Below are positions 1-64,000 of a stretch of DNA of 64,000 bases, in pieces. The position numbers and the translations under genes were made by a program. The stretch lies in assembly GCA_945916235.1 (NCBI GenBank), contig CAMEGQ010000001.1:23496-87495 (forward strand), read 5' to 3'. Position 1 is the stretch's first letter, and every line of letters begins with the position of its first letter. This stretch comes from an uncultured Porphyromonadaceae bacterium (lineage in GTDB: Bacteria; Bacteroidota; Bacteroidia; Bacteroidales; Muribaculaceae). A model generated the notes under the pieces. It did no database searches. It worked only from the letters and a program-made list of their open reading frames with translations, and had not been told where the DNA came from.

Positions 1-216
1 GAGTCTTTCTTCGATGTGAAGGTATGCTTCATGATGCTTGATGAGAAATCGGGTGAGGATAAGAAGAGTTACACCAACCTCTTGGTGTTTGCCAAGGATA
101 TTGATGATGCCCGCCGCATGGTAATCAGCGCCATGAAGGGAACAATGGCCGGCTACACCATCGAGAGCATCAAGAAGACCAACATTGTGGACCATGTTTC
201 ACTGCTTGAAAAGTAA
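1..216 (+). CDS. DUF4494-like small protein, 5' end cut off by the window
   Basis: The reading frame is open from base 1 through a stop at 214-216, so the GTG at 16 in the ORF track is probably not the true start and the gene begins outside the window. The visible part starts FFDVKV and has a beta-rich, charged layout that resembles the small Bacteroidales DUF4494 proteins from memory (FEVKV, then a Y/LVDA-like stretch, then an I-K-K tail). No catalytic motif is visible and the role is unknown. It lies 5 nt before a small membrane protein gene, so the two are probably co-transcribed. Confidence 0.5.
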   Translation, partial: ESFFDVKVCFMMLDEKSGEDKKSYTNLLVFAKDIDDARRMVISAMKGTMAGYTIESIKKTNIVDHVSLLEK

Positions 217-221
217 ATTTT

Positions 222-443
222 ATGGAATGGTTTGAAATCTATTGGTTTGGTCTGTTCTTCAGTCTGATTCTGACTTTCGCCCTCTTCACTAACGACACGC
301 TGTACGGATTCAATGGCAGCTGGAAGCGAAGGGTAATCTTTGTTGCCATGTGCTTAGGCTCCTTCGCCACGTTAATCTTCGTGTGCTTTGTCATGGTCTA
401 TGCCGTAGCCTCTTATCTTATCGAACGCAACAATCGCAAGTAG
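222..443 (+). CDS. Small membrane protein, two transmembrane segments
   Basis: This 73-aa protein has two hydrophobic stretches, about residues 8-24 and 38-63, joined by a short loop with basic residues (SWKRR) and ending in a charged tail (ERNNRK). That layout fits an inner-membrane hairpin. It starts 5 nt after the preceding stop, so it is likely in the same transcript. I do not recognise the family. A minor holin or a superinfection-exclusion protein are possibilities, but nothing in the sequence decides between them. Confidence 0.5.
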   Translation: MEWFEIYWFGLFFSLILTFALFTNDTLYGFNGSWKRRVIFVAMCLGSFATLIFVCFVMVYAVASYLIERNNRK

Positions 444-496
444 CGAGGTCTGTAATCATTAATCACTGATAACTAAATAGTAATCACTAATCACGG

Positions 497-1480
497 ATGA
501 CTAATATGGAATCACTCAACTTAGACGCCAAGGATGCGGCCAAGATGCTGGGCGTAACCAAGGAGACGATCTATAACTACATCAAGAACGGTGTGCTGGA
601 CGGTGAGAAGCGCGGAGGCAAGGTTTTCGTTAAGAAAGCCTCGGTGGAGCAATTTGCCCGGCTCGACACCGACACCTTGATGCGGCAACAGATAGCGGTC
701 GATGCGATGGTCGAGCGACTGAAGGAGGACGCGGTGTATTACAGCGACTGCCTTAAACGGAAGGCCCACCAGAAGGCGCTGATACGAAGCAAACTAAACG
801 AGCAGGACTATATGATGAAGCTCATCAGGCGCCGCAACCTCTTCGCCACCTTCTTGAACACCCTGCTCAAGGTCTATGACGAAGAGACGGATGATAAGCG
901 AACGGTTGAAATCTGCTCGCGGGTCATCATGGATTGCCAGTCGCTCGATGATGTGGCCGACGATTACGGTCTGAGCCGTGAGCGCATTCGCTGCATCTTG
1001 GAAAAGGGTGTACAAAGGATGAGTAACGTCACCAAATACACCCAGCTTCGCCAGCGAAACATCTATCTGGAGGAAGAGAACAAGCGGATGCAGCGCCTGA
1101 TTGCCGAGTTGAAGCAACAGCTTGCCAAAGGATTCGAGGAGAGCAAGGTAACCGGTGTGGCCACCCTGTTCGGTCTGAAGCAACAGGTTATTAACGACAT
1201 GCTGCCCAATAGCATCTTGGGCCTCAGGATGATAGATCTTGACGTTTGCATCAGCGTCCGAACGTTTAATGGTGTGAGGGCAATCGGTGTTGATACCCTT
1301 TATGATCTGGTGCAAAAGCGAGATGATGATATATTATCCACGCGCAATGTGGGGCGAAAAACCCTTGCCGAGTGCCGCAATGTGCTGGCTCATTTCGGCC
1401 TGAAACTTGGTATGACTACCGACGAGATTTATGCCTTCATGATGGCTGAATCGAACGTAAACAACAACAAAACCATCTGA
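497..1480 (+). CDS. Chimeric transcription regulator: MerR/excisionase-like HTH, sigma region 4-like HTH, alpha-CTD-like domain
   Basis: The 327-aa protein has three DNA-binding modules. Residues about 8-50 look like a MerR/excisionase-type HTH (DAAKMLGVTKETIYNYIKNG). Residues about 148-180 match the sigma-70 region 4 helix-turn-helix (SLDDVADDYGLSRERIRCIL against the usual TLEEIG..LGVSRERVRQI). A charged helical stretch follows at about 185-215. Residues about 238-305 resemble the C-terminal domain of the RNA polymerase alpha subunit (the 'L..LDV..SVR' start, 'L.DLVQ', 'NVGRKTLAECRNVLA.FGLKLGM' end). Alpha-CTD contacts UP elements and activators, so the fusion suggests a phage factor that acts on host RNA polymerase. 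A second ATG at 506 is possible. The leader is the TAATCACTAATCAC repeat seen before many genes here. Confidence 0.75.
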   Translation: MTNMESLNLDAKDAAKMLGVTKETIYNYIKNGVLDGEKRGGKVFVKKASVEQFARLDTDTLMRQQIAVDAMVERLKEDAVYYSDCLKRKAHQKALIRSKLNEQDYMMKLIRRRNLFATFLNTLLKVYDEETDDKRTVEICSRVIMDCQSLDDVADDYGLSRERIRCILEKGVQRMSNVTKYTQLRQRNIYLEEENKRMQRLIAELKQQLAKGFEESKVTGVATLFGLKQQVINDMLPNSILGLRMIDLDVCISVRTFNGVRAIGVDTLYDLVQKRDDDILSTRNVGRKTLAECRNVLAHFGLKLGMTTDEIYAFMMAESNVNNNKTI

Positions 1481-1484
1481 CGCT

Positions 1485-1682
1485 ATGGCTTATCTTAATT
1501 TTAAATCCGACCGCGACCGCCAGGCGGTCTGCCTCTTCCACGTAGAGACCGAGGAGGATATGTTGAACTACCGCATTCGTGAGCTCGAAAGCGCCCCAGC
1601 CAATGAACGCAACGAGCGACTGATTAAAGCACTCCGTGCGCAACGCACGGAACTGATTGTACGCAACATTTCACGCTATTAG
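1485..1682 (+). CDS. Small charged protein of unknown function
   Basis: This 65-aa protein follows the chimeric regulator after 4 nt and is probably translated from the same mRNA. It is mostly polar and predicted helical in its second half (repeated E/R/K, 'RIRELESAPANERNERL'). No known domain is visible. It may be an accessory of the upstream regulator, but the only support is position. Confidence 0.5.
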   Translation: MAYLNFKSDRDRQAVCLFHVETEEDMLNYRIRELESAPANERNERLIKALRAQRTELIVRNISRY

Positions 1683-1686
1683 CCCT

Positions 1687-2004
1687 ATGGAACTACCAAA
1701 CAACGATCTGATGGCACCGCTAAAGACCATCTTCGAGCAGCGCAAGCGAGGCTTCCCCCTACCCCTCCGATTGCGCGACGCCACCTACCACCTCTGCCTG
1801 GAGGACACCAACGCCATGCTCCTGCTCTCCTACTGGAAAGCCGAAGGAAAGCCCTTCCCCTTGAGCGTGCGAAACGCCAAAGAGAACATCAAAGGCTGCA
1901 TGGTCATCTCCTTCACCGACCAAGACGGCAACAGCTTCAACCTCTTAGAACGAGCACTCTTAGAGCTTGAAGCAAAAGCCCAAATCAAGGTCGTAGTCAA
2001 GTAA
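1687..2004 (+). CDS. Unknown phage protein, 105 aa
   Basis: The ORF track starts at 1657, but the ATG at 1687 lies 4 nt after the previous stop and is the more natural start, giving 105 aa. The protein has an alternating hydrophobic pattern suggesting a small alpha/beta fold and ends in a basic KVVVK tail. No motif is recognised. It is followed by a leader with CTAATCACTAA repeats before the dUTPase gene. Confidence 0.5.
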   Translation: MELPNNDLMAPLKTIFEQRKRGFPLPLRLRDATYHLCLEDTNAMLLLSYWKAEGKPFPLSVRNAKENIKGCMVISFTDQDGNSFNLLERALLELEAKAQIKVVVK

Positions 2005-2041
2005 CTGCTAACTAAAAACCAATCACTAATCACTAAAACAA

Positions 2042-2596
2042 ATGGATATTAAATTGTTAGAAGGAGGTTGCATCCCCACCAAAGGCAGCGAAGGCGCAGC
2101 CGGTTACGACCTCTATGTAGCGCAAGATACCGTCATCAACCCTCGCGGTGTGAACTGCGGCCGTACACTGGTTCCGCTCCATCTCTGCATGGAAATCCCC
2201 GAAGGTCAAGAGGCCCTCATCGACCCCCGCAGCGGCTGTTCAGCCAAAGGCATGCCAGGCATCAGCAAGGATGTGTTTGATTTTATCATGGGCCAGTATA
2301 ATACAGACTGCAACCATCTGAGCGAGGAGCAAAGAAAGCGTATCGACAAAGAGATAACCGACAACATGAACCGCTTCGATGCCGACGTGCTGGAGGGCAA
2401 GATAGACTCCGACTACCGCGGCATTATCTCCGTCATCGTCCACAGTCACGAAGATCGTCCATTCGTCGTCACGAAGGGCACCCGCATAGCTCAGATCACC
2501 TTCATCAAGGTAGAGAGCCCCACCTTCCATCAGGTAGAAAACCTAAGCACCACCCCGCGCCAGGAAGGAGGCTTCGGGCATACAGGGATATTATAA
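2042..2596 (+). CDS. dut: dUTP diphosphatase with an insertion between motifs 2 and 3
   Basis: Deoxyuridine triphosphatase hydrolyses dUTP to dUMP and pyrophosphate, keeping uracil out of phage DNA and feeding dTMP synthesis. All five trimeric dUTPase motifs are present: EGAAGYDLY (1), IDPRSGCSAKGMPGI (2), GKIDSDYRGIISV (3), GTRIAQITF (4) and the C-terminal glycine-rich arm RQEGGFGHTG (5). The 184 residues exceed the usual ~145-150 because about 44 mostly charged, helical residues (from SKDVFDF to VLEGK) separate motif 2 from motif 3, where normally only about ten lie. Motif 2 has RSGCS instead of the common RSGLA/RSSL. Confidence 0.9.
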   Translation: MDIKLLEGGCIPTKGSEGAAGYDLYVAQDTVINPRGVNCGRTLVPLHLCMEIPEGQEALIDPRSGCSAKGMPGISKDVFDFIMGQYNTDCNHLSEEQRKRIDKEITDNMNRFDADVLEGKIDSDYRGIISVIVHSHEDRPFVVTKGTRIAQITFIKVESPTFHQVENLSTTPRQEGGFGHTGIL

Positions 2597-2620
2597 TCAT
2601 TTAATCGCATAATTGTAGAT

Positions 2621-3304
2621 ATGGAAACTATTAACAACGACTTTGATGTGCGTTTGGGCCTGCTAAGAGAAACCGGGTACAACGTAGAGGTTGCGCAGAA
2701 ATGTTTGGATTTCGTGCGTGGTGTCAATGAGGTTAAGAAGCATGAATCATCAAGCGACAGACTGGCAGATGGTGTTTACCTTATTGACACAAAGGGTAAT
2801 GCAGTGCGCTACGTTGGTGAAGATACCGAAACCGTAAACGATACAGCTTATATCGGTGTCGTACAGGGTAGCCACAGCGTAGCCATTTCCCTATACGATG
2901 CAAGTAAGAAAGAAATTACGCTTACATCAAAGGGAAACGATAAAAAACACGGCGGCTATAAATACAAATATACGGACGCAGTGCAGGACTGGGACGGCGA
3001 AGCAAACACCGAAAGGCTAAAGCAAATAGGGCTTAATCCTGCTATCCAGCTAAAGGATGGCGAGTATATCCCGTCACTGGCAGAAATGTACCTAATCAGC
3101 CTAAACCTCAAGGTTATTAACGCTGCTATTCGTTTTGTAGGTGGCGAATATATATCAGACTGTTGCTGGAGCAGCACCGAGTACAGCGCGACATCCTCGT
3201 GGTTTTTGAACCTATACAACGGCGGCGCTGGCACTGGCACTAATGATTCAGTCTATCGCAGAGTTCGCCCCGTTAAGCATTTTTCCGATAATCAAAACGC
3301 ATGA
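2621..3304 (+). CDS. C-type-lectin-fold protein like DGR variable proteins (no matching template here)
   Basis: This 227-aa protein has a C-terminal half of the DUF1566/formylglycine-enzyme-like C-type lectin kind: a 'W.IPSLAEM' type start (YIPSLAEMYLI), then CCWSSTEYS, SWFLNLYNG and a final YRRVRPVKHF. The WSS.EY...W....NG........RPV layout is the one used by variable proteins of diversity-generating retroelements, with variable residues facing a ligand. Its 3' sequence does not match the template repeat at 37 kb, so it is either the target of another DGR or a frozen former target. The first ~100 residues are unlike the second half and may tether or multimerise it. Confidence 0.6.
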   Translation: METINNDFDVRLGLLRETGYNVEVAQKCLDFVRGVNEVKKHESSSDRLADGVYLIDTKGNAVRYVGEDTETVNDTAYIGVVQGSHSVAISLYDASKKEITLTSKGNDKKHGGYKYKYTDAVQDWDGEANTERLKQIGLNPAIQLKDGEYIPSLAEMYLISLNLKVINAAIRFVGGEYISDCCWSSTEYSATSSWFLNLYNGGAGTGTNDSVYRRVRPVKHFSDNQNA

Positions 3305-3344
3305 TGGTTTTAAAATATTAGAGGAACTGAAAAAGTAAGGAAAA

Positions 3345-3500
3345 ATGAGACTAAGAATCGCAAGAAAGATTACCGCATCATACAGAAAGAAAAAACGAAA
3401 CGGTGAGTATGAAAAGAAAGAAAGCACACTTCATCTTTATCCTAAGTATTGCCCTATCTGCGGAAAACCATACAATGAAAAAGAGGTAAAGGAGGAGTGA
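3345..3500 (+). CDS. Small basic zinc-ribbon protein, 51 aa (not in the ORF track)
   Basis: This short gene runs from the ATG at 3345 to TGA at 3498-3500. The N-terminus is very basic (RKITASYRKKKR) and the C-terminus has one CPICGKPY knuckle typical of small phage zinc ribbons; a second Cys pair is absent, so metal binding would need dimerisation. It ends inside the Shine-Dalgarno region of the next gene (AAAGGAGGAGTGA), which implies coupled translation. Confidence 0.6.
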   Translation: MRLRIARKITASYRKKKRNGEYEKKESTLHLYPKYCPICGKPYNEKEVKEE

Positions 3501-3502
3501 AT

Positions 3503-3757
3503 ATGGAAGCAAGTTTATACATTATAAAATATAACGATGTCGAAAGCTTTGATTTATCCGAAGCGAAATGGATTGATGCATCGCTATCTCAGCCAGAGCA
3601 GGATGTCGAGGTTATTGTGCTGCTAAAAACGGTTTCAGAAGGAATCTATAAGATAGCCTTCGGACATATCGTAGATAAAAGCAAATGCGTTGATTATAAC
3701 GGATGGAATATTGAGGGTGTAAGGTATTGGATTCCTTGTCCAGAAATGCCAAAATAA
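3503..3757 (+). CDS. DUF551-like phage protein
   Basis: The ORF track starts at a GTG at 3497; I prefer the ATG at 3503, 7 nt after a strong GGAGG. The 84-aa product has the pattern of DUF551 phage proteins: W at the start of the domain (KWIDASLSQPEQDVEVIVLL), a central W in GWNIEG, and a C-terminal 'YWIPCPEMP' close to the family's 'HWMPLPEPP' ending. The function of DUF551 is unknown. It sits in a run of small, AT-richer genes with real Shine-Dalgarno sites, unlike the virion genes. Confidence 0.6.
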   Translation: MEASLYIIKYNDVESFDLSEAKWIDASLSQPEQDVEVIVLLKTVSEGIYKIAFGHIVDKSKCVDYNGWNIEGVRYWIPCPEMPK

Positions 3758-3771
3758 TAGGAGATTGAGTC

Positions 3772-3978
3772 ATGGAAAGAAAGGTTGGTAGCAAGTTTAA
3801 GTTTGGAGATACAGTCTTGAAAGTAATAGAAAGAGAAGAAGAGCCTTATTGCAATGGTTGTTTTTTGTTTGACCATGATTTGTCATGCAGTAAAAGTTCG
3901 ATATATAGTTTGACAGGTGATTGCATTTGGTACAGTAGGAGTGATAAAAAAGATGTAATTTTTGAAGAAGTAAAATAA
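3772..3978 (+). CDS. Small unknown protein with cysteines
   Basis: This 68-aa protein has three to four cysteines (PYCNGCFLF, LSC, DC) in a mainly beta pattern and starts 14 nt after the previous gene. CxxC followed by later cysteines could hold a metal, but the spacing fits no family I know. Function is unknown. Base composition is AT-rich like its neighbours from 3.3 to 6 kb. Confidence 0.45.
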   Translation: MERKVGSKFKFGDTVLKVIEREEEPYCNGCFLFDHDLSCSKSSIYSLTGDCIWYSRSDKKDVIFEEVK

Positions 3979-3995
3979 AAAGCAGGAGATTTGAT

Positions 3996-4412
3996 ATGAT
4001 AGAATATATTAGCTTTAATATTAAGAAGGGTGGCTTGACGCACACTATTAGTATTGACACCGATATTGATGGCCATCTGCCGTATGACTTGGCAGAGGCA
4101 TTCTCTGAGGTTATTCGTCTGACCTATACTAACCCAAATATAGTCATTGAGGAGCTTGTGGCTAAATATGGGTTGCCAGAAAGTTTAAAACAATCTATCC
4201 GTGAGAATATTGACTACGTGACTTGGCATAAGCCTGATTTTGTGCCCAATATCAAAGAGCCTATATTCGTCGTATTCGAGGATGATAGTGAGAAACCTTT
4301 CGTTATCAATGATATTATCGATGACAATGAATGGGAGCATTTTGTAAATGATAAGAAGCCGAAGCAATGGTGCTATCTCAAAGAAGTTTTGAAGGAGTGT
4401 GTCAAGATATGA
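3996..4412 (+). CDS. Unknown phage protein, 138 aa
   Basis: The gene starts at an ATG preceded by AGCAGGAGATTTGAT, a usable Shine-Dalgarno site. The acidic product has an N-terminal beta segment (YISFNIKKGGLTHTISIDTD) and a helical middle. No motif is recognised. Its stop codon overlaps the next start as ATGA, so translation of the two is coupled. Confidence 0.5.
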   Translation: MIEYISFNIKKGGLTHTISIDTDIDGHLPYDLAEAFSEVIRLTYTNPNIVIEELVAKYGLPESLKQSIRENIDYVTWHKPDFVPNIKEPIFVVFEDDSEKPFVINDIIDDNEWEHFVNDKKPKQWCYLKEVLKECVKI

Positions 4413-4714
4413 TACCAAAGAAGATTTATCTGAACTACGTCAATGAGGATGACGATGAAAAGACTTGGAGTGAAGAGCCTGTTAGCGTGAATGACTGCGA
4501 TATGCAGAACCGTGAATATACTGACCTCTCAAAGGTCATCCATGATGCAAGCGAAGAGCCAGAAGAAGAACTTATATTATGTGACAGTGTTCATCTCCGC
4601 TACTTTGTCGGTTGCTGGAACAGGAATTTTCCATGGGCTAATTATTGCAAGATACATGGCATTACACGATGGGCATACGTCAAGGATATATTCCCGAAAG
4701 GAGGTGAGCAATGA
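4409..4714 (+). CDS. Unknown acidic phage protein
   Basis: The ORF track starts at 4367, but the ATG at 4409 overlaps the preceding stop (ATGA) and follows GAAGGAG at a workable distance, so I take it as the start (101 aa). The product is strongly acidic in its first half (NEDDDEKTWSEEP) and has conserved-looking aromatic residues in its second. Function unknown. It ends with another ATGA overlap with the next gene. Confidence 0.5.
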   Translation: MIPKKIYLNYVNEDDDEKTWSEEPVSVNDCDMQNREYTDLSKVIHDASEEPEEELILCDSVHLRYFVGCWNRNFPWANYCKIHGITRWAYVKDIFPKGGEQ

Positions 4715-4971
4715 ACGATAGATATACCTGGAATGACCTACTCGCTGATATTAGCAAGCTGAGTAACGAAGAGCGTAATACGCCTGTTGCTGTTGCTGGT
4801 GAGAATACGCCATTTACATGTGATGTGAAGTTTTCAAGAGTACCGAGAGACATGTATTGGCATGAGGATTTTGGAGATGAGTGTGTCTATGAGGATGAGA
4901 TGGAAGATATTAAGCCAGAGGATTGCACACTTGTTGCCAAGAAAGGAACGCTGTATTTTGATGTATATTAA
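4711..4971 (+). CDS. Unknown acidic protein, 86 aa
   Basis: The start at 4711 overlaps the previous stop and follows AAAGGAGGTGAGCA, one of the strongest Shine-Dalgarno sequences in the window. The product is acidic (runs of E and D near residues 55-75) and ends KGTLYFDVY. No domain recognised. It belongs to the same translationally coupled set as its two upstream neighbours. Confidence 0.5.
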   Translation: MNDRYTWNDLLADISKLSNEERNTPVAVAGENTPFTCDVKFSRVPRDMYWHEDFGDECVYEDEMEDIKPEDCTLVAKKGTLYFDVY

Positions 4972-4982
4972 AAATTAGCGAA

Positions 4983-5369
4983 ATGAACAGAGAAATTAAA
5001 TTCAGAGCCAAGTGCAAGGACAATGGCGATTGGGTATATGGTAGCTATATTCAGTCGTATAACAACAATGATTGGATTGTGCAAGGCGGTGATTTCTTTG
5101 CCGTTGACAGCGATACGGTCTGCCAGTTCACGGGATTCCATGACGAGGAAGGAAAGGAGATATATGAGGAGGATATATTTTATTACGTTTTCAAGAGGAT
5201 AAAATATATAGTGTACTTCAACAACATCACAGGTAGATTCAGCTTTGCTGCTTTGGGGGCTTATGATATACGGAATAGGTCAATGCACAATTTGTGGATG
5301 AACTTTAATTTATATAGCCGTGTAATTGGCAATAAATTCGATAATCCCGAACTATTAGAGAATGATTAA
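4983..5369 (+). CDS. YopX-family phage protein
   Basis: The 128-aa product carries the YopX (PF09643) pattern: an N-terminal EIKFRAKCKDNGDWVYGSY, then SDTVCQFTGFHDEEGKEIYE followed by EDI, which matches the family's 'T.gQyTGl.DknGkeIyEgDi'. YopX proteins are common in phages of Firmicutes and Bacteroidetes; their function is unknown. It lies 11 nt after the previous gene and 16 nt before a lectin-fold gene in the same run of small genes. Confidence 0.8.
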   Translation: MNREIKFRAKCKDNGDWVYGSYIQSYNNNDWIVQGGDFFAVDSDTVCQFTGFHDEEGKEIYEEDIFYYVFKRIKYIVYFNNITGRFSFAALGAYDIRNRSMHNLWMNFNLYSRVIGNKFDNPELLEND

Positions 5370-5385
5370 TCATAAGATATAAGAT

Positions 5386-5988
5386 ATGAAAGAAATTATC
5401 ATTGATGGTGTAACATACATTTGTACGCCGAAAGAAGAGCAATCGGTAAAGAAAGTAGATCATGAGTATGTTGACCTTGGATTGCCGAGCGGTCGGCTGT
5501 GGGCTATTTGTAATATAGGCGCTGAAAAACCTACTGATTGTGGCGATTACTTCGCTTGGGGAGCTGTTGAGCCGTACAATCTTGATAATTTTAATATGGA
5601 CAATTACGATAATACAGAAGCGGACAAGCTAACAGATATAGATGATGCGCACGATGCCGCAAAGGTATTGTGGGGTGATGAGTGGAGAATACCGAATCTT
5701 ACTGATTTTGATGAACTGATTGAACACTGCACGTATGATTCGGAAGTTATTGACGGAATTATGTGTGGCGTGTTTACATCTAAAGCGAACAATCAAAAGA
5801 TTGTTATGCCTGCCGCAGGCTGCTTTGGTGTCTGTTCGCTCAGCAGCCGTGGCAGACGCGGTTACTACTGGAGTCGGTCGTTCGATACGTCATCGTACGC
5901 TGGTATGCTGTACTTCAATTCCAGTGAACGGGACCCCTATGCCGGTTACCGCAAACACGGGTACTCTGTGCGTCCCGTGCGGTGTTAG
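5386..5988 (+). CDS. C-type-lectin-fold protein like DGR variable proteins (no matching template here)
   Basis: This 200-aa protein has a short N-terminal beta segment, then a DUF1566/'major paralogous domain'-like lectin fold: YVDLGLPSGRLWAICNIGA, YFAWGA, EWRIPNLTDFDELIEHC, and the C-terminal YYWSRSF...LYFNSSE...GYSVRPVRC. The last ~40 codons have the layout of a DGR variable repeat (YWS..F....A..LYFNSS.....Y......SVRPV), with Asp, Ser, Tyr, Gly and His codons at the usual exposed positions. The template repeat at 37 kb does not match it, so a different DGR would be needed. The product could be displayed on virion or cell surface; no signal peptide is visible. Confidence 0.65.
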   Translation: MKEIIIDGVTYICTPKEEQSVKKVDHEYVDLGLPSGRLWAICNIGAEKPTDCGDYFAWGAVEPYNLDNFNMDNYDNTEADKLTDIDDAHDAAKVLWGDEWRIPNLTDFDELIEHCTYDSEVIDGIMCGVFTSKANNQKIVMPAAGCFGVCSLSSRGRRGYYWSRSFDTSSYAGMLYFNSSERDPYAGYRKHGYSVRPVRC

Positions 5989-6046
5989 TTCAGAATTTAC
6001 TCCACAAAATTATAAACAACAAAATCTTTAAATAAATATTTTTTGT

Positions 6047-6532
6047 ATGGGAAATAAGCAAAAACTATATATCAAGAATGTTAAAGGGAGGTACGAGGAG
6101 TATAAGCCCGAACTGAAAACCGATGACAGCGACCTGCTGTTTCGGAAGGTGGGCAAGAAGTACCTCCCTTGCGAGCGTTACTGGTGCCATGATACGCTGA
6201 GTGAGGGGGTGTGGGTGGTGCTGTCTAATCTTTCATTCGCTAACAGAGAAATAGCGAGTGGCGACTATCTGAAGGAACTGTTTCAGATTCATAAGGTGAG
6301 CGGCATTGAGGAACCTACGTTGGCTCAGCTGGGCGGGCTCAGTAAATGTGCCGATTACGTCATGAAGGAGTGGAGCAAGTACTACAAGGACTACATGCTG
6401 GGGCATGAATGGAAGCCAAGCAATCACGATGCCATTTGCTTCATCATCGGCAAGGTGTTTGAATATTGCAATCAAGCCAAAGCCACCAAGAAAGCAGATG
6501 AGCAAAGCGATAAAACAGAATCATGTTTTTAA
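6047..6532 (+). CDS. Unknown phage protein, 161 aa
   Basis: A basic N-terminus (KQKLYIKNVKGRYEEYKPEL) is followed by a region with conserved-looking tryptophans (ERYWCHDTLSEGVWVVLSN) and a helical C-terminal half. This type of protein recurs in Bacteroidales phages without an assigned role, as far as I can recall. The gene ends 10 nt before the next CDS. Confidence 0.5.
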   Translation: MGNKQKLYIKNVKGRYEEYKPELKTDDSDLLFRKVGKKYLPCERYWCHDTLSEGVWVVLSNLSFANREIASGDYLKELFQIHKVSGIEEPTLAQLGGLSKCADYVMKEWSKYYKDYMLGHEWKPSNHDAICFIIGKVFEYCNQAKATKKADEQSDKTESCF

Positions 6533-6542
6533 TAAAACGACG

Positions 6543-7370
6543 ATGGAAACAGAGCATAAGGATAACATAGAAGAGGCGAACAAAGCGAAGCCTTTGCGCG
6601 GATTGGCGCTCATTCGCCAGCGGGAGCTGGATGAACTGCGGCGGCTCGACGAGGAGGAGCTTCGTGAGCGTGAAAAGAATGAGAATCCCGGTGGGGAGAT
6701 GACGCTGGAGCAGCGCATCAGCATGGTTGATAAAACCAAGGAGATGGTGCTTATTGACTGCACAGGCAGCATCGTGCGGGTGTTCGACAACCTGGCGCAG
6801 GCTTGCCTCTACTTCGATGTGTCTGCAAACTATCTGCTTGAGCATATCGTGACGCACCGCCAGATTCACGGGCGCCTGCTGCTTGAGCGGAGCGAACACT
6901 TCGAGGCTTGGATCACGAACACCCCCATCACCTTCGAGGCTGACGAAGACCCTACGATTCACTACGCCATGCTGGATAGCGAGTTTAAAGAACGCCTCGC
7001 GCAGAAGAAGAAGCAAGACTCCAAACCAAAGGATGATAAGCGACGCAACAAACGGAAGGAATCTGGACTTGGAGGCTATCGGTATCGCAGCGGAAACGTA
7101 TTCAGGCGCTCTGACTTCGAGGAGGAAGAGAATGGAACGCATTCTGCCAAGCAAAATTCCTATAAAATGACACGCATACGTCGGAAGGACACCGGCGAGG
7201 AGTTTGCTACCATGAGAGAATTTGCCAAGGCTATCTTTGTAACAGATTCCGCAGTCTATTGCAGCATCTATCGAGGGAGTTTCAAGGTTAATGGTATTAG
7301 TTTTGAATTGCTGCCGCTAAAAAAGGAACAATCGTCCGAAACGAAAAAGAAGAAGTCGGCCACCGGATAG
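6543..7370 (+). CDS. NUMOD-like repeat DNA-binding protein
   Basis: The ORF track begins at 6405 inside the previous gene; the ATG at 6543 (METEHKD) is 10 nt past that stop and is preferred, giving 275 aa. The first ~60 residues are a very charged helix. Residues about 70-110 (VRVFDNLAQACLYFDVSANYLLEHI) and the C-terminus (TGEEFATMREFAKAIFVTDSAVYCSI) each look like the NUMOD1-type helix-turn-helix found next to homing nucleases, where a residue stretch 'F.s...Aa..l.vs...I' reads DNA. No nuclease domain is seen. A strong bidirectional terminator overlaps the stop. Confidence 0.5.
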   Translation: METEHKDNIEEANKAKPLRGLALIRQRELDELRRLDEEELREREKNENPGGEMTLEQRISMVDKTKEMVLIDCTGSIVRVFDNLAQACLYFDVSANYLLEHIVTHRQIHGRLLLERSEHFEAWITNTPITFEADEDPTIHYAMLDSEFKERLAQKKKQDSKPKDDKRRNKRKESGLGGYRYRSGNVFRRSDFEEEENGTHSAKQNSYKMTRIRRKDTGEEFATMREFAKAIFVTDSAVYCSIYRGSFKVNGISFELLPLKKEQSSETKKKKSATG

Positions 7371-7396
7371 GTAGGAGCTATCCAGTGGCCGACTTC
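7352..7396. terminator. Bidirectional hairpin terminator between convergent genes
   Basis: GAAGTCGGCCAC pairs with GTGGCCGACTTC, and GGATAG with CTATCC, giving a nearly perfect 19-bp stem. It overlaps the stop of the + strand gene at 7370 and precedes the stop of the - strand gene at 7414, so it can end transcription from both sides. AGAAGAAG upstream supplies the U-tract for the minus direction only weakly. Confidence 0.75.
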
Positions 7397-7413
7397 CTGG
7401 TCCGGTCGCTCCC

Positions 7414-7944
7414 CTACTCCACCTCTTCGGTACCTGCCTCTTCCTCGGTGATATAGTCATCGGGATTGAGACAGTTAGCGTATTGTTGCGCGTCGGTCAG
7501 CTGGAGCAACACCCCGAACCATCCATTATACATCGGTCCTACTGTCTGATACGGCAGATTATCATCGATAGAAATCCGTGCCAGCAAGGGGTCTTCCTCT
7601 TGCTGTTTTTGTCTGATGCAGGCCACGAACTTCTGAAGGTGCCTCTTGGCCTCCAGCTTGGCAAGCATGGCTGCGTGGCCATCGTTCATCCGTTCTGCTC
7701 GCACCATGAAATAAATGGCATAGTTGGGATGGTCAATGCCATCACCCAGCGAACCCTCTTGATTGCTCTCCATCACCACACAGGGCGACTTCTGAGGCTG
7801 AATCTGCGTCATGAAGTCGGCCATGCCCATGTAGGTATCTGTCAAGAAAAAACGCTTGTTCTTACTCCGTTCTCCAGGCACGTGCTGCATCGGTTTGTAC
7901 AGCGAGCACCAACGTTCCACAAAATCAAAAAATCTTTCTTCCAT
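7414..7944 (-). CDS. Possible tail terminator / tail completion protein
   Basis: This 176-aa protein lies in the same orientation as the portal operon and is probably its last gene, now separated by the IS605-like element. It has the size and alpha/beta pattern of tail terminators (a helix, then SPCVVMESNQEGSLGD, then a beta strand and long amphipathic helix, then LQLTDAQQ), but no diagnostic motif. The acidic C-terminus (TEEEAGTEEVE) is notable. The assignment is by context; a head-tail joining protein is equally possible. Confidence 0.4.
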   Translation of the reverse strand: MEERFFDFVERWCSLYKPMQHVPGERSKNKRFFLTDTYMGMADFMTQIQPQKSPCVVMESNQEGSLGDGIDHPNYAIYFMVRAERMNDGHAAMLAKLEAKRHLQKFVACIRQKQQEEDPLLARISIDDNLPYQTVGPMYNGWFGVLLQLTDAQQYANCLNPDDYITEEEAGTEEVE

Positions 7945-7968
7945 GTCGAATGTAAATTAATCACTAAA

Positions 7969-8035
7969 CGATATTATCTTAACACTCAATGATATTATCT
8001 TAATACTCAACGATATTATCTTAATACTTAAAATA
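7969..8035. repeat. Three tandem 21-bp repeats upstream of the minus-strand gene
   Basis: CGATATTATCTTAAtACTCAA occurs three times with starts near 7969, 7990 and 8011, an exact 21-bp spacing. It lies just 5' of the minus-strand gene at 7944 and just outside the left end of the IS605-like element. It could be a protein-binding array or a leader repeat. Confidence 0.6.
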
Positions 8036-8051
8036 AATCTCGCTCTGAAAT

Positions 8052-8074
8052 CCGCTATGTCTTTAGCATAGTGG
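8052..8074 (+). repeat. Left-end hairpin of the IS605-like element
   Basis: CCGCTATG and CATAGTGG pair (one G-T pair) around the loop TCTTTAG. Sequence, loop and orientation match the hairpin at the right end (11224-11246). In IS200/IS605 elements such sub-terminal palindromes are bound by TnpA. Confidence 0.6.
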
Positions 8075-8092
8075 ATGAAAGAGCGCAGGGCG

Positions 8093-8471
8093 TCAGCCCT
8101 GATTTTCGATATAATGTTTCACAGTCTCCTGACTGACGTTTCCAATCGTTGATATGAAGTAACCGTCGGTCCAGAATGTTCTTTATCGCTAGTATATCAG
8201 CCGGAGCACGGACTCTTTTTCTTTCCATATCCTGTATGTAATTTCTTGTTTCAGTTTCATCACTACCTGTATCGGTGACAGCTTGGGAGGAGCAGAGACG
8301 AGTAAGTGTACATAATCTTTGTCCATTTCCATCACTTTGATGCAAAAATAGCTGTTTGCGGCCACTTGCTGAAGGACATTTTTCACGGCATCATTCATTT
8401 CCTTGTCAAGCATCACACGTCTTCTGTACTTACATACCAGAATGATATGATACTTGACAAGGAATTTGGCG
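8093..8471 (-). pseudogene. IS200/IS605 TnpA (Y1 transposase) relic
   Basis: Read on the minus strand, the frame gives KYHIILVCKYRRRV, DYVHLLVSAPPKLSP and VSQETVKHYIENQG, all characteristic of Y1 transposases. The gene is broken in several ways: no start codon lies between an upstream stop and the conserved start; two in-frame stops (TAG and TAA) follow LRLIY; and the HUH motif reads DYVHLLV, so the first histidine is Tyr. The catalytic tyrosine region (KHYIENQG) lies after the stops. The relic cannot act, so any movement would need TnpA supplied in trans. The track ORFs at 8055 and 8189 are fragments of it or shadows. Confidence 0.8.
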
Positions 8472-8579
8472 CTACATAAAAAACTTATCTCCGGGCTTCC
8501 TTACTCTGAGGTAGTAGAGGTACATCCCTCCGAATAGGAACACGCAAAATGCTACGCACTGATATAATGTCTCAATCAT
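8472..8579 (-). CDS. 35-aa conserved membrane peptide (copy 1)
   Basis: This gene is too short for the track. It encodes a 35-aa peptide with a hydrophobic middle (VFLFGGMYLYY) and the tail VRKPGDKFFM. A second copy lies at 62164-62271 with the same length, the same LYQCV, GGMYLYY and RKPGDKFFM blocks and many synonymous differences. Both sit directly downstream of a gene of the same ~125-aa family. That conservation in gene order and protein, not only DNA, argues the peptide is translated. One transmembrane helix is likely. Role unknown; the pairing with the larger protein suggests a shared function. Confidence 0.75.
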   Translation of the reverse strand: MIETLYQCVAFCVFLFGGMYLYYLRVRKPGDKFFM

Positions 8580-8598
8580 GATTTAATGGGTTTATTAG

Positions 8599-8973
8599 TT
8601 ATACAATAGGTTTCACTTGCTCCAGTTCCCTGTTGTCGAGATATTCTATAAGGAACTCATGTGTCGTGGTGGGCTTGAGCACGCCACCGATGCCGCTTAC
8701 ATAGATGGTCTTCTCCTCCAGGTCGGCGCAGTAAATGGCATCGAGCATGACATCATCCGTATAGCCTCGCTCCAGTTCGATGCGCACCATAGGCAGCAGC
8801 TCTATCAGTTCACGCCTTACGGTGTACTCGGTCTTGAAGTTGTCGTAGCATACGGTGGCATGGATGCAAAGCACCGATTCCTTGACTTGCAATGATCTGA
8901 GCGACTGGCCGAAGTACTCCCTCAGTGTCTGTTCTACTCGCTCTTTCGTCAGGTCTTCGCTGTTCGTCTTCAT
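8599..8973 (-). CDS. Unknown ~125-aa family protein, paralog 1 of 3
   Basis: This 124-aa protein has two clear paralogs in the window, at 43167-43574 and 61778-62167. Shared blocks are LREYFGxSL near residues 14-22, SVLCIHA at about 34, YDNFKTE at about 43, RRELIELLP at about 53, ERGYTDDVMLDAIY at about 67 and the terminal EYLDNRELE. I know no named family for this. The start overlaps the previous stop (ATGA). It is the third gene in a minus-strand operon that is divergent from the XRE/TnpB pair and precedes a 35-aa membrane peptide. Confidence 0.7.
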   Translation of the reverse strand: MKTNSEDLTKERVEQTLREYFGQSLRSLQVKESVLCIHATVCYDNFKTEYTVRRELIELLPMVRIELERGYTDDVMLDAIYCADLEEKTIYVSGIGGVLKPTTTHEFLIEYLDNRELEQVKPIV

Positions 8974-9206
8974 ACGCGGCCCTCCCTTGCACTAAGTTGT
9001 CTTATAAACCTCATGGCCCGGTAGTGCTGGCCATCCACATCCAATGGGATGAACATTACTTCCTTCATTCCGTCACTGTGTACACACTTGCCGATTGTCC
9101 CGTCGGCTACCTGAATGGTGGAGATGACGGTTGCTCCGCGGAACGCCTGCATGATCCGCTCACACGATGCGATGCGCTGCGCTGCGATTCTTGATTTCTT
9201 TCTCAT
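8970..9206 (-). CDS. Unknown basic protein, 78 aa
   Basis: A basic N-terminus (MRKKSRIAAQRIASCERIMQ) is followed by a beta-rich segment (STIQVADGTIGKCVHSDGMK, then EVMFIPLDVDG). Its stop overlaps the start of the ~125-aa family gene. No domain recognised. It is transcribed with the 97-aa gene from the promoter at about 9.58 kb. Confidence 0.55.
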   Translation of the reverse strand: MRKKSRIAAQRIASCERIMQAFRGATVISTIQVADGTIGKCVHSDGMKEVMFIPLDVDGQHYRAMRFIRQLSAREGRV

Positions 9207-9247
9207 AATACAATATGTTTTGGGTTGATGTTCCTATACCTATTATA

Positions 9248-9541
9248 TTACACAGCGAATCGAGCGTAGCGGCGGCCATAGTCGGCTGCCCAGTCGTTCC
9301 TGCCGAAGCGTACATTGGCGTAGGCCATGCGGTTCCGCTCGTCGTACTTCTTCCAGTAGTCCTTCTCTTTGCGGAGGATGGCGCAAGCGTATGCACCGGC
9401 ATTGGTCTTGCGAAGATTTTCCAACGCCTTCTTCCATGCCCAACGGAGGCAATCGCCAAAGGTCATGCTGTCAGAATGCTTGCGGTAGCAACGCCAAGCC
9501 ATCTTGAAAATCTCGCTCTTGTTGAAGTTCTTTGCTCTCAT
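9248..9541 (-). CDS. Unknown aromatic-rich basic protein, 97 aa
   Basis: The first gene of the minus-strand operon encodes a 97-aa protein rich in Trp, Tyr, Arg and Lys (for example FKMAWRCYRKHS, WAWKKALENL, YWKKYDERNRMAYA). The pattern is of two or three amphipathic helices with basic faces and may bind nucleic acid. Small proteins with a 'W..A...K' signature are common in Bacteroidales mobile elements, but I cannot name a family. Its promoter overlaps a 20-bp dyad (9576-9595). Confidence 0.55.
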   Translation of the reverse strand: MRAKNFNKSEIFKMAWRCYRKHSDSMTFGDCLRWAWKKALENLRKTNAGAYACAILRKEKDYWKKYDERNRMAYANVRFGRNDWAADYGRRYARFAV

Positions 9542-9570
9542 ATCGCGTGTTGTTTATTGGTTTCACGCTG

Positions 9571-9603
9571 CAAATGTAAAGCATATACTTTACACTGCAA
9601 AGC
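9571..9603 (-). promoter_or_regulatory. Bacteroidetes-type promoter with operator-like dyad (minus strand)
   Basis: Read on the minus strand: TTTG (9602-9599), 19 nt, then TACATTTGC (9579-9571), the consensus -33/-7 pair. TGTAAAG-catata-CTTTACA (9576-9595) is a perfect dyad between the two elements, a likely repressor site. The divergent XRE gene product is the obvious candidate to bind it. Confidence 0.7.
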
Positions 9604-9674
9604 ATTTAAGTAATTATTATCTTACTATTAACATTGTTTAGTATAGTATGTTTATTACATTTAGATATTAAACG

Positions 9675-9683
9675 TATATTTGC
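9675..9683 (+). promoter_or_regulatory. -7 element of the XRE1-tnpB promoter
   Basis: TATATTTGC fits TAnnTTTGC and lies 22 nt before the XRE ATG. GTTTA near 9651 is a weak -33. XRE2 has the same TATATTTGC at the same distance on the other strand (61669-61661). Confidence 0.6.
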
Positions 9684-9705
9684 ACCATCAAACAACATTA
9701 TAAAT

Positions 9706-9981
9706 ATGGAACATAGAATAAAAGAATTAATTAAAGAGAAAGGCTATACGCAACAAGCACTTGCCGATAAACTCGGCATGACAAGGATAGGGCTTACTCA
9801 ACTTGTAAATAGCAAACCATCTTATCCATCACTGGAAAAGATAGCAGAGGCACTTGAAGTTCCCATGTGGAAACTGTTTGCAACAAAAGAAGATGTATTA
9901 GGCGACGAACTTGGGAATACTATTGTTTGCCCAAAATGCGGCGCACGCTTCAAGCTCGAAGAAGAATCTGCTAACTACTAA
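9706..9981 (+). CDS. XRE-family HTH regulator with C-terminal zinc-ribbon knuckle (copy 1)
   Basis: The ORF track starts at 9634, before the promoter; the ATG at 9706 is used, giving 91 aa. Residues about 3-60 are a Cro/C1-type HTH (GYTQQALADKLGMTRIGLTQ). The C-terminus has one CPKCGARFKLEE knuckle. Copy 2 (61365-61640) has the same length, fold and knuckle. The gene ends 11 nt before tnpB, so the two form an operon, which suggests the regulator controls tnpB and perhaps the divergent operon, whose promoter contains a dyad. A single CxxC needs a partner to bind zinc, implying dimerisation or contact with TnpB. Confidence 0.8.
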   Translation: MEHRIKELIKEKGYTQQALADKLGMTRIGLTQLVNSKPSYPSLEKIAEALEVPMWKLFATKEDVLGDELGNTIVCPKCGARFKLEEESANY

Positions 9982-9992
9982 TCCCTATCACC

Positions 9993-11243
9993 ATGTTGCG
10001 AGGCTATAAATACCGTATCTATCCCACCGAAGAGCAGCAAGTATTCCTTGCCAAGCATTTCGGCTGCGTGCGCTTTGTTTACAACTGGGCGCTCGATACT
10101 AAGTCTCGCGCTTGGAAGGAGGAGCAGAAAAACGTTACGAGATTGCAACTGCAAACTCTTCTTGCATCAGAACTGAAGGTAAACAATGAATGGCTATCCG
10201 AAGTAAATGCTCAGAGTTTACAATTTGCCATCAAGCAGATGGATGATGCCTACCAGAATTTCTTCAAGAAAAATGCCAAGTTCCCGAACTTCAAGAAGAA
10301 ATTCGGAGTACAACGTTGCAATTTTCCTCAGAGCAACAGGGCCGACTTCCGACACGGACTGATTGAAATCATGAAGTTCCGTGGGAAGAACGCTATCCGA
10401 TGCAAGTTCCACCGACGTTTCCACGGAGAACTGAAGCGCGTCACCATCATCAAGGAGTGTGATGGCAGATACTATGCCACCTGCCTGGTAGAAGACAGCT
10501 TCACGCCACTACCTCAGAAGAAGGTATTGCGCGAAACATCCATCGGTATTGATACCGGGTTGGCGCATTTCGCAACGCTGTCAACCGGAGAAAAGATTGC
10601 TTCGCCAAAGATGTCAAAGAACGCTTCGCTGCGGTTGGCTCGCTTACAGCGTTCGCTTTCGCGTAAGAAGAAAGGCTCTTCAAACTACACCAAAGCAAAG
10701 CTGCATATCGCTCGCCTTCATTCCAAGGTCGCTCATCGCAGAAGCGACTTCCTGCACAAACTCACATACAGACTCACTCACGAAAACCAAGTGAGTTGCA
10801 TCTGTGTGGAGGATCTGAACATAATGGGAATGATGAAGAACCACCACCTTGCGTACAGCATTGCCGATGCTGGCCTCGGAGAGTTCTACCGCCAACTCGC
10901 CTACAAATGCGAGTGGTATGGCATAGCATACCGAGTGATTGACCGATTCGCTCCTTCGAGTAAGCTGTGCCACCATTGCGGTCATCGGATGAGCAAAATG
11001 CCGCTATCTGTGCGAAGGTGGACGTGCCCAGAATGTGGAACCAACCACGACCGCGACATCAATGCGGCGCAGAACATCAAAGAATTTGGCCTAATGGCCC
11101 TACCCGTGCAACGCGGGGAAGTCAAGCCTGTGGAGAAGCCTCCCGTGGACGACCGTGCTACCAAGCACCTAAGAAGCGATGCTCCTAAGAAGCAGGAAAA
11201 GTCTGTGAGAACTATCTCACAAGCCGCTAAGTCTTTAGCTTAG
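9993..11243 (+). CDS. tnpB: TnpB RNA-guided nuclease of an IS605-type element (copy 1)
   Basis: TnpB proteins are RuvC-type, omega-RNA-guided DNA endonucleases, ancestors of Cas12. The 416-aa protein starts with the typical MLRGYKYRIYPTEEQ. All RuvC residues are present: Asp187 in IGIDTG, Glu273 in CVEDLN and Asp355 in HDRDINAAQNI. The C-terminal zinc finger is CHHCGHRM...CPECG. The protein is therefore expected to be active. The end of the gene overlaps the hairpin that forms the omega-RNA scaffold, and the next bases (TCACTTCATC...) would be the guide. The close copy at 60-61 kb is about three quarters identical by eye. Confidence 0.92.
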   Translation: MLRGYKYRIYPTEEQQVFLAKHFGCVRFVYNWALDTKSRAWKEEQKNVTRLQLQTLLASELKVNNEWLSEVNAQSLQFAIKQMDDAYQNFFKKNAKFPNFKKKFGVQRCNFPQSNRADFRHGLIEIMKFRGKNAIRCKFHRRFHGELKRVTIIKECDGRYYATCLVEDSFTPLPQKKVLRETSIGIDTGLAHFATLSTGEKIASPKMSKNASLRLARLQRSLSRKKKGSSNYTKAKLHIARLHSKVAHRRSDFLHKLTYRLTHENQVSCICVEDLNIMGMMKNHHLAYSIADAGLGEFYRQLAYKCEWYGIAYRVIDRFAPSSKLCHHCGHRMSKMPLSVRRWTCPECGTNHDRDINAAQNIKEFGLMALPVQRGEVKPVEKPPVDDRATKHLRSDAPKKQEKSVRTISQAAKSLA

Positions 11244-11254
11244 CGGTAGTTGAC
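11224..11254 (+). repeat. Right end / omega-RNA hairpin of IS605-like element 1
   Basis: CCGCTAAG and CTTAGCGG form a perfect 8-bp stem with the loop TCTTTAG, followed by TAGTTGAC. Element 2 has the same junction sequence GCGGTAGTTGACT after a partly covarying stem. By analogy with known TnpB systems the 3' scaffold of the omega-RNA ends here and the flanking DNA is the guide. Confidence 0.75.
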
Positions 11255-12250
11255 TCACTTCATCTTCATCTTGCTGTTCATCTCTTCAATCTGCTTGGCT
11301 TCGTGCGCCATGTTGTTTAGGAACCCGAATATGAAGACGCTGTTGCTGTCGTACACCTCTTGCTGTGTGGTGTAGCCGGCATACTTCTGCACGGCGTTGA
11401 CGGTATCAATCTCCATCACCAGGGCGCTGCGGTCATCACCTCCTCCGTACTCCTTGAAGAGGAAGGGGAAATCCTCTTTGTAGCGCAGTTGGCAGCTCTG
11501 GAAGAACTGGCTGCACATGTCGAACAGGATAGGGTCGCGGCGGCACAGGCGACGGAACCGGGGAATAAGTCGCTCGGCGCGGTCGGCATCGTAGTGATAG
11601 ACGCGCTGCGGACTGAATCGGGTGGCCTGGTGGCGCTGGTCGAGCAGGCGGAGTGATGGAGGCGTGAAGAGGTGGGCCAGGAAACCCGCACGGCTTTGCT
11701 CGGCTTCGCGCATCAGGTTGAGCTGCTGGCGTAGAGGGGTGTGGTCAGACTCGGCCAGCGAACGGCGAGCATCCCAGTAGGCCACGAGATAACGCTGTGC
11801 GTTGCCGTACTGCTCGTAGGTCAGGTTGACCATCTGCGGGTCGGGCGCTTTGTATCGGTGCAGGCCAATACGGATGTGCTCAAAGGGCAGTGCAAGGAGC
11901 TGCATCGGCTCGTCGAGGAACTTCAGGTAGCGGTCCACCCAGAAGCAGACCTCCCAGCTGCTCAGTCCAATCAATGGGCCAAACCATCGGTGCCACCACC
12001 CTATTCTTCGGAAGAGGTAGCGCACTCCCCCACCCTTCTCTTCATCCTCTTCAAATCCCCGGCTTGACATCCGCAGGCCGTTGAGCATCATCAGCACCTG
12101 CAGCTTGAAATCAGGCACGCTGGCGCACGACTTCATCAGATGGTGCACCTCACGCAGCTGCTTCTCCGTAAGCTCCATCCACGATGATGGCGGCGCAGGG
12201 AGGTCAATGGTTCTGTGTGGCTGTTTGCTGTTCTCTTCCATATTATTCAA
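11255..12250 (-). CDS. Unknown phage protein, 331 aa, in the portal operon
   Basis: This 331-aa protein is mainly helical and rich in Arg, Trp and Leu (GWWHRWFGPLIGLSSWEVCFW, RLIPRFRRLCRR). It is in the minus-strand operon between the PAPS-reductase-like gene and the IS605-like element, whose right end lies immediately after its stop codon. Start at 12250 or at the Met three codons later is possible. I recognise no domain. Its place next to the portal suggests a packaging or neck role, but that is context only. Confidence 0.55.
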   Translation of the reverse strand: MNNMEENSKQPHRTIDLPAPPSSWMELTEKQLREVHHLMKSCASVPDFKLQVLMMLNGLRMSSRGFEEDEEKGGGVRYLFRRIGWWHRWFGPLIGLSSWEVCFWVDRYLKFLDEPMQLLALPFEHIRIGLHRYKAPDPQMVNLTYEQYGNAQRYLVAYWDARRSLAESDHTPLRQQLNLMREAEQSRAGFLAHLFTPPSLRLLDQRHQATRFSPQRVYHYDADRAERLIPRFRRLCRRDPILFDMCSQFFQSCQLRYKEDFPFLFKEYGGGDDRSALVMEIDTVNAVQKYAGYTTQQEVYDSNSVFIFGFLNNMAHEAKQIEEMNSKMKMK

Positions 12251-13489
12251 AATCTAAATCTAATTTTCCTTGCATGTATTTCTCGGAATACCATTGTTTA
12301 TATGATTTCCCACTCATCCACCAATCAAAGATGGCTTCGGCAATTTCATCCTCATAAGATTCGTTCTGCCCCCCCCAATTTACTTGTTGAGAGGGGCTAT
12401 CGAAAAATTTTCTGATGATCCTCCGTGTAAGGATGAGTCCCGGATTGTCTGTTCCGGTCCATCTTGTTTCCCCAAAGTCCCCTGATTGTGGTTGGTAATC
12501 GGAATCCACATTGCTGTTTCGTAGAATTGCCCCGACGTGTAGCGGTGTCCGAATCTGTTCTGTATAGGAAATACCCCCCCCCCCGTATGAGCAATTGCTG
12601 CATCCATTTTGTTGGGATGTTCCACCAGATGAATCCTTCCTTGAATACCCCCCCCCGAACGTATGGCTTTGATAGCCTTTATCCATCCTCGTTTTACATG
12701 TGGAAACATCTTCATATCTCTCTGTTTGCTCTTCTTGTTCGACATAGGACATAGAATACATCCTATTCGGCTATATCCCATATCGTAAAGCTCGCAGTGA
12801 GGAACATTGACTATATCGTTAAGGAAGTACCACACATCATCCTCAGTCCATTGGAATATAGGTGATATAAGTATAGAATCCTTTCCGTTGATGCAGCGCA
12901 CCTCGTTGTCAGTCTTTATGGAAAACTCGTCTTCATTGACTTTTCGCTTTGTTTTTGATAGCTTTTTCTCTATCTCGGCTTGACTCCACGCGTCAAATCC
13001 TTCAAGGTCTCCGCCGAACTTTCTGCTCTTCACCTCTACTTCATGTCGTTTGGCTCGCCTTGCGCTCTCTGCTGCACGCACACCGATAAGAGTTACCTTC
13101 CCGGCTCCTGCACTCTCCTTAAAATCTGCACAACACCAGCGCACGCGCATTGTGGGTAAGATGCCTCTTTCTATCGCCTTATCAAACATAGACATCTTTG
13201 GCTTGATGAGTTCAACATCAGGATATTGTCTCTTTACGAAACGTATCACCTGTGGAGGGTCAACGCTTGTAAGCGACATGTGACCCTTAAACTTAACGCC
13301 TGCTAACTCTGCTAAATGGTAGAGTGCCTGACTGTCTTTTCCTCCGCTAAATGCAAGATAATAACCATCGGTATTATCGTACATAAGTGCGATGCGTTCA
13401 GCCTTGCGAAGTAACTCTACGCTGTGCATAAGTTTGGTTTTGAACGACTGCTTGCAGCGGTCCAATGCTTCTTGATAACTTAAATTCAT
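12243..13489 (-). CDS. PAPS reductase-like protein, frame broken at poly-G tracts (phase-variable)
   Basis: The N-terminal ~270 residues are a phosphoadenosine phosphosulfate reductase-type adenine nucleotide alpha-hydrolase: SGGKDS (residues 48-53) is the PP-loop, and RWCCADFKES and GCILCP carry the Cys pairs seen in phage members. From RDMKMFPHVKRGW on, the coding strand has runs of G9 (12648-12656), G11 (12574-12584) and G8 (12370-12377). As sequenced, the main frame ends at 12380 (369 aa). The conserved-looking family C-terminus (EAIFDWWMSGKSYKQWY) is in another frame, read by the track ORF at 12243. A one-base change in the first tract would join them. Phage PAPS-reductase-like proteins are often linked to DNA modification (Dnd-like) or host sulfur metabolism. 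Confidence 0.75.
12370..12656 (-). repeat. Three homopolymeric G tracts (8, 9 and 11) in one coding region
   Basis: On the + strand these are C runs at 12370-12377 (8), 12574-12584 (11) and 12648-12656 (9). All three fall within the variable C-terminal part of the PAPS-reductase-like gene. Runs of this length slip in replication and are the classic basis of phase variation. Confidence 0.85.
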
Positions 13490-13517
13490 AATCAGTTGTG
13501 TAAATCTTAATGGTTTC

Positions 13518-15317
13518 TTAAATCGTTGTAGTAGATTCTTCCGTTCCCGTTGAGCTGCGGTCGAGGGTGGTTAGTACCTGTTCGCGGATGACCCATTCGG
13601 CGTGAGGGTCCCACTCGTTGAAGATGCAGATATTTTGCAGGTAGCGGAGGTAGATGCGCTGGATGGGCGTGAGCTGCTGCTGCTTCAGCAGCTTCAGTTC
13701 GCGCTGGTAAGTTCCTCCGCTGCTGCCGCTCTTGCCGGGTACGGCACCGATAAGGGCCGGGTGAATACCGAGGGCAAAGAAGATGATGCTGCTGATCTCC
13801 TCCAGCTCGTCCTTCGTGTCGGCACCGCTGCTCACCTGTGGCACATCCACAATCTCCACGCTCTTCCACAGCGTCTTCTCGTCGGTGCTGAGGAAGCTGT
13901 CGAGGATGAGCGTCTTGCCGTTGTTGCTACGGCGCTTCAGGAAGGCATTGACGCTCTCGTAGATTTGATTCTTGACTGCATCCTTCTTCTCGTCGGTGTC
14001 GGCTCCCATCTGGTCGTACATCGACTTCAGATAACTGAGGTTGATGTAGATAATCTTGCCCCACATGGTGGAGTTCTCGCGAGCCACGGCTTTGTCGTAG
14101 ATGAGCGTGCTGGCGTAGCTGTAGGCTTGCGAGGTGAAGATGCTCCACCAGGCAGCCTGCGGATAGTAGGGCCGCAGCATGGAGGGGTACTTGCTTGGTG
14201 CACAGAACCAGAGCGGGCGCTTGGCCATCGGCACACTCTGATTGCGTCGCACCGTCTCACGCAGTTCGGCCACCACATGGTTGGCGTCGAGGCACGGATA
14301 GGCCACTACGTCGCGTTGCTCCAGCTTGGCGGTGGTGTCGTTGCGCCACTTCTCGCTGTAGAAGATGTGGTTCACCTTCCATTGCTCATCCATCTCCTCC
14401 ATGCGTGCGCAGACCGACGGGATATAACCCACGCGGACAATCTTAGGTCGCCACGGTGCGCGTCGCCCTACGGATAGGCCGTAGGTGGGGAAGTAGATGT
14501 CGAGGTGGTGCTGGTCGGTCATGCAGCTCTGGAAGTGGCTCTCCAGGTTGTTGTTCTCCAGGAAAGGCTTCACCTCATCCATCGTGCGCTGCCATTCGGC
14601 ATAGTCGGCCATAAGCTGTCCCATCTCTTCCCAATCCATCTTCAGCACCATATCGCTGGCGCTCTCCGTTCCGCTCCCGTTGCCTTTGCGAGAGCCTTGC
14701 GACTGTGATCCGCTTGGTGACATGTTCACGGCCTCGCCCCAAGAGATGGTGCGCTCTCCCCCACCCTCTCCGTCGGCTTGAGTCCGAGCCATCTCCGCCT
14801 CACGCGTGGCGATGCGCAGAGCCACCTCGCGCATCTTACCGAGCAGCAGCAATCCGGCATCCTCGTAGGGTACTTTACGCTCTACCACCGTGCCGCCCTG
14901 GTAGGCCGTGAAGCGGTACATCAGCTTTGGTCCGAGGGCTACGGTGGAATCAATCAGATAGCGCAGCGCCGAAGCCGTGTAAGGCAGCGAGTTGGCGTAG
15001 ATATAAATCTGGTTGGGCAGGTTATCCTGCGGTCCCCAGGGGATATAGCCCATCCAGTTCTCCTCACGGTTGCCAGGCACCGACTTGGGTGCACTCTGTT
15101 TGGCGTTGAACATGTTGGCATTCATCTTCATGGCTGGGCCGCCGATGCTCGACGTGCTGCCCATCATCTCCTTGCCTACCTCCGTGCGCCCGTTCTCCGG
15201 GATGTTAGACACCCGTGGCATGGAAGTATAACCCATCAAGGGGACGTAGCCCTTATCCTTCAAATCCTCCACCCTGCGGCGGAATGAGGCAATTTCTTTG
15301 TTGTTTATTTTGGCCAT
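13518..15317 (-). CDS. Phage portal protein
   Basis: This 599-aa protein is the best portal candidate. The C-terminal part has the usual portal layout: an acidic helix, then EISSIIFFALGIHPALIGA, a glycine-rich loop (GKSGSSGGTYQREL), then a long helix (KLLKQQQLTPIQRIYLRYL), as in portals where helix alpha-stem and crown domains follow 'GIPP.llG....s..n..q..r.F'. The middle includes YPCLDANHVVAE and a helix rich in Tyr. The portal forms the dodecameric ring at one capsid vertex and docks the terminase. It lies on the minus strand, away from the capsid genes and the large terminase, an unusual split. Confidence 0.8.
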   Translation of the reverse strand: MAKINNKEIASFRRRVEDLKDKGYVPLMGYTSMPRVSNIPENGRTEVGKEMMGSTSSIGGPAMKMNANMFNAKQSAPKSVPGNREENWMGYIPWGPQDNLPNQIYIYANSLPYTASALRYLIDSTVALGPKLMYRFTAYQGGTVVERKVPYEDAGLLLLGKMREVALRIATREAEMARTQADGEGGGERTISWGEAVNMSPSGSQSQGSRKGNGSGTESASDMVLKMDWEEMGQLMADYAEWQRTMDEVKPFLENNNLESHFQSCMTDQHHLDIYFPTYGLSVGRRAPWRPKIVRVGYIPSVCARMEEMDEQWKVNHIFYSEKWRNDTTAKLEQRDVVAYPCLDANHVVAELRETVRRNQSVPMAKRPLWFCAPSKYPSMLRPYYPQAAWWSIFTSQAYSYASTLIYDKAVARENSTMWGKIIYINLSYLKSMYDQMGADTDEKKDAVKNQIYESVNAFLKRRSNNGKTLILDSFLSTDEKTLWKSVEIVDVPQVSSGADTKDELEEISSIIFFALGIHPALIGAVPGKSGSSGGTYQRELKLLKQQQLTPIQRIYLRYLQNICIFNEWDPHAEWVIREQVLTTLDRSSTGTEESTTTI

Positions 15318-15359
15318 CCTTGTGATTGGTTTTATTGTTCAGTGATTGATTCTTAGTGA

Positions 15360-15632
15360 TTAGCTTACGACAATCTTGGTGTCATTAACGGATAGGATAA
15401 GCACATCATGGATGGTGCGCTGCTCTCCGCTGTTGATGAATTGAATGTTGCGCATCCGCTTCCGCACGTTGACGGAGGTGGTCACTACATTCTTGAACTC
15501 CTGAATCTCCCCCTTCATCGTGACATAACGCATGTTGAAAGGCACGCGGTTGCCCTCCTCATCCACCCGCTCCATCAGCATCTTCGCATGCTGGTAGCGC
15601 AGCATCTTTAATGGTGCATTCTTCTTAGCCAT
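15360..15632 (-). CDS. Small basic protein at the head of the portal operon
   Basis: This 90-aa protein starts MAKKNAPLKMLRYQHAKML and has a beta-rich second half (VTTSVNVRKRMRNIQF, then HDVLILSVNDTKIVVS). It ends 43 nt before the portal start and should be the first gene of that operon. Small proteins in this place are found in several Bacteroidales phages. No domain known. Function unassigned. Confidence 0.55.
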   Translation of the reverse strand: MAKKNAPLKMLRYQHAKMLMERVDEEGNRVPFNMRYVTMKGEIQEFKNVVTTSVNVRKRMRNIQFINSGEQRTIHDVLILSVNDTKIVVS

Positions 15633-15660
15633 ATCGTATCGCTTTGATTACCATACAAAG

Positions 15661-16290
15661 GTACCACCCCACCCCGTCATCTGAAAGGACAGATTTTCGT
15701 GTTGATGTACACACGTACACACATACTCACGTAATTACATACTCACGTAATTACATACTCACGTAATTACATACTCACGTAATTACGAACTCACGTATTC
15801 ACATAATCACATATTTTTAGAAACATGTATTTATATCAACACGTAATTACATATTTATATGTTTACATAATTGCGTGTTTACAGATTTATGGATGTACAT
15901 ATTTACATGTTTATGTATTTTCATATATACAGAATTATATAATTACATAAACACAAATTCACGTATTTATGCACTTACATGTTTACGAAATTAAATATTA
16001 AAGCATGACTTAAACATAATCAGATAGTTAACTATAAATTAGTTCGTTATATAACACGTATTTATATAATTACATATACACATATATACATACTTACATA
16101 CATCCATATTTATGTATTTACATGATTTCATACACACGTAATTACATATTTATATGTTTGCATACACATGTAATTACATGTTTTCATACACACGTAATTA
16201 CATATTTGCATACACACGTATTTATGTATTTATGTATTTTTGCATTTACATAAACACATATTCACATAATTAGCGTTCGAAATCACGAAA
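15661..16290. repeat. AT-rich repeat region, probable partition centromere
   Basis: This ~630-bp non-coding region lies just upstream of parA. It contains ACGTAATTACATACTC repeated at an exact 16-bp spacing about four times (15728-15790), then diverged copies of TAATTACAT, ACGTATTTA and TTTACATA throughout. GTAATTAC is itself an 8-bp palindrome. Regular AT-rich repeats next to a Walker-type parA are typical of plasmid centromeres (parS/parC). A shorter run sharing TAATTACATATACACATA lies at 47717-47760. Confidence 0.65.
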
Positions 16291-16297
16291 TAATCCC

Positions 16298-16306
16298 TAT
16301 CTTTGC
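16298..16306 (+). promoter_or_regulatory. -7 element of the parA promoter
   Basis: TATCTTTGC lies 43 nt before the parA ATG. The -33 region is weak (GTTC at about 16275). The leader has TAATCACTAATAACTAAT repeats. Confidence 0.55.
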
Positions 16307-16348
16307 AGCCGTAACTAATACGTCACTAATCACTAATAACTAATAAAA

Positions 16349-17206
16349 ATGAAGGTAATCAGTATTCTCAACTACAAGGGTGGGGCAGGGAAGACCACCA
16401 CCGTTGCTAACCTTGGCACAGCCCTGTGGATTCTGGGCTACAAGGTGCTACTCATTGACAGTGATATTCAGGGTAACCTGACATTCCTCATGGGGTTCGA
16501 CCAATCTTGCGGAGACGCTACGCTGCACGACTGGATGATCCACGATGGCAACCCACCCATCTATGAGCGCTATCACGGGCTCTACTACATCCCAGTCAGT
16601 GGCGACCAGGAGTTCGAACAGAAGCTCGACAAGATGTACCACCGCGAGGATGTGCTTCGCGACCACCTGGAGCCTATATGTCAGATGTTCGACTACATCC
16701 TCATTGACTGCTCGTTCAAAGCCGGACTGACCAACACCAACGCACTTAACGCCAGTGATAGCCTACTTATCCCATCCGAGTGCGCCAGTTTCTCGATGCA
16801 AGGCATGGAAAAGCTGATGCAGGACTACGAGGACATCCGCCGTCGCATGAACCCCAAGCTGGAGATAGAGGGGGTGCTGCTCACCAAGTACCAGCACAAC
16901 ACCCGCTTCAGTCGGCAGATGACCGCATGGCTTGAAACGCAGCCACGCTACGAGGGCAAGGTATTCCAGACCCGCATCCGCAAGAACATCCGCTTCGACG
17001 AGTCGCCCATCGAGAGCAAGAGTGTGTTCGAACGCGACGTGAAGGCTAACGGTGCGGAGGATTACCTGGCACTGGCTGAAGAGATAACCTGCGCCAAGCG
17101 CCCCGACCAATGGCCCTACATACCCCTCAACGCCTGGCTGGAGGAGCACCCCGACGATGAAGGCGTAAAGCTGCAAATCGAGGAACTGAATAAGAAAAAG
17201 AGGTAA
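16349..17206 (+). CDS. parA: ParA-family partition ATPase
   Basis: ParA-type ATPases move low-copy plasmids by nucleoid gradients. This 285-aa protein has the deviant Walker A KGGAGKTTT at residues 10-18 with the signature lysine, the Walker A' region LLIDSDIQGN, and Walker B YILIDCS. It has no N-terminal HTH, as in type Ib ParA, which usually pair with a small ribbon-helix-helix or similar centromere-binding protein and a centromere upstream. Both are present in position: the 15.7-16.3 kb repeats and the gene at 17319. A parA in a phage with no integrase points to plasmid maintenance. Confidence 0.9.
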   Translation: MKVISILNYKGGAGKTTTVANLGTALWILGYKVLLIDSDIQGNLTFLMGFDQSCGDATLHDWMIHDGNPPIYERYHGLYYIPVSGDQEFEQKLDKMYHREDVLRDHLEPICQMFDYILIDCSFKAGLTNTNALNASDSLLIPSECASFSMQGMEKLMQDYEDIRRRMNPKLEIEGVLLTKYQHNTRFSRQMTAWLETQPRYEGKVFQTRIRKNIRFDESPIESKSVFERDVKANGAEDYLALAEEITCAKRPDQWPYIPLNAWLEEHPDDEGVKLQIEELNKKKR

Positions 17207-17221
17207 CCAACCAACCGCCAA

Positions 17222-17312
17222 TAACTTATCACTAATCGACAATAAGTTGTCACTAATCGACAATAAGTTGTCACTAACCAATAATAACTTATCACTAACC
17301 ACTAATCAATAA
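17222..17312. repeat. Direct repeats between parA and its partner
   Basis: ACAATAAGTTGTCACTAATCG and ATAACTTATCACTAAtC-type units recur four times. ACAATAAGTTGT has partial dyad character (ACAA..TTGT). These may be operator sites for partition-gene autoregulation. Confidence 0.5.
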
Positions 17313-17318
17313 AAAGAA

Positions 17319-17837
17319 ATGGCAAATAAGGCAGCAAACATAGATTTCGGTCAATCCATCAATCGCATGAACCGTATGACCAGCGAGAGACCGCGCACAG
17401 ATCAATCCCAAGAGAGTGGGGGAGAGGTTCGTAACGAAGAACGACCCACTGAATCACAACGTCCTTTGGTTATAACGCCGGAGGCTGGGAAATGTCTTGT
17501 CGCATCGACTGTGGCATCTCAAGACCCAACCACGGAAGATGAACAATACCGAGTATCACCAACCTTAATCGACACAGACCTGATACTCCAACCGCGCCGA
17601 GTTCCGGGCCGTAAGAAGCGGGAGAATAACATTCGCACCAACCCAAAGACCATCTTCTTTGACGATGACACAGATTACGCCCTATCCACCATCAAGCTCA
17701 ACAACAGCATCGACAAGAAAGACCTTGTACTGGCGGCGACCCGCCTCTTTTTAGAAAAATTTTACCAATCAGATTTAGGCCGTTTGTCGGAGGATGGAGT
17801 AGAAGCCATCTTCCAGCAGATCAGCGGCCATAAATAG
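17319..17837 (+). CDS. Probable ParA partner (centromere-binding protein)
   Basis: This 172-aa protein follows parA and is the natural partner by position. The first ~100 residues are polar and disordered-looking with many Ser, Thr, Pro and Gln. The last ~65 residues have a folded pattern (DYALSTIKLNNSIDKKDLVLAATRLFLEKFY), a strand followed by two helices that would fit a ribbon-helix-helix. A disordered arm plus RHH is the layout of ParG/Omega-like partners, which use the arm to stimulate ParA. No ParB (Spo0J) motif is seen. Assignment rests on context and fold guess. Confidence 0.5.
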   Translation: MANKAANIDFGQSINRMNRMTSERPRTDQSQESGGEVRNEERPTESQRPLVITPEAGKCLVASTVASQDPTTEDEQYRVSPTLIDTDLILQPRRVPGRKKRENNIRTNPKTIFFDDDTDYALSTIKLNNSIDKKDLVLAATRLFLEKFYQSDLGRLSEDGVEAIFQQISGHK

Positions 17838-17850
17838 GCATCAAACCGCT

Positions 17851-17960
17851 GAGGGTTGCGCAACACTCACGCGAGGGTAGCGCAACCCTCAGCCGAAAGG
17901 TGCGGCATCTATCTCGCGAGGGTAGCGCAACCCTCAGCCCAGAGATGCGCAACCCTCAGC
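17851..17960. repeat. Cluster of GAGGGTTGCGCAACCCTC palindromes (copy A)
   Basis: Palindromic units start at 17851, 17873 and 17918, with a half unit near 17944 (GATGCGCAACCCTC). Spacings are 22 and 45 bp. Copy B (63288-63394) has the same unit spacings. Each unit is built on the core TTGCGCAA. The cluster directly follows the putative centromere-binding gene. Confidence 0.75.
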
Positions 17961-18890
17961 CGATAAACGCCGCACCTTCGCTCTATAAACACCACCCGAT
18001 TTTCAGCGGAAAATCTGAACACTTACAGGCCGCAAGCCTGGCCGATTCCATAGGCAACCCGTACAACTCCCCAACGGCCAAACATACCACTCCCCAACGG
18101 AACCCCGTACCACTCTCATCGGCAACCCCATCCGGCCACCCGCCATCTCATACCCCTCACATTCGCCCCAAACATTCAGCGCCCGCCTCCAGCAACCACC
18201 CCTCCCATCAACCCCACCTCTCCACCAGAATAGGGAAAATAGAACATTCTGAAACGTGATGTAAAAATATATTTCGACCTCATTTTTCCTTAAATAGAGT
18301 TAAATCAAAAACTCATTCATTTCATTTCCAAGATAATAACACACTCTATCTGCCACAAATCGGCATTCTGCGCAAATCGTGTCAGAGCGAAAATCAGAGG
18401 AAAATAGAACATTTTCAAAACCATTTATTATTGACAATCAGCCACTTAACATCTATAAAAACCATAGTAAAAAATTTTTCTGCCATTTTTGCCCCGTCTG
18501 CCCTATCACAAAACAATCAATAAAAAACATTCAAATGTGCCTAAAAAGGTCTCTTTAACCTCATCAAATTTCCCTTTACACCCATTTTAGGTAGGAAAAC
18601 GATAGGGCAGAAGAGAAAGAAAAGGCATAAAACCCTATATATTCTGTATATTATATACTCTTATTACTGCTTGAAAATAAAAAATAGGGCAGAAGTATAG
18701 AATATATTAGGATTACTCAAAACTTAACTGCACTGAATATCAAAACGTTACGTCGATAAAAATCCTCTGCCCTAATTTCTGCCACGATTTGCCCATCCTT
18801 GCGTTTGCGGTCAGAACGAGTACTAAGTATTACTTTAATTAATTACACATAATTTATTCATTGTTAGTTTGTTATATCCATTTAATTGAT
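17961..18890. other. Non-coding region with inverted TAGGGCAGA repeats
   Basis: I see no convincing gene in this ~930 bp; the 17900-18259 ORF is a proline-rich artefact of the palindrome cluster. The part after 18240 is AT-rich. It contains CTGCCCTATC (about 18501), GATAGGGCAGA (about 18602), ATAGGGCAGA (about 18687) and TCTGCCCTAA (about 18771), forming inverted pairs. These could be binding sites or a structured RNA. A promoter for the gene at 18936 ends the region. Confidence 0.5.
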
Positions 18891-18899
18891 TATATTTGC
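18868..18899 (+). promoter_or_regulatory. Bacteroidetes-type promoter for the 18.9-kb gene
   Basis: TTTG (18868-18871), 19 nt, TATATTTGC (18891-18899) is a full consensus. The next ATG is at 18936. Confidence 0.75.
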
Positions 18900-18935
18900 A
18901 AGGTGAAATTATAACCAGTTAACAAATAGCGCTCC

Positions 18936-19589
18936 ATGCAAAAGAGACAGGATAAAAGTAACCGAGAACCCACTATGATGCAGCCCACCAATACCACCTT
19001 TGTGCGGGTCAGTAGCTATGTGCGCCGCTTCTTCTATGTGAAGTATGGTACCCCCGTGGTGCTACCTATGGGCCACCCGATGCACCAGTTGATGCTTCGT
19101 CACCTGGTCTATAACCCCACTTTGCAGCTCATCAGCAAGCAGAGTGTCAACCGCGCCTCGATGGATCCGGCCATCCGTTCCAACATCATCGAGCTTCAAA
19201 CCTGCCAGCAGGCCGACGAGTGCGATGAGTTGATGGAGGTGGTGATGCCTGATACCGTGCTACGCACCGGTGTAGCCAAGCAGACAAACTGGTACTACCA
19301 GCTCGACAATGCCGGGTCACGACTCTTCCGCAAGGAGGCGAAGAACGAGTATTGGCAAGAGATGCAGCTATTCATCCGTCAGTGCTTCGTGCGGGCCGCG
19401 CTCATGGGCGAGAAGGTGTCGCGCGAGGAGGCCATCAGCGACTTCATGATTGGCTACGGCATCCCCATGTCGCATTACGAAAGCATGGTGCGCTGCGAGC
19501 GCCGCGAGCGCCGACGCCAGGAGGAGGAGATAGAGCAGCGGCGCGACTTTATGGAGAAGCGTGCAAACGACGTCTTTCTTTATACATAA
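18936..19589 (+). CDS. Unknown phage protein, 217 aa
   Basis: The 217-aa product starts after a consensus promoter. A later ATG (TMMQPTNTTF) is possible. The middle has PVVLPMGHPMHQLMLRHLVY and the C-terminus is a long, very charged helix (RCERRERRRQEEEIEQRRDF). No domain known. It is the first gene of the head region, so a packaging or regulatory role is possible. Confidence 0.5.
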   Translation: MQKRQDKSNREPTMMQPTNTTFVRVSSYVRRFFYVKYGTPVVLPMGHPMHQLMLRHLVYNPTLQLISKQSVNRASMDPAIRSNIIELQTCQQADECDELMEVVMPDTVLRTGVAKQTNWYYQLDNAGSRLFRKEAKNEYWQEMQLFIRQCFVRAALMGEKVSREEAISDFMIGYGIPMSHYESMVRCERRERRRQEEEIEQRRDFMEKRANDVFLYT

Positions 19590-19683
19590 ACTATTTTCAT
19601 AAACTATCATAAATCAGCCCCCGAAAAACAGCTATTCTGTCCGCTTGTTTGTCCGCTGATTTTAACCACTAAAAAGAGACCCT

Positions 19684-20130
19684 ATGGAATGCAATGAAAT
19701 GAACTTCGAAAACCTAATATCCATCACCGCCTATCCGCAGGCTGCGGTGCAGTTTGCCGTTCCGTTTCAGGTGGTGAGCAAGTATATCCGCCCAACTGAC
19801 CTGACCGTTACCGAGAGTATGGCCACTATACTCCACTTCGACCGACGCACCTTCAAGGTCACCGAAGGGTTGCAGCGTGGCATCAACGGCATCTACTGCC
19901 AAGATACCTTTCAATGGCAAATCAAGCGACCCGAAGCCTCTGACATTGACACCATTAAAGCCATAACGGGGAAACCGCACCATTTAAAGTTCACCTTTAT
20001 GGGTGGCAAGGTGATGTGGCTGCGTGCCGCCGAAGAGGGGTGGGACGGAGGCTATGAGCACGACAGCGAGTCGTGCCGCGTCAATCTGAAGGCGGAGACC
20101 GTGAGCGGATTGCAGCTGCTTATCCCATAG
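19684..20130 (+). CDS. Unknown phage protein, 148 aa
   Basis: This mostly beta protein (ISITAYPQAAVQFAVPFQVV, HHLKFTFMGGKVMWLR) lies between the promoter at 18.9 kb and a strong terminator, so it probably forms a two-gene transcript with the 217-aa gene. No recognised motif. Structural or regulatory roles both possible. Confidence 0.5.
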   Translation: MECNEMNFENLISITAYPQAAVQFAVPFQVVSKYIRPTDLTVTESMATILHFDRRTFKVTEGLQRGINGIYCQDTFQWQIKRPEASDIDTIKAITGKPHHLKFTFMGGKVMWLRAAEEGWDGGYEHDSESCRVNLKAETVSGLQLLIP

Positions 20131-20163
20131 CACTCTTCTTTTCCTTAGTATATAGTACCCAAG

Positions 20164-20210
20164 ATGGGCTGACGGAGGTTCCAAACGAACACCGTCGGCC
20201 CATTATTTTT
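20164..20210 (+). terminator. Intrinsic terminator
   Basis: ATGGGCTGACGG pairs perfectly over most of its length with CCGTCGGCCCAT, followed by TATTTTT. It closes the transcript with the genes at 18936 and 19684. Confidence 0.85.
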
Positions 20211-20278
20211 ATCCATACACCGTAATAATCAACGCTTTGCACCGCCAAACAGTCCTTAATTACCCACGCGCATAGCTG

Positions 20279-20287
20279 TACTTTTGC
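20279..20287 (+). promoter_or_regulatory. -7 element of the head-gene promoter
   Basis: TACTTTTGC matches TAnnTTTGC; the -33 region (about 20255) is weak. It lies 31 nt before the protease start. Confidence 0.6.
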
Positions 20288-20317
20288 TTAACGAAAATAA
20301 AAAAACAGCAAAAGATT

Positions 20318-21904
20318 ATGTCAACGTACAGAGGACTTCATGAGATATTGACGCAGCGCTTGTGGGATATGCACCCCGAAGAGCTCTTTTCGCTCAAGGA
20401 TGAGATTGATAAGAACCTACTCGGCCATATCCCCTTTGTGATGGAGCATGCCGACCTGCGCAAGCCCTATATGCTTTCGTCGCGCGACCGATTCACCGAA
20501 CAGCTCTATGTAGGTACCGCACGCTACATCGAGTGGTACGAGGATTTGCGTGACGATGACCAGATTATTAATGTAATGAGCATCAACGGCCCTATTACCC
20601 GCAACGGAGGAGCCTGCTCGTATGGTAGCAAGGAGATACGCGACTACCTGATGCAGGCAGCCGACAACGAGCATGTGATTGGCCATATCATTGTCATCGA
20701 TTCTCGTGGTGGAAGCGCAGAGGCTAAGTATGACTTTGAGCAGGCTATAGCCTACGTGCATAAGAAGAATCAGAAGGTCATCGCACTGATAGATGGATCG
20801 TGCGACTCGGCGGCCTACGCACTGGCTGCACTTTGCGATGAAATCTACGTGATGAACGAGAAGAATAATGTGGGTTGCATTGGCACGTTTGCGGCCTTCT
20901 ACTATACCCCCAACGGAGCCGAGGATGCACAGACCAAGCGCATCTTCGTAGAGCGTTATGCCGAAGGCTCGCCCTACAAGAACAAGACCTTCCGCGACCT
21001 TTCCGATGGCGACGATTCACTGCTGATGCAGGAGCTCAACAAAAGCGCAGAAGACTTTAAGGCGATGGTACGGGCTAACCGCCCCTCCGTCACCGAAGAG
21101 CAGTTGCTTGGTGCCGACTACGAAGCCTCCGAGGTGATGGGTACGATGGTAGATGGCGTAGGTACCATGCAGAGCTGCATCGACCGCATCCTTGAATTGA
21201 GCGGTAACGCGCAGCAGCAAACCGAGGAGCCACAAACAACCCCCGTAGATGATCCGGATGGCGAACCCAACGACGATCCCGACAACGACACAAGCCGTCA
21301 GCCAGGCAACGACAACGAAGACGAATCAAAAAAAACCCAAATCAATAACCAAGAGATGAGTAAATCTTTCGAGAAAATCCAGATGGCCTGCGGTGCGGGT
21401 GCGCTGGAGAGCGACAAGAACGGACTCTACCTGCAAACCGCTTACTGCGAGAAGCTGGAAGCCTACGTGGAGCAGGCCGAGCAGAAGGCTGAAACGCTGG
21501 ATGCCAAGATGCAGGAGATTGCCGGTCTGAACGAGACGATGGAACAGCTGAAGAGCGAACAGGCCGCTGCGCTGGAGACTCTGAAGGCGGAGTATGAAAC
21601 CAAGCTGAACGACTTGAACGAACAGCTCACCAAGGCTGCCGAAGCCTTCGCCACCGAAAAGGCTGCGCTGGAGGCTCAGCTGAAGGAGGCCGCCGACAAG
21701 CTGGCCGAGAAGGAGAACGAGCTGAACGAGATGGCACAGGCCGCCACCGCCAGCCCCAAGCCCGAAGCCCCCAAGGGTAACGGCGTGAGCGCTGAAGGCA
21801 AGAAGAGTTCTCCGCTGCTGTTTAAGGAAGGCATGAGCGAAGAAGAACGGCGCAAGGCTCAGAGTGATCGAATGAACGAGTTGCGCCGCCTAATCAACGG
21901 CTAA
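20318..21904 (+). CDS. S49/ClpP-like prohead protease fused to a scaffold-like C-terminus
   Basis: Residues ~80-300 are an S49 (SppA/lambda C-like) fold: an oxyanion-type VIDSRGGSAEAKYDF, then DGSCDSAAYALAALCDEIY with the probable nucleophile Ser164, then NNVGCIGTFAAFY. Residues ~300-345 form an acidic Pro/Asp/Asn linker. From Met347 the protein is a long coiled coil with a basic tail, as expected of a scaffolding protein. Head-maturation proteases of this kind cleave the scaffold and capsid N-terminus. The layout matches lambda C/Nu3. A run of eight A at 21328-21335, just before the scaffold part, is a possible slippage site. Confidence 0.85.
   Translation: MSTYRGLHEILTQRLWDMHPEELFSLKDEIDKNLLGHIPFVMEHADLRKPYMLSSRDRFTEQLYVGTARYIEWYEDLRDDDQIINVMSINGPITRNGGACSYGSKEIRDYLMQAADNEHVIGHIIVIDSRGGSAEAKYDFEQAIAYVHKKNQKVIALIDGSCDSAAYALAALCDEIYVMNEKNNVGCIGTFAAFYYTPNGAEDAQTKRIFVERYAEGSPYKNKTFRDLSDGDDSLLMQELNKSAEDFKAMVRANRPSVTEEQLLGADYEASEVMGTMVDGVGTMQSCIDRILELSGNAQQQTEEPQTTPVDDPDGEPNDDPDNDTSRQPGNDNEDESKKTQINNQEMSKSFEKIQMACGAGALESDKNGLYLQTAYCEKLEAYVEQAEQKAETLDAKMQEIAGLNETMEQLKSEQAAALETLKAEYETKLNDLNEQLTKAAEAFATEKAALEAQLKEAADKLAEKENELNEMAQAATASPKPEAPKGNGVSAEGKKSSPLLFKEGMSEEERRKAQSDRMNELRRLING
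21356..21904 (+). CDS. Possible nested scaffolding protein (internal in-frame start)
   Basis: An in-frame ATG at 21356 (MSKSFEKIQM) begins a 182-aa product: a short folded start, then about 110 residues of alanine- and glutamate-rich coiled coil, then a basic helix (EERRKAQSDRMNELRR), the usual capsid-binding end of scaffolds. The site is preceded by A-rich sequence (AAATCAATAACCAAGAG) like other starts here. Lambda Nu3 is made the same way from gene C. Separate expression is inferred. Confidence 0.55.
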   Translation: MSKSFEKIQMACGAGALESDKNGLYLQTAYCEKLEAYVEQAEQKAETLDAKMQEIAGLNETMEQLKSEQAAALETLKAEYETKLNDLNEQLTKAAEAFATEKAALEAQLKEAADKLAEKENELNEMAQAATASPKPEAPKGNGVSAEGKKSSPLLFKEGMSEEERRKAQSDRMNELRRLING

Positions 21905-21968
21905 CCTTTCGATAAGCGATAACAATCAACGAATTAATTATTTAACCCCTCAAAAACCTATTTGACTT

Positions 21969-23228
21969 ATGGCAGTAGATAACAAAAACATCACGCTCTC
22001 TGTTGACCAAGTACAGACCGTAGCCCGTGTGCTGGAACCGGACATCCTGGAGAGCGCTTCGCTCGTCAACAACTCCGTTTTCGAGCAGCTGAAAATCAAC
22101 GTCATCCGTAATCTGGAGAACGTTAACTCACTCATGGTATTCGACCGCAAGGTAGGCACTACCCGTCGCTACCGCGCTGGCCGCAAGGTAGAGAACAAGG
22201 TGGGCTACATTCACGAGCGCGAGCTCAAGGTGGAGCTCTCCATGAACCGCTACACCGAGAACGCTCAGAACTTCCGCGAGAAGGAACCCTTCTCCATCGC
22301 CGGCTTCAACGAGACGGGCGAACTGAACGCTCCCGTATCTGAGTTCATCATGCGTCAGATTGCCATCGCCTACAGCAGCGACGTGATGAGCAACCTCTTC
22401 TTCGGTGACTACGAGAAGGGTGATGATGACCCCTACGGTCTCTACAACGGCTTCTTTGCCCACATCAACCGCGACATCAACCGTGGTTTGATTTCGGTCA
22501 AGAACCACAACTACCAGATTATTGACCCCATCGACGGTACCGACCCCAAGGCCGACTACCAGACCTTCGTGCAGTTCTACGAGAACCTCGACCCGAAGAT
22601 GCTGCTTGCCGATACGGTCTATATCTACATGTCAACGCAGACCCGTCAGCGCATCCTCCGCGGTTACATGCAGACCTACAGCGGATTCCAGGTTGAAGGG
22701 GTTGCCAATCCCGAATACCGCATGACCGAAACGCCAAAAGCCCAGCTCTGCGCTCACCCCGCTCTTGGCGTAGGCGACTGCCTCATTGCCACCACGGAGT
22801 ACAACTTCGAGTTCGGCACTGACCTGAGCGGCTCTACGGGCGATGCCAAGGTGATGGTGAACATTTCACCCGACGACTTCAACGTTTACATCTTCCAGAT
22901 TCAGACCGCACAGGGCACCCGCATCCGTCAGATTACCTCTGACCACTTCTGCGTATCAAGCGGTAAGAACACTCCCATCAAATCTACTGGCGGTGAGTAC
23001 ACTGTAGATACCGTGACCACTTCGGTCAACGACGAGTCGATGGGTAGCGTAGCCGTTACGCCCAACCAGCCCAGCTACGAAGCCGGCGACAAGATTACGA
23101 TGACCGCTACGGCTAAGTCGAGCCACGAGTTCGTGAAGTGGGATGATGGCGCTACCACCAACCCCCGCACGATTGTCTTCAGCGGCAACCCCGAACACTA
23201 TCAAGCTATCTTCAAGGCTACTGTATAA
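21969..23228 (+). CDS. Major capsid protein with C-terminal InlB-B-repeat-like domain
   Basis: Position after the protease/scaffold, size (419 aa) and an HK97-like layout (N-terminal helix region, E-loop-like RRYRAGRKVENKVGYIHERE, then alpha/beta domains) identify the capsid subunit. From about residue 341 there is an added beta domain: SMGSVAVTPNQPSYEAGDKI ... HEFVKWDDGATTNPRTIVFS, the pattern of the divergent InlB B-repeat ('G.v...p....y..G..vtltA.p..gy.F..W..g'). Such surface Ig-like or B-repeat domains on capsids are thought to bind mucus or cell surfaces, or to stabilise the shell. Confidence 0.8.
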   Translation: MAVDNKNITLSVDQVQTVARVLEPDILESASLVNNSVFEQLKINVIRNLENVNSLMVFDRKVGTTRRYRAGRKVENKVGYIHERELKVELSMNRYTENAQNFREKEPFSIAGFNETGELNAPVSEFIMRQIAIAYSSDVMSNLFFGDYEKGDDDPYGLYNGFFAHINRDINRGLISVKNHNYQIIDPIDGTDPKADYQTFVQFYENLDPKMLLADTVYIYMSTQTRQRILRGYMQTYSGFQVEGVANPEYRMTETPKAQLCAHPALGVGDCLIATTEYNFEFGTDLSGSTGDAKVMVNISPDDFNVYIFQIQTAQGTRIRQITSDHFCVSSGKNTPIKSTGGEYTVDTVTTSVNDESMGSVAVTPNQPSYEAGDKITMTATAKSSHEFVKWDDGATTNPRTIVFSGNPEHYQAIFKATV

Positions 23229-23234
23229 GTAGCC

Positions 23235-23251
23235 CTGAAGCATAGCTTCAG
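23235..23251 (+). terminator. Small hairpin after the capsid gene
   Basis: CTGAAGC-ATA-GCTTCAG is a 7-bp hairpin without a T-run. It may be a processing or weak attenuation site that keeps capsid mRNA abundant. Confidence 0.4.
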
Positions 23252-23291
23252 TCAAAACAGATGTTTAACCCCATAAATCAGGATAACGAAT

Positions 23292-23828
23292 ATGGCATGT
23301 AATTTGAAAAATGTAGGCAGCTCTGCCGTGAGCTGCAAGGAGAACTTCTCCGGCGTAGGTACCAAGCTCTTCCTCTTCCTCCCCGAAGACCTGCAATCTG
23401 CACCCACCTACGATGAGGAAAAAGCAGAATACACCGAAGCATCCTTCACCTTCAAGGAGGGTAAGGGCGCTTACGAGGTCATCCTTAAACCCAAGAGCGG
23501 TAAGGTCACCTCTACGTCAAACGCCAACGGCGGCGGTTTCTCCAATGTCTTCACCGGCATTGTAGCCAAGTCGATGGATGAGATGTCGCACATAGCCCGC
23601 GTGTTGAACAACCGCAACTTCGGTGCGATGGTGAGCGACGGTAGCGGTAAGTACTATGTACTCTACTCGCCCGACTTCGACAACGAGTTCTCTTTGTCGT
23701 CCGACACCGGCGACACCCCCGACAGCGACCACGGCCACACGCTGACCATCACCTGCTCGCCGATGATCTACCCGCTGACCAAGTGGGCCGGCACGCTGAC
23801 GATGGCACCCGCAGTACCATCTGTATAA
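23292..23828 (+). CDS. Probable structural protein (tail tube or head decoration)
   Basis: The 178-aa product is beta-rich (EASFTFKEGKGAYEVILKPK, VLYSPDFDNEFSLSS, HTLTITCSPMIYPL) and follows the capsid gene. The final 'HTLTITC.P...PL..W.GTL' strand pattern resembles tail-tube subunits, which end in a beta hairpin, but a capsid cement protein in this position is as likely. A strong terminator follows. No catalytic residues seen. Confidence 0.5.
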   Translation: MACNLKNVGSSAVSCKENFSGVGTKLFLFLPEDLQSAPTYDEEKAEYTEASFTFKEGKGAYEVILKPKSGKVTSTSNANGGGFSNVFTGIVAKSMDEMSHIARVLNNRNFGAMVSDGSGKYYVLYSPDFDNEFSLSSDTGDTPDSDHGHTLTITCSPMIYPLTKWAGTLTMAPAVPSV

Positions 23829-23897
23829 GTGTAATCGACGCAACAGTAAGCAAGAAGACATCACTTGATACTCTTTGAATTTAGTTGTGTAAACATG

Positions 23898-23935
23898 CAA
23901 AAGCCTTGCCCGCGATGGGTGGGGCTTTTGTTTTG
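23898..23935 (+). terminator. Intrinsic terminator after the capsid cluster
   Basis: CAAAAGCC pairs with GGGCTTTTG, extended by CCC/GGG with a short internal bulge, followed by TTTTGTCC. It separates the capsid genes from the next transcript, whose promoter lies 10 nt on. Confidence 0.85.
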
Positions 23936-23939
23936 TCCT

Positions 23940-23970
23940 TTTGATTGGGGCTGTTTCTCCCCAACTTTGC
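23940..23970 (+). promoter_or_regulatory. Bacteroidetes-type promoter downstream of the capsid cluster
   Basis: TTTG (23940-23943), 18 nt, CAACTTTGC (23962-23970). The -7 lacks the T of TA but keeps TTTGC. It drives the gene at 23997. Confidence 0.55.
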
Positions 23971-23996
23971 GCTATGCAATTTAATAATAAGAAGTT

Positions 23997-25007
23997 ATGA
24001 TAACGCAAAAAGATTTCTTAAAACCATTTACAATGATGAATGATACAGAGAAGAAAAGCTACTTAGAGCGGGTAGTCCGCTGGACCGACGAAACCTATCC
24101 GCAGCTCTGCGCCCTGGTGGATAGCTACGACGCTACGGCAGTGAAGGATTTCGACGAGGGATTGAAATTGGCTTCCGCACTGGTCAAGGCGCGTGATTTT
24201 GTCAATAACGCCTACCGATACGACGCCCGCAAGAGGCTGGAGCGCATCAACATGCTTCTGCGCGAGGTGCGCGAAAAGTCAGGCTTGGCCAAGCTCGCCA
24301 CCCGCAGCGCCGACGATAAGCGCCACTTCACCGCACGCATCACGCCACCCGTCACCGAAGAGGAGGAAACCGTAGATCAGGATGGCTCCACCGCCAAGCC
24401 CGAAAAGAAAGAGGATGAGAGCGTATCTGGCCGCCGACCCGAACACCTCTCGCAGTATATCGACCTGCTGTCAGACAGCTTGAAGCAGGAGGCCACCTCC
24501 ATAGCCAGCCTGTACGACATGCTTGCCCATTGGCGAGGCCGTGCCGAATACCTGGCCGATGACCCCCGCGCCACGCAGGAGATGATAGCCGAAGCCGCAC
24601 AGAACGCCGTGAAGTACGAGCAGCGCATCCTCAACTTCTGGGAGCGCGTGGATGCCGAGTATGCGCAGAAGACTGGCACCAAGGTGGACCCCGACTACAT
24701 CGCCAAACTCGACAAGGAGGCTGCCACCCTCAGTAAGGAGGTAGAGAAGAGGGCCGGTGAATACACCAAGCAGGAGATTGATGCCATGACCGACGAGGAG
24801 AAGCGCAACGCCTGCAAAGCGGCCCGCATCCTGGCCAACCAAAAATTCATCCGCCGCAGCGACCTCCAGGCCACCGAAGAGCGCAAGGAGCAGATTAAGT
24901 TGCGAGCCCAAGAGCTCAAGGAGTGGGGCATCACCCTATCCAAAAAGCAGCAAGAGGTATTAGACAAAATCGAAAACAAAAACCCGGAAGGCAACCTCTT
25001 CGGCTAA
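23997..25007 (+). CDS. Unknown helical phage protein, 336 aa
   Basis: This 336-aa protein is almost wholly helical and charged. Two helical blocks (about 1-110 and 150-250) are joined by an acidic, Lys/Glu-rich linker (TPPVTEEEETVDQ). The last 80 residues (EKRNACKAARILANQKFIRR) are a further basic helix. No known motif. Position between capsid and tail fibre genes suggests a head-to-tail or packaging role, but nothing in the sequence proves it. Confidence 0.5.
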   Translation: MITQKDFLKPFTMMNDTEKKSYLERVVRWTDETYPQLCALVDSYDATAVKDFDEGLKLASALVKARDFVNNAYRYDARKRLERINMLLREVREKSGLAKLATRSADDKRHFTARITPPVTEEEETVDQDGSTAKPEKKEDESVSGRRPEHLSQYIDLLSDSLKQEATSIASLYDMLAHWRGRAEYLADDPRATQEMIAEAAQNAVKYEQRILNFWERVDAEYAQKTGTKVDPDYIAKLDKEAATLSKEVEKRAGEYTKQEIDAMTDEEKRNACKAARILANQKFIRRSDLQATEERKEQIKLRAQELKEWGITLSKKQQEVLDKIENKNPEGNLFG

Positions 25008-25068
25008 TCCATTCGCCTAATCTCTTCGCCTAATTTCTAAAAACCTGTTTAATCTAAAAACTAAACAA

Positions 25069-25767
25069 ATGGGCACCGATTTAAAAGATAAATTCTACGA
25101 CATCCTGCGCAAGCACATCGAGAGTGGATTGCCGCTGGATGTGATGCGCTTCTCTCCATGCCAGAAGCGCAGGGCGCAGGCGTGCATGGCCGCCTACCGC
25201 GAACTGAAAGAGAACGAGATGATGGACCTCGACCGCTACCTGCGGATGGAGTGGGGGAGAACCTTCACCGAAATCCGTCAGGACAAGCGGGTGATAGACT
25301 TCCTGATGAAGGAGTTGAACAGCGACAGCCGCGAGCTCTCCCGCTACCGTATCAAGAAGCAGGCCGAGCGCGTGATGCGCATGGCCACCGATGCCGGCAA
25401 CATGAAGATGATGCTGGAGGGCAGCAAGATGCTCTATAAAGCCGAAGGTTTCGACCGTCCCGACGAGGAGATCGACGCCACACAAGGTGTGAACGAACTG
25501 CCACCGATCTTCACCACCGACCCGTCTAAAATCAATAGCAACCTGCGCAAGTACAAAGAAGAAGATATTGAGAGGATTCGACGCAAGTACGGTGTGGAGA
25601 AAGACAAGACGATGGAGATGGTGGAAGCTAAGAAGGGCCTCTTCGTAGAATCCGGTACAGAGATAGAAGACAATGACCCCTTGCTGGAAGAGGAATACGG
25701 CTCGCCGGATCTTTACGACGAAGACGAACAGAATGACGAGAATAGCGAAACTGAAAATAATTATTAA
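25069..25767 (+). CDS. Possible small terminase subunit
   Basis: A 232-aa protein with a helical, HTH-like first half (LDVMRFSPCQKRRAQACMAA), a helix-rich middle (RMATDAGNMKMMLEGSKMLY followed by KAEGF, reminiscent of the end of terminase small-subunit domains) and a very acidic C-terminal tail. Small terminases bind pac/cos DNA and load the large subunit. The large subunit is far away (58-60 kb), so this would be a split arrangement. The call is tentative; alternative is a connector protein. Confidence 0.4.
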   Translation: MGTDLKDKFYDILRKHIESGLPLDVMRFSPCQKRRAQACMAAYRELKENEMMDLDRYLRMEWGRTFTEIRQDKRVIDFLMKELNSDSRELSRYRIKKQAERVMRMATDAGNMKMMLEGSKMLYKAEGFDRPDEEIDATQGVNELPPIFTTDPSKINSNLRKYKEEDIERIRRKYGVEKDKTMEMVEAKKGLFVESGTEIEDNDPLLEEEYGSPDLYDEDEQNDENSETENNY

Positions 25768-25778
25768 TACTTATCACT

Positions 25779-26195
25779 ATGCTAAGAAAGAAATCCTGTT
25801 GCAATAATGACGAACATATCCGCAATATGCAAACCGTTGAGCAGCTTATCGACAAGGAACTGCTGAACATCCGCGAGCAGAACGGCGTCATCACCCTCTT
25901 CATCTCCATGCGACTTCATGCAGCCATGATAGACGATGAGCGTAAGTTATCCCGTTGGTACATGCGCCTGATCATGCGCATCGGCTTATACGCCCCCTAC
26001 AGGCGATACAAGAACATGCTGCGCCACATCCTGATGTACATCAACTTCATGCGATGGTCGCGAGGAGACGATAGCTATGAAGGGAGTTTCAACCTCCTTG
26101 TATCAAACACCAAGGAGGACGATATACTCCTCGTGGGTTACTACTCGCCAAGCAGCGATACCATCCATTTCGAGAGCCGAAAGCCGAAGGAATGA
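25779..26195 (+). CDS. Unknown basic protein, 138 aa
   Basis: The product has a Cys pair near its start (KKSCCNN), a helical region rich in Met, Arg and Tyr (RWYMRLIMRIGLYAPYRRYK) and a beta C-terminus (DDILLVGYYSPSSDTIHF). It begins 11 nt after the preceding gene. Function unknown. A promoter lies between it and the tail fibre gene. Confidence 0.5.
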   Translation: MLRKKSCCNNDEHIRNMQTVEQLIDKELLNIREQNGVITLFISMRLHAAMIDDERKLSRWYMRLIMRIGLYAPYRRYKNMLRHILMYINFMRWSRGDDSYEGSFNLLVSNTKEDDILLVGYYSPSSDTIHFESRKPKE

Positions 26196-26201
26196 GCGTC
26201 C

Positions 26202-26232
26202 TTTTATCGCACGGATTTATGGTATAGTTTTG
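26202..26232 (+). promoter_or_regulatory. Probable promoter for the tail fibre genes
   Basis: TTTT (26202-26205), 19 nt, TAGTTTTG (26225-26232). The -7 is good and the -33 partial. The fibre gene starts 22 nt later. Confidence 0.5.
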
Positions 26233-26254
26233 TATTGAAATAATCAGATTATCC

Positions 26255-29200
26255 ATGGTAAGCAAGCAGGAAAGTAGGATATACTATATCGAGAAGGGGC
26301 GTTTAATCTTCGTGGAGAACGACCTTGACAACCCCAACCGCATCGCTGTAAGCGTCAGCTCAGGTACCACCATCCAGGTGTACGACGAGAGTTTGATAGG
26401 CTTTATGAGCGATGGCAAGTTCTATTCATGGACGCTGAAGGGCTTCAGTACCAAGCTGGCCAAGAACGACGCCTACTACATCTACGCCCGCCTCGATCGC
26501 ACCGGCGTAGATGCCCTCGTGGTATTCAGTATCAACCAGTACAACCTCGACGGTAGCCGAGCCAACGCCCCCGAAGGCGAGGAGAACCCACCCAGCGATC
26601 AGTACTACTACGTGCGCATTGGTGAGGTAACCGCCACCGACGGCACCACCAACCGCGAAGTGACCTACGACAGCGGCATGCTTGGCACCACCAAGGATGT
26701 CTATGAAAACGCCGGCGCCGCACAGCTCAACGAGATGTTCGAGCTCAACAAGACGAGCGACCCCTGGTACATCATCGTAAAACACTACTTCTACGACCTC
26801 ACCATCAAGCGCTCGCTCAAGCTGATAGGCAGCCTAATCTGGGGCGGAAAAGAGTTGAAAGGCGTACATACCACCGAGGACATTGCCAATCAAACAACTC
26901 CTGATGACGAACACCTGGCTACAAGTGCCTATACGCAGCAATTCGGAGACAAACGATACCTCCGCAAGGACCAGGATGACCGCACAGAGCACTCGCTGGG
27001 GATTGGCAAAGATTTAACCGTTGGAGGTTCGCAGGCTGTTAGAGGCGACCAAACGGTTGGCGGTAATCAGACGGTGGATGGCACTTCGCTTGTCAAGGGG
27101 TTGCTCTCGCTGCTGACTGGGGCCGCTTCGCCCGACTTTATCGCTGGATTGCTTGGTACTGGGTTTGAACTTCGTAAGGATGAGGAGACAGGGCGCTGGC
27201 GGTTAGAGATTGATGAGTTAGTGACGAGGGTGAGGGCTATCTTTTACGAGTTGGTCATTCAAAAGATGAAGCACATTGGCGGGGCGTTAGTGCTGTCTCC
27301 TGGTTCGATGAGTTGCGTTCGTGTGGAGGAAACGGAGGATGCTTACCGCTGCTACTTCAAGGCTACCGACGGGGAGCGCAGCGTGAAGCAGGAGTTTGAG
27401 GTAGGCGACTTGGCCCGAAGTCAGTCGTTCAACCTCAAGGCGCTCGACGGGGGTGGTGTGGGTACCTCCTTCTATTGGCGACTGGTGACCGCTGTGGGTG
27501 AGGATTGGATTGAGTTATCCAAGACGCATTGCGCAGAGGGTAGCGGTATTCCACAGGCTGGCGATGACATTGTACAGATGGGTAATCTGACGGATAGCAG
27601 TAGGCAGAACGCTACCATTCTTGATACCACGGGTAGCGACGCTCCCAGTATCAAGCAGTACCGAGGCATCAATGGGTATGTGCTCAACGATGATATGGCT
27701 ATTACTATCTTCTCTTCGAAGTTAAACCGCATCCGTGGGCAGTTCATATCCGAGGTGACGGGCAAGGATGTGGACGAATCGCTCAAGGATATTCAGGTTG
27801 ACCTGGAGACGGTGAAGGCGCAGAGCGACAGGGAGTTTACGATTTGGTTTTTCGAAGTGAACCCTACGACTGAAAATCTGCCTGCTTCAGCATGGACTAC
27901 CGACGCCATGAAGCGTGAACATGTGGAGGATATTTATTACAACCGGGAGGCTGGTCTTGCTTGGCGCTGGATGGCTACGGATGATGGCGGTTACTACTGG
28001 GAGGATATTAAAGACCAGCAGACGTTGCGTGCGTTAGAGAAGGCGAGCCGAGCCCAAGACACCGCCGACAGCAAGCGACGTACGTTTGTGGCGCAGCCTA
28101 CCGACGCAGATGCTTACGATGTGGGGGACCAATGGGTTAACGTAACCTACCCTGTTGGTGAAACAGACGAAGAGAAACTGGTCTATAAAAACGATGCCTT
28201 AGTGTGCATACAGGCTAAACCAGCCGGGGTGTCGTTTAATATATCACACTGGAGGGCGACTACGGAGAATACGACCCGTGAGATTAAAGCTAAAATGGAG
28301 ATTCTGGAAAAGAGTATAACGTCCAGTGTGGGTAGCGATAACGCGGCCAGAGATGAAGCCATTAAAAAGGCGAAAGAGGCTGCTGAGGGGGCGCTAATTG
28401 CTGCTGGAAATGCTGATGGTAAAGCGGGTACGGCTATCTTACAGACCCAGAATTACATCAGCGCCATGTCTGCTTACTTCGAGTATGATAAAGAGGGAAA
28501 TGTTGTCAGTGTAAAGAGTGGCGGTTTGTTGCTGACTTCTGATTTTGCCACGATGTTCAGCGAGGCGGTTGACAAATCAGGCATTGTTAAGAGGGCTGAG
28601 ATTAGCACCATGGTGACTAAGGACGAGAAAGGCAACCTGGAAAGCGGTGTGAAAATCAGCGCCGACCAGATTAACATGACGGGTACCGCTCAGTTCTACT
28701 CGAAGGATGCAGCGGACAGCATGGCTCAAGGAAAGGTTGATGCGCTGAAGGGCTTGCTTAAAGGGTTAGCCTATAAGGATAAGGTTGGGCTTGAACATAT
28801 GGATGGCACTGTTATTGATGGCGGAAAAATCCTAACCAGCTTGATTAAAGCTGATGAACTTCAGGTAAAGAGCGTCCACGCTGAGAACAGCGATGGTACA
28901 ACTACCTGTCACATTGATGGTAAAACGGGTAAGCTGACGGCGAAGAACGCTGAGTTTGAAGGGAAGATAGCGGCTACCTCAGGTACCGTAGGAGGATTTG
29001 CTATCGGTAACGGTGTTATTGGTACCGAATTAGGGGACTATACTCCGATTAATGATAAAAATTATATGTCATTATCTCACAGTGGATTTTCAACAAGAAG
29101 AGAGATGGTTGATATGGATACTAACAATATGCTACGTGGTTATAAAGATTATTCCAATATATCACCCGGTTCAATAATATGCCACCAAGAATACACGGGA

Positions 29201-29323
29201 AGTCTATTCCCTTCTTCAGATGCATGTGCAGCAGAATTTATCTGTAATAAATATGGGTTAAAAGTTTCTGCTTCAGGTATTTTTAAAACGTCCGATGGTG
29301 GAAAAACATGGGTTGAACTATGA
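26255..29323 (+). CDS. Tail fibre / distal tail protein, 1022 aa
   Basis: This protein has the modular look of Bacteroidales phage fibres. The N-terminal ~150 residues are a beta-rich attachment domain (IEKGRLIFVENDLDNP, YIYARLDRTGVDALVVF). A short repeat stretch at ~250-275 (VGGSQAVRGDQTVGGNQTVD) looks like a beta-helix spiral. The middle is a series of beta domains. Helical segments at ~600-700 are probably coiled coil. The C-terminus (FKTSDGGKTWVEL) is short and Ser/Gly-rich. It overlaps the next gene as ATGA. It is likely part of the distal tail organelle. Confidence 0.65.
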   Translation: MVSKQESRIYYIEKGRLIFVENDLDNPNRIAVSVSSGTTIQVYDESLIGFMSDGKFYSWTLKGFSTKLAKNDAYYIYARLDRTGVDALVVFSINQYNLDGSRANAPEGEENPPSDQYYYVRIGEVTATDGTTNREVTYDSGMLGTTKDVYENAGAAQLNEMFELNKTSDPWYIIVKHYFYDLTIKRSLKLIGSLIWGGKELKGVHTTEDIANQTTPDDEHLATSAYTQQFGDKRYLRKDQDDRTEHSLGIGKDLTVGGSQAVRGDQTVGGNQTVDGTSLVKGLLSLLTGAASPDFIAGLLGTGFELRKDEETGRWRLEIDELVTRVRAIFYELVIQKMKHIGGALVLSPGSMSCVRVEETEDAYRCYFKATDGERSVKQEFEVGDLARSQSFNLKALDGGGVGTSFYWRLVTAVGEDWIELSKTHCAEGSGIPQAGDDIVQMGNLTDSSRQNATILDTTGSDAPSIKQYRGINGYVLNDDMAITIFSSKLNRIRGQFISEVTGKDVDESLKDIQVDLETVKAQSDREFTIWFFEVNPTTENLPASAWTTDAMKREHVEDIYYNREAGLAWRWMATDDGGYYWEDIKDQQTLRALEKASRAQDTADSKRRTFVAQPTDADAYDVGDQWVNVTYPVGETDEEKLVYKNDALVCIQAKPAGVSFNISHWRATTENTTREIKAKMEILEKSITSSVGSDNAARDEAIKKAKEAAEGALIAAGNADGKAGTAILQTQNYISAMSAYFEYDKEGNVVSVKSGGLLLTSDFATMFSEAVDKSGIVKRAEISTMVTKDEKGNLESGVKISADQINMTGTAQFYSKDAADSMAQGKVDALKGLLKGLAYKDKVGLEHMDGTVIDGGKILTSLIKADELQVKSVHAENSDGTTTCHIDGKTGKLTAKNAEFEGKIAATSGTVGGFAIGNGVIGTELGDYTPINDKNYMSLSHSGFSTRREMVDMDTNNMLRGYKDYSNISPGSIICHQEYTGSLFPSSDACAAEFICNKYGLKVSASGIFKTSDGGKTWVEL

Positions 29324-29610
29324 GCTATATCAAGATAAAAATCCCCCTGATAGAGACCGACGCCAGCGGTTCGACTACGCACGCACGGATTAAGCGGCTG
29401 GAGTCTGACATGCCAGCGGTGAGTACGGAGGCTTTGCAACTGATTCTCCATGCACTCAGTGCACCTGGTATGCGTGAGGATGGACCTGCCCCGCTTTTGC
29501 TTGGTGTGGGGCGGTTGGCTTCGCCTATGTGGTACCTTGGAGGCTCTTCGCCACTTACGCTTGGTGTCAGTGCGCTTGGTGATGCGGAGTTTGTTTTAGG
29601 ACAACATTAA
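29320..29610 (+). CDS. Small tail-associated protein, 96 aa
   Basis: The start overlaps the preceding stop (ATGA). The product begins MSYIKIKIPLIETD and has a C-terminal half made of short Gly/Leu repeats (LLLGVGRLASPMWYLGGSS, LTLGVSALGD), probably a small beta-prism or fibre tip. Function unknown. It is flanked by fibre genes and likely forms part of the same structure. Confidence 0.5.
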   Translation: MSYIKIKIPLIETDASGSTTHARIKRLESDMPAVSTEALQLILHALSAPGMREDGPAPLLLGVGRLASPMWYLGGSSPLTLGVSALGDAEFVLGQH

Positions 29611-29620
29611 TAATCGAGAT

Positions 29621-30073
29621 ATGAATAAATTAGAGAGAACGTTTATCGACAACAAGATTCTTCACGCCTCTGAACTGAATGAAATCGTTGATAAGGTCAA
29701 TGAAATCATTGAGAAGGGTGTGGGCGGAGCCAGCACTGAGGAGCTGGATGCGGTGAAGCAATCGCTCAACGAGGTGAAGGATGCGGTGACTGGATTGCAA
29801 CAGGTGGATGCCGAGATGAAGCAGATGGACGCTGAGTTGAGACAGGCTGACGCTGCGCTACGGCAGGCTGACGCTATGCTTCAAGAGGCCGACAACGACC
29901 TACGACAGCGTGATATTAACCAGCAGAATCAGATTGACGCGCTGGATGAGCGGGTGAAGCCGATTGAGTCAGCGCTGATTGAGGTGAGAGATTTCGTTTA
30001 TGTGCTCGACGGGGGTAATGCCGCATCCCCGATTACATCGGGTATTGTTATGGATTGCGGCGGTGCTAATTAA
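29621..30073 (+). CDS. Coiled-coil tail protein, 150 aa
   Basis: After a short N-terminal segment (FIDNKILHASELNEIV, the start of many Bacteroidales phage fibre-associated proteins) the middle 80 residues are a heptad coiled coil with near-repeats of LRQADA (AELRQADAALRQADAMLQEA). A beta C-terminus follows (SALIEVRDFVYVLDGGNAAS). A trimeric fibre linker or chaperone is likely. It lies between small tail genes in one operon. Confidence 0.6.
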   Translation: MNKLERTFIDNKILHASELNEIVDKVNEIIEKGVGGASTEELDAVKQSLNEVKDAVTGLQQVDAEMKQMDAELRQADAALRQADAMLQEADNDLRQRDINQQNQIDALDERVKPIESALIEVRDFVYVLDGGNAASPITSGIVMDCGGAN

Positions 30074-30076
30074 TCT

Positions 30077-30424
30077 ATGTACAGAGTTCTTTACAGACGA
30101 GACACACTGGTTGCATGGCAAACAGTTAACCCCGTGTTGCTGGACGGTGAACAGGTACTGGTCGCTACCGACCCCATGCAGCCCAAGCTCTACAACATGT
30201 GCAAGCGTGGTGATGGCGTGACACCTTTTAATGACCTCCCCTTGTTGGGTTACGACTGCCTTCAAGGAAAGGGTGACAACACCCTTTTCCCGATGAGCCA
30301 GAAGGCGGTGACGGATGAGTTTAAGAAGCTGGAGGGCCAGACGGTGCTCATCCCTGAAGATGAGTTTAACGAGCTTTACGACAGGGGAGAACTTGACCCT
30401 ACAAAGACCTATCACACCTATTAA
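30077..30424 (+). CDS. Small tail-associated protein, 115 aa
   Basis: The gene begins 3 nt after the previous stop. The product has a beta N-terminus (MYRVLYRRDTLVAWQTVNPV), then the pattern QGKGDNTLFPMSQKAVTDEF, often seen in phage fibre proteins just before a trimerisation domain. It probably joins the fibre assembly. No enzyme motif. Confidence 0.55.
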   Translation: MYRVLYRRDTLVAWQTVNPVLLDGEQVLVATDPMQPKLYNMCKRGDGVTPFNDLPLLGYDCLQGKGDNTLFPMSQKAVTDEFKKLEGQTVLIPEDEFNELYDRGELDPTKTYHTY

Positions 30425-30435
30425 TTCATGCGCTT

Positions 30436-30618
30436 ATGATTATCAAGAACGGTAAGGAGGTTACCTCCATTTACGACCGCGGCAAACAGGTGACTGCGGT
30501 CTATCGCTACGTGGCTGGCGCTTGGCGTGCCGTGTGGGAGGCGATTCGTAGCTGCTTCGGGGCTGGGTACTGGAGTGATGAGAAGCCTTGGAGTGATGAA
30601 GAACCATGGAAGGATTGA
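30436..30618 (+). CDS. Small tryptophan-rich protein, 60 aa
   Basis: A 60-residue protein of one beta segment (MIIKNGKEVTSIYDRGKQVTAVYRYVAG) and a Trp-rich end with a direct WSDEKPWSDEEPW repeat. The opening resembles the strand motif of other fibre-linked small proteins. Role unknown. It precedes the giant fibre gene by 26 nt. Confidence 0.5.
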   Translation: MIIKNGKEVTSIYDRGKQVTAVYRYVAGAWRAVWEAIRSCFGAGYWSDEKPWSDEEPWKD

Positions 30619-30644
30619 GAACATTTATTTAATTATAATATCGT

Positions 30645-33600
30645 ATGCAAAAAATTAGCTTAAACAAAATCTTGGACGTTATCAAGGAGGTATGGTCTAA
30701 GGATGAGCGCAACGGATTGCCCTACTCTGGTAAGGCGGTGCGTGAGGCGATACAGGGTAAGTTGGCCGAGCACGAGGAGGTATTCAAGGCGAAGGGTGGT
30801 GCCTTTTTCCGCACCACAGACAAGCAGAGCGATGGCGCCTATCACATCTTGCTCTTCGCTTCGCAAGCCGACAAGAACGAGTGGCTGGAGATGAAGGAGT
30901 CATCGCTGGTGCTGGATGACATCAGTCTGCCTGATGAATCGGGTATGGCTTCGACTACCGTCGTGGCGTTAAAGACCAGTTCACCCACTACGATTATCTC
31001 GACGGACAACACGGTGAAGTTGCTCCTGAAGTTTACTTCGCAGATTTATAACCCTCTCGACAAGAGCGCCACAGACACGGGCGAACAGGGTACGCTGACG
31101 GTGCAGACCCGACCCAACAGCAACGGGAGCTGGGTTACCAAGGGTACGTTTACCGTCGCTTCGGTGCCAGTGGATAGCGAGCGCTACGATGAGTTTGACA
31201 TCACCGATATGACCTCAAGCGGCGCCCAGCAGGTGCGTGTCTTCGTCAAAGGTAACGAATCGTCGATGAGCACCAACTTTATCACTTTCGCAGTGACCAA
31301 GACCGCCCTACGACTCTCGTTCGCTACGACGTGGGAGACGCCTCAGAGTGGTGCGAACATCTCGTTGGCCTACTGGATTACTGGCGCTGTGGATAAGACG
31401 CTGCGCATCCGTACCACGGGCTCAACGGGAGCTCGTGAGTTCAGCTATTCGTTGGGCATGAACACCTATACGGAGACCCCCTTCACGGCCTACCTGAACG
31501 ACGCAGGCTCCACCAACCTTATCCTGAAGCATGGCGTGCACACCTTTGAGGCATGGCTTGACGCTGGCTCTGCGGAGTCGGACCATGTGTTTGGTCAGAT
31601 CATTTATTTAGAAAGCGGTGTAACAACAGACAAGCCGATGCTGGTGATTAACTCGGCGCCTGAGACGCTGATTAACTGGACATCGGTTGACTTCTGCGAG
31701 TATGCGGTCTATAAGCAGGGTGCGTTGAGCTGTGAGGAGATTCCGTTGACCTTCTACTTCAAGAATTACAAAGGTGATGTAGAGTACCTCAAACAGAGCG
31801 TGAGCGTGGTGAACGGTCAGCGCAACACGCTATCAGGCGGATTGCAGATTGATTCAGAGGCTGAGATGATTGACGTCTATCTCTCGTGCGAGTGGAACGG
31901 TGAGCGCATTGGCAGCGTGCAAGGCTACCAGGTGGATAACAGGGATAACTTCTCACCGACCAAGGGGGCGGACTTCGTATTCAACCCCAAGAACAGAAGC
32001 AACAGCGAAACCAACCGAGACCAGGTGATTAACGACGCTACGGGAGAGGTGGTTGAGAGTGTGATGACAGGTATCGCCTTTGACGCCACCGATGGCTATA
32101 CGGTGACAGAGCTGGGTAAGTGCTTTAGGCTGAAGTACGGCCAATTCATGCACATCAAGTATGACCCATTGGTCGCATTCGCTGACTCCAGCAAGAGCTC
32201 AGCCACCTTCATCATCGACTTCTGCAACCACAACATCACCGACGAGGAGAGCCCGATTGTGAGCGTTTGCAGCAAGCTGACCAACGGCAACCCGTTGGGC
32301 TTCGAGATGCGCCCACTGGATGCCGTGTTCATGACCTTGGCCAACCAGGTGCGTGATGACCAGCGCACAGGGTTGGAAGAGGGCGTGAAGCAGCAGCTGG
32401 CGCTGAACATTGTCTATAACGTGGGTAACACGGGGCGCAACTATGTGCGTATGTTTGTCAATGGTCGCCACCGTCGCACCTTCGCTTACGAGGATAATGA
32501 TACCTTCGTACAGGCCGTTGATGGCGTCATTGGCAGCGGTGGCATCCGCATCGGTTCGCCAGGGGCGGAGATTGACATCTTCCGCATCGAGGTCTATAAG
32601 AAGGCGCTCTCTGAGGCGGATATTCGCAAAAATTACATTGCGGCCATCGCCACGATTGAGGAGAAACGCAAGGAGCGCGATGCCAACGACATCCTTGGCG
32701 ATAACGGCTCTATCAGCTACGAGAAGGCTAACAAGATTTACCCCTGCCTGTTGTGGCGACCCAGTGAGAAGACGGGTGTCTCTACCCGCCTCTGTAAGTA
32801 TGGCGACACGAAGGAGACCGTGATGTATGGCGACCTGGTGATTCTTGACCCGACGGGCCGAGTTGAGATTGGCGTGATACACGACGTAGCGATGAGCGGT
32901 CAGGGTACATCATCAATGAGCTACTGGAAATGGAACCAGCAGTGGAAGTGGCTGGCTGAGACCTACTTCTTGGCGGCCGACGGCACCAGATACAGCGGCT
33001 ACTCGCTGATTAAGGGGATGCCATCTGCGAAGAAGCTGTGCGCTAAGATTAACTGGGCTTCGTCGATGCAGAGCCATAAGATGGGTGCTACGGCCCTCTA
33101 TCAAGACCTCTACCAATTAGTAGTGGGCGATACGGAGATTACCGCTACGGAGGGATTCGAGAACTGCCGACTGGCTGTGAAGCAGATGCCGTTCCTCTTC
33201 TTCGTGCAAGAGGAGGTAGGCGGAGAGATTACCTTTGCTGGTCAGTGCACCTTCGGACCGGGCAAAGGCGACAAACCGACCTTCGGGTACGACAAGTCGG
33301 TGTTCCCCGACTACATCTCCCTGGAGGGTGCGGATAACGGCGCCCCACTGGTTAACTGCAAAGTGCCTTGGAATGAAGACATCGTAGAAAAGGAGGAGGA
33401 GTGGACTTACAATGGTGCTACGCAATGGGAGTTGATGCTGGGCAAGAAAAATCAAATCCAGCGCTACATCGACCGCACCAACTTCTGTTACAGACTCTCG
33501 CCAAACATCCTCCCCTTCGCAGGGACCTATACCCAACTCCAGGCAGATTCGACGCTAAACAAGGACCGCATGTACTGGGTGACGCAAGCAGAGAGCGGTT

Positions 33601-36521
33601 CAGCCAAGTATGACCTCTATCGCTGGGATTACCTCACCTCGTCGTGGGTTGATGCAGGTGTGAACAAACTGCCTGGTGGCGGCTATGAAAAGCTGAATAT
33701 CAACGAACAGTGTGGCGGTATCGCCTCGGGTAACGATTACGACGCCATCAACCAACTCTTCATCAACTGCCGTGTGGCGGAGTTTGCTAACGGCATCGGT
33801 GACTTCATCGTGATTCGTGACGCGCTGTTCCGCCTCTGTTACGACCGCATGGTGGCCGCTAAGGATAACCGAGCCAAGAATACCTATGAGGCTATCTTTA
33901 CTACGGGAGGAAAGATACGCAGCCAGGCGGATGACTTGGACTCTATTGGTCCACAGAATAACGTGGGTAAGGACAAGGTTCCCTACTACGCCCTGGAGTG
34001 GATGAAGGATGCCGACGGAACCAGCTATTGGAACGCCTATGATAACGCTTACTACCGATTGTTGGAGCTGGCCTTCCCCAACGAGCTGCGCAGCATGATG
34101 CACGAGCTGCTTACAGCGATGGCGACGCTTGGCGGCACACCGATGGGGTGTATGAAGAAGTACTTCTTCGACACCGTGACGGAGGAGTTTCCAGCCGTGT
34201 CGTACAACGAGACCGCCCGCATCTGGTATGAAGACGCAGACGTGGCGATGAACCGAGGCGAGTACCAGTGTAACACCGCCCCACTAACCCAATCGCTTGG
34301 CGACCAGCTCAACTCAGAGCGCGAGTGGTACAAGAAGCGCCTGGTCTTCCTCTCCTCCTACGCCAGCTATGGCGAATTTGACCGGGGTGAGGTGAGTGGT
34401 GCCCTCTCGTTCCGCTCGGTGACCAACCGAGATGGAAGCAATCCAACCTACTCGTTTACGCTTACCCCGCATCAGTGGCTCTTCCCGGCGATTGGCGCTG
34501 GCGACAGTGTGCTTTACGGCGCTGGGAATGATGCGCCTGTGATGGTGAAGGCTGGCGAGACGATTACACTGCATGGCATCTCAGCGGATGGTAACACCAA
34601 CATCCGCATCCTGGGCATCAACTACTACCGCAGCATCGGTGAGTTCGGTGACAAGGCGTTGGCAGACACCTTCCAATTATCGGGTGAGCGGTTGACAGAG
34701 TTCTCTGCCAACGTGTCTGGTGGTAACGAGTTCCGCCCAGCCTCCATGCGCGTGACAGCGCCCAACCTACGGCATATCGATGTGACGGGTGTAAGCAGCC
34801 TGGGCGGACGGCTGGATTTATCCAACCAGACCCGATTGGTCAGCGTTAAGGCCAAGGGTACGGCGCTGACCGAGGTAGTGATGCCGAGCTGCGTGACGCT
34901 GAATACCGCCCACCTGCCAGCCGGATTGACCAAGCTGGAGCTGACAGGGCAACCCTCGCTGACGGATTTATCGCTCGATAGCACGGTGAATCTGTCGATT
35001 GTACGGTTGGCTGGATTTGACAGTTACCCATTGGCTCGATCACTGTATAACAACTATGTCAGCGGCAAAGGCAACCTGCAAATATTCAGCGCAAAGGGTG
35101 TGGATTGGAAGGATATTCCAGCGGCTATGATGAAGTATTACACCGAGTTAGCCAACTGTGAACTGACAGGACGCATCAGCGTAAGCAACCTCGATGATGT
35201 CGATTTCCGCTTGAAGACGAAGCTGTTGAAGCGCTTCGGCGCTGTGGATACGGGCGCTGACGGGTTGTTAGTGACCTACCGCGTGGTACGGTTGACTGGT
35301 GTGAAGGTGATGGGACCGGTCTATCTGCGCACAACGGGTAAGAAGAGTTACGGCGTGATGCCAACCCCTGCCACGGCTAATAACATCACCTCATGGCGAC
35401 TGACCAGCGGCAACGACCTCTACCCCATTGATAGCGATGGTGTGATGCAGGTGAACAGCATCCAAGCGGAGGGCTCAGACCCCTTCGAGGTATCACTGAC
35501 GGTTGATACCTTGAGAGACGGCACGCTGAGCGCCTCAATGAACGTGTGGCCCACCAACCACACCCCGAAGGTGGGCGACTTCTTCTATGCCGACGGCACC
35601 ACCTCGGAGGCCGACCGGGTGGAGTACGGCAAGACCAACCTGGGCATGGTGTGGTTTGTCAACCAAGACAACCCCAATGACATCCGAGGCGTGCTGAAGC
35701 AGTTCATCAACACCGGTGCACAATGGGGTATCTTCCAAGACAACTGGAGCAATCTGAAGTTGACCGACATGCCAGACTATAACGTCTTCGACGTGCCTGG
35801 CGTAGTTAACATGGGTTCGGCTGGTGTATCGCCTACATCGGATGCCTACTTGGATGCGAGCAATGAGGCTGGCGGCGGATTTGCCCGACTGGACCCTTCG
35901 ACCGCAACGGGACAAATTGGCTTAGTTACCTTGGATAGCGACATCCTGGATTACAAGGCTGGTACGGTGATGCCCATTGGTAAGGCGCAGACCTTGCGTA
36001 TCGTCAACCACTGTCACATTATCCTTCGAGACAGCAGCGTGGGTGTCGGTGTACCTGTTGCGTCGGAGAATGAAACGGAGTATGATGCCGTACTCCGCAT
36101 GAGCCAAGAGTTCGTGGCTGGCAAGGAGTCGAAGTACATTCAGTTCTTCTACCTACCGGCCATGTTGTCGTACGCTTACGAGCCTAAGTGTGAGTATGAA
36201 GGTGAGGTATTGGCCGATGAGTTCAAGGCTCACAACTGGTACCTTGGCTCAGCTGGTGAGATGGGTCGTTGCGCCTTCTTCGACTGGGCCGCCAACCAAT
36301 CAAGCAAGCCAAATGTGGTCAAGATGGCCATCTTTAAACAGGCTATCATTGACGGTCTGTTCGGACCTTGGGGAAGCCGCGGCGCCTGGTCGTCGTCGGA
36401 GTACTCGGTCACGCTCAACGCTTGGTACGCCTCGTTTCCTGGCGGGTCGGTGGCGTTCACCGGCAAGTACGGCGCTTTCGCGGTGCGCCCCTTCGTCGCA
36501 TTGAAAAATTCGGTCGGCTGA
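30645..36521 (+). CDS. Giant tail fibre with C-terminal DGR-diversified lectin domain
   Basis: This 1958-aa protein is the target of the adjacent DGR. The N-terminal ~480 residues are beta domains. Residues ~485-672 resemble a concanavalin/LamG-like jelly-roll (GQFMHIKYDPL ... RIEVYKKALSEADIRKNY). Residues ~1350-1470 contain LRR-like strands (LRHIDVTGVSSLGGRLDLSN ... LTDLSLDSTVNLSIVRLAG). The last ~150 residues are a C-type lectin of the DUF1566 type (WYLGSAGEMGRCAFF ... RGAWSSSEYS ... FAVRPFVAL). Residues 1910-1953 are the variable repeat. It should be the receptor-binding fibre. The stop codon is inside the hairpin that follows VR. Confidence 0.85.
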   Translation: MQKISLNKILDVIKEVWSKDERNGLPYSGKAVREAIQGKLAEHEEVFKAKGGAFFRTTDKQSDGAYHILLFASQADKNEWLEMKESSLVLDDISLPDESGMASTTVVALKTSSPTTIISTDNTVKLLLKFTSQIYNPLDKSATDTGEQGTLTVQTRPNSNGSWVTKGTFTVASVPVDSERYDEFDITDMTSSGAQQVRVFVKGNESSMSTNFITFAVTKTALRLSFATTWETPQSGANISLAYWITGAVDKTLRIRTTGSTGAREFSYSLGMNTYTETPFTAYLNDAGSTNLILKHGVHTFEAWLDAGSAESDHVFGQIIYLESGVTTDKPMLVINSAPETLINWTSVDFCEYAVYKQGALSCEEIPLTFYFKNYKGDVEYLKQSVSVVNGQRNTLSGGLQIDSEAEMIDVYLSCEWNGERIGSVQGYQVDNRDNFSPTKGADFVFNPKNRSNSETNRDQVINDATGEVVESVMTGIAFDATDGYTVTELGKCFRLKYGQFMHIKYDPLVAFADSSKSSATFIIDFCNHNITDEESPIVSVCSKLTNGNPLGFEMRPLDAVFMTLANQVRDDQRTGLEEGVKQQLALNIVYNVGNTGRNYVRMFVNGRHRRTFAYEDNDTFVQAVDGVIGSGGIRIGSPGAEIDIFRIEVYKKALSEADIRKNYIAAIATIEEKRKERDANDILGDNGSISYEKANKIYPCLLWRPSEKTGVSTRLCKYGDTKETVMYGDLVILDPTGRVEIGVIHDVAMSGQGTSSMSYWKWNQQWKWLAETYFLAADGTRYSGYSLIKGMPSAKKLCAKINWASSMQSHKMGATALYQDLYQLVVGDTEITATEGFENCRLAVKQMPFLFFVQEEVGGEITFAGQCTFGPGKGDKPTFGYDKSVFPDYISLEGADNGAPLVNCKVPWNEDIVEKEEEWTYNGATQWELMLGKKNQIQRYIDRTNFCYRLSPNILPFAGTYTQLQADSTLNKDRMYWVTQAESGSAKYDLYRWDYLTSSWVDAGVNKLPGGGYEKLNINEQCGGIASGNDYDAINQLFINCRVAEFANGIGDFIVIRDALFRLCYDRMVAAKDNRAKNTYEAIFTTGGKIRSQADDLDSIGPQNNVGKDKVPYYALEWMKDADGTSYWNAYDNAYYRLLELAFPNELRSMMHELLTAMATLGGTPMGCMKKYFFDTVTEEFPAVSYNETARIWYEDADVAMNRGEYQCNTAPLTQSLGDQLNSEREWYKKRLVFLSSYASYGEFDRGEVSGALSFRSVTNRDGSNPTYSFTLTPHQWLFPAIGAGDSVLYGAGNDAPVMVKAGETITLHGISADGNTNIRILGINYYRSIGEFGDKALADTFQLSGERLTEFSANVSGGNEFRPASMRVTAPNLRHIDVTGVSSLGGRLDLSNQTRLVSVKAKGTALTEVVMPSCVTLNTAHLPAGLTKLELTGQPSLTDLSLDSTVNLSIVRLAGFDSYPLARSLYNNYVSGKGNLQIFSAKGVDWKDIPAAMMKYYTELANCELTGRISVSNLDDVDFRLKTKLLKRFGAVDTGADGLLVTYRVVRLTGVKVMGPVYLRTTGKKSYGVMPTPATANNITSWRLTSGNDLYPIDSDGVMQVNSIQAEGSDPFEVSLTVDTLRDGTLSASMNVWPTNHTPKVGDFFYADGTTSEADRVEYGKTNLGMVWFVNQDNPNDIRGVLKQFINTGAQWGIFQDNWSNLKLTDMPDYNVFDVPGVVNMGSAGVSPTSDAYLDASNEAGGGFARLDPSTATGQIGLVTLDSDILDYKAGTVMPIGKAQTLRIVNHCHIILRDSSVGVGVPVASENETEYDAVLRMSQEFVAGKESKYIQFFYLPAMLSYAYEPKCEYEGEVLADEFKAHNWYLGSAGEMGRCAFFDWAANQSSKPNVVKMAIFKQAIIDGLFGPWGSRGAWSSSEYSVTLNAWYASFPGGSVAFTGKYGAFAVRPFVALKNSVG
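36373..36503 (+). repeat. DGR variable repeat (VR)
   Basis: The 131 bp align without gaps to TR at 37070-37200. I count 16 differences, all at positions where TR has A: for example AAC to GGC, TAC, GTC, CTC, TTC, ACC; GAC to GGC; TAC to TTC; GAA to GCA. No G, C or T of TR differs. This is the signature of adenine-specific mutagenic retrohoming. Confidence 0.97.
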
Positions 36522-36537
36522 CTTTTGTCGGCCGACC
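36511..36537 (+). promoter_or_regulatory. Hairpin/cruciform after VR (DGR target recognition)
   Basis: GGTCGGCTGAC and GTCGGCCGACC pair over 11 bp (one G-T pair) around a TTTT loop, 8 nt after VR. Known DGRs such as BPP-1 need a hairpin with a 4-nt loop just downstream of the VR initiation site for efficient retrohoming. It also contains the fibre stop codon. Confidence 0.85.
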
Positions 36538-36589
36538 TCACGCCGCAAGCTGGCCGGACAATTAACGTTTAACAATCCAATAATAAGTA

Positions 36590-36976
36590 ATGAAAGCAAG
36601 ACAATCATCCGTTTACCGAAATCAAGAGTTGCTTTTGCACACCTTGAATAGGTGCTTCGATAAAGTCCCGAATAAATTTCATCGCCAATGGCAGGCCGCT
36701 GTCTGCACGACCACCCTGATGAGCGCCATGAGACACGTCGATATGGCGCTTCGAACTAAGGATGCTCAGGCTCGGATGGAGATACTCGAAGCGATTTGCG
36801 TTGAAATGGCTGACGTGAAGGTTGTTGTAAGGGAGTTCAGCGTGAAGGATTCTCCTAAAGACCCCACGATTATCAGCTTCAATCAGTACGCTGAAATAGC
36901 GAAGCTGCTCGAAAAAATCGCTCGTGACCTTCAGAAGTGGATGATTGCCACAATGTCGCTTAATAAGGTGAAATGA
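36590..36976 (+). CDS. avd: DGR accessory variability determinant (Avd)
   Basis: The 128-aa basic helical protein fits the four-helix bundle Avd, which forms a pentameric barrel, binds RT and the TR RNA and is needed for cDNA synthesis. It lies between VR and TR, as in BPP-1. Features are a basic N-terminus (MKARQSSVYRNQELLLHTLN) and four heptad-like helices ending at DLQKWMIATMSL. It lacks extra domains. It overlaps the following frame as ATGA. Confidence 0.8.
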   Translation: MKARQSSVYRNQELLLHTLNRCFDKVPNKFHRQWQAAVCTTTLMSAMRHVDMALRTKDAQARMEILEAICVEMADVKVVVREFSVKDSPKDPTIISFNQYAEIAKLLEKIARDLQKWMIATMSLNKVK

Positions 36977-37069
36977 CCATGATTGTGACACCTTGTAGTT
37001 TATCTTTAAATGGACTCTCCACAGGTGGGTGTGACCCACTCGTTAAGAACAAGATAGCGAGAGCCATCA

Positions 37070-37200
37070 GAAGCCGCAACGCCTGGTCGTCGTCGGAGAA
37101 CTCGAACACGAACAACGCTTGGTACGCCTCGTTTCCTGGCGGGTCGGTGGCGAACAACGACAAGAACAACGCTTACGCGGTGCGCCCCTTCGTCGAATTG
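37070..37200 (+). repeat. DGR template repeat (TR)
   Basis: This 131-bp template has many AAC codons (RNAWSSSENSNTNNAWYAS, ANNDKNNAYAVRPF when read in the RT frame), the best codon for varied residues when A is randomised. It is in frame with RT, which starts 36 bp later, so TR might also be translated. Confidence 0.97.
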
Positions 37201-37236
37201 GAGGATGACTACTTAGCCTCATGGATTGAGGCGTTC

Positions 37237-38412
37237 ATGGATTGTGCTAAACGTAAAAAGAACTCCAAGGCGTTCGATGACTATCGACCGCTGTGTGAGG
37301 AAGACATTGTCCGGCTGGCAACGGCGTGTTATACACGCACCTACCAGCCTCTGCCATCCATACGCTTCGGCGTCAAATACCCTCGTCCAAGGGAGGTGTT
37401 CGCTGCACAGTTCCGTGACCGCATCGTGCATCACTGGATTTACCTGCGTGTGGTTGAACTGATTGAAACCAGATACCAACAGATGGGTGATGTATCTATG
37501 AACTGTCGCAAGGGGTTCGGACCGCAGTTGGCGGTCAAGACATTGGCCGGTTTCATCGAGGAGGTCAGTGAGGGCTACACCAGGGAGACATGGATAGGTA
37601 AGTTCGACCTGAAGGCTTGCTTCATGTCGGTGGATGTCAAGCTGTTGATAAGCCTAATCGAGAGCGAGCTGTTGGCCGACTACCAGGGCGATGACAAGGC
37701 GTTGCTGGTGTGGCTGATTGGCGTGACGCTGAGGAACAGACCGCAAGAGGGTGCTATCACCCGTGGCGACCCGATGCTGTTGGAGGCTATTCCATCGAAC
37801 AAGATTCTGCGAGGCGAGAACGGTGTGCCAATCGGTAACCTGCCGAGCCAAATCTTTGTGAACTACTTGCTAACCTATCTGGATGAGTTTATCCTTGATT
37901 ACCTGTCGGAACACGAGCCACAGGCGCACTATCTGCGCTTCGCTGATGATTTTGTTGTGGTCTGTCGAGATAAGGAGACGGTCAAGGCGGTGCGTAGGCT
38001 GGCCGCTGAGTTCCTGCGTGAGCGGTTGAAGCTGACGCTACATCCCGACAAGGTCTATATCCAAGAGGCAAGGCACGGGGTGCGGTTCCTTGGGTCGGTG
38101 ATTAGACCGGGAAGAGTATATGCCGATGAAGCGGCAGTGCGTGCGCTGGGTCGGTCGTTGGAGCGGCTGGAGCGGGCTTGTCAGAGAGGGTGTTCTACGG
38201 ATGAGTTGGAGCGGAGGGTAAGCAGTGTCAACTCCTATTTGGGGATGATGAGCCACGCCAAGAGCTACGCCATCCGGCGGAGGATGCTGAGTGAGAAGGT
38301 TCACTTGTGGCGTTATTGCTATGTTGTCAAAAAATTCTTAATCCTTAAAATCAAAAAGTGTTATGTTAGAGATTACAGAGATGAGCTGGAGCAGAAGGTT
38401 ACTCCAGCGTGA
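37237..38412 (+). CDS. DGR reverse transcriptase
   Basis: The ORF track starts at 36973 and runs through TR; the first Met past TR is at 37237 (MDCAKRKKNSKAF), giving 391 aa, normal for a DGR RT. Motifs: FDLKACFMSV (RT2, with the first catalytic Asp), NGVPIGNLPSQIF (the DGR type GxxxSQ motif instead of the retroviral QGxxxSP), LRFADDFVVV (the FADD catalytic pair), and LHPDKVYIQ followed by GVRFLG. All catalytic residues are present. RT copies TR RNA with errors at A and the cDNA replaces VR. Confidence 0.95.
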   Translation: MDCAKRKKNSKAFDDYRPLCEEDIVRLATACYTRTYQPLPSIRFGVKYPRPREVFAAQFRDRIVHHWIYLRVVELIETRYQQMGDVSMNCRKGFGPQLAVKTLAGFIEEVSEGYTRETWIGKFDLKACFMSVDVKLLISLIESELLADYQGDDKALLVWLIGVTLRNRPQEGAITRGDPMLLEAIPSNKILRGENGVPIGNLPSQIFVNYLLTYLDEFILDYLSEHEPQAHYLRFADDFVVVCRDKETVKAVRRLAAEFLRERLKLTLHPDKVYIQEARHGVRFLGSVIRPGRVYADEAAVRALGRSLERLERACQRGCSTDELERRVSSVNSYLGMMSHAKSYAIRRRMLSEKVHLWRYCYVVKKFLILKIKKCYVRDYRDELEQKVTPA

Positions 38413-38662
38413 GTTTACTATTCGCGTGAAGTTAGATGACCGTGAGGAGACATTGGTTCTGCCGCTGGGTGAGCCGACGAAAGGTGCGGTGGCTAATCTG
38501 CTTATCCGCTTGCGCTACCCGCAGGACGAGATGGAAGCCATCATTAACAACTACCTACTCGACCCCTCTGGTGAGGAGGCGAAAGCTGAGTTTGCGGCGA
38601 TGCAAGCTTGGAGAACGGAGTGTAAGCGATGCGCGGAGGAGGTAGTGAAGCGGTCGTTGTAA
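38363..38662 (+). CDS. Unknown protein, 99 aa, downstream of RT
   Basis: The gene starts 50 nt before the RT stop. The N-terminal beta segment (RLLQREFTIRVKLDDREETL) is followed by a charged helical half with two Cys near the end (ECKRCAEE). Not recognised; the overlap suggests co-translation with RT but the protein need not belong to the DGR. Confidence 0.5.
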   Translation: MLEITEMSWSRRLLQREFTIRVKLDDREETLVLPLGEPTKGAVANLLIRLRYPQDEMEAIINNYLLDPSGEEAKAEFAAMQAWRTECKRCAEEVVKRSL

Positions 38663-38850
38663 CCGTTGAGCTGACGGGATGGAGGGTGTATGCGCAGCGC
38701 TGGCTGATATGTGACGGCGGTAGGCTGCGTACCCTCTTCCTTCTACCTACGCCGGATGGAGGGGTGGTGGTTGGCGTGGATGGGGTATGGGATAAGCCTC
38801 CAGACTGCGAGGCGGTGAGGGTGATTTTGGACTCTTTACTCATGGAGTAG
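38629..38850 (+). CDS. Small unknown protein, 73 aa
   Basis: It overlaps the preceding gene by 34 nt. The product is beta-rich (EAVVVTVELTGWRVYAQRWL, GRLRTLFLLPTPDGG) with no recognised motif. The coding signal is moderate; the overlap and lack of other genes to 38850 favour a real gene. Confidence 0.45.
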   Translation: MRGGGSEAVVVTVELTGWRVYAQRWLICDGGRLRTLFLLPTPDGGVVVGVDGVWDKPPDCEAVRVILDSLLME

Positions 38851-38858
38851 TATTGTCC

Positions 38859-38890
38859 TTTGGCGGATGGGGATAAACAATTACTTTTGC
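38859..38890 (+). promoter_or_regulatory. Consensus promoter of the lysis cassette
   Basis: TTTG (38859-38862), 19 nt, TACTTTTGC (38882-38890). A perfect Bacteroidetes promoter 22 nt before the holin ATG. Confidence 0.8.
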
Positions 38891-38912
38891 TGGTGAAATA
38901 AAAAACAATAAA

Positions 38913-39398
38913 ATGATTGGTGAGGATTCATTAAAACATCATATCGTGGAGGTGGCTATCCCTGGCAGCTTTACCACCGTAGCGATGGCGTTCATTCAAG
39001 AGAGCATCATCCACATGATACCCTGGCTCATCGTCACCTGTGCGGTGATACTTTGCGACTTGGCTTTTGGCATCCGGTGCTCATTGATGCTTGGCGAAAA
39101 GGTGCGTTTCTCGTCTGCCGCACGGCGTACAATGGGCAAGATGGTGACTTACTTCGCTTTCGTGGCGATGGTCTGCTTTATCAGCGTGGCGACCGATACG
39201 AATAACAAGATTGACATCTATTCGTGCCTGCTGGTCTGCTTTATAGAGGGGTGCAGCATCATGAGCAATCTAATCAAGCCCAAAGGGTACAGCCTTGACT
39301 TCGCCAAAGTGGTAAGCCTGTTTGGGCGCAAGATGTTCAAAGTGGATAAGTCGGATTTAGAAGATGTGATCACAAAAAATAAGGAGGGCGAACAATGA
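38913..39398 (+). CDS. Phage holin
   Basis: The 161-aa protein has three or four hydrophobic segments: about residues 28-52 (HMIPWLIVTCAVILCDLAF), 70-92 (MVTYFAFVAMVCFISVA) and 100-115 (CLLVCFIEGC). The charged C-terminus is cytoplasmic. The GEKVRFSSAARR segment between helices resembles the toxin-secretion/phage-lysis holin family (Phage_holin_4). It is directly upstream of the endolysin (ATGA overlap), and a spanin follows. Holin sets the timing of lysis by permeabilising the inner membrane. Confidence 0.8.
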   Translation: MIGEDSLKHHIVEVAIPGSFTTVAMAFIQESIIHMIPWLIVTCAVILCDLAFGIRCSLMLGEKVRFSSAARRTMGKMVTYFAFVAMVCFISVATDTNNKIDIYSCLLVCFIEGCSIMSNLIKPKGYSLDFAKVVSLFGRKMFKVDKSDLEDVITKNKEGEQ

Positions 39399-39799
39399 AA
39401 TACTTTACAATGGGTGAATTGGTGTCGAGCCGAACGGCTGACCAGAAAGGGATTATTAACCGATGCAACAAGGAGCACGCTGCCAACTTAATGGAGTTGG
39501 TGGATAAGGTGCTCGACCCACTGCGTGAGGCTTACGGCAAGCCGATACGGGTAACGAGCGGCTACCGATGCGAGGCACTGAACAAGGCGGTTGGCGGTTC
39601 GCCAACCTCCGACCACATGAAGGGCTGCGCTGCCGACATCGTAGGTACACCAGCCACTAAGGAGGAGAATGAATACCTCTTCGAGCTGATTCAATCGCTG
39701 TTTCTGCCCTTCGACCAGATTATCAATGAGAAGGATTTTTCGTGGGTTCACGTATCGCACCGGCCCAACAAGAACAGAAAGCAGATTCTTGTGCTTTAA
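39395..39799 (+). CDS. M15-family peptidase endolysin
   Basis: The 134-aa product is a peptidase M15A-type (VanY/D-Ala-D-Ala carboxypeptidase-like) domain. Zinc ligands are in the SDHMKGCAADI motif (SxHxxGxAxD) and the WVHVS motif near the C-terminus; RVTSGYRCEALN precedes. It would cleave peptide bonds in peptidoglycan. The domain is free-standing, with no cell-wall-binding module or signal peptide, so it needs the holin. Strong Shine-Dalgarno (AAGGAGGGCGAACA) and ATGA overlap with holin. Confidence 0.9.
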   Translation: MKYFTMGELVSSRTADQKGIINRCNKEHAANLMELVDKVLDPLREAYGKPIRVTSGYRCEALNKAVGGSPTSDHMKGCAADIVGTPATKEENEYLFELIQSLFLPFDQIINEKDFSWVHVSHRPNKNRKQILVL

Positions 39800-39835
39800 C
39801 CCACCCCGATAGGAACAACTTAAAACGGCTTTAAC

Positions 39836-40297
39836 ATGAACAACGAACGATTTATCAAGGCGTTAATGTATTACGCCTTACTCTTTTTTCTATACCTTAC
39901 GATAGCCATGGTGTTATGCTTTACACTGACGGGTTGTACGTCGGTGTGTTATGTACCTGTGGAGAGCGTGACCCACGACAGCATCTATATCTCCCGTGTG
40001 GAGCGTGACAGCATCCATGTGCATGACAGCATCTACATGGAGGTGGTGAGCAAGGCCGATACCGTCTATCAGACCAAGTATGTACAGAAGGTGGTCTATC
40101 GGGATGCCCTTCGCACCGATACCATGATAGTGGAGCGGGTTGACACCATCCGCCTGCCGTACCCCGTAGAGAGACAGCTATCCAAATGGGAGAAAATAAA
40201 ATTGGATTTCGGTGGCATGCTTATGGGCGGAATAGCTATCTTTGCATTGTCTGCAGCGGCGATGTGGCTGCTCAGGCGCAAACGGAATAACATCTAA
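39836..40297 (+). CDS. Probable unimolecular spanin
   Basis: The 153-aa protein has an N-terminal hydrophobic segment (ALLFFLYLTIAMVLCFTLTGC) ending in a lipobox-like LTGC, so the Cys would be lipidated in the outer membrane. The middle is a periplasmic stretch with repeated 'DSIYI/HDSIYM' units. The C-terminus is a transmembrane helix (GGMLMGGIAIFALSAAAMWLL) with a basic tail (RRKRNNI) in the inner membrane. A lipoprotein signal plus a C-terminal transmembrane segment is the unimolecular spanin layout (as T1 gp11), which fuses inner and outer membranes. Position after holin and endolysin agrees. Confidence 0.7.
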   Translation: MNNERFIKALMYYALLFFLYLTIAMVLCFTLTGCTSVCYVPVESVTHDSIYISRVERDSIHVHDSIYMEVVSKADTVYQTKYVQKVVYRDALRTDTMIVERVDTIRLPYPVERQLSKWEKIKLDFGGMLMGGIAIFALSAAAMWLLRRKRNNI

Positions 40298-40322
40298 TCA
40301 CTCAGAAAGGAGGTGTGTAACA

Positions 40323-40382
40323 ATGGCAAGCAAATGTGGTGGCGGCACCAAGAAGAAAGGCGGCAAGGGCGGCAAGAAGTAA
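40323..40382 (+). CDS. 19-aa basic glycine/lysine peptide
   Basis: A 20-codon frame (MASKCGGGTKKKGGKGGKK) follows AAAGGAGGTGTGTAACA, a strong Shine-Dalgarno site, 25 nt after the spanin stop. One cysteine and eight lysines. The strong initiation signal, rare in this window, argues that it is translated. It could be an antimicrobial or nucleic-acid-binding peptide. Too short for the track. Confidence 0.55.
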   Translation: MASKCGGGTKKKGGKGGKK

Positions 40383-40416
40383 CCCCTCGCTGAGAAGTTG
40401 AAAAGCATTATCCCTT

Positions 40417-40439
40417 CGGGCTTAGGGGAAAAAAGCCCG
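40417..40439 (+). terminator. Hairpin after the lysis cassette
   Basis: CGGGCTT pairs with AAGCCCG around AGGGGAAAA; ACCCCTTGTTTTTATTG follows. Probably the terminator of the lysis transcript. Confidence 0.6.
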
Positions 40440-40482
40440 ACCCCTTGTTTTTATTGTAGAAGTTTGGCTAACAAGGATAAAT

Positions 40483-40545
40483 AACATCGTCAGTATATGC
40501 TATCCGTCGGGCTTGACGGGTAAACATAGCTGGCGATGTTTTTGT
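40483..40545 (+). terminator. Structured RNA / terminator with stacked stems
   Basis: Outer stem AACATCGTCAG / CTGGCGATGTT (11 bp, one G-T pair), middle CTAT/ATAG, inner CCGTC-GGGCTT-GACGG, then TTTTTG. It looks like a terminator with an elaborate apical fold and could be an attenuator or small-RNA 3' end before the DnaA-like gene. Confidence 0.6.
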
Positions 40546-40566
40546 TCACCATATATCGACATAAAA

Positions 40567-40866
40567 ATGAGCAAGGAGGAATTATTTAACATTGTGATAG
40601 ACATAGTGGCAGATACAACGGGTGTATCGAGAGAGTGCATACTGACAAGCAAGTGCGAGGAGAGTACGGACGCTCGCTCCATTGCCGTGAAGGTGCTCAG
40701 TCGCTACCTGACCGATGTGCAGATAGGTGGGCTATTTGGCATTACGTCGCGTGGAGTGAACTATATCCGTGGCACCTTTTTATTGCGGTCAAAGAAATGG
40801 TTCGTAAGAAGTAATTACGAAGCAGTGTTGAAGCGAATAGGAAGTAATGCGTTGACGGCTGTCTGA
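40567..40866 (+). CDS. DnaA domain IV-like helix-turn-helix protein
   Basis: The track ORF starts at 40513 inside the structured element; the ATG at 40567 (MSKEELFNI) is used, giving 99 aa. Residues ~8-65 follow the pattern of DnaA domain IV: a first helix (IVIDIVADTTGVSRECIL), basic/acidic SK.EESTDARSIAVKVLSRYLTD (the 'ar.iamyl...t' helix), then the HTH 'QIGGLFGITSRGVNYI' instead of 'IG..FggRdHtTV'. It has no AAA+ domain. It could bind DnaA-box-like DNA, for replication control or transcription. Confidence 0.65.
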   Translation: MSKEELFNIVIDIVADTTGVSRECILTSKCEESTDARSIAVKVLSRYLTDVQIGGLFGITSRGVNYIRGTFLLRSKKWFVRSNYEAVLKRIGSNALTAV

Positions 40867-40874
40867 GGATGAGG

Positions 40875-40883
40875 TATCTTTGC
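40875..40883 (+). promoter_or_regulatory. -7 element of the promoter for the 40.9-kb gene
   Basis: TATCTTTGC; TTGA at 40852-40855 is a -33 candidate at 19-nt spacing. ATG at 40928. Confidence 0.65.
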
Positions 40884-40927
40884 ATCGTCAATCAATAGTG
40901 GTTGGCATAACTTAAACCTTAACGATT

Positions 40928-41449
40928 ATGCAGATAAAAGGAATGAATGGCGAAAGCTACCATGTGACGGGACAGGGACAGGGTAATTACAACACGGTCG
41001 GCGCGAGCGCAGGCATTGCCTCCTTCCTTGGCCTTAATGCAGGCAACCTCTTCGGAGGCTGTGGTAACGGATGGAATCGCAACGGCTGCAACGGCCCTGT
41101 GGAGGTGATTACCTCTGAGGATAAGCCTATCAGTCGCTACGAGGCCAAGATGATGCAGGACCTCAGTACGAAGGATGCTGAAATCTCGCTCCTGAAGGCC
41201 GACAAGTACACCGACCAGAAGATTGTGGAGACCACGGCTTACCTCATGGGTAAGATTAACGAGGTTTCCGCCGAGGTGCGTGCCAACAAGGACGCTCAGT
41301 GTGCCATCAACATGGAGCAGGCGGTTTACAACGGTACGAACACTGCCACCATCGGTTGCATCAAGCAGCAGATTGCACAGCTCCAGTCGCTCTCTACGCT
41401 GGTGGTTCCATCCGCCAAGGTGTGTGACACGGGTTGCTGCTGCGGCTAA
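40928..41449 (+). CDS. Unknown Gly/Cys-rich protein, 173 aa
   Basis: The first ~60 residues are rich in Gly and Asn (GQGQGNYNTVGASAGIASFL, FGGCGNGWNRNGCNG). A helical coiled-coil follows (DLSTKDAEISLLKADKY). The C-terminus is DTGCCCG. Proteins of this layout occur in Bacteroidales phages without assigned function, to my knowledge. It has its own promoter and may be a late structural protein. Confidence 0.5.
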   Translation: MQIKGMNGESYHVTGQGQGNYNTVGASAGIASFLGLNAGNLFGGCGNGWNRNGCNGPVEVITSEDKPISRYEAKMMQDLSTKDAEISLLKADKYTDQKIVETTAYLMGKINEVSAEVRANKDAQCAINMEQAVYNGTNTATIGCIKQQIAQLQSLSTLVVPSAKVCDTGCCCG

Positions 41450-41536
41450 AATTACTCGATTATTGGAATGATACTCAGATAGTTATGGGTATCATTCCAA
41501 ATAAGCATGTTCAAACAGGCTTATTTTACAACAAAT

Positions 41537-41983
41537 ATGATTAACAACGCATACAAACTATCAGCCGTGCTGACGCAGTGGATTAATCCTGTGGTGCAGC
41601 AGTTTGCCGCAGGGCGTATGGCCTCACTGCCCTTTGTGCAGTTGATTGAGAATAAGGTGAAGTCGAGCGGATGGGTCAGTCCTGCCTGGAGCCTTGCATC
41701 GGAGATTTCTCCCCTGCTCAATAACGTCAGCGGCGCATTGGTGCAACCCCTGCTCCAACGCTATATCTCTTCCGTGCCTGACGAGCAACTGCCCAAGATG
41801 GCGCATCGCATTGTGGACGAAGCCATCAAGCAGGGCTCACTCTCGCTCATGGAAGGTAGGGTGGTGTTCGAGAAAGAGGACTTGGAGGAGCTGAAACAGC
41901 TACTCAACTACAATCTCCCCCTCAGCCAGGAGGAGGAATACGAAGTGATTACAGAACCCCGTGCGGAGGATTCCGCTCAATAA
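41537..41983 (+). CDS. Unknown protein, 148-158 aa
   Basis: The track start is 41507; the Met at 41537 (MINNAYKLSAVL) is equally possible. The product is helical with LPFVQLIENKVKSSG and a C-terminal acidic tail. It lies between two genes of unknown function in the same direction. No motif recognised. Confidence 0.45.
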   Translation: MINNAYKLSAVLTQWINPVVQQFAAGRMASLPFVQLIENKVKSSGWVSPAWSLASEISPLLNNVSGALVQPLLQRYISSVPDEQLPKMAHRIVDEAIKQGSLSLMEGRVVFEKEDLEELKQLLNYNLPLSQEEEYEVITEPRAEDSAQ

Positions 41984-42000
41984 CTTAAACCTTAACTATC

Positions 42001-42408
42001 ATGATTCAATTAACTCCTATTGCAATCGCTGCCACGAGCCAGCAGTACCTGGCCAATGTGGTGGAAAATCTCTGCCAAGCCTATTGCTTGACGGACAGTG
42101 TACAACCTTCAGGCAACGTGACCTTCTCCGTAGCCTCACAGCAGACTGTCGGCACGCAGACCGTAGTAACCATCAATGCCGCCGTAACCGTGACCTACCA
42201 GCCCAAGGGTCATTGCAAGAGCGTGGTGCGTCAGTTTAACGAGCAGTTCCAGGTGGCCTTTATCGGTGCGGCTGGCGCCGTGCCAACCATTGCGCTAACC
42301 CCGCTGACTACCGTAGTGACCGCAGACCACATCAAGTGCTGCAACAAGGCATACGGTGTGAGCCTGGCAACGCCTCTGACCATTGCCGCCACGTTTCCCG
42401 CAGCGTAG
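42001..42408 (+). CDS. Beta-rich unknown protein, 135 aa
   Basis: The product is made of strands rich in Val, Thr and Ala (GNVTFSVASQQTVGTQTVVT; VTADHIKCCNKAYGVSLATP) and contains a CC pair. It looks like a small structural protein; no family recognised. It starts 17 nt after the preceding gene with the leader CTTAAACCTTAACTATC, similar to that before 40928. Confidence 0.5.
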   Translation: MIQLTPIAIAATSQQYLANVVENLCQAYCLTDSVQPSGNVTFSVASQQTVGTQTVVTINAAVTVTYQPKGHCKSVVRQFNEQFQVAFIGAAGAVPTIALTPLTTVVTADHIKCCNKAYGVSLATPLTIAATFPAA

Positions 42409-42591
42409 CTTGGCAAAGGCTACATTTTCAAGACGAGCAAGAACAAAACGTTCCACTTGATTGTTCAACTTATGTTTTAGATACGAGATACAAGTGATGA
42501 GTGATAAGTGATGAGAGACGAGTGGTGTGGGTGGACTATTTTCCGCCCACACACCGTAACCTAATTTAAATCTTAAAACGAACAATATAAA

Positions 42592-43140
42592 ATGAAGACC
42601 AAGGAAGAGATGATAGACCGCTACCATCAGCTTTACGATAAGATGAAAGATAGCAAAGACCCCAAGACTATGAAAATATTCGGCGAGGCGGAGAAGAGTA
42701 TCTTCAAGCAGTTGGCAGCTACCCATCCGCAGCTGGCTGATAGTTGGCTCGCGCGACTCGAAGCAATCTGCTGGGACAACTACCTGAGCGAAGCCGAGGC
42801 CATGAACATATCCAAGTGGATGGAGAACCAGGATAAGACCAAGGGATTCCATTGGCCGAAGGAGCCGTTCATGAAAGCCGTAGAGGGTATAGGTGGATGC
42901 ACCGAGCGAAAGCCGGAGTACAACAGCTGTGCGCTGCTTGCTACGTCGAATATGATATACAGCGACCACGCCCGGAGTATCGCCGAGGACATGGGATATA
43001 AGTCGCCTACCGAAGTACCCAACGAAAAGATGCTCCGTTCCTGCTACAACAAGGCCGTGGAGAAGCTGTGTGATGCCGACAAAGGTTTCAATGTGAGGAA
43101 GTACTTCAAGCACTCCATGTACGGAGAAACACCCGGATAA
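42592..43140 (+). CDS. Unknown protein, 182 aa
   Basis: An N-terminal helix pair (KTKEEMIDRYHQLYDKMKDS), a central LADSWLARLEAICWDNYLSE and a C-terminal half with NSCALLATSNMIYSDHARSI. I know of no named domain. It precedes paralog 2 of the ~125-aa family by 26 nt and is probably cotranscribed with it. Confidence 0.5.
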   Translation: MKTKEEMIDRYHQLYDKMKDSKDPKTMKIFGEAEKSIFKQLAATHPQLADSWLARLEAICWDNYLSEAEAMNISKWMENQDKTKGFHWPKEPFMKAVEGIGGCTERKPEYNSCALLATSNMIYSDHARSIAEDMGYKSPTEVPNEKMLRSCYNKAVEKLCDADKGFNVRKYFKHSMYGETPG

Positions 43141-43166
43141 CCTAACATAAGTAAGGAGATAATAAC

Positions 43167-43574
43167 ATGAAAAACAACAGGGAACGATTGACCAAGAGTC
43201 AAGTGGAAGAAGTGCTGAGAAGCTACTTCGGTTGCTCGCTGCGCGAGATGTGCGTCACGGTATCTATCCTCTGCATCCACGCGCACGTAGTGTACAACGA
43301 CTTCAAGACGCAGCTCACCGCCCAACGCGAGCTGATGGATAGGCTGCCAGGAGTCTATCTCTATCTGGAGCGTGGCTACACCGATGGCGCCACTCTCGAT
43401 GCCCTCTATGGTGCCGACCTCGACGAGCAGGAAATCTACATCAAGGACCAAAGCGGCTCACTCATCCGCACCACCATCCACGAATACCTCTTCGAGTACC
43501 TCGATAACAAAGAGATGTGTCAAACGTCCCACCAAACTAATAGTTCGCAAATCTTAAATCAATTTGCTTGTTAG
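43167..43574 (+). CDS. Unknown ~125-aa family protein, paralog 2 of 3, altered C-terminus
   Basis: The first ~115 residues match paralogs 1 and 3: VLRSYFGCSL, SILCIHAHVVYNDFKT, ERGYTDGATLDALYGADLDE, IHEYLFEYLDNKE. After that the sequence departs (MCQTSHQTNSSQILNQFAC), exactly where a 22-bp repeat (43528-43549, second copy at 43595-43616) begins. The natural C-terminus, and the 35-aa peptide that follows the other paralogs, are missing, so the 3' end was probably replaced by a rearrangement. Good Shine-Dalgarno (TAAGGAGATAATAAC). Confidence 0.7.
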   Translation: MKNNRERLTKSQVEEVLRSYFGCSLREMCVTVSILCIHAHVVYNDFKTQLTAQRELMDRLPGVYLYLERGYTDGATLDALYGADLDEQEIYIKDQSGSLIRTTIHEYLFEYLDNKEMCQTSHQTNSSQILNQFAC

Positions 43575-43616
43575 GAAATGTGTGTCCTCACCGACCCACC
43601 AAACTAATAATTCGCA
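43528..43616 (+). repeat. 22-bp direct repeat pair at a junction
   Basis: CCCACCAAACTAATAgTTCGCA at 43528 and CCCACCAAACTAATAaTTCGCA at 43595, 67 bp apart. The first copy is where paralog 2 loses homology to its relatives. Likely a recombination scar or insertion footprint. Confidence 0.6.
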
Positions 43617-43661
43617 TGGCTGCCTCCGAGACAAAAACAAAAGAGGCGGTCATGCTTTTTT
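43614..43661 (+). terminator. Intrinsic terminator upstream of the origin
   Basis: GCATGGCTGCCTC pairs with GAGGCGGTCATGC (two G-T pairs), followed by TTTTTTC. It isolates the origin region from transcription. Confidence 0.85.
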
Positions 43662-43718
43662 CTTGCGCCGGCTTTCGTAGTCTTTCATCGGCTTTGTTTT
43701 CAAGGTTTTGCTCACCTT

Positions 43719-43744
43719 ATTAATGACGTGAGCACAGTGTAATG
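43719..43744. promoter_or_regulatory. Inverted repeat in the origin region
   Basis: TGCTCAC and GTGAGCA are separated by 12 bp (CTTATTAATGAC). It may be a regulator site of the replicon. I see nothing else in 43662-43908 except AT-rich DNA. Confidence 0.5.
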
Positions 43745-43908
43745 CTGTCATATTCAGAACCATATACCAACATAAAAAATATAATAAGCGAGAGCTCTCC
43801 CTATTTAAGTATTTATTTAGAAAGTATTAAAGATAAATATCAGACCGCAAGAACACGATGTATTTGTTTGACTATCATAGAGATACAATCGTTAATTTAT
43901 GGTTAATT

Positions 43909-43991
43909 ATCAGTTTCATGGGATGCAATTATCAGTTTCATGGGATGGAAGTATCAGTTTCATGGGACGTTTATATTAGTTTCGTGGGACG
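43909..43991 (+). other. Probable replication origin: four iterons at 22-bp spacing
   Basis: ATCAGTTTCATGGGATG and variants start at 43909, 43931, 43953 and 43975, exactly two helical turns apart. The third ends GGGACG and the fourth is ATTAGTTTCGTGGGACG. CTTGGGACG near 44025 is a partial copy. Iterons before a Rep_3-type gene are the standard layout of iteron plasmids. Confidence 0.85.
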
Positions 43992-44103
43992 CGGTTCGGT
44001 CGTTTCACGTTTTATCTATTAGGCGCTTGGGACGCCAATCGTTGCTAAATGCTAAATATGATTAATTATTAGTCCAAAAAGAGCGTACTAATAATAATAA
44101 CAT

Positions 44104-44111
44104 TACCTTTG
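44104..44111 (+). promoter_or_regulatory. -7 element of the rep promoter
   Basis: TACCTTTG lies 29 nt before the rep ATG. There is no clear -33. A partial iteron upstream may serve autoregulation. Confidence 0.5.
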
Positions 44112-44139
44112 TATCGCTAACTAATACATTCCTAATCAA

Positions 44140-45306
44140 ATGGCAGACAAAAGTATTGAAAAATTCAATCCTAAGACCATTGTAAAGGTCTCCTCGCAGC
44201 TATACGAAATGGATAAGCGCCGTATCGACCTCTCCATCTATGGTTACCGGTTACTCTATGCCATCTCTTCCGGCCTGAGCGAGCGTGATATGTTCTGTGA
44301 GTACCGCTTCAGTAAGAGTGCGCTGTTCAAGTACCTGAATATAGATAACACCAACCAGCGCCACGACATCCTCCAGCAGACCCTCACCGAGGTGCAGAGC
44401 AAGGGGATAAGCATTGTAACGACCAACCGGGGCAAGCGAACCTGGGAAAACATCTCGCTCATCACCTACAGCAAGCACTCCGAGGATGGAGACAACGTGA
44501 TTATCCACATCAACGACAAGGCAATGGATATTCTCTTCAACATCAAGCAGTATGTGCCCATCATGCCCAAGCACTACCTACCGCTTAACACCACCTATCA
44601 GAACTGGTTCTACCCATTCCTGAAGAAGTCGCTGAAGCTGGGCACATGGACTATGACCATCGACGACATCATCACAGGGCTTAACCTCGACGGGAGCGCC
44701 ACACCGAGCGGCATGAAGAAAGCGGAAAATACCTGCTCCAGCTACGACCGCAAGAAGTGCGCCTCTTATATAGGTAATGTGCTACGCTTCGTGGTGGGCA
44801 TCGAGCCGAGCCAAGCCTATAAAGAGGAGATTCGTGCGGCCAAGGCCGAGAAGCGCAAGCCTCGACCCGTCCCATGGGACTATTACAAGAACCCCCGGAG
44901 CGGCAATCCTACCGGCACGCTCTACACCATCAGCCACTACACCGACATCGAAGTGAAAGCCTATGCCGAGAAGGAGGGGAGGAGCTATGCGCGTGTGGTA
45001 TTCCTGGTCAGGCAGAAGGTGAGCGAGATGGATAAGCGTCAGCTTGCGGAGCTCGACAAGAACATCAAGAAGCAGGCTGAAGAGGATATGGGTGCGCGTC
45101 AGGATTTGGCCAACCGTGCAGGTTCTGAATCCATATCCTACGCGCAGATTGTAGAGCCCGCTTGCGAGGTTCCCGTCATGGAGGCCGCATTTCATGATGA
45201 ACAAGAGTTGCGAGACAGCGCCCGTGAGGTAGGCATGACCTTCGAGGAGTATGTCGAGATGGGCCGCTTCGCCAAGCATCCCAACGGCAAATGGTACCGC
45301 AGATAA
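44140..45306 (+). CDS. rep: Replication initiator (Rep_3/RepB-like)
   Basis: The 388-aa protein has the layout of Rep_3 initiators: two winged-helix domains. Recognisable parts are MDKRRIDLSIYGYRLLYAIS (domain 1 start), FSKSALFKYLNI, NYT-like QRHDILQQTLTEVQ, then LNTTYQNWFYPFLKKSLKLG leading to a second domain with TWTMTIDDIITGLNL. The C-terminal ~130 residues are charged. It binds iterons to open the origin. With parA this gives the phage a plasmid replicon, in place of the usual integrase. Confidence 0.8.
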   Translation: MADKSIEKFNPKTIVKVSSQLYEMDKRRIDLSIYGYRLLYAISSGLSERDMFCEYRFSKSALFKYLNIDNTNQRHDILQQTLTEVQSKGISIVTTNRGKRTWENISLITYSKHSEDGDNVIIHINDKAMDILFNIKQYVPIMPKHYLPLNTTYQNWFYPFLKKSLKLGTWTMTIDDIITGLNLDGSATPSGMKKAENTCSSYDRKKCASYIGNVLRFVVGIEPSQAYKEEIRAAKAEKRKPRPVPWDYYKNPRSGNPTGTLYTISHYTDIEVKAYAEKEGRSYARVVFLVRQKVSEMDKRQLAELDKNIKKQAEEDMGARQDLANRAGSESISYAQIVEPACEVPVMEAAFHDEQELRDSAREVGMTFEEYVEMGRFAKHPNGKWYRR

Positions 45307-45320
45307 TCCCATCAAACTAA

Positions 45321-45460
45321 TACTTATCACTGATTACAATAACCAATCATTGATTACAAAAACTAATCACTGATTACAAAAACTAATCACTGATTACAAA
45401 AACTAATCATTGATTACAAAAACTAATCATTGATTACAAAAACTAATCACTCATAACTAA
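45321..45460. repeat. Seven tandem 20-bp repeats
   Basis: AACTAATCACTGATTACAAA repeats with an exact 20-bp period from 45361 to 45440, with diverged units on each side. Each unit holds the palindrome AATCAcTGATT. It lies just after rep and before the fimbrillin-like gene. It could be a second Rep or partition site, or a leader array. Confidence 0.8.
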
Positions 45461-45489
45461 TTACTAATCACTAAAAACAATCTCTCATT

Positions 45490-46386
45490 ATGAAAAAGTT
45501 TTTCTCCCTTTTCATGGCGCTGTGCGTCATGGCCTCTCTGTTTCTGTTATCCGCTTGTGTCAATTCGGTAGAGGATGGCGGCAAGGAGGATCAGACACTC
45601 TGTAAGCTCTCTGTCTCCGTGGGTCAGCTGGTATCAACCCATCCTATCACAGGCGAATCAAATATCGCTACCCGTGCGGCGATGACTCTATCCGACCATG
45701 CAAAGGCGCTCACCCTCTTTGCCGTGGCGGAGGATGGATCGGTCGCTGCGAGCGTAACGCAAGCATCCACGGAACCGGGTTACGGCAGTATCACCATGGA
45801 ACTTCCTCACGGCAGCTATACGCTGGTCGGTGTGGCTCACAATGGCGCTCAAGCCTCCTATGCCGATGGCATCATCGCCTTCGAAGACGGCAAGGTGACA
45901 GACACCTTCATCGGTACGAAGGCAGTGGCGCTCTCGTATAATGCTTCGCCTATAAGCACCACCATCACACTGCAACGGCGGGTGGCGAAGCTAACCATCG
46001 ACATGAAGGACGCCCTTCCGCCTTCCGTCAACGAGGCCAAGGTGTCAATAAGCACCTACTCCCCAAAGTTCGACCTCTCCGCCAACGCAGGCACGGCAGC
46101 CGAACCGCTGGAGCGCAGCTTCAACCTGACCAGTTACAGAGGCCAAACCGACATCAGCATCTCCATCTACACCTTCCTGCCCACGGCTACCACAACAACC
46201 TCGCTCACCTACACCGTGACCGATACATCAGATGCTACCCTATACACCCACACCTTCCCATCGCTCAACCTCGCCGAGTGCACCCAAACCAAGGTGTTCG
46301 GCCATTTCTTCACCTCCAGTGATGTCTGGACTATCGAGTTAATGGGGGATTGGAAGACGTCGATTGACTATAACATTAACAATTAA
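45490..46386 (+). CDS. Fimbrillin-like lipoprotein (FimB/Mfa2-like)
   Basis: A 298-aa protein with a lipoprotein signal peptide: KKFFSLFMALCVMASLFLLSAC, with Cys in the lipobox LSAC. The mature part has two beta-sandwich domains typical of Mfa2/FimB-type fimbrial anchors and fimbrillins: HAKALTLFAVAEDGS, GSYTLVGVAHNGAQA, ISTTITLQRRVAKLTIDMKD (the 'l.R.vAkl.i.' strand is very characteristic). In Bacteroidales these are outer-membrane fimbrial proteins. As a phage-borne gene it is a likely lysogenic conversion gene that changes the host surface. Confidence 0.7.
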   Translation: MKKFFSLFMALCVMASLFLLSACVNSVEDGGKEDQTLCKLSVSVGQLVSTHPITGESNIATRAAMTLSDHAKALTLFAVAEDGSVAASVTQASTEPGYGSITMELPHGSYTLVGVAHNGAQASYADGIIAFEDGKVTDTFIGTKAVALSYNASPISTTITLQRRVAKLTIDMKDALPPSVNEAKVSISTYSPKFDLSANAGTAAEPLERSFNLTSYRGQTDISISIYTFLPTATTTTSLTYTVTDTSDATLYTHTFPSLNLAECTQTKVFGHFFTSSDVWTIELMGDWKTSIDYNINN

Positions 46387-46398
46387 TACGATTATACT

Positions 46399-47064
46399 AT
46401 GGCACTAATCAAATGCCCCGAATGTGGGAAAGATGTGAGTGACAAGGCGGAACGCTGTCCTCATTGCGGAGTGAACATTGCAGGTATGGACGATATTGTT
46501 CTTTGCTGTCCCTACTGTCTGTCAAGTAGGTTAGACCCCGTAAACAAGAAATTCAGTGCAGCAAAGGCTGCGCTTGGCTACATCTGTGTAGGTAATATCG
46601 GTATGCTGGCCGGAGCTGCTGGCATTGACAAAGAGGAGTTTACCTGCCGTTCGTGCGGAAAAAAGTTTAAGGGAATGGAATCCCCAAATCTGAAAGAAGG
46701 CGAACGCGAAGAGGTGAAGCGTGAATACATCAGGCTGATTACAGAGGTCGGTGCGATAGAATCTGAAAAGTATATTGAAGGAAAAATGCCTGTTCCTTTA
46801 AACAGCGATTATGATACGTTTAGGTATCGATTCATCGAACATAACAATCTAAAAGCCAAGATAACCATGAACGATAAACGGAGAGAGGTAAATAGATACT
46901 CTTTTTACTTATCGGCCACCGTATCTGTTATTTTAATGTTTGTCATGCTTAGCTCTGATTTAGACTTCCCTCTGGCGTTTCTATTCACTTTGTTTTTAGC
47001 GTTCCTGCTGTTTATGGTATTCAAAGTGATAGGAGCAATGATTATAGGAGACAAAGAAGTATAA
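46399..47064 (+). CDS. Double zinc-ribbon membrane protein
   Basis: Residues 5-25 hold a CPECGKDVSDKAERCPHCG pair, and a second Cys set lies at ~35-100 (CCPYCLSSR ... FTCRSCGKKF). A helical middle follows. The C-terminal ~50 residues form two transmembrane helices (YLSATVSVILMFVMLSS; FLFTLFLAFLLFMVFKV). Such proteins occur in bacteria and phages without known function. It lies 12 nt after the fimbrillin-like gene, so it is probably cotranscribed; both look like accessory genes. Confidence 0.65.
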   Translation: MALIKCPECGKDVSDKAERCPHCGVNIAGMDDIVLCCPYCLSSRLDPVNKKFSAAKAALGYICVGNIGMLAGAAGIDKEEFTCRSCGKKFKGMESPNLKEGEREEVKREYIRLITEVGAIESEKYIEGKMPVPLNSDYDTFRYRFIEHNNLKAKITMNDKRREVNRYSFYLSATVSVILMFVMLSSDLDFPLAFLFTLFLAFLLFMVFKVIGAMIIGDKEV

Positions 47065-47190
47065 ATCTTCCAACCTATTATTTGCCCAAGCGCTGTGTCC
47101 TTTGCAAGAAGGATGCGGCGCTTTATCTTTGTCGGCAGAAAGCGATGGAACATACCCATTGCTCAAGCTATTAATTATTCATTAGAAACC

Positions 47191-47715
47191 ATGCCATCGA
47201 AGGATTTTGAAGTGAAGCTGTCGGATGAATTGAACTTTTGGGCGGCACGTGTATTTGACAAGATAAAGCAGAACTTCCTTGCGCTCGACATCAACCGAAC
47301 GCCAGGGGGCAAAGGGCCTGAATATACAGGCGACCTCTTCCGCTCTGTGTGGTGGACGGTGTACAATGCCGCCGGTGGAAATAAGGCCATGATCACCTTC
47401 TTCTACCTCAAGTATGGCGACTTCGTGCAGTGGGGTGTAGGTAATGGCGTGAAGAAGTGGAATGTACCCAAGATGACCGGCCTGGTTCCTATCAAGCATC
47501 CGGATAACAACCGCATGGCGAAGCCCTTCCTGCGCAGTGAGGTAAGACGACAAGCCAAATGGTTGCTTAAGCGTCTGGCCGAGCAATATGTCTATGCTGG
47601 AAATCTCTATATTGTGAAAGGCTTGGCCGAAGGTTTAGGTAGCCAAACTATCACTCAGCGATGGATTGAGCAGAATAAAGACGCACTTAGAGAGCGGTTC
47701 AAAAACCTTTTTTAG
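47191..47715 (+). CDS. HK97-gp10-like tail completion / neck protein
   Basis: The track ORF begins at a GTG at 47095; promoter-like TATCTTTG lies inside that extension, and ATG 47191 (MPSKDFEVKLSDE) is a better start, giving 174 aa. Features: TGDLFRSVWWTVYN near residue 48 (family 'tG.L..Si'), KYGDFVQWGVG (the 'YA.fvEfGt' strand) and MAKPFLRSEVRRQAKW (the 'kPFlrpA' helix). HK97 gp10-like proteins join head and tail. It precedes the tape measure gene. Confidence 0.6.
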   Translation: MPSKDFEVKLSDELNFWAARVFDKIKQNFLALDINRTPGGKGPEYTGDLFRSVWWTVYNAAGGNKAMITFFYLKYGDFVQWGVGNGVKKWNVPKMTGLVPIKHPDNNRMAKPFLRSEVRRQAKWLLKRLAEQYVYAGNLYIVKGLAEGLGSQTITQRWIEQNKDALRERFKNLF

Positions 47716-47716
47716 T

Positions 47717-47760
47717 AATTACATATACACATAAATACATAAATACATAAATACAAATAC
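47717..47760. repeat. TAATTACATATACACATA repeat shared with the centromere region
   Basis: The first 18 bases equal a stretch near 16067, followed by tandem ATAAATAC units. It is a small satellite of the 15.7-16.3 kb array and may be a second partition site. Confidence 0.5.
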
Positions 47761-47789
47761 ATAGATTTATAGGGGCGTCATCTGTGCAT

Positions 47790-47830
47790 GGGTGAGATAG
47801 TTCATGGTAGCTATTTCACCCATTTTTCTT
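47790..47830 (+). terminator. Intrinsic terminator before the tape measure gene
   Basis: GGGTGAGATAG pairs with CTATTTCACCC (one G-T pair), followed by ATTTTTCTTT. Confidence 0.85.
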
Positions 47831-47858
47831 TGTCCTTTTTTCAACGGTTTCAGCACTC

Positions 47859-47867
47859 TAACTTTGC
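47859..47867 (+). promoter_or_regulatory. -7 element of the tape measure promoter
   Basis: TAACTTTGC with TTTT at about 47836 as partial -33; start codon GTG at 47908. The AACTTTGC form is like the promoter at 23970. Confidence 0.6.
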
Positions 47868-47907
47868 TGTAAAACAAAATGATTATTAACTCAAAAACAG
47901 CAAAAAA

Positions 47908-50900
47908 GTGGCAGCGAACAGAGTAACATTGACCCTTACGCTTGACGCACAGCAGGCGCAGAATGAGATTGAGCGGCTTAAAGAACTATCCGACCAATTA
48001 ACGGGTAGCTTGCAGAATGTGCAGGAGCGCATGGCCGACAGGACCAAGTGGCTTCCGGGTGAAAATGAAAAAACCCTCAGCAAGGAGGCGAGCACCTTGA
48101 AGAAGCAGATTAAAGAGCTTAACAAACAGATCACTGATGGCGAGTCTATGATCGACGGTGTGGAAGAACGGCTCCAGAAGATGGCGGATTACAGCTACTA
48201 CAACCTCAAGAAGCTGGAGAATGTGTTGAAGAACTCACTGAAAAATGCGCAGTTCGACACCGACGCCTACCGCCAGGCAGCTGATCGGCTTCAGAAGGTT
48301 AACGATGAGATGGCCAAGCGCCGCATGGACATCAACAACACCGAGACCATTGCGAGCTCCAAGAAGGTACTGGAGACCCCAGGAAACTACTCCACCTCAG
48401 AGATTAACAACGCCATCAAGACCCTCAAGGATTTACAAGCCATCACCAAGCACAATGAGGATGAGTGGGGCCGACTTGAGGAGTCCATACAGCGAGGTAA
48501 AGATCAGTTGAAGGCGTGGACGGATGCTACTAAGGAAGCTAAGGCAAACGACCTACAAGCCAACCTAACCAACCTCTCAACCGACGCCCTTTCCGAGCAG
48601 AAGAAGTATTGGCAGGCGATGATTGATGGTGCGGAGCAGAGCAACCCCAAGATGCAGCAGTACATCGCCAACCTTCAACAGGTCAATGCAGAGGAGGAGC
48701 GACGCGCAAAAAACAGCGCACAGGACATTATATCCCGTGTCAACAGCGGATGGGATGACACCATCAAGGCCACCACAGAGGCTGTTAATCAACTCAAGGA
48801 GTATCGCCAAACCCTAAATACTGCTGACACAGCCGGACTGAAACAGGTGGATGACGCTATCGACATCCTCAATGGCAAGATAGCTCAGAGCGTGGAGGGA
48901 TATATGTCGCTTCAGGATGCGCTCAACAACTCCAGCGAGAGCGCTATGCAGAACTTCAATGGAACCATCGAGGAGCTGGAGAAACTGAAGAAGGCCCTCG
49001 AAACATTGCGCAAGACGAAGGTTGATGTGGGTGACGAGAAAGGCTTGAAGAATATAGATGACAGCTTGGCGCGTGTCAACACCAAGATTACGGAGGCTAC
49101 GGGTAACATCCGCGATTTTGACAAGTTTACTTCTAACCTCAGCAGCAAGAGTTTGGCCGAGCTGGAGGCCGCAGCCAATCAGCTGAGTGAGCAGCTGAAG
49201 CATACCGCAGCCAACTCCGAAGAGTTTGTGTCCCTCAGTGCCGACTTGCGCAACGTGAACGAGCGCATTCAGGAAATCAACGGCTCTTTCCGCACGCAGG
49301 AGAATGTCATTTCGCGCACAGCTAAGGAAATGGCCTCCTATATTGCTGCATTTCTAACCATCGACAAGGCAATCTCACTAACCGAGCAGGCCATCCAAGC
49401 CAACATCGAGCTCTCCGACTCGTTTGCCGACATTCGAAAAACCACAGGCTTGGCCGAGGAGAATGTTCGCCGACTGAGCGACCGCATCAACGACATCGAC
49501 ACCCGTACATCCATGGAAGAGCTGCATGAGCTGGCCGTCGTAGCCGGACAGATCGGTTTGCGCAGCAGTAACGACATCTTAGGCTTTGTTAAGGCAAGTA
49601 ACCAGATCAACGTAGCCCTTAACGAACTGGGTGCCGAAGGTACCTCTACGCTTATGAAGCTGGCTCAGCTGACGGGTGATGTTAACATGGGTGTGGAGAA
49701 GGCGCTGTTAAGCATCGGTTCAGCCATCAACGAATTGTCGGCCAACAGTGCAGCCACCGCAGAGCCTATTGTCGATATGATGTCACGCTTGGGCGGTATC
49801 GCCCAGCAGTCGGGCATCACCACGGCTGAGATGGCCGCGATGGGCGCCACGTTTAACGCCATGAATCAGTCTATCGAGGTTGCCGGAACCTCGATGAACA
49901 AATTCATCTCTACACTTATGAGTGATACCGAAGGGGTGGCCTATGCGCTTAACATGGATGCACGTGTGCTGAAGCAGCTTATCCAGACAGGACAGACTAC
50001 TGAGGCGATTCTTCAGGTATTCGAGCGGATGAAGTCTATCTCCAAGGAGAGCAGCGACGGAATGGCCAGTCTCTACGGCGTGATGGGCGACCTTGGTTCA
50101 GAGGGTGCCCGTATGTCGCAAACCATCTCAGCAGCAGCCAACAGTGTAGAGTTTATGCGTGCGCAAGTCGAGCTGTCGCGCGATGCCTTCGTAGAGGCAA
50201 CCAGCGTGACCAACGAGTACAACGTGAAGAATGAGAACGCTATGGCCTTTATGAAGCGAACCGGTAACTTGATTAAAGAGGTCTTCGTCAACGGCAGTGC
50301 TGAGAGCGGTATCACTCGCCTCATGCGCACGCTGCATAGCTTTGTCAAGAGCCTCGTAGAGGGTGGCGAGAAAGCCACATGGTTTAAGTCTATTCTCGGC
50401 GCCATGGTGGTGGTGATGTTTACCGCATCCAAGGGAGTGACCAATTTATCCCGAAGTTTTAAGGCATTCTGGAGAAACGTAGAAGGGGCCACGACAGCTA
50501 CAAGGCTATTCAATGGATCGCTTAAAGCACTTAATGCTGTGGCGAAAACGATAGGTGTTTATCTCATCGCTACTGGCATCGGGATGCTCATCGGGTACAT
50601 TATTTCCCTGTTTACCAATACCAACCGCCTCACAAAGGCTATTGCCGAGAGCAACAACGAACTGGCTGTGCAGAGTAACCGCATCGCCTTCCTCAGCTCG
50701 CAGCTGGCCAAGGAGAACCTGGAAGAGAAGAAGAAACTGCAATACATCAACGAGCTGAACAAGAACTACGGCCGATACCTTGGCTTCATGCTCAAGCACA
50801 CCGACAGCGCAGAGAAGTTGCAAAAAGCTACTGCCCTTCTCAATGCCGAGCTGCGCAAGCAGTCGGCACTCACCATCGAGACCACCATCAAGGACAAGCT

Positions 50901-53900
50901 CAAGGAGAAGTATGCTGACAAGACGCAGGGGTTAATGGAAGAGGTGAGCGGCATTGCCAAACAATACAGTAAGTACGGTGAAGCGCAGTCTGCCGGACTG
51001 TCATCGGTGGTGACACGTCTTTCCGCTCAAACGGATGGGAAGGATTTCAAGACCGCACGAACGATGGTGATTGATGAACTGAAGAACCTGGAGCAGTCTG
51101 AGGTTATCAATCTGAACTACATCCAGAAGGTCCATGATTTGGTTAATAAGATGCGATTGATGAACAAGCAGTTCAACGACGAGGTGGCGGTGTACACCCG
51201 CATGTCATCCGTGCAGCTCGACGAAGCCTCCAAGCAATCCATCGAAGCCCGTAAGGAGATGCTCGACGAGTTGAAGAAAGAGTATGACCAGTTGCAAGCC
51301 ATATCCACCGAGGGGATGGACGAGGAGCAGCAGCGCGACCACTACAACCGATTGATGGAAAAGCAGGCTGAGTATGTGAAAACCTCCGAGGAGCTGATGA
51401 AGGGCTACAACGAGGAAGCCGCTAAGATAGACGCTACCAGGGCTACCGACGAACAGCGCCAATACCTCGATGACCTGAAGGTGAAGAAAGAGGCTCTGAT
51501 TGCCCAGACGCAGGCCGTCACCGCCTACTCTGACCAAATCAAGAAGAAACTCAACGTGCTCAACGACCATTGGGGGAAAGGTCCCAACCTGGCGCAATGG
51601 AGGCAGGCGCTCGACGAGATAGCCAGCGGTGCCGACCTCAGCAGCGAATCAATCGATAAGTTGGTCAATGTCTATAAGCAGATGCAGAAAGAGTCGCAGA
51701 AAATCTCCGACGTCAACGCCTATAACGAGATGTTTGGCACCAACTTCACCAGTCTGGATAAGGCGCAGCTCGACATCAAGGCGAAAGCCAAAATCATCAA
51801 GGACCGCCTCGCAGCCCTTGGCCGTGGCGTGACGGGTGATTTCCTTTGGGGCAAAGATGGCTCCGAGCGCGAAGCCAAGCGCAAGGCTAAGGAGGAGTAT
51901 CAGGCTGCGCTGGCCGCCTTTGAAGCCTACTGGAATGAGCGCGAGACGGTGCTTCGTCAGAAGTCGGCTGAACAGCTCGACACCGAAGCCGAACTCAACC
52001 GCAAGCTGGAGCGGATGAATGAGGAGAAGTGGGCCGACCAGGTACAGCTTTACATGAAGCTGCTCGATGATTTCTACCGCCAATCCACCTTCAACAGTAG
52101 CAAGTATGTGGGTCCGCTCACCAACCTCGATTACTTCAAGGACAAGGACCTCGACAAGCTGCGCGTCCAGCTCGACAAATGGGGCATTGCGATGGAGGAT
52201 GGCATGAAGAAGAAGATGACCGAGGTGGGCGTGAAGCTCCAGCAGCAGCTCCACAAGGTGCGCCAGGAGATTGAGAAACTGCTGCTTGACAACAACTTCA
52301 CCGAGCAGGTCATCAACCAGTACCTCGAAGCCATCGACCGCCTGGGGTTGCTCTATAACGTGAAAACCGAGGATGAACAGAAGCGAACCCGTGAGCAGAG
52401 CCGTCTGCGCCTGGCCGTGATGCGCCAGTTTGCCGACGAAAGCTATAACCTCGATGCAGCCGCCTTGCGCGAGCGGATGGAGCAGCAGGAAATCTTTGCC
52501 CAGTGGAGCAAGGGCCGCACGGCTGAGGAGTATGAAGCGCTGCTGCAAATGTTGCGCAAGTACCACGACGATGCCGCCGAAGCCGACCGCAAAGCTGCCG
52601 AGCGACGTAAGAAGATTTTCGACAACAGCACGCAGGGCGTAGCCCTCGAAGATGCCGGCAAGAAGCTGGAGGAGGAGAGCGGCACCGAGCAGAACAAGTG
52701 GCAACGCTTCCAGGAGCTCGACCTGGTAACGGGTGATGTGTCACGCGATGTAGAGATTGACCTATACAAGCAGAAGATAGCCCTCAGCGCCAAGTACATC
52801 GACTCCATCAAGAAGGAGATGGAGGCCGAGAAGCTGAAGGCCAAACTCGCCATCATGAACGCCGAGGCCGAGCTTAACGCCCGTATCACCATGGGTCGCG
52901 ATACCACCGATGCCGAAGCCGCCTTAGCCGCCGCCCGTCAGCAGTACGCCTCGCTGGAGCGTCAGGAGATGCTGATGACGCAGGATGCCCGTCAGCAGAT
53001 GACGGAGAACACCCAGCACCTGAACGACCTCTACATGCAGAGCGAGCAGAGCAAACTCGCTGAGATGAAGAAATACACCGATGCGGTGGTGGATTTCAGC
53101 GGGCAGATGGGCGAGGCCGCCTTTGGTGAGGTGGAAGACCGCAAGGAGGCCGCCAAGCAGCTTGTCAAAACCTTGCTCACCTACCTCAAGGACTGGGCCG
53201 CAGTCAAGCTCACCGAACTGGCCATGAAGCGGATGTTCGCCCAGCAGAGCACCGCCATCGAGGGGCAACAGGTAGCGAGCGACCTCACCATGACGGGCGC
53301 AAAGACCTCGGCTGATATTGCCGCAGGCACTGCATCGGCTACCGCTAAGGAGGCTGGCCGATTGGGTTTCGCTGGCTTGGCCGTAGGCGCATTGATCAGT
53401 GCCGCACTGGGCGCCCTGCTTGGTCTGGCTATGGGTGCGTTGAACAAGTCGAAGAGCACCGTGCAGAGCGTCAGCGGTGCCGGAGGCGGCAAGCTCGCTA
53501 CGGGCATGCTGACCTACGCCAGCGGTAACTACCCCGTACTGGGCAACGATGGCAACGTCTATAACGCCAAGTATGAAGGCAGCAACCCGCAGACCGGCAT
53601 CTACGGCGGGGGCGCCCACTTCGGCATCTTCAGCGAGAAGAAGCCCGAAGCCATCATCGACGGAGAGACCACCCATAAGCTCGTCACCGACTACCGCGGC
53701 CTCTGGAACGCCATCCTCACCATCAGTCGCCACGGCAGTCTGCCCAGCAATGGTATGCCCACCTTCGCCACAGGCAACATCGAGCAGCTGGCCGCAGCAG
53801 CCGCCCAAGCCGGACAAGCCGCCACGCTGCCCACTGCCGAGCAGCAACAGCTGACGCAAGCTACCCTGGCCGCCCTGACGCAGACCATGCAGCGCACCAA

Positions 53901-54015
53901 TGCCGTGATGGAGTACCTGGCCGCCAACGGCGTAGGCATCAACATGTACAGCGATAAGGGACTCTACAAGCAGAGCCAGAAAGCCAGCAAGTTCGGGCAG
54001 AGGGTAGGGCTGTGA
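47908..54015 (+). CDS. Tail tape measure protein, 2035 aa
   Basis: The start is GTG (47908), read MAANRVTLTL. Residues 1-460 are coiled coil. Residues ~480-760 are a TP901-type phage tail tape measure domain (LHELAVVAGQIGLRSSNDIL, MSRLGGIAQQSGITTAEMAA). Hydrophobic helices follow at ~840-900 (ATWFKSILGAMVVVMFTAS; IGVYLIATGIGMLIGYI). The rest is mostly charged coiled coil, with a glycine-rich C-terminus (SGAGGGKLATGML). At about 1.5 angstrom per residue this length predicts a tail near 300 nm, so a siphovirus with a long tail. Confidence 0.92.
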   Translation: MAANRVTLTLTLDAQQAQNEIERLKELSDQLTGSLQNVQERMADRTKWLPGENEKTLSKEASTLKKQIKELNKQITDGESMIDGVEERLQKMADYSYYNLKKLENVLKNSLKNAQFDTDAYRQAADRLQKVNDEMAKRRMDINNTETIASSKKVLETPGNYSTSEINNAIKTLKDLQAITKHNEDEWGRLEESIQRGKDQLKAWTDATKEAKANDLQANLTNLSTDALSEQKKYWQAMIDGAEQSNPKMQQYIANLQQVNAEEERRAKNSAQDIISRVNSGWDDTIKATTEAVNQLKEYRQTLNTADTAGLKQVDDAIDILNGKIAQSVEGYMSLQDALNNSSESAMQNFNGTIEELEKLKKALETLRKTKVDVGDEKGLKNIDDSLARVNTKITEATGNIRDFDKFTSNLSSKSLAELEAAANQLSEQLKHTAANSEEFVSLSADLRNVNERIQEINGSFRTQENVISRTAKEMASYIAAFLTIDKAISLTEQAIQANIELSDSFADIRKTTGLAEENVRRLSDRINDIDTRTSMEELHELAVVAGQIGLRSSNDILGFVKASNQINVALNELGAEGTSTLMKLAQLTGDVNMGVEKALLSIGSAINELSANSAATAEPIVDMMSRLGGIAQQSGITTAEMAAMGATFNAMNQSIEVAGTSMNKFISTLMSDTEGVAYALNMDARVLKQLIQTGQTTEAILQVFERMKSISKESSDGMASLYGVMGDLGSEGARMSQTISAAANSVEFMRAQVELSRDAFVEATSVTNEYNVKNENAMAFMKRTGNLIKEVFVNGSAESGITRLMRTLHSFVKSLVEGGEKATWFKSILGAMVVVMFTASKGVTNLSRSFKAFWRNVEGATTATRLFNGSLKALNAVAKTIGVYLIATGIGMLIGYIISLFTNTNRLTKAIAESNNELAVQSNRIAFLSSQLAKENLEEKKKLQYINELNKNYGRYLGFMLKHTDSAEKLQKATALLNAELRKQSALTIETTIKDKLKEKYADKTQGLMEEVSGIAKQYSKYGEAQSAGLSSVVTRLSAQTDGKDFKTARTMVIDELKNLEQSEVINLNYIQKVHDLVNKMRLMNKQFNDEVAVYTRMSSVQLDEASKQSIEARKEMLDELKKEYDQLQAISTEGMDEEQQRDHYNRLMEKQAEYVKTSEELMKGYNEEAAKIDATRATDEQRQYLDDLKVKKEALIAQTQAVTAYSDQIKKKLNVLNDHWGKGPNLAQWRQALDEIASGADLSSESIDKLVNVYKQMQKESQKISDVNAYNEMFGTNFTSLDKAQLDIKAKAKIIKDRLAALGRGVTGDFLWGKDGSEREAKRKAKEEYQAALAAFEAYWNERETVLRQKSAEQLDTEAELNRKLERMNEEKWADQVQLYMKLLDDFYRQSTFNSSKYVGPLTNLDYFKDKDLDKLRVQLDKWGIAMEDGMKKKMTEVGVKLQQQLHKVRQEIEKLLLDNNFTEQVINQYLEAIDRLGLLYNVKTEDEQKRTREQSRLRLAVMRQFADESYNLDAAALRERMEQQEIFAQWSKGRTAEEYEALLQMLRKYHDDAAEADRKAAERRKKIFDNSTQGVALEDAGKKLEEESGTEQNKWQRFQELDLVTGDVSRDVEIDLYKQKIALSAKYIDSIKKEMEAEKLKAKLAIMNAEAELNARITMGRDTTDAEAALAAARQQYASLERQEMLMTQDARQQMTENTQHLNDLYMQSEQSKLAEMKKYTDAVVDFSGQMGEAAFGEVEDRKEAAKQLVKTLLTYLKDWAAVKLTELAMKRMFAQQSTAIEGQQVASDLTMTGAKTSADIAAGTASATAKEAGRLGFAGLAVGALISAALGALLGLAMGALNKSKSTVQSVSGAGGGKLATGMLTYASGNYPVLGNDGNVYNAKYEGSNPQTGIYGGGAHFGIFSEKKPEAIIDGETTHKLVTDYRGLWNAILTISRHGSLPSNGMPTFATGNIEQLAAAAAQAGQAATLPTAEQQQLTQATLAALTQTMQRTNAVMEYLAANGVGINMYSDKGLYKQSQKASKFGQRVGL

Positions 54016-54035
54016 TGGAGTGATTACTGATTAAA

Positions 54036-54085
54036 TGTGCGATATTTGGGAGTTTATTATTCTAATAATTCCTAAATATCGCACA
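54036..54085. promoter_or_regulatory. 50-bp imperfect palindrome (operator)
   Basis: TGTGCGATATTT at the left end and AAATATCGCACA at the right end are perfect complements, with more pairing towards the centre. A third half-site, TGTGCGAAATAT, lies at 54111-54122, just before the -7 at 54126. Half-sites overlapping a promoter suggest a repressor-operator system. Confidence 0.7.
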
Positions 54086-54125
54086 AAATAGAGACCAATA
54101 TGGTTTATAGTGTGCGAAATATGAC

Positions 54126-54134
54126 TATCTTTGC
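54126..54134 (+). promoter_or_regulatory. -7 element of a regulated promoter
   Basis: TATCTTTGC; GTTTAT near 54103 is the -33 candidate. It directs transcription into the non-coding 54140-54298 segment. Confidence 0.65.
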
Positions 54135-54139
54135 AGCGA

Positions 54140-54298
54140 GAGACAGAAAGACTTTTTCATAATGTTTGTTTTAAAGTGAGTTCCGCGGTTCTGACAGGAA
54201 AGGCCGCACCCATGCTAACTTAATTTTTTATTAGGGAATTAGTATTAGTTAAAAGGGGAACAGCATCAAGGTAGGCGTACCTTGATGCTTTCTTTTTT
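54140..54298 (+). ncRNA. Possible small RNA or leader RNA (~155 nt)
   Basis: A promoter (54126) and a strong terminator (54263-54298) enclose a segment with no ORF longer than a few codons. It includes GTTCCGCGG...AGGCCGCACC with pairing potential. It may be a small RNA or an attenuator leader of the operon at 54341. Confidence 0.5.
54263..54298 (+). terminator. Strong intrinsic terminator
   Basis: GCATCAAGGTA and TACCTTGATGC form a perfect 11-bp stem around GGCG, then TTTCTTTTTTG. Confidence 0.9.
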
Positions 54299-54340
54299 GT
54301 CTCTCCGCAGAATGGATTATTAACAATAAAATAAAAACAG

Positions 54341-54700
54341 ATGGCCAAGAAAAAGAGAAAAGAGTTTGTCTATGACGAAGAGACGGGTGGGGTAGTGGAG
54401 CGATCCACCGACGCTGCCGACACCGACGAGGAGGGTAAGAAGAAGAGCGGACCGGAGGTGCTGCTGAACACCATGCTGCTGCAATCCTTCACCGCCACGT
54501 GGCACCCCGCCGAGGTGGATGGCGACACCACCTACGAGCGAATGCGCCTGATTGACCTGCGCACCTACTTCCAGTGCTACACCACCGACGATGCCCGCTG
54601 CATCGACCTCCTGCCCTTCTACCTGGCCGAGCTATCCAAGCTGGGCTACCAGATGCACACCGACAGCATGGGCACGCCCTACCTCCCCGTCAAGCGTTAA
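54341..54700 (+). CDS. Unknown protein, 119 aa
   Basis: A basic start (AKKKRKEFVYDEETGGVVER) is followed by an acidic stretch and then a helical C-terminal half (LIDLRTYFQCYTTDDARCID). No motif recognised. It starts 42 nt after the strong terminator, so its expression may need read-through or a second promoter. Confidence 0.5.
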   Translation: MAKKKRKEFVYDEETGGVVERSTDAADTDEEGKKKSGPEVLLNTMLLQSFTATWHPAEVDGDTTYERMRLIDLRTYFQCYTTDDARCIDLLPFYLAELSKLGYQMHTDSMGTPYLPVKR

Positions 54701-54746
54701 TCACTGACAACTAATCACTGAAACTAATCACTAATCACTGAATCAA

Positions 54747-55385
54747 ATGAATAAACCCAACTACCCCTGTACCTTTTTCCGCATCCCGGCAGAGAGCCCT
54801 TGCGGACTGGAGATGAGTAAGCTGCTCCGCGCGATGGAGGAGGTGGAGAATGCCGCCTCGCTGAAAGCGATGAAACTCGGAGCCGAACAGTATGAACCCA
54901 ACACCCGCACGGGTGCCGGAGGCATCGGGATGCTCTTCTTCGCCTCTGAACCTAATCCCGACCAGTACGATACGGTGGACTGCATCACCGACGAAGAGAC
55001 TGGTCAGGCGCTCTATGCCGCAGTGCCCAATGAAAAGACCGACGAGGGAAAGGCTATCCTCGACGAGCTGGTCCACCTGCCCATCGTACCTGCCGCCAGC
55101 GTGCTGTTGGCCATCGGCCTGCGTGTGCTGCGCACCAAGAAGGGTGTCAAGATGCCCGCCTTCCAGCTCACCACCGACGAGGAGGGCAACCGCTGGTACT
55201 ACCTCAGCACCTTTGGCGCCGAGTTCCTACCCGGCCGACAGGATGAGCTTTACAGCCAAGGCATGGAGCGTGTCAGTCCGCACAGCTACGAAAAGCAACT
55301 CCCAGCCGACCTTCAAAAGAAAATCCGCAAAAGCCGTGGCCAAAAGCCAGCCCCCAAGAAAAAGCGCAGAAGTAAGTCCAACTAA
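54747..55385 (+). CDS. Unknown protein, 212 aa, basic C-terminal tail
   Basis: The product begins NKPNYPCTFFRIPAESPCGLE and has a helical LPIVPAASVLLAIGLRVLR in its middle. The last 30 residues are very basic (KKIRKSRGQKPAPKKKRRSK), suggesting nucleic-acid binding. The leader contains TAATCACTGA repeats. Not recognised. Confidence 0.5.
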   Translation: MNKPNYPCTFFRIPAESPCGLEMSKLLRAMEEVENAASLKAMKLGAEQYEPNTRTGAGGIGMLFFASEPNPDQYDTVDCITDEETGQALYAAVPNEKTDEGKAILDELVHLPIVPAASVLLAIGLRVLRTKKGVKMPAFQLTTDEEGNRWYYLSTFGAEFLPGRQDELYSQGMERVSPHSYEKQLPADLQKKIRKSRGQKPAPKKKRRSKSN

Positions 55386-55423
55386 CAGCGAATCACTAAC
55401 CACTAATCACCAATCATTAAAAA

Positions 55424-55789
55424 ATGATCTACACCATCAAGCAGCGAAAGACGCTCAACGCCCTCTTCATCCAGCGCCACCACCACGCCTGTTGCTATTC
55501 GCTTCAGAACTTTGCCGGATGCGAGCGGATGCAGCTGTACAAACCGCCACTCTATGCCACGCGCATAGACAGCGTGCAGCGGTTGGAGGGCATAGCCGCC
55601 ATGTACTGGCTTCGCCGCCGCGAACCCATCCCCATACTGGTGGAGGTAACGGTCGATGTCACCACGGGCCGCAAGGGTTACGACGTGAACTACCTCAACC
55701 CCAACAACCCCAACGACATCGAGCTGGTGAGCCGCTACCTGACCCACACCGCGGTCTATACCGTGGAAACCATACCTGAGAACGTTTAA
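55424..55789 (+). CDS. Unknown protein, 121 aa
   Basis: The product has a Cys/His-containing start (KTLNALFIQRHHHACCYSLQ) and a beta C-terminal half (VTTGRKGYDVNYLNPNNPND). It lies between two unknown early genes. The Cys and His residues could bind metal but form no known motif. Confidence 0.45.
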   Translation: MIYTIKQRKTLNALFIQRHHHACCYSLQNFAGCERMQLYKPPLYATRIDSVQRLEGIAAMYWLRRREPIPILVEVTVDVTTGRKGYDVNYLNPNNPNDIELVSRYLTHTAVYTVETIPENV

Positions 55790-55808
55790 TTTCTAAACCC
55801 CAACGATT

Positions 55809-56126
55809 ATGACCCAAAAAGAAAAACAGGAAAGAGCGAAGATGAAGCAGCAACGCTTCCGCCAAATTACCGAAGAGATGGCCAACCTCTACGAGAAGAA
55901 GAATGCCGACTATGGCGACAGCTTCGGAGAAACCTACCAGCGCCTCGGACTGTGTAGTCCCGTTTCCCGCATACTGGATAAGTGCAACCGTATCTGCAAC
56001 CTCGTCGTCAACAAAGGCGGTCAGCAGGTCAAGGACGAGAGCATCCAAGACAACCTCATCGACCTGGCCAACTACGCCATCATGACCCTCATCGAGATGG
56101 AAGAAGAGGCGACAGAGAATCAATAA
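55809..56126 (+). CDS. DUF1599 (nucleotide modification associated domain 1) protein
   Basis: The 105-aa protein fits DUF1599 almost throughout: ANLYEKKNADYGDSFGETYQ, the VSRILDKCNRICNLV helix, then DESIQDNLIDLANYAIMTLI. The K...DYG and E...D.L.DLANYA motifs are typical. The family is often found in phages with modified bases, and has been proposed to act in nucleotide modification or salvage. It is a single-domain protein here. Function not proven. Confidence 0.85.
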   Translation: MTQKEKQERAKMKQQRFRQITEEMANLYEKKNADYGDSFGETYQRLGLCSPVSRILDKCNRICNLVVNKGGQQVKDESIQDNLIDLANYAIMTLIEMEEEATENQ

Positions 56127-56159
56127 CCCCTAACCACAACCCCTAAAGAGATAAAGAAA

Positions 56160-56792
56160 ATGAACTACCGTCAATCCATCAACCTCATGCAGCTGCGCGA
56201 TGCCAAGCTGCTCCAAGTAGAAATCAATGGCCGCAAGGTCAATGCCGTAGTCATCCCCGTGCAGGAGAACCACATCAGCGTCACCGTGGACCCGCAGACC
56301 CGTCAGCCCAACGCCGCCTACCTCAACCTGATAGCCGACGAGCCCGGCAATGCCTACTACGACAAGATTCTGCGCGAGAACGCCAAGGCCACCCTGCCCA
56401 GCCACATGCTCTACAACAACCCCATGCCAGAAGCCCGCAAGCGCCTGGATGCCCTCATGGAGCAGAAGTTGCGCAACGATGCCAACTACATGGCCACCAA
56501 CCCAACCAACGAGGAGATAGCCAAGCGAGCCCACTACGACGTGCGCCGCACCCTCTATGTAGGCCGTGCCTACAGCCTGGGCCAGCCCAACGAGTTCCGA
56601 GGCAGCGCACCACAGGCCGAAGTCTCCGCCTACCAACCCACAGGCGAAGAGTCCGGCACCCAGCAGCAAGCCCAGCAAGGCTACGCCCCACAGCAAGGCT
56701 ATGCCCCACAACAGCCAGCGCAGCAAGAGTGGCCACTGCCAGAGCCTCCCAAGCAGAACCCCAGCTTAGGAGATGACGGCCTGCCGTTCTAA
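56160..56792 (+). CDS. Possible single-stranded DNA-binding protein (SSB-like acidic tip)
   Basis: The first ~60 residues are a beta region (LRDAKLLQVEINGRKVNAVV); a helical middle follows. The last ~60 residues are disordered and Gln/Pro-rich with a repeat of QQGYAP, and the end is SLGDDGLPF, close to the DDDIPF acidic tip with which bacterial SSB proteins recruit partners. An OB fold is plausible but not proven. It is among genes with nucleotide- or DNA-related features (DUF1599 and TerL). Confidence 0.5.
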   Translation: MNYRQSINLMQLRDAKLLQVEINGRKVNAVVIPVQENHISVTVDPQTRQPNAAYLNLIADEPGNAYYDKILRENAKATLPSHMLYNNPMPEARKRLDALMEQKLRNDANYMATNPTNEEIAKRAHYDVRRTLYVGRAYSLGQPNEFRGSAPQAEVSAYQPTGEESGTQQQAQQGYAPQQGYAPQQPAQQEWPLPEPPKQNPSLGDDGLPF

Positions 56793-56826
56793 CCCATCAC
56801 TAACCCCTAAAACCCATCGCAAAAAA

Positions 56827-57396
56827 ATGTCACAAGAACTTTTCATAGAACCCTGTTGCTACCAGCGTCAGCTCTCGCAGATCATCGCCGAGCTGGAGGA
56901 CGAAGAGACGAACCGCACAGCGGCAACCTTCTTCAGCAGCGGAGACTGGGACCTCTCCACGCTGCTCACCTTCATGGCGGGTCAGGTGCCTGAGAGCGTC
57001 ATCACCCTCGCCCTCTGCACCGTGGACCAGAAGACCCTCTGCGCCATCGACCGCCTGCTCGCCACCTACCGCGAGAACGGGAACCCGTTGGTCAACCACT
57101 TCACCCTCATCACCTGTACCGCGAAGCAACGCCTCAAAACCATCCGCGACAACCTCGACCGCTGGGGCGATGACCGCCTGACCGTAGTGCAAGACAACAC
57201 CGAAATCCGCTGCCTCACACTACGCAACACACAACGCCAGTTCGTCATCACCGGCAGCATGAACCAGTACCCCCGCTACGCCAAGCAGATGTACACCATC
57301 AGCGCCGACCCGCTGACCTACATCGACACCCAACAGGTGCTCGACAGCATCACCCGTTTAGGAAATCTCAAAAATAAATGGAGGAAACAAGAATGA
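56827..57396 (+). CDS. Unknown protein, 189 aa, possibly phospholipase D-like
   Basis: The track ORF begins at 56773 inside the preceding gene; the ATG at 56827 after an A-run is preferred. The product has alternating helices and strands (SVITLALCTVDQKTLCAIDR, NHFTLITC) and RQFVITGSMNQ near residue 140, which is reminiscent of 'GSaNl' in PLD-like folds, but the HxK motif is not visible. The call is weak. It overlaps the next gene. Confidence 0.4.
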   Translation: MSQELFIEPCCYQRQLSQIIAELEDEETNRTAATFFSSGDWDLSTLLTFMAGQVPESVITLALCTVDQKTLCAIDRLLATYRENGNPLVNHFTLITCTAKQRLKTIRDNLDRWGDDRLTVVQDNTEIRCLTLRNTQRQFVITGSMNQYPRYAKQMYTISADPLTYIDTQQVLDSITRLGNLKNKWRKQE

Positions 57397-58079
57397 ATAT
57401 CGAAGGTAAAATTAATATAGATAAAATAACCATCGGAGGGATTGATTACTTCCCTAAAAAGGTGTATTCATCCGTCAATGATTGCTGTTTTGGATGCGAT
57501 TTGTATCACGGACGTTGTACAGTCAATAAAGTGTGCACATGTTTCGGAGAAGGAATAATTTTCAAGAAAAATGGATCGTATAATCCCACTATAAAAGACT
57601 ACACCACCATCCGTAGCTACGAGGATGCCTGCATAGCGCTTAACAGAGCGCCTTTAAACTTGACCCTATCCGACGTACAGGGCATAAATGATTCCACCAT
57701 CGCCATGATTCAGCTCGAAACCATAGCTGAAGCCATCCGGGGCGAAGAAGTACCCATCCTGTTCGATTCAAGTGTAACCATCTGTGTCTTTGCGCCATGC
57801 TTCGGCCGTTATATGCAATCAGAGATGGACGGTCAGCCTGATGTATTGCTTGAATCGGCCTTATGGGTTGATCGGGAAAATGGAGATAAGGAAATCTTTG
57901 CCATGTCGCACTACGCCAGGATATTGACCAACGGCTACAAGTGCTTCAACCCAAGGATTATGCAGCGCAGCTACGAGAAAGCCCAATACCTCGGAGGACG
58001 CCACTTCATCCAGCTATGGGCTACCTACTTCGGCCTGACCTTCGGTTACGATGACTTCTACATCAAGCAGCCCGTTTGA
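57393..58079 (+). CDS. Unknown Cys-containing protein, 228 aa
   Basis: I use the ATG at 57393, which overlaps the preceding stop (ATGA), instead of 57378. The N-terminal ~60 residues hold a Cys set (SSVNDCCFGCDLYHGRCTVN, VCTCFGEG) that may bind zinc. The rest is mixed alpha/beta. It sits directly upstream of the large terminase. Not recognised. Confidence 0.5.
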   Translation: MNIEGKINIDKITIGGIDYFPKKVYSSVNDCCFGCDLYHGRCTVNKVCTCFGEGIIFKKNGSYNPTIKDYTTIRSYEDACIALNRAPLNLTLSDVQGINDSTIAMIQLETIAEAIRGEEVPILFDSSVTICVFAPCFGRYMQSEMDGQPDVLLESALWVDRENGDKEIFAMSHYARILTNGYKCFNPRIMQRSYEKAQYLGGRHFIQLWATYFGLTFGYDDFYIKQPV

Positions 58080-58104
58080 TTAATCACTAATCACTAAAAA
58101 AGCC

Positions 58105-59922
58105 GTGAGCAGAATAGGAACAAATACCGACCGGCCTGACTCGCCCGATATGCTTGGGCGGCTCATGCCGCTGGCACAGCAGCAGTTCGACACCCTCGAA
58201 CAGAAGCAGCGCTACATCTACATGAACCCTGCGCAGCTGCTGGCCTATAACTTTGGCGCACGGGTCACCAAGGTGCGTGCAGGGCGTGGTACGGGTAAGA
58301 GTACCGCCTTCCTCGCACCGCGCCTGCTGCGCTGTGTGCAGACCATCCCCCGCAGCGAAGGGCTCTTCCTGGGCAACAGCATCAAGCAGCTCTACACCAA
58401 GACCGTGCCGCAGGTTATCCTCGGCGTGGAGATGATGGGCTACCAGGAGGGGAAGCACTTCTTTCGTGGCCATGCGCCTAAGAAGGCCGGATTCAAAGAG
58501 CCCCTGAAGAAACCCCGCGTGTGGGAGAATGTCATCCACTGGTACAACGGCGCCTGCACCTACCTCGTGTCGATGGCCATCCGTGCCAGCGCCAACGGCT
58601 TCAATGCCGCCTACCTGCTGGCCGACGAGACCCGCTACCTCCAGCCGTGGCGAAAGGTGCAGGAGGAGGTGATGCCCACCCTGCGCGGCGGCAGCTACGA
58701 TCACCCCGGATGGAACGAGCAGGAGAACCCCTTCTACCTCTCGCAGACCTGGGTGAGCGATGCCGCCCTCACCGTGGCGCAGCAGGAGTGGGAGAAGGAT
58801 ATGGAGGACCAGACCGATGACATCAACAGTCAGATAGCCGAGATGCTGGCCGAGCTCGACGTGCTGCCCGAACTGGCCGAGAGCGAGCGCTTCCTGCGCA
58901 AGCTGCGCCATCTGCAATGCGAGAGCCGCGTCTTCTTCAACTTCTCCTCGCTGGAGAATGTGGAGCTGCTGGGCGAACGCTACTTCCGCGACCGCAAGCG
59001 CGAGATGCCCGAACTGATGTTCGACATCCAAATCCTGGGCAAGCGCAAGGGCGTGGCCCGCGACGGCTACTACGCCAACTTCAACCAGGAAATCCACACC
59101 TATATCCCCAGCGAGGAGAGCCAGACCGAGATGGTCTATAACCACTACCTCAAGAAGTTCGTCAGCATCAGCCATCAGGGCGGCGTAAGGCAGAAGGTGG
59201 AGTGGGAGGGTATCGACCTCGACGCCACCTCCAAGTTGCGCGACTGCACCCTCGACACCGACGTATTGGCCACCGAGCCGCTGCGCATCGCCTTCGACGT
59301 CAACGCCAACATCTGCACCATGGTCACCGGGCAGACCTACAAGGTGGAGGGGCTGGACTGCCTCAATGTCCTCTCCTCCCTCTTCACCAAGAACGACCGC
59401 AAGCTACGCGCCCTCTGCTCGGACTGGTGCAAGTACTACGCCCCGCAGAAGGTGCGCAACAACAACGTCATCCTCTACTACGACGCCACCATGAAGCAGG
59501 GCGGCGCCTACGGCATAGAGAACGCAGCCGACACCCGCTACTACAACGTGGTGAAGGAGGAGCTGGGCAAGCGTGGCTGGAAGGTGACGATGGTAGCCAT
59601 GGGCACCCCGATGAACCATCCGCAGAAGTTCCAGTTCCTCAACGACATCCTGAGCGGCGTACAGCGCCCCTTCCTGCGCATCAACCGCGAGAACAACGAG
59701 TACCTTATCGTAGCGATGGAGAATGCCCGTGTAGTGAACACCAGCCGCGGACCAGCCAAGGACAAGAGCAAGGAGAAGCACGCCAGCGAACAGGGTATAG
59801 CCGGTCCGCTGGAGACCCGTACCGACATCACCGACGCCCTCGACACCCTGGTCATCGGCACCCGCTACTTCGGCAGCGGAGCCACCGGAGGCATGCGCTT
59901 CTCCATGCCGCGGATAGGATAA
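58105..59922 (+). CDS. terL: Terminase large subunit
   Basis: The start is GTG (58105). The ATPase domain has Walker A RAGRGTGKST (about residues 58-67) and Walker B AAYLLADE; the expected coupling region follows. The RuvC-like nuclease has acidic residues in RIAFDVNANICTM (about residue 396), VILYYDATMKQ (about 455) and DITDALDTLVIG near the end. At 605 aa it is slightly long. TerL cuts concatemers and pumps DNA through the portal. The portal gene is about 43 kb away in this window on the other strand. Confidence 0.9.
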   Translation: MSRIGTNTDRPDSPDMLGRLMPLAQQQFDTLEQKQRYIYMNPAQLLAYNFGARVTKVRAGRGTGKSTAFLAPRLLRCVQTIPRSEGLFLGNSIKQLYTKTVPQVILGVEMMGYQEGKHFFRGHAPKKAGFKEPLKKPRVWENVIHWYNGACTYLVSMAIRASANGFNAAYLLADETRYLQPWRKVQEEVMPTLRGGSYDHPGWNEQENPFYLSQTWVSDAALTVAQQEWEKDMEDQTDDINSQIAEMLAELDVLPELAESERFLRKLRHLQCESRVFFNFSSLENVELLGERYFRDRKREMPELMFDIQILGKRKGVARDGYYANFNQEIHTYIPSEESQTEMVYNHYLKKFVSISHQGGVRQKVEWEGIDLDATSKLRDCTLDTDVLATEPLRIAFDVNANICTMVTGQTYKVEGLDCLNVLSSLFTKNDRKLRALCSDWCKYYAPQKVRNNNVILYYDATMKQGGAYGIENAADTRYYNVVKEELGKRGWKVTMVAMGTPMNHPQKFQFLNDILSGVQRPFLRINRENNEYLIVAMENARVVNTSRGPAKDKSKEKHASEQGIAGPLETRTDITDALDTLVIGTRYFGSGATGGMRFSMPRIG

Positions 59923-59978
59923 GAAGACCCTCCCGACCTCCCTTAAAGGGAGGAGAAAGAAAAAAAACGAAGCGAATT

Positions 59979-60009
59979 TTTGAATATCGAAAATTATTTC
60001 GTAATTTCT
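59979..60009 (+). promoter_or_regulatory. Promoter of the interrupted HU-like gene
   Basis: TTTG (59979-59982), 19 nt, TAATTTCT (60002-60009). It closely matches the promoter at 62349-62380 (TTTTTG.ATATCGAAAAT.AT.TCGTAATTTC), so the two HU-like genes are duplicates with shared control. Confidence 0.7.
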
Positions 60010-60063
60010 AACATGAAACAGGAAATGAAAACCTGATACATAGTACATTATGCCAAAGAATAA

Positions 60064-60096
60064 ATGGATATAAAGGTACAAGTCGATAAAGTCAAC
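60064..60096 (+). pseudogene. HU-like gene remnant cut by IS605-like element 2
   Basis: ATG at 60064 opens MDIKVQVDKVN, matching the first residues of the HU-like gene at 62434 (MAIKVQVEKM). Homology stops exactly where the element's right end begins (AGTCAACTACCGC at 60090). The track ORF 60064-60300 continues only by chance into the element. No remainder is seen beyond the left end, so that part was deleted. Confidence 0.7.
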
Positions 60097-61352
60097 TACC
60101 GCTCAGATGAAGACTGTTCGGCTTGTGAGATAGTTCTCACAGACTTTTCCTGCTTCATCGGAGCATCGCTTCTTAGGTGCTTGGTAGCACGGTCGTCCAC
60201 GGGAGGCTTTTCCACAGGCTTTACTTCCCCGCGTTGCACGGGTAGGGCCATCAGGCCAAGTTCTTTGATATTAATGGCCGCATTGATGTCGCGGTCGTGA
60301 CGGGTTCCGCAATCGGGACACGTCCACCGTCTGACTGACAGCGGCATCTTAGGCATACGATAGCCGCAGTGATGGCACAGCTTGCTCGATGGGGCGAAGC
60401 GGTCTATCACGCGGAGCTCCACACCGTACCACTCGCACTTGTAGGCGAGCTTACGGTAGAACTCTCCGAGTCCGGCATCGGCTATGCTGAACGCAAGGTG
60501 ATTGTTGTGCATCATCCCATTTACATTCAGGTTTTCCACACATATACAGCTCACTTGGTTTTCGTGAGTCAGCCGATGTGTGAGTTTATGCAGGAAGTCA
60601 CTCCTGCGGTGTTTGACTTTCGAGTGAATACGGGCTACGCGCAGCTTCGCTTTCCGGTAATTTGCAGATCCTTTCTGCTTGCGGGATAGCGAACGTTGCA
60701 GACGGGCTAACCGCAATGAGGCGTTCTTTGACAATTTGGGAGAAGCAATCTTTTCGCCGGTAGATAGCGTTGCGAAATGCTCCAGTCCGGTATCTATTCC
60801 GATGGTGGTCTCACGCAGCACCTGCTTCTTGGGAAGCGGCGTGAAGCGGTCTTCTACCAGGCAGGTGGCGTAGTAACGGCCATCGCATTCTCTGGTGATG
60901 GTGACACGCTTCAGCTCACCGCAGAAACGTCGGTGGAACCTGCATCGGATGGCGTTCTTTCCACGGAACTTCATGATTTCGAGAAGGCCGTGACGGAAGT
61001 CTGCTTTACTAAACCGAGGACAGCTGAACTTCTGCAATCCGGATTTCTTCTTGAAGTTAGGCAACTTCGCGCTCTTCTTAAAGAAGTTCTGATAGGCCGT
61101 GTTCATCTGACGGATGGCATACGAAAGGCTTTCTGAGTTGACCTCGCGCAGCCACTCGTGCTCATTCTTCAGTTCACGCTGTAGTTTGTTCACCAGGTCA
61201 AACTCGCTGAGGTTCTTCTGCTCCTCTTTCCATGCACGCTGCTTGGTATCGAGTGCCCAGTTATAGACAAAACGGACACAGCCGAAGTGCTTGTCAAGCA
61301 ATACTTGCTCCTCTTCGGTGGGATAGATGCGGTATCGGTAGCCTCGTAGCAT
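60096..61352 (-). CDS. tnpB: TnpB RNA-guided nuclease of an IS605-type element (copy 2)
   Basis: This 418-aa protein is a close relative of copy 1. It starts MLRGYRYRIYPTEEEQVLLD. The RuvC residues are intact: IGIDTGLEHF, CVENLNVNGM and HDRDINAAINI. The zinc finger is CHHCGYRM...CPDCG. It is expected to be active. Flanking DNA after its right end (TTTATCGACTTGTACC on the minus strand) gives the predicted guide, which is the start of the HU-like gene. The two TnpBs differ in many residues, so they did not arise by a recent local copy. Confidence 0.92.
   Translation of the reverse strand: MLRGYRYRIYPTEEEQVLLDKHFGCVRFVYNWALDTKQRAWKEEQKNLSEFDLVNKLQRELKNEHEWLREVNSESLSYAIRQMNTAYQNFFKKSAKLPNFKKKSGLQKFSCPRFSKADFRHGLLEIMKFRGKNAIRCRFHRRFCGELKRVTITRECDGRYYATCLVEDRFTPLPKKQVLRETTIGIDTGLEHFATLSTGEKIASPKLSKNASLRLARLQRSLSRKQKGSANYRKAKLRVARIHSKVKHRRSDFLHKLTHRLTHENQVSCICVENLNVNGMMHNNHLAFSIADAGLGEFYRKLAYKCEWYGVELRVIDRFAPSSKLCHHCGYRMPKMPLSVRRWTCPDCGTRHDRDINAAINIKELGLMALPVQRGEVKPVEKPPVDDRATKHLRSDAPMKQEKSVRTISQAEQSSSER
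60099..60121 (-). repeat. Right end / omega-RNA hairpin of element 2
   Basis: Read on the minus strand: CCGAACAG-TCTTCAT-CTGAGCGG, then TAGTTGAC. The stem has two mismatches but one pair has covaried relative to element 1 (A-T to C-G), which supports a conserved structure. Confidence 0.65.
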
Positions 61353-61364
61353 GGTGACAGGGGA

Positions 61365-61640
61365 TTATTCGTTAGGAGTATCTTCCTCGAGTTTGAAGCG
61401 TGCGCCGCATTTGGGGCATGTGATGATGTTTGATTGATCACCAAATACTTCCTCTCTTGATGCGATAAGTTGCCAAACAGGAACACCTAATGCTGTAGCA
61501 ATATCTGATAGCATCTGCATAGATACATTAGCCGATCCATTTGTTACATTACTTATATATTGCTTGGTCTTACCAAGTCTTTCTGCTAAATCCTTAGACT
61601 TGATACCTTTTTCGATCATTACTTCTTTTATTCTGTACAT
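61365..61640 (-). CDS. XRE-family HTH regulator with C-terminal zinc-ribbon knuckle (copy 2)
   Basis: The track starts at 61664; the Met at 61640 (MYRIKEVM), following the -7 element, is the better start, giving 91 aa as in copy 1. HTH: KSKDLAERLGKTKQYISNV. The end is ITCPKCGARFKLEED, almost the same as copy 1. Ends 12 nt before tnpB2. The HTH recognition helix differs from copy 1, so the two may bind different operators. Confidence 0.8.
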   Translation of the reverse strand: MYRIKEVMIEKGIKSKDLAERLGKTKQYISNVTNGSANVSMQMLSDIATALGVPVWQLIASREEVFGDQSNIITCPKCGARFKLEEDTPNE

Positions 61641-61660
61641 ATATTCAAAAGTTTTATGAT

Positions 61661-61669
61661 GCAAATATA
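61661..61669 (-). promoter_or_regulatory. -7 element of the XRE2-tnpB2 promoter
   Basis: On the minus strand TATATTTGC, 21 nt before the XRE2 ATG, as for copy 1. Confidence 0.6.
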
Positions 61670-61742
61670 CAAGGTATTTACAATATAAACGTAATATATG
61701 TACTAAATATAGTTAATGTATTTACTTTTTATACTTAAATGC

Positions 61743-61774
61743 TTTGATAGTACATTTATAGTATTTACTTTTGC
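61743..61774 (+). promoter_or_regulatory. Consensus promoter of the ~125-aa paralog 3
   Basis: TTTG (61743-61746), 19 nt, TACTTTTGC (61766-61774). It is so close to the ATG at 61778 that transcripts starting at the usual place would begin at or after it, making the message leaderless or starting translation at the Met at 61802. Confidence 0.8.
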
Positions 61775-61777
61775 ACC

Positions 61778-62167
61778 ATGAAAACCAAAACAATTAGCGA
61801 TATGACACAACTTAATAGTAAACAAGTTGAGAGTATTCTCAGAGAATACTTCGGAAGCAGCATCGTCCAGCTCAACGTAACGGAGGAGGTGCTCTGCATC
61901 CATGCCAATGTGATGTACAACAACTTTAAGACCGAGTTCACCGTAAGGCGTGAGCTGATTGAGAAGCTGCCTGGCGTGTTCATAGACCTTGAGCGTGGAT
62001 ATACGGACGACGTAATGATCGATGCGATATTCAGCATAGACCTGGATGATGCAGAGTTTTACGCAAAGGGAATAGGTGGTGTACTGAAGAGAACAACCAT
62101 GTATGAATACCTATTTGAGTACCTGAACGGAAAGGAACTGGATAAAAAGAAAAAGGAGGCCATATGA
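61778..62167 (+). CDS. Unknown ~125-aa family protein, paralog 3 of 3
   Basis: The 129-aa frame shares ILREYFGSSI, VLCIHANVMYNNFKTE, FTVRRELIEKLPG, ERGYTDDVMIDAIF, IGGVLKRTT and EYLFEYLNGKEL with the two other copies. Promoter position makes Met 61802 (MTQLNSKQV) a possible real start; paralogs 1 and 2 begin 22 residues before YFG, between the two options. The end overlaps the start of the 35-aa peptide as ATGA. It is divergent from XRE2/tnpB2. The protein has a conserved Cys-His pair (CIHA) in all three copies. Confidence 0.75.
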   Translation: MKTKTISDMTQLNSKQVESILREYFGSSIVQLNVTEEVLCIHANVMYNNFKTEFTVRRELIEKLPGVFIDLERGYTDDVMIDAIFSIDLDDAEFYAKGIGGVLKRTTMYEYLFEYLNGKELDKKKKEAI

Positions 62168-62271
62168 TAGATGCACTATACCAATGCGTAACCTTCTACG
62201 CTTTCCTGTTTGGAGGTATGTATCTCTACTACCGATGTGTGAGGAAACCAGGCGACAAGTTCTTCATGTGA
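62164..62271 (+). CDS. 35-aa conserved membrane peptide (copy 2)
   Basis: The frame MIDALYQCV...RKPGDKFFM overlaps the preceding gene as ATGA. The middle, FYAFLFGGMYLYY, is hydrophobic. It matches copy 1 (8472-8579) in length and at about two thirds or more of residues. Translational coupling with the ~125-aa gene suggests that both are needed in equal amounts. Absent from the ORF track because of its size. Confidence 0.8.
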   Translation: MIDALYQCVTFYAFLFGGMYLYYRCVRKPGDKFFM

Positions 62272-62348
62272 GATTGCTCACCAAAAGCTGTAACCTCTAC
62301 AGGTAATAATTAAACTGAAACAATAAACTAAAAATCATCAGAAAAGTT

Positions 62349-62380
62349 TTTGTATATCGAAAATAATGTCGTAATTTCGC
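62349..62380 (+). promoter_or_regulatory. Promoter of the HU-like gene
   Basis: TTTG (62349-62352), 19 nt, TAATTTCGC (62372-62380). Duplicate of the promoter at 59979. Confidence 0.7.
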
Positions 62381-62433
62381 ACACGTAGAAAAGAGATAAC
62401 CGCATTATTTTTAAATTATAAATTGAACAAGAT

Positions 62434-62918
62434 ATGGCTATAAAAGTTCAGGTAGAGAAAATGACCCTCGGATTCACCGACGAGAAGAAAGAGATTTATG
62501 TAGCCCGTGCCGACCGCGGCAGTGTGATTGACACGGAAAAGCTCCTGAAGAGGTGGCATTAGATACCGCCTCACGCCCCAAACAGGTTAAGATGATCCTG
62601 ACCAGCATTCAGGATAGCATACTCAAGTGGATGGAAGAGGGCCACGGTGTGCGCCTCGAAGGGTTCGGAACCTTCCTTCCCATGATAAAGAGCGACACAG
62701 GCGAAACGGCCGAAGAAGCTGGCGTAAAGCGCATCGTTATCCGCTTCATCCCCAGCCGCACCCTCTCTGCCAAGACCAACGCCATCAACATCGACACCAC
62801 CCGTTTTGAAGAGATTGCATCCGACGGCGGCAGCGGTGACGCAGGCGGCGGAGGCAATACCGACCCAGGCAGCGGCGGTGGTGGAAAACCCGGAAGCAGT
62901 GGCACCGAGATTGTCTGA
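62434..62918 (+). pseudogene. HU-like DNA-binding protein gene with a frameshift
   Basis: Frame 1 (62434-62562) reads MAIKVQVEKMTLGF...DTEKLLKRWH and stops. The frame of the track ORF at 62553 continues ALDTASRPKQVKMILTSIQD...GVRLEGFGTF, a typical HU/IHF-like (HU-HIG) body with the GxFGTF turn. At CTCCTGAAGAGG one extra G (CTGGAAGAGG) would join them as LLEEVALDTASRP. So either a real one-base deletion, a sequencing error, or a -1 shift site is present. The C-terminus is a Gly/Ser/Asp-rich tail. HU proteins bend and compact DNA. Confidence 0.75.
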
Positions 62919-63015
62919 TAACAGATATAGAATGCGTTTTGGTGTATTAATAAATTTTTCATTCAAATGAGTTATGAGTTATGAGTTTGCATAAACAAAG
63001 GTTAATAAACTCTAC

Positions 63016-63240
63016 GGCCGACCCCCGTTGTGAAACGGGGGCGGTCATTTCAAGAAGAAACAATGTACTTTTTGTTTAATAAAGATTCACTCTGACAGCC
63101 TCCGTTGCGAAACGTAGGCTGTTTCTAAAAAAAAAGAAAGATGACAACAACAACATAATAACTTCTTTCATAATAAATAGATTTTTACAGATAAATTGGT
63201 ATTAGCATGACAGCCGCCACCGTTGCGAAACGTTGACGGC
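63016..63240 (+). repeat. Three tandem hairpins with CGTTGnGAAACG cores
   Basis: Hairpins at 63016-63046, 63095-63122 and 63213-63240 each have a GTT-GNGA-AAC apex (a GNRA-type tetraloop) on a GC-rich stem (CCCCC/GGGGG, ACAGCCT/AGGCTGT, GCCG/CGGC), followed by pyrimidine runs (TCATTTC, TTTCT, CTTTCTTT). They may be terminators or a family of small RNAs. Between them the DNA is AT-rich with no gene. Confidence 0.65.
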
Positions 63241-63287
63241 CTTTCTTTATGCCCTTTTCAGCCGTTCGCACCCCGGATTTTGCCGCT

Positions 63288-63394
63288 GAGGGTTGCGCAA
63301 CACTGGGCCGAGGGTTGCGCAACCCTCGGCCGAAAGATGCGGCACCTTTCCCGTGAGGGTTGCGCAACCCTCAGCCGAAAGATGCGCAACCCTC
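63288..63394. repeat. Cluster of GAGGGTTGCGCAACCCTC palindromes (copy B)
   Basis: Units start at 63288, 63310 and 63355, with a half unit ending near 63394, at the same 22- and 45-bp offsets as copy A (17851-17960). Perfect 18-bp palindromes at 63310 and 63355. The small ORFs read across it (63223-63493) are artefacts. Confidence 0.75.
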
Positions 63395-63613
63395 AACCGC
63401 CAAACCCCGCATAAAACCCCCGAAATACCCCCATCAGACCCCCAAAGAAACCCCCGTTTTCAGTCGAAAACCATGCCAATTAACAAGAATTAAGCATGAA
63501 AATAGTCCGTACAACAGAGGAAATTGTTATCTTTTCAGCATAGAAACTATAACCTATATGTAAAAATAAGATTAACGTATAATGATAAATAAATAAATAT
63601 AATACCTAAATAG

Positions 63614-63851
63614 ATGGAAGAAGAGAAACTTAAAGTCCCTGTTTACGCAGATACTCGTCCTCAAGCGTCTGGCCGAAGTCAAGCTCGGTAAGAACTACAT
63701 GTGGCTCAAAACACGCCTCGATGTGTCGAAGAGCACCAACCGTCGCACCTGTAAGTTTACGCCGCAGGATGCCGCCGATTTCAACCGTGCAATAAAAGAA
63801 ATAAGTTTATATATTAGAGGGGTGTTAATGGAGTATGAATCCCCTAAATAA
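63614..63851 (+). pseudogene. Small frameshifted gene near the window end
   Basis: The ATG at 63614 opens MEEEKLKVPVYADTRPQ and stops after 25 codons. Another frame continues QILVLKRLAEVKLGKNYMWL ... DAADFNRAIKEISLYIRGVL and ends at 63851. One removed base near TACGCAGATA would join them into a ~78-aa protein. The 'GKNYMWLKTRL' part resembles an HTH used in small Bacteroidales proteins. This and the HU-like frameshift lie within 1.2 kb. 63852-64000 has no gene that I can see. Confidence 0.45.
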
Positions 63852-64000
63852 CCGCTTTATAAACATATATTACAATACTATAAATCAGCACATAAGAATC
63901 ACTTATTAAAGTGTTACTTTAAGCGTTTCTTATTTATTGTTTAAATGGTTGATTTTCACAACAAGCAAATGCGAAAATGCCCCAAAAATAAAAAATGAAC

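Follow-up and report, generated by a model that had tools for sequence, protein, structure and literature searches.

What would an iteron-type plasmid origin be doing among the genes of a tailed phage? The locus that raises this question lies in a window of 64,000 nucleotides (the whole stretch of DNA analysed here), which corresponds to bases 23,496–87,495 of the 87,495-base contig C1 from a 2.72-Mb assembly of 170 contigs; coordinates refer to the window unless C1 is specified. A sequence-only reading had described a plasmid-type origin on a tailed phage, and this description is supported by the Rep_3 match of the initiator, the layout of its plasmid relatives, and the phage genes on the contig.

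Judging by gene content, C1 looks like a tailed phage of Bacteroidales. The contig gave matches for genes of packaging, head, tail, and lysis (terminase, protease, tape measure, endolysin, and holin), and a primase-like gene is also present:

20318, head maturation protease (prohead protease), phrog_53 match
38913, holin, weak match
39395, endolysin, phrog_894 match
47908–54015, tape measure, matching several tape-measure families (5.6e-37)
58105, terminase, 29.5% identity to an annotated phage terminase large subunit (94% coverage, 5e-53)
C1, part upstream of the window, primase-like protein of 1086 aa, weak CHC2 zinc finger match

The presence of the tape measure, prohead protease, endolysin, and terminase fits the idea that the origin sits on a tailed phage. 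C1 showed no clear gene of the host chromosome, and neither a tyrosine integrase (15 matches elsewhere in the assembly) nor a large serine recombinase was detected on it. The two ends of C1 showed no terminal overlap. Given that C1 is unclosed, an integrase could sit in the missing sequence, and a circular form of the genome stays putative.

Several other elements were recorded on the contig. The first ~32 bases of C1 (1–32) are Illumina adapter-like sequence. Four closely similar TnpB-type genes (IS200/IS605 family) are present, the two outside the window being judged by sequence similarity:

C1 526–1782, minus strand, TnpB-type gene
C1 11110–12360, plus strand, TnpB-type gene
9993–11243, TnpB-type gene
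60096–61352, minus strand, TnpB-type gene

Three paralogous ORFs of ~125–135 aa occur at 43167–43574 (directly 5' of the origin), at C1 2377–2751, and at C1 9715–10089 (minus strand), and a fimbrillin-anchor-like (Mfa2) lipoprotein gene (45490–46386) lies between rep and the phage tail genes. A diversity-generating retroelement comprises a variable repeat (36373–36503), a template repeat (37070–37200), and a reverse transcriptase ORF (36973–38412); the variable repeat lies at the 3' end of a 1958-aa gene, and 16 of its 16 differences fall on template A positions. As the listed reverse transcriptase ORF spans the template repeat, the actual start of the gene probably lies further along. At 17851–17958 and 63288–63394, a palindrome (GAGGGTTGCGCAACCCTC, with variants) is arrayed at ~22-bp spacing.

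The origin locus itself comprises the following features, in order along the window:

43525–43541, minus strand, inverted iteron ATTAGTTTGGTGGGACG, inside the 3' end of the ORF at 43167–43574
43592–43608, minus strand, inverted iteron ATTAGTTTGGTGGGTCG
43614–43661, plus strand, intrinsic terminator (13-bp stem and U6) that parts the upstream gene from the origin
43775–43905, AT-rich stretch adjoining the iterons (up to 77% AT vs. 49.5% in the window)
43908–43991, plus strand, four direct iterons with an 18-bp core (TATYAGTTTCRTGGGAYG) at exact 22-bp spacing
44017–44034, plus strand, weaker iteron-like site TATTAGGCGCTTGGGACG, 43 bp past the fourth iteron (matrix score 12.9; tentative)
44065–44095, inverted repeat ATTATTAGT-N13-ACTAATAAT, two iteron 5' halves in inverted orientation, putative rep operator
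44104–44111, plus strand, TACCTTTG, putative rep promoter, fitting the Bacteroidales -7 element TAnnTTTG
44140–45306, plus strand, rep, Rep_3 replication initiator of 388 aa
44868–44885, minus strand, weaker iteron-like site TAATAGTCCCATGGGACG, inside the rep coding sequence (matrix score 16.3; tentative)
45305–45321, minus strand, inverted iteron ATTAGTTTGATGGGATT, at the rep stop codon

The sequence-only reading had placed four 17-bp units at 43909, 43931, 43953, and 43975, on one helix face and about 150 bp ahead of rep. The units are present at these positions with a spacing of exactly 22/22/22 bp, and the rep ATG (44140) follows 148 bp after the last of them. Only the first two units are exactly ATCAGTTTCATGGGATG, whereas the third carries one change and the fourth three; the best-conserved core is TATYAGTTTCRTGGGAYG. 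The common helix face is approximate, 22 bp being ~2.1 turns. With respect to the inventory of the locus, the four direct copies stand, but that reading overlooked the three inverted flanking iterons and left out the operator-like inverted half-iterons, as well as a ParA module 27 kb away.

The iteron motif is highly specific to this locus. Allowing at most one mismatch, the pattern TATYAGTTTSRTGGGA has seven matches in the whole 2.72-Mb assembly, all within C1:67022–68817 (window 43527–45322), i.e., four direct and three inverted copies in ≤1.8 kb around rep, and the reversed control pattern has none in the whole assembly. At three mismatches or fewer, ten matches were found in the window against 1.24 expected. 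When a position weight matrix (PWM) built from the four direct units was scanned over C1, all seven copies outranked everything else on the contig, and nine of the ten best sites in its 87.5 kb fell in the rep locus. The best PWM score in random sequence averages 15.9, so the weaker site at 44017 is not significant alone and the one at 44868 is near chance alone. The inverted iteron at 45305 is, by analogy, possibly an incC/incA-like control site. A 20-bp tandem repeat (ACTAATCACTGATTACAAAA, 7.5 copies, 45322–45472) directly follows rep and has a near-palindromic core (TAATCA-N-TGATTA); it was rejected as a second iteron set, given that its unit is unlike the iteron and that similar short repeats precede other genes.

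The terminator, claimed to be strong by the sequence-only reading, was borne out: the hairpin at 43614–43655 has a 13-bp stem and a 16-nt loop followed by six U, with a folding energy of -22.8 kcal/mol (z = -5.5; 200 shuffles gave nothing as stable). It was missed by a simple terminator scan because of its 16-nt loop. The AT-rich stretch is a candidate duplex-unwinding region. The putative operator, formed by inverted partial iterons at the rep promoter, has perfect 9-bp arms and lies 8 bp ahead of TACCTTTG. In shuffles of the 147-bp region, a comparable inverted repeat arose in 1.9%, and an arm corresponding to half an iteron in none of 3000. TAnnTTTG is the consensus of the Bacteroidales -7 element, a motif that carries little weight by itself (26 copies on the plus strand in 64 kb). 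Rep_3 replicons usually, though not universally, have DnaA boxes close to their iterons; here, no consensus box with ≤1 mismatch was found at 43400–44140, where the box of the host itself may differ, and the one perfect box (44501, inside rep) is near chance level. An Rfam search of the origin locus returned nothing credible. GC skew, proposed as a check on the origin, has its minimum at the contig start and peaks near window position 54.5 kb; it does not turn at the iterons, which gives no support and is not decisive.

The assignment of the initiator to the Rep_3 type was confirmed. Rep matched Pfam Rep3_N (WH1) over residues 19–153 with 43.1 bits (cut-off 22.4), in agreement with the genome-level search, and it also matched phrog_4402, a phage family annotated as 'replication initiation protein'. 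The assembly as a whole contains no other Rep_3 gene. An AlphaFold model of Rep, built from two sequences, is weak (pLDDT 52; residues 134–220 mostly <50). Using this low-confidence model, Foldseek returned iteron initiators or their domains as the 23 best PDB fold matches, including RepE of F with operator or iteron DNA, RepA of pPS10, pi of R6K, RctB, and the MSBI1.176 WH1 domain; 275–291 columns were aligned to the two-domain RepE, pi, and RctB. No C-terminal domain of Rep was matched in Pfam, and the model provides support, not proof, for a second winged-helix domain that would read the iteron. The sole PDB match by sequence search, STAT2, was set aside as chance in favour of the fold search.

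Compared to known sequences, the replicon is most similar to those of Bacteroidales plasmids. The nearest relative of Rep (39% identity) is encoded by contig NODE_46 of Parabacteroides distasonis NM39_I3, which also carries relaxase-like, coupling-protein-like ATPase, and ParA genes (judged from translations), and a second (36% identity over the aligned part) by Bacteroides uniformis plasmid CP054202. The rep of CP054202 (2438–3599) consists of two overlapping frames and is thus frameshifted or mis-sequenced there. Both replicons resemble that of the phage contig in having four iterons just 5' of rep (22/23/24 bp in NODE_46; 22/22/24 bp in CP054202), a half-iteron operator before a TAnnTTTG motif, and a ParA gene on the same stretch as rep. 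The operator-like half-iterons are TATTTCCATAG...CTATGGAAATA in NODE_46 (9491–9525, ahead of TATCTTTG) and TACATAG-N12-CTATGTA in CP054202 (2367–2392, ahead of TATATTTG); the perfect operator arms start 22 bp apart in both the phage and NODE_46. The CP054202 iteron (TACATAGTAACATGGGAYG) has CATGGGAYG in common with the phage iteron. The two replicons differ from the phage in being mobilizable plasmids, with phage genes absent from the stretches read, in iteron sequences that are distinct except for the GGGA end, and in that inverted flanking copies were not recognised. A more distant Rep, on contig C32 of G655, lies beside a ParA gene and has repeats of its own; it brings the plasmid-borne or plasmid-like relatives to three. 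Beyond the repeats themselves, this shared iteron-operator-rep layout is the strongest evidence for what we predict to be an autoregulated iteron origin. With regard to the host of the phage, these relatives imply a Bacteroidales-type family only, rather than Bacteroides in particular.

A putative partition module is encoded on the same 87.5-kb contig as the Rep_3 gene:

15706–16260, AT-rich, 8-bp-periodic array ahead of parA, putative parS centromere
16349–17206, plus strand, parA-like partition ATPase gene
17319–17837, plus strand, small ORF after parA, putative centromere-binding partner

The array is the strongest 8-periodic stretch on C1 (lag-8 match 0.556 vs. 0.314 in shuffles, sd 0.019). 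The phage ParA is closest (46%) to ParA of the B. uniformis plasmids pBUN1 and pBuniCL06T06-1, where parA is likewise followed by a small homologous ORF (29% over 96 aa, 2e-9, for that of pBUN1); the phage ORF itself had no Pfam or PHROG match. An AT-rich, 8-bp-periodic stretch was found in the same place before parA in pBUN1, the plasmid in which this was checked (14420–14945; 0.481 vs. 0.294, sd 0.019). The two plasmids differ from the phage contig in their transfer or mobilization and integrase genes and in the neighbourhood of the module. We infer that the ~550-bp stretch before parA is a centromere. We know of no description of a parS laid out as a ~550-bp array of 8-bp units. The closest published arrangement that we came across is that of pSM19035, an array of 7-bp heptads (PMC9499535).

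A plasmid origin and a segregation module on one phage contig suggest that, inside its host, the phage is probably maintained in plasmid form. In our assessment, it is quite likely that the locus is a Rep_3 (theta-type, iteron) plasmid replicon, F/P1-like and autoregulated, that maintains this tailed Bacteroidales phage as a phage-plasmid. The anatomy and specificity of the locus, the plasmid homology of Rep, and the conserved layout suggest how binding, unwinding, copy control, and a plasmid state would be achieved. Rep monomers would bind the four in-phase iterons, and iteron-bound Rep would open the adjoining AT-rich DNA and then load the replication proteins of the host. Dimers of Rep on the inverted half-iterons (44065–44095) would repress rep, and the flanking inverted iterons may titrate Rep or pair with the origin and so hold down copy number in the manner of incC/incA in F and P1. 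In combination with the ParA module (15.7–17.8 kb), the replicon would maintain the phage between infections as a plasmid of low copy number, and lytic replication would probably proceed via the phage's own primase/helicase.

How this unit relates to the phage itself was addressed by its distribution. The plasmid, phage, and prokaryote genome collections were sampled, not searched exhaustively. A related terminase was found in 106 and a related primase in 50 of 397 same-family Bacteroidales genomes, the two sharing a contig in several cases. Among 30 genomes with closer terminases, 29 lack Rep_3, and the remaining one has Rep_3 on a contig other than that of the terminase. The absence of Rep_3 from these 29 genomes implies that lytic replication of such phages needs none. 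Since Rep_3 is mostly absent beside related terminases, the Rep-iteron unit seems to be an extra on top of the phage core here, and not the replication module that such phages normally use. No phage relatives of Rep were found in INPHARED down to E=5 or among the 397 same-family genomes. Searches of IMG/VR with exact peptide patterns, which reach close relatives only, returned none for Rep (from the single protein and from an alignment), and none for the terminase or ParA.

These distributions bear on the best-surviving alternative, namely that the Rep-iteron unit is a lytic origin, active after infection only and with no stable plasmid state. Its location amid late tail and lysis genes is consistent with this, as are the existence of Rep_3-like proteins in phage families (phrog_4402) and the contig ends without overlap, which leave circularity putative. 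However, a lytic origin has no need of copy-control features such as an autoregulatory operator and extra inverted iterons, a ParA module with a centromere-like array is without evident use in a purely lytic phage, and Rep_3 is missing from, or unlinked to, the related terminases, many of whose genomes have a related primase instead. We therefore consider a lytic origin improbable. Even less probable is that an integrated prophage took up a plasmid replicon, or that the contig is a cointegrate or a misassembly, with the origin silent or decaying. The four TnpB-type genes do indicate mobile-element traffic on the contig, and the assembly is fragmented, with adapter-like sequence at the contig start, but rep is intact, as are the iterons and the operator, which also agree with one another; an equally intact par module lies 27 kb away on the same contig, and C1 yielded neither an integrase nor a clear gene of the host chromosome. 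Finally, even though ACTAATA-type leader repeats that resemble the iteron 5' end are common in intergenic stretches here, the idea that the units are ordinary AT-rich intergenic repeats unrelated to Rep is hardly credible, because the full motif is confined to the rep surroundings in the whole assembly and homologous plasmids have iterons in the equivalent place, similarly spaced and with an end related to that of the phage iteron (GGGA).

The phage-plasmid reading can be placed against three known systems. In the F plasmid, oriS contains four iterons, dimers bind inverted repeats at the repE promoter, and downstream incC iterons restrain copy number (PMC13028717). The phage locus shares with F oriS-repE-incC the four iterons 5' of rep, the inverted-repeat operator at the promoter, the AT-rich stretch, further iterons outside the rep gene, and a RepE-like fold (low-confidence model). 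The iterons of F are spaced at 19 bp, compared to 22 bp in the phage, whose extra iterons are only three, inverted, and on both sides; clear DnaA boxes are lacking in the phage locus, and Rep has ~14% identity to RepE in the structural alignment. P1 likewise combines a tailed phage with an iteron plasmid origin (RepA in P1) and ParA partition (ParABS in P1). The phage lineages are unrelated, however, and the plasmid state is putative here. The ParA of the phage contig is of a different type from that of P1 and has a short partner protein, and the 8-bp-period array takes the place of a P1-type parS. Among Bacteroidales phages, the crAssphage Carjvirus communis, a phage-plasmid, is reported to persist extrachromosomally (cited in PMC11844821 and PMC12118408); it belongs to a different phage group, and the likeness lies in this reported persistence.

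Each part of the replicon belongs to a known kind, and the mechanism is not new; the kind of replicon is already known, and this member of it appears to be new. A bolder proposal, plausible but not one that we would favour at present, is that the contig represents the first-seen member of a Bacteroidales phage-plasmid lineage that built up its plasmid state from two cassettes shared with resident plasmids, i.e., a Rep_3 iteron replicon flanked on each side by inverted control iterons, and a ParA module with a ~550-bp centromere of 8-bp units. Phage-plasmids are well studied in Enterobacteria, whereas for gut Bacteroidales crAssphage is the main example in the literature consulted. A phage in which both an iteron origin and a partition module can be identified would offer a testable route to the carrier-state persistence of gut phages, and its replicon is a candidate origin for shuttle vectors in Bacteroidales.
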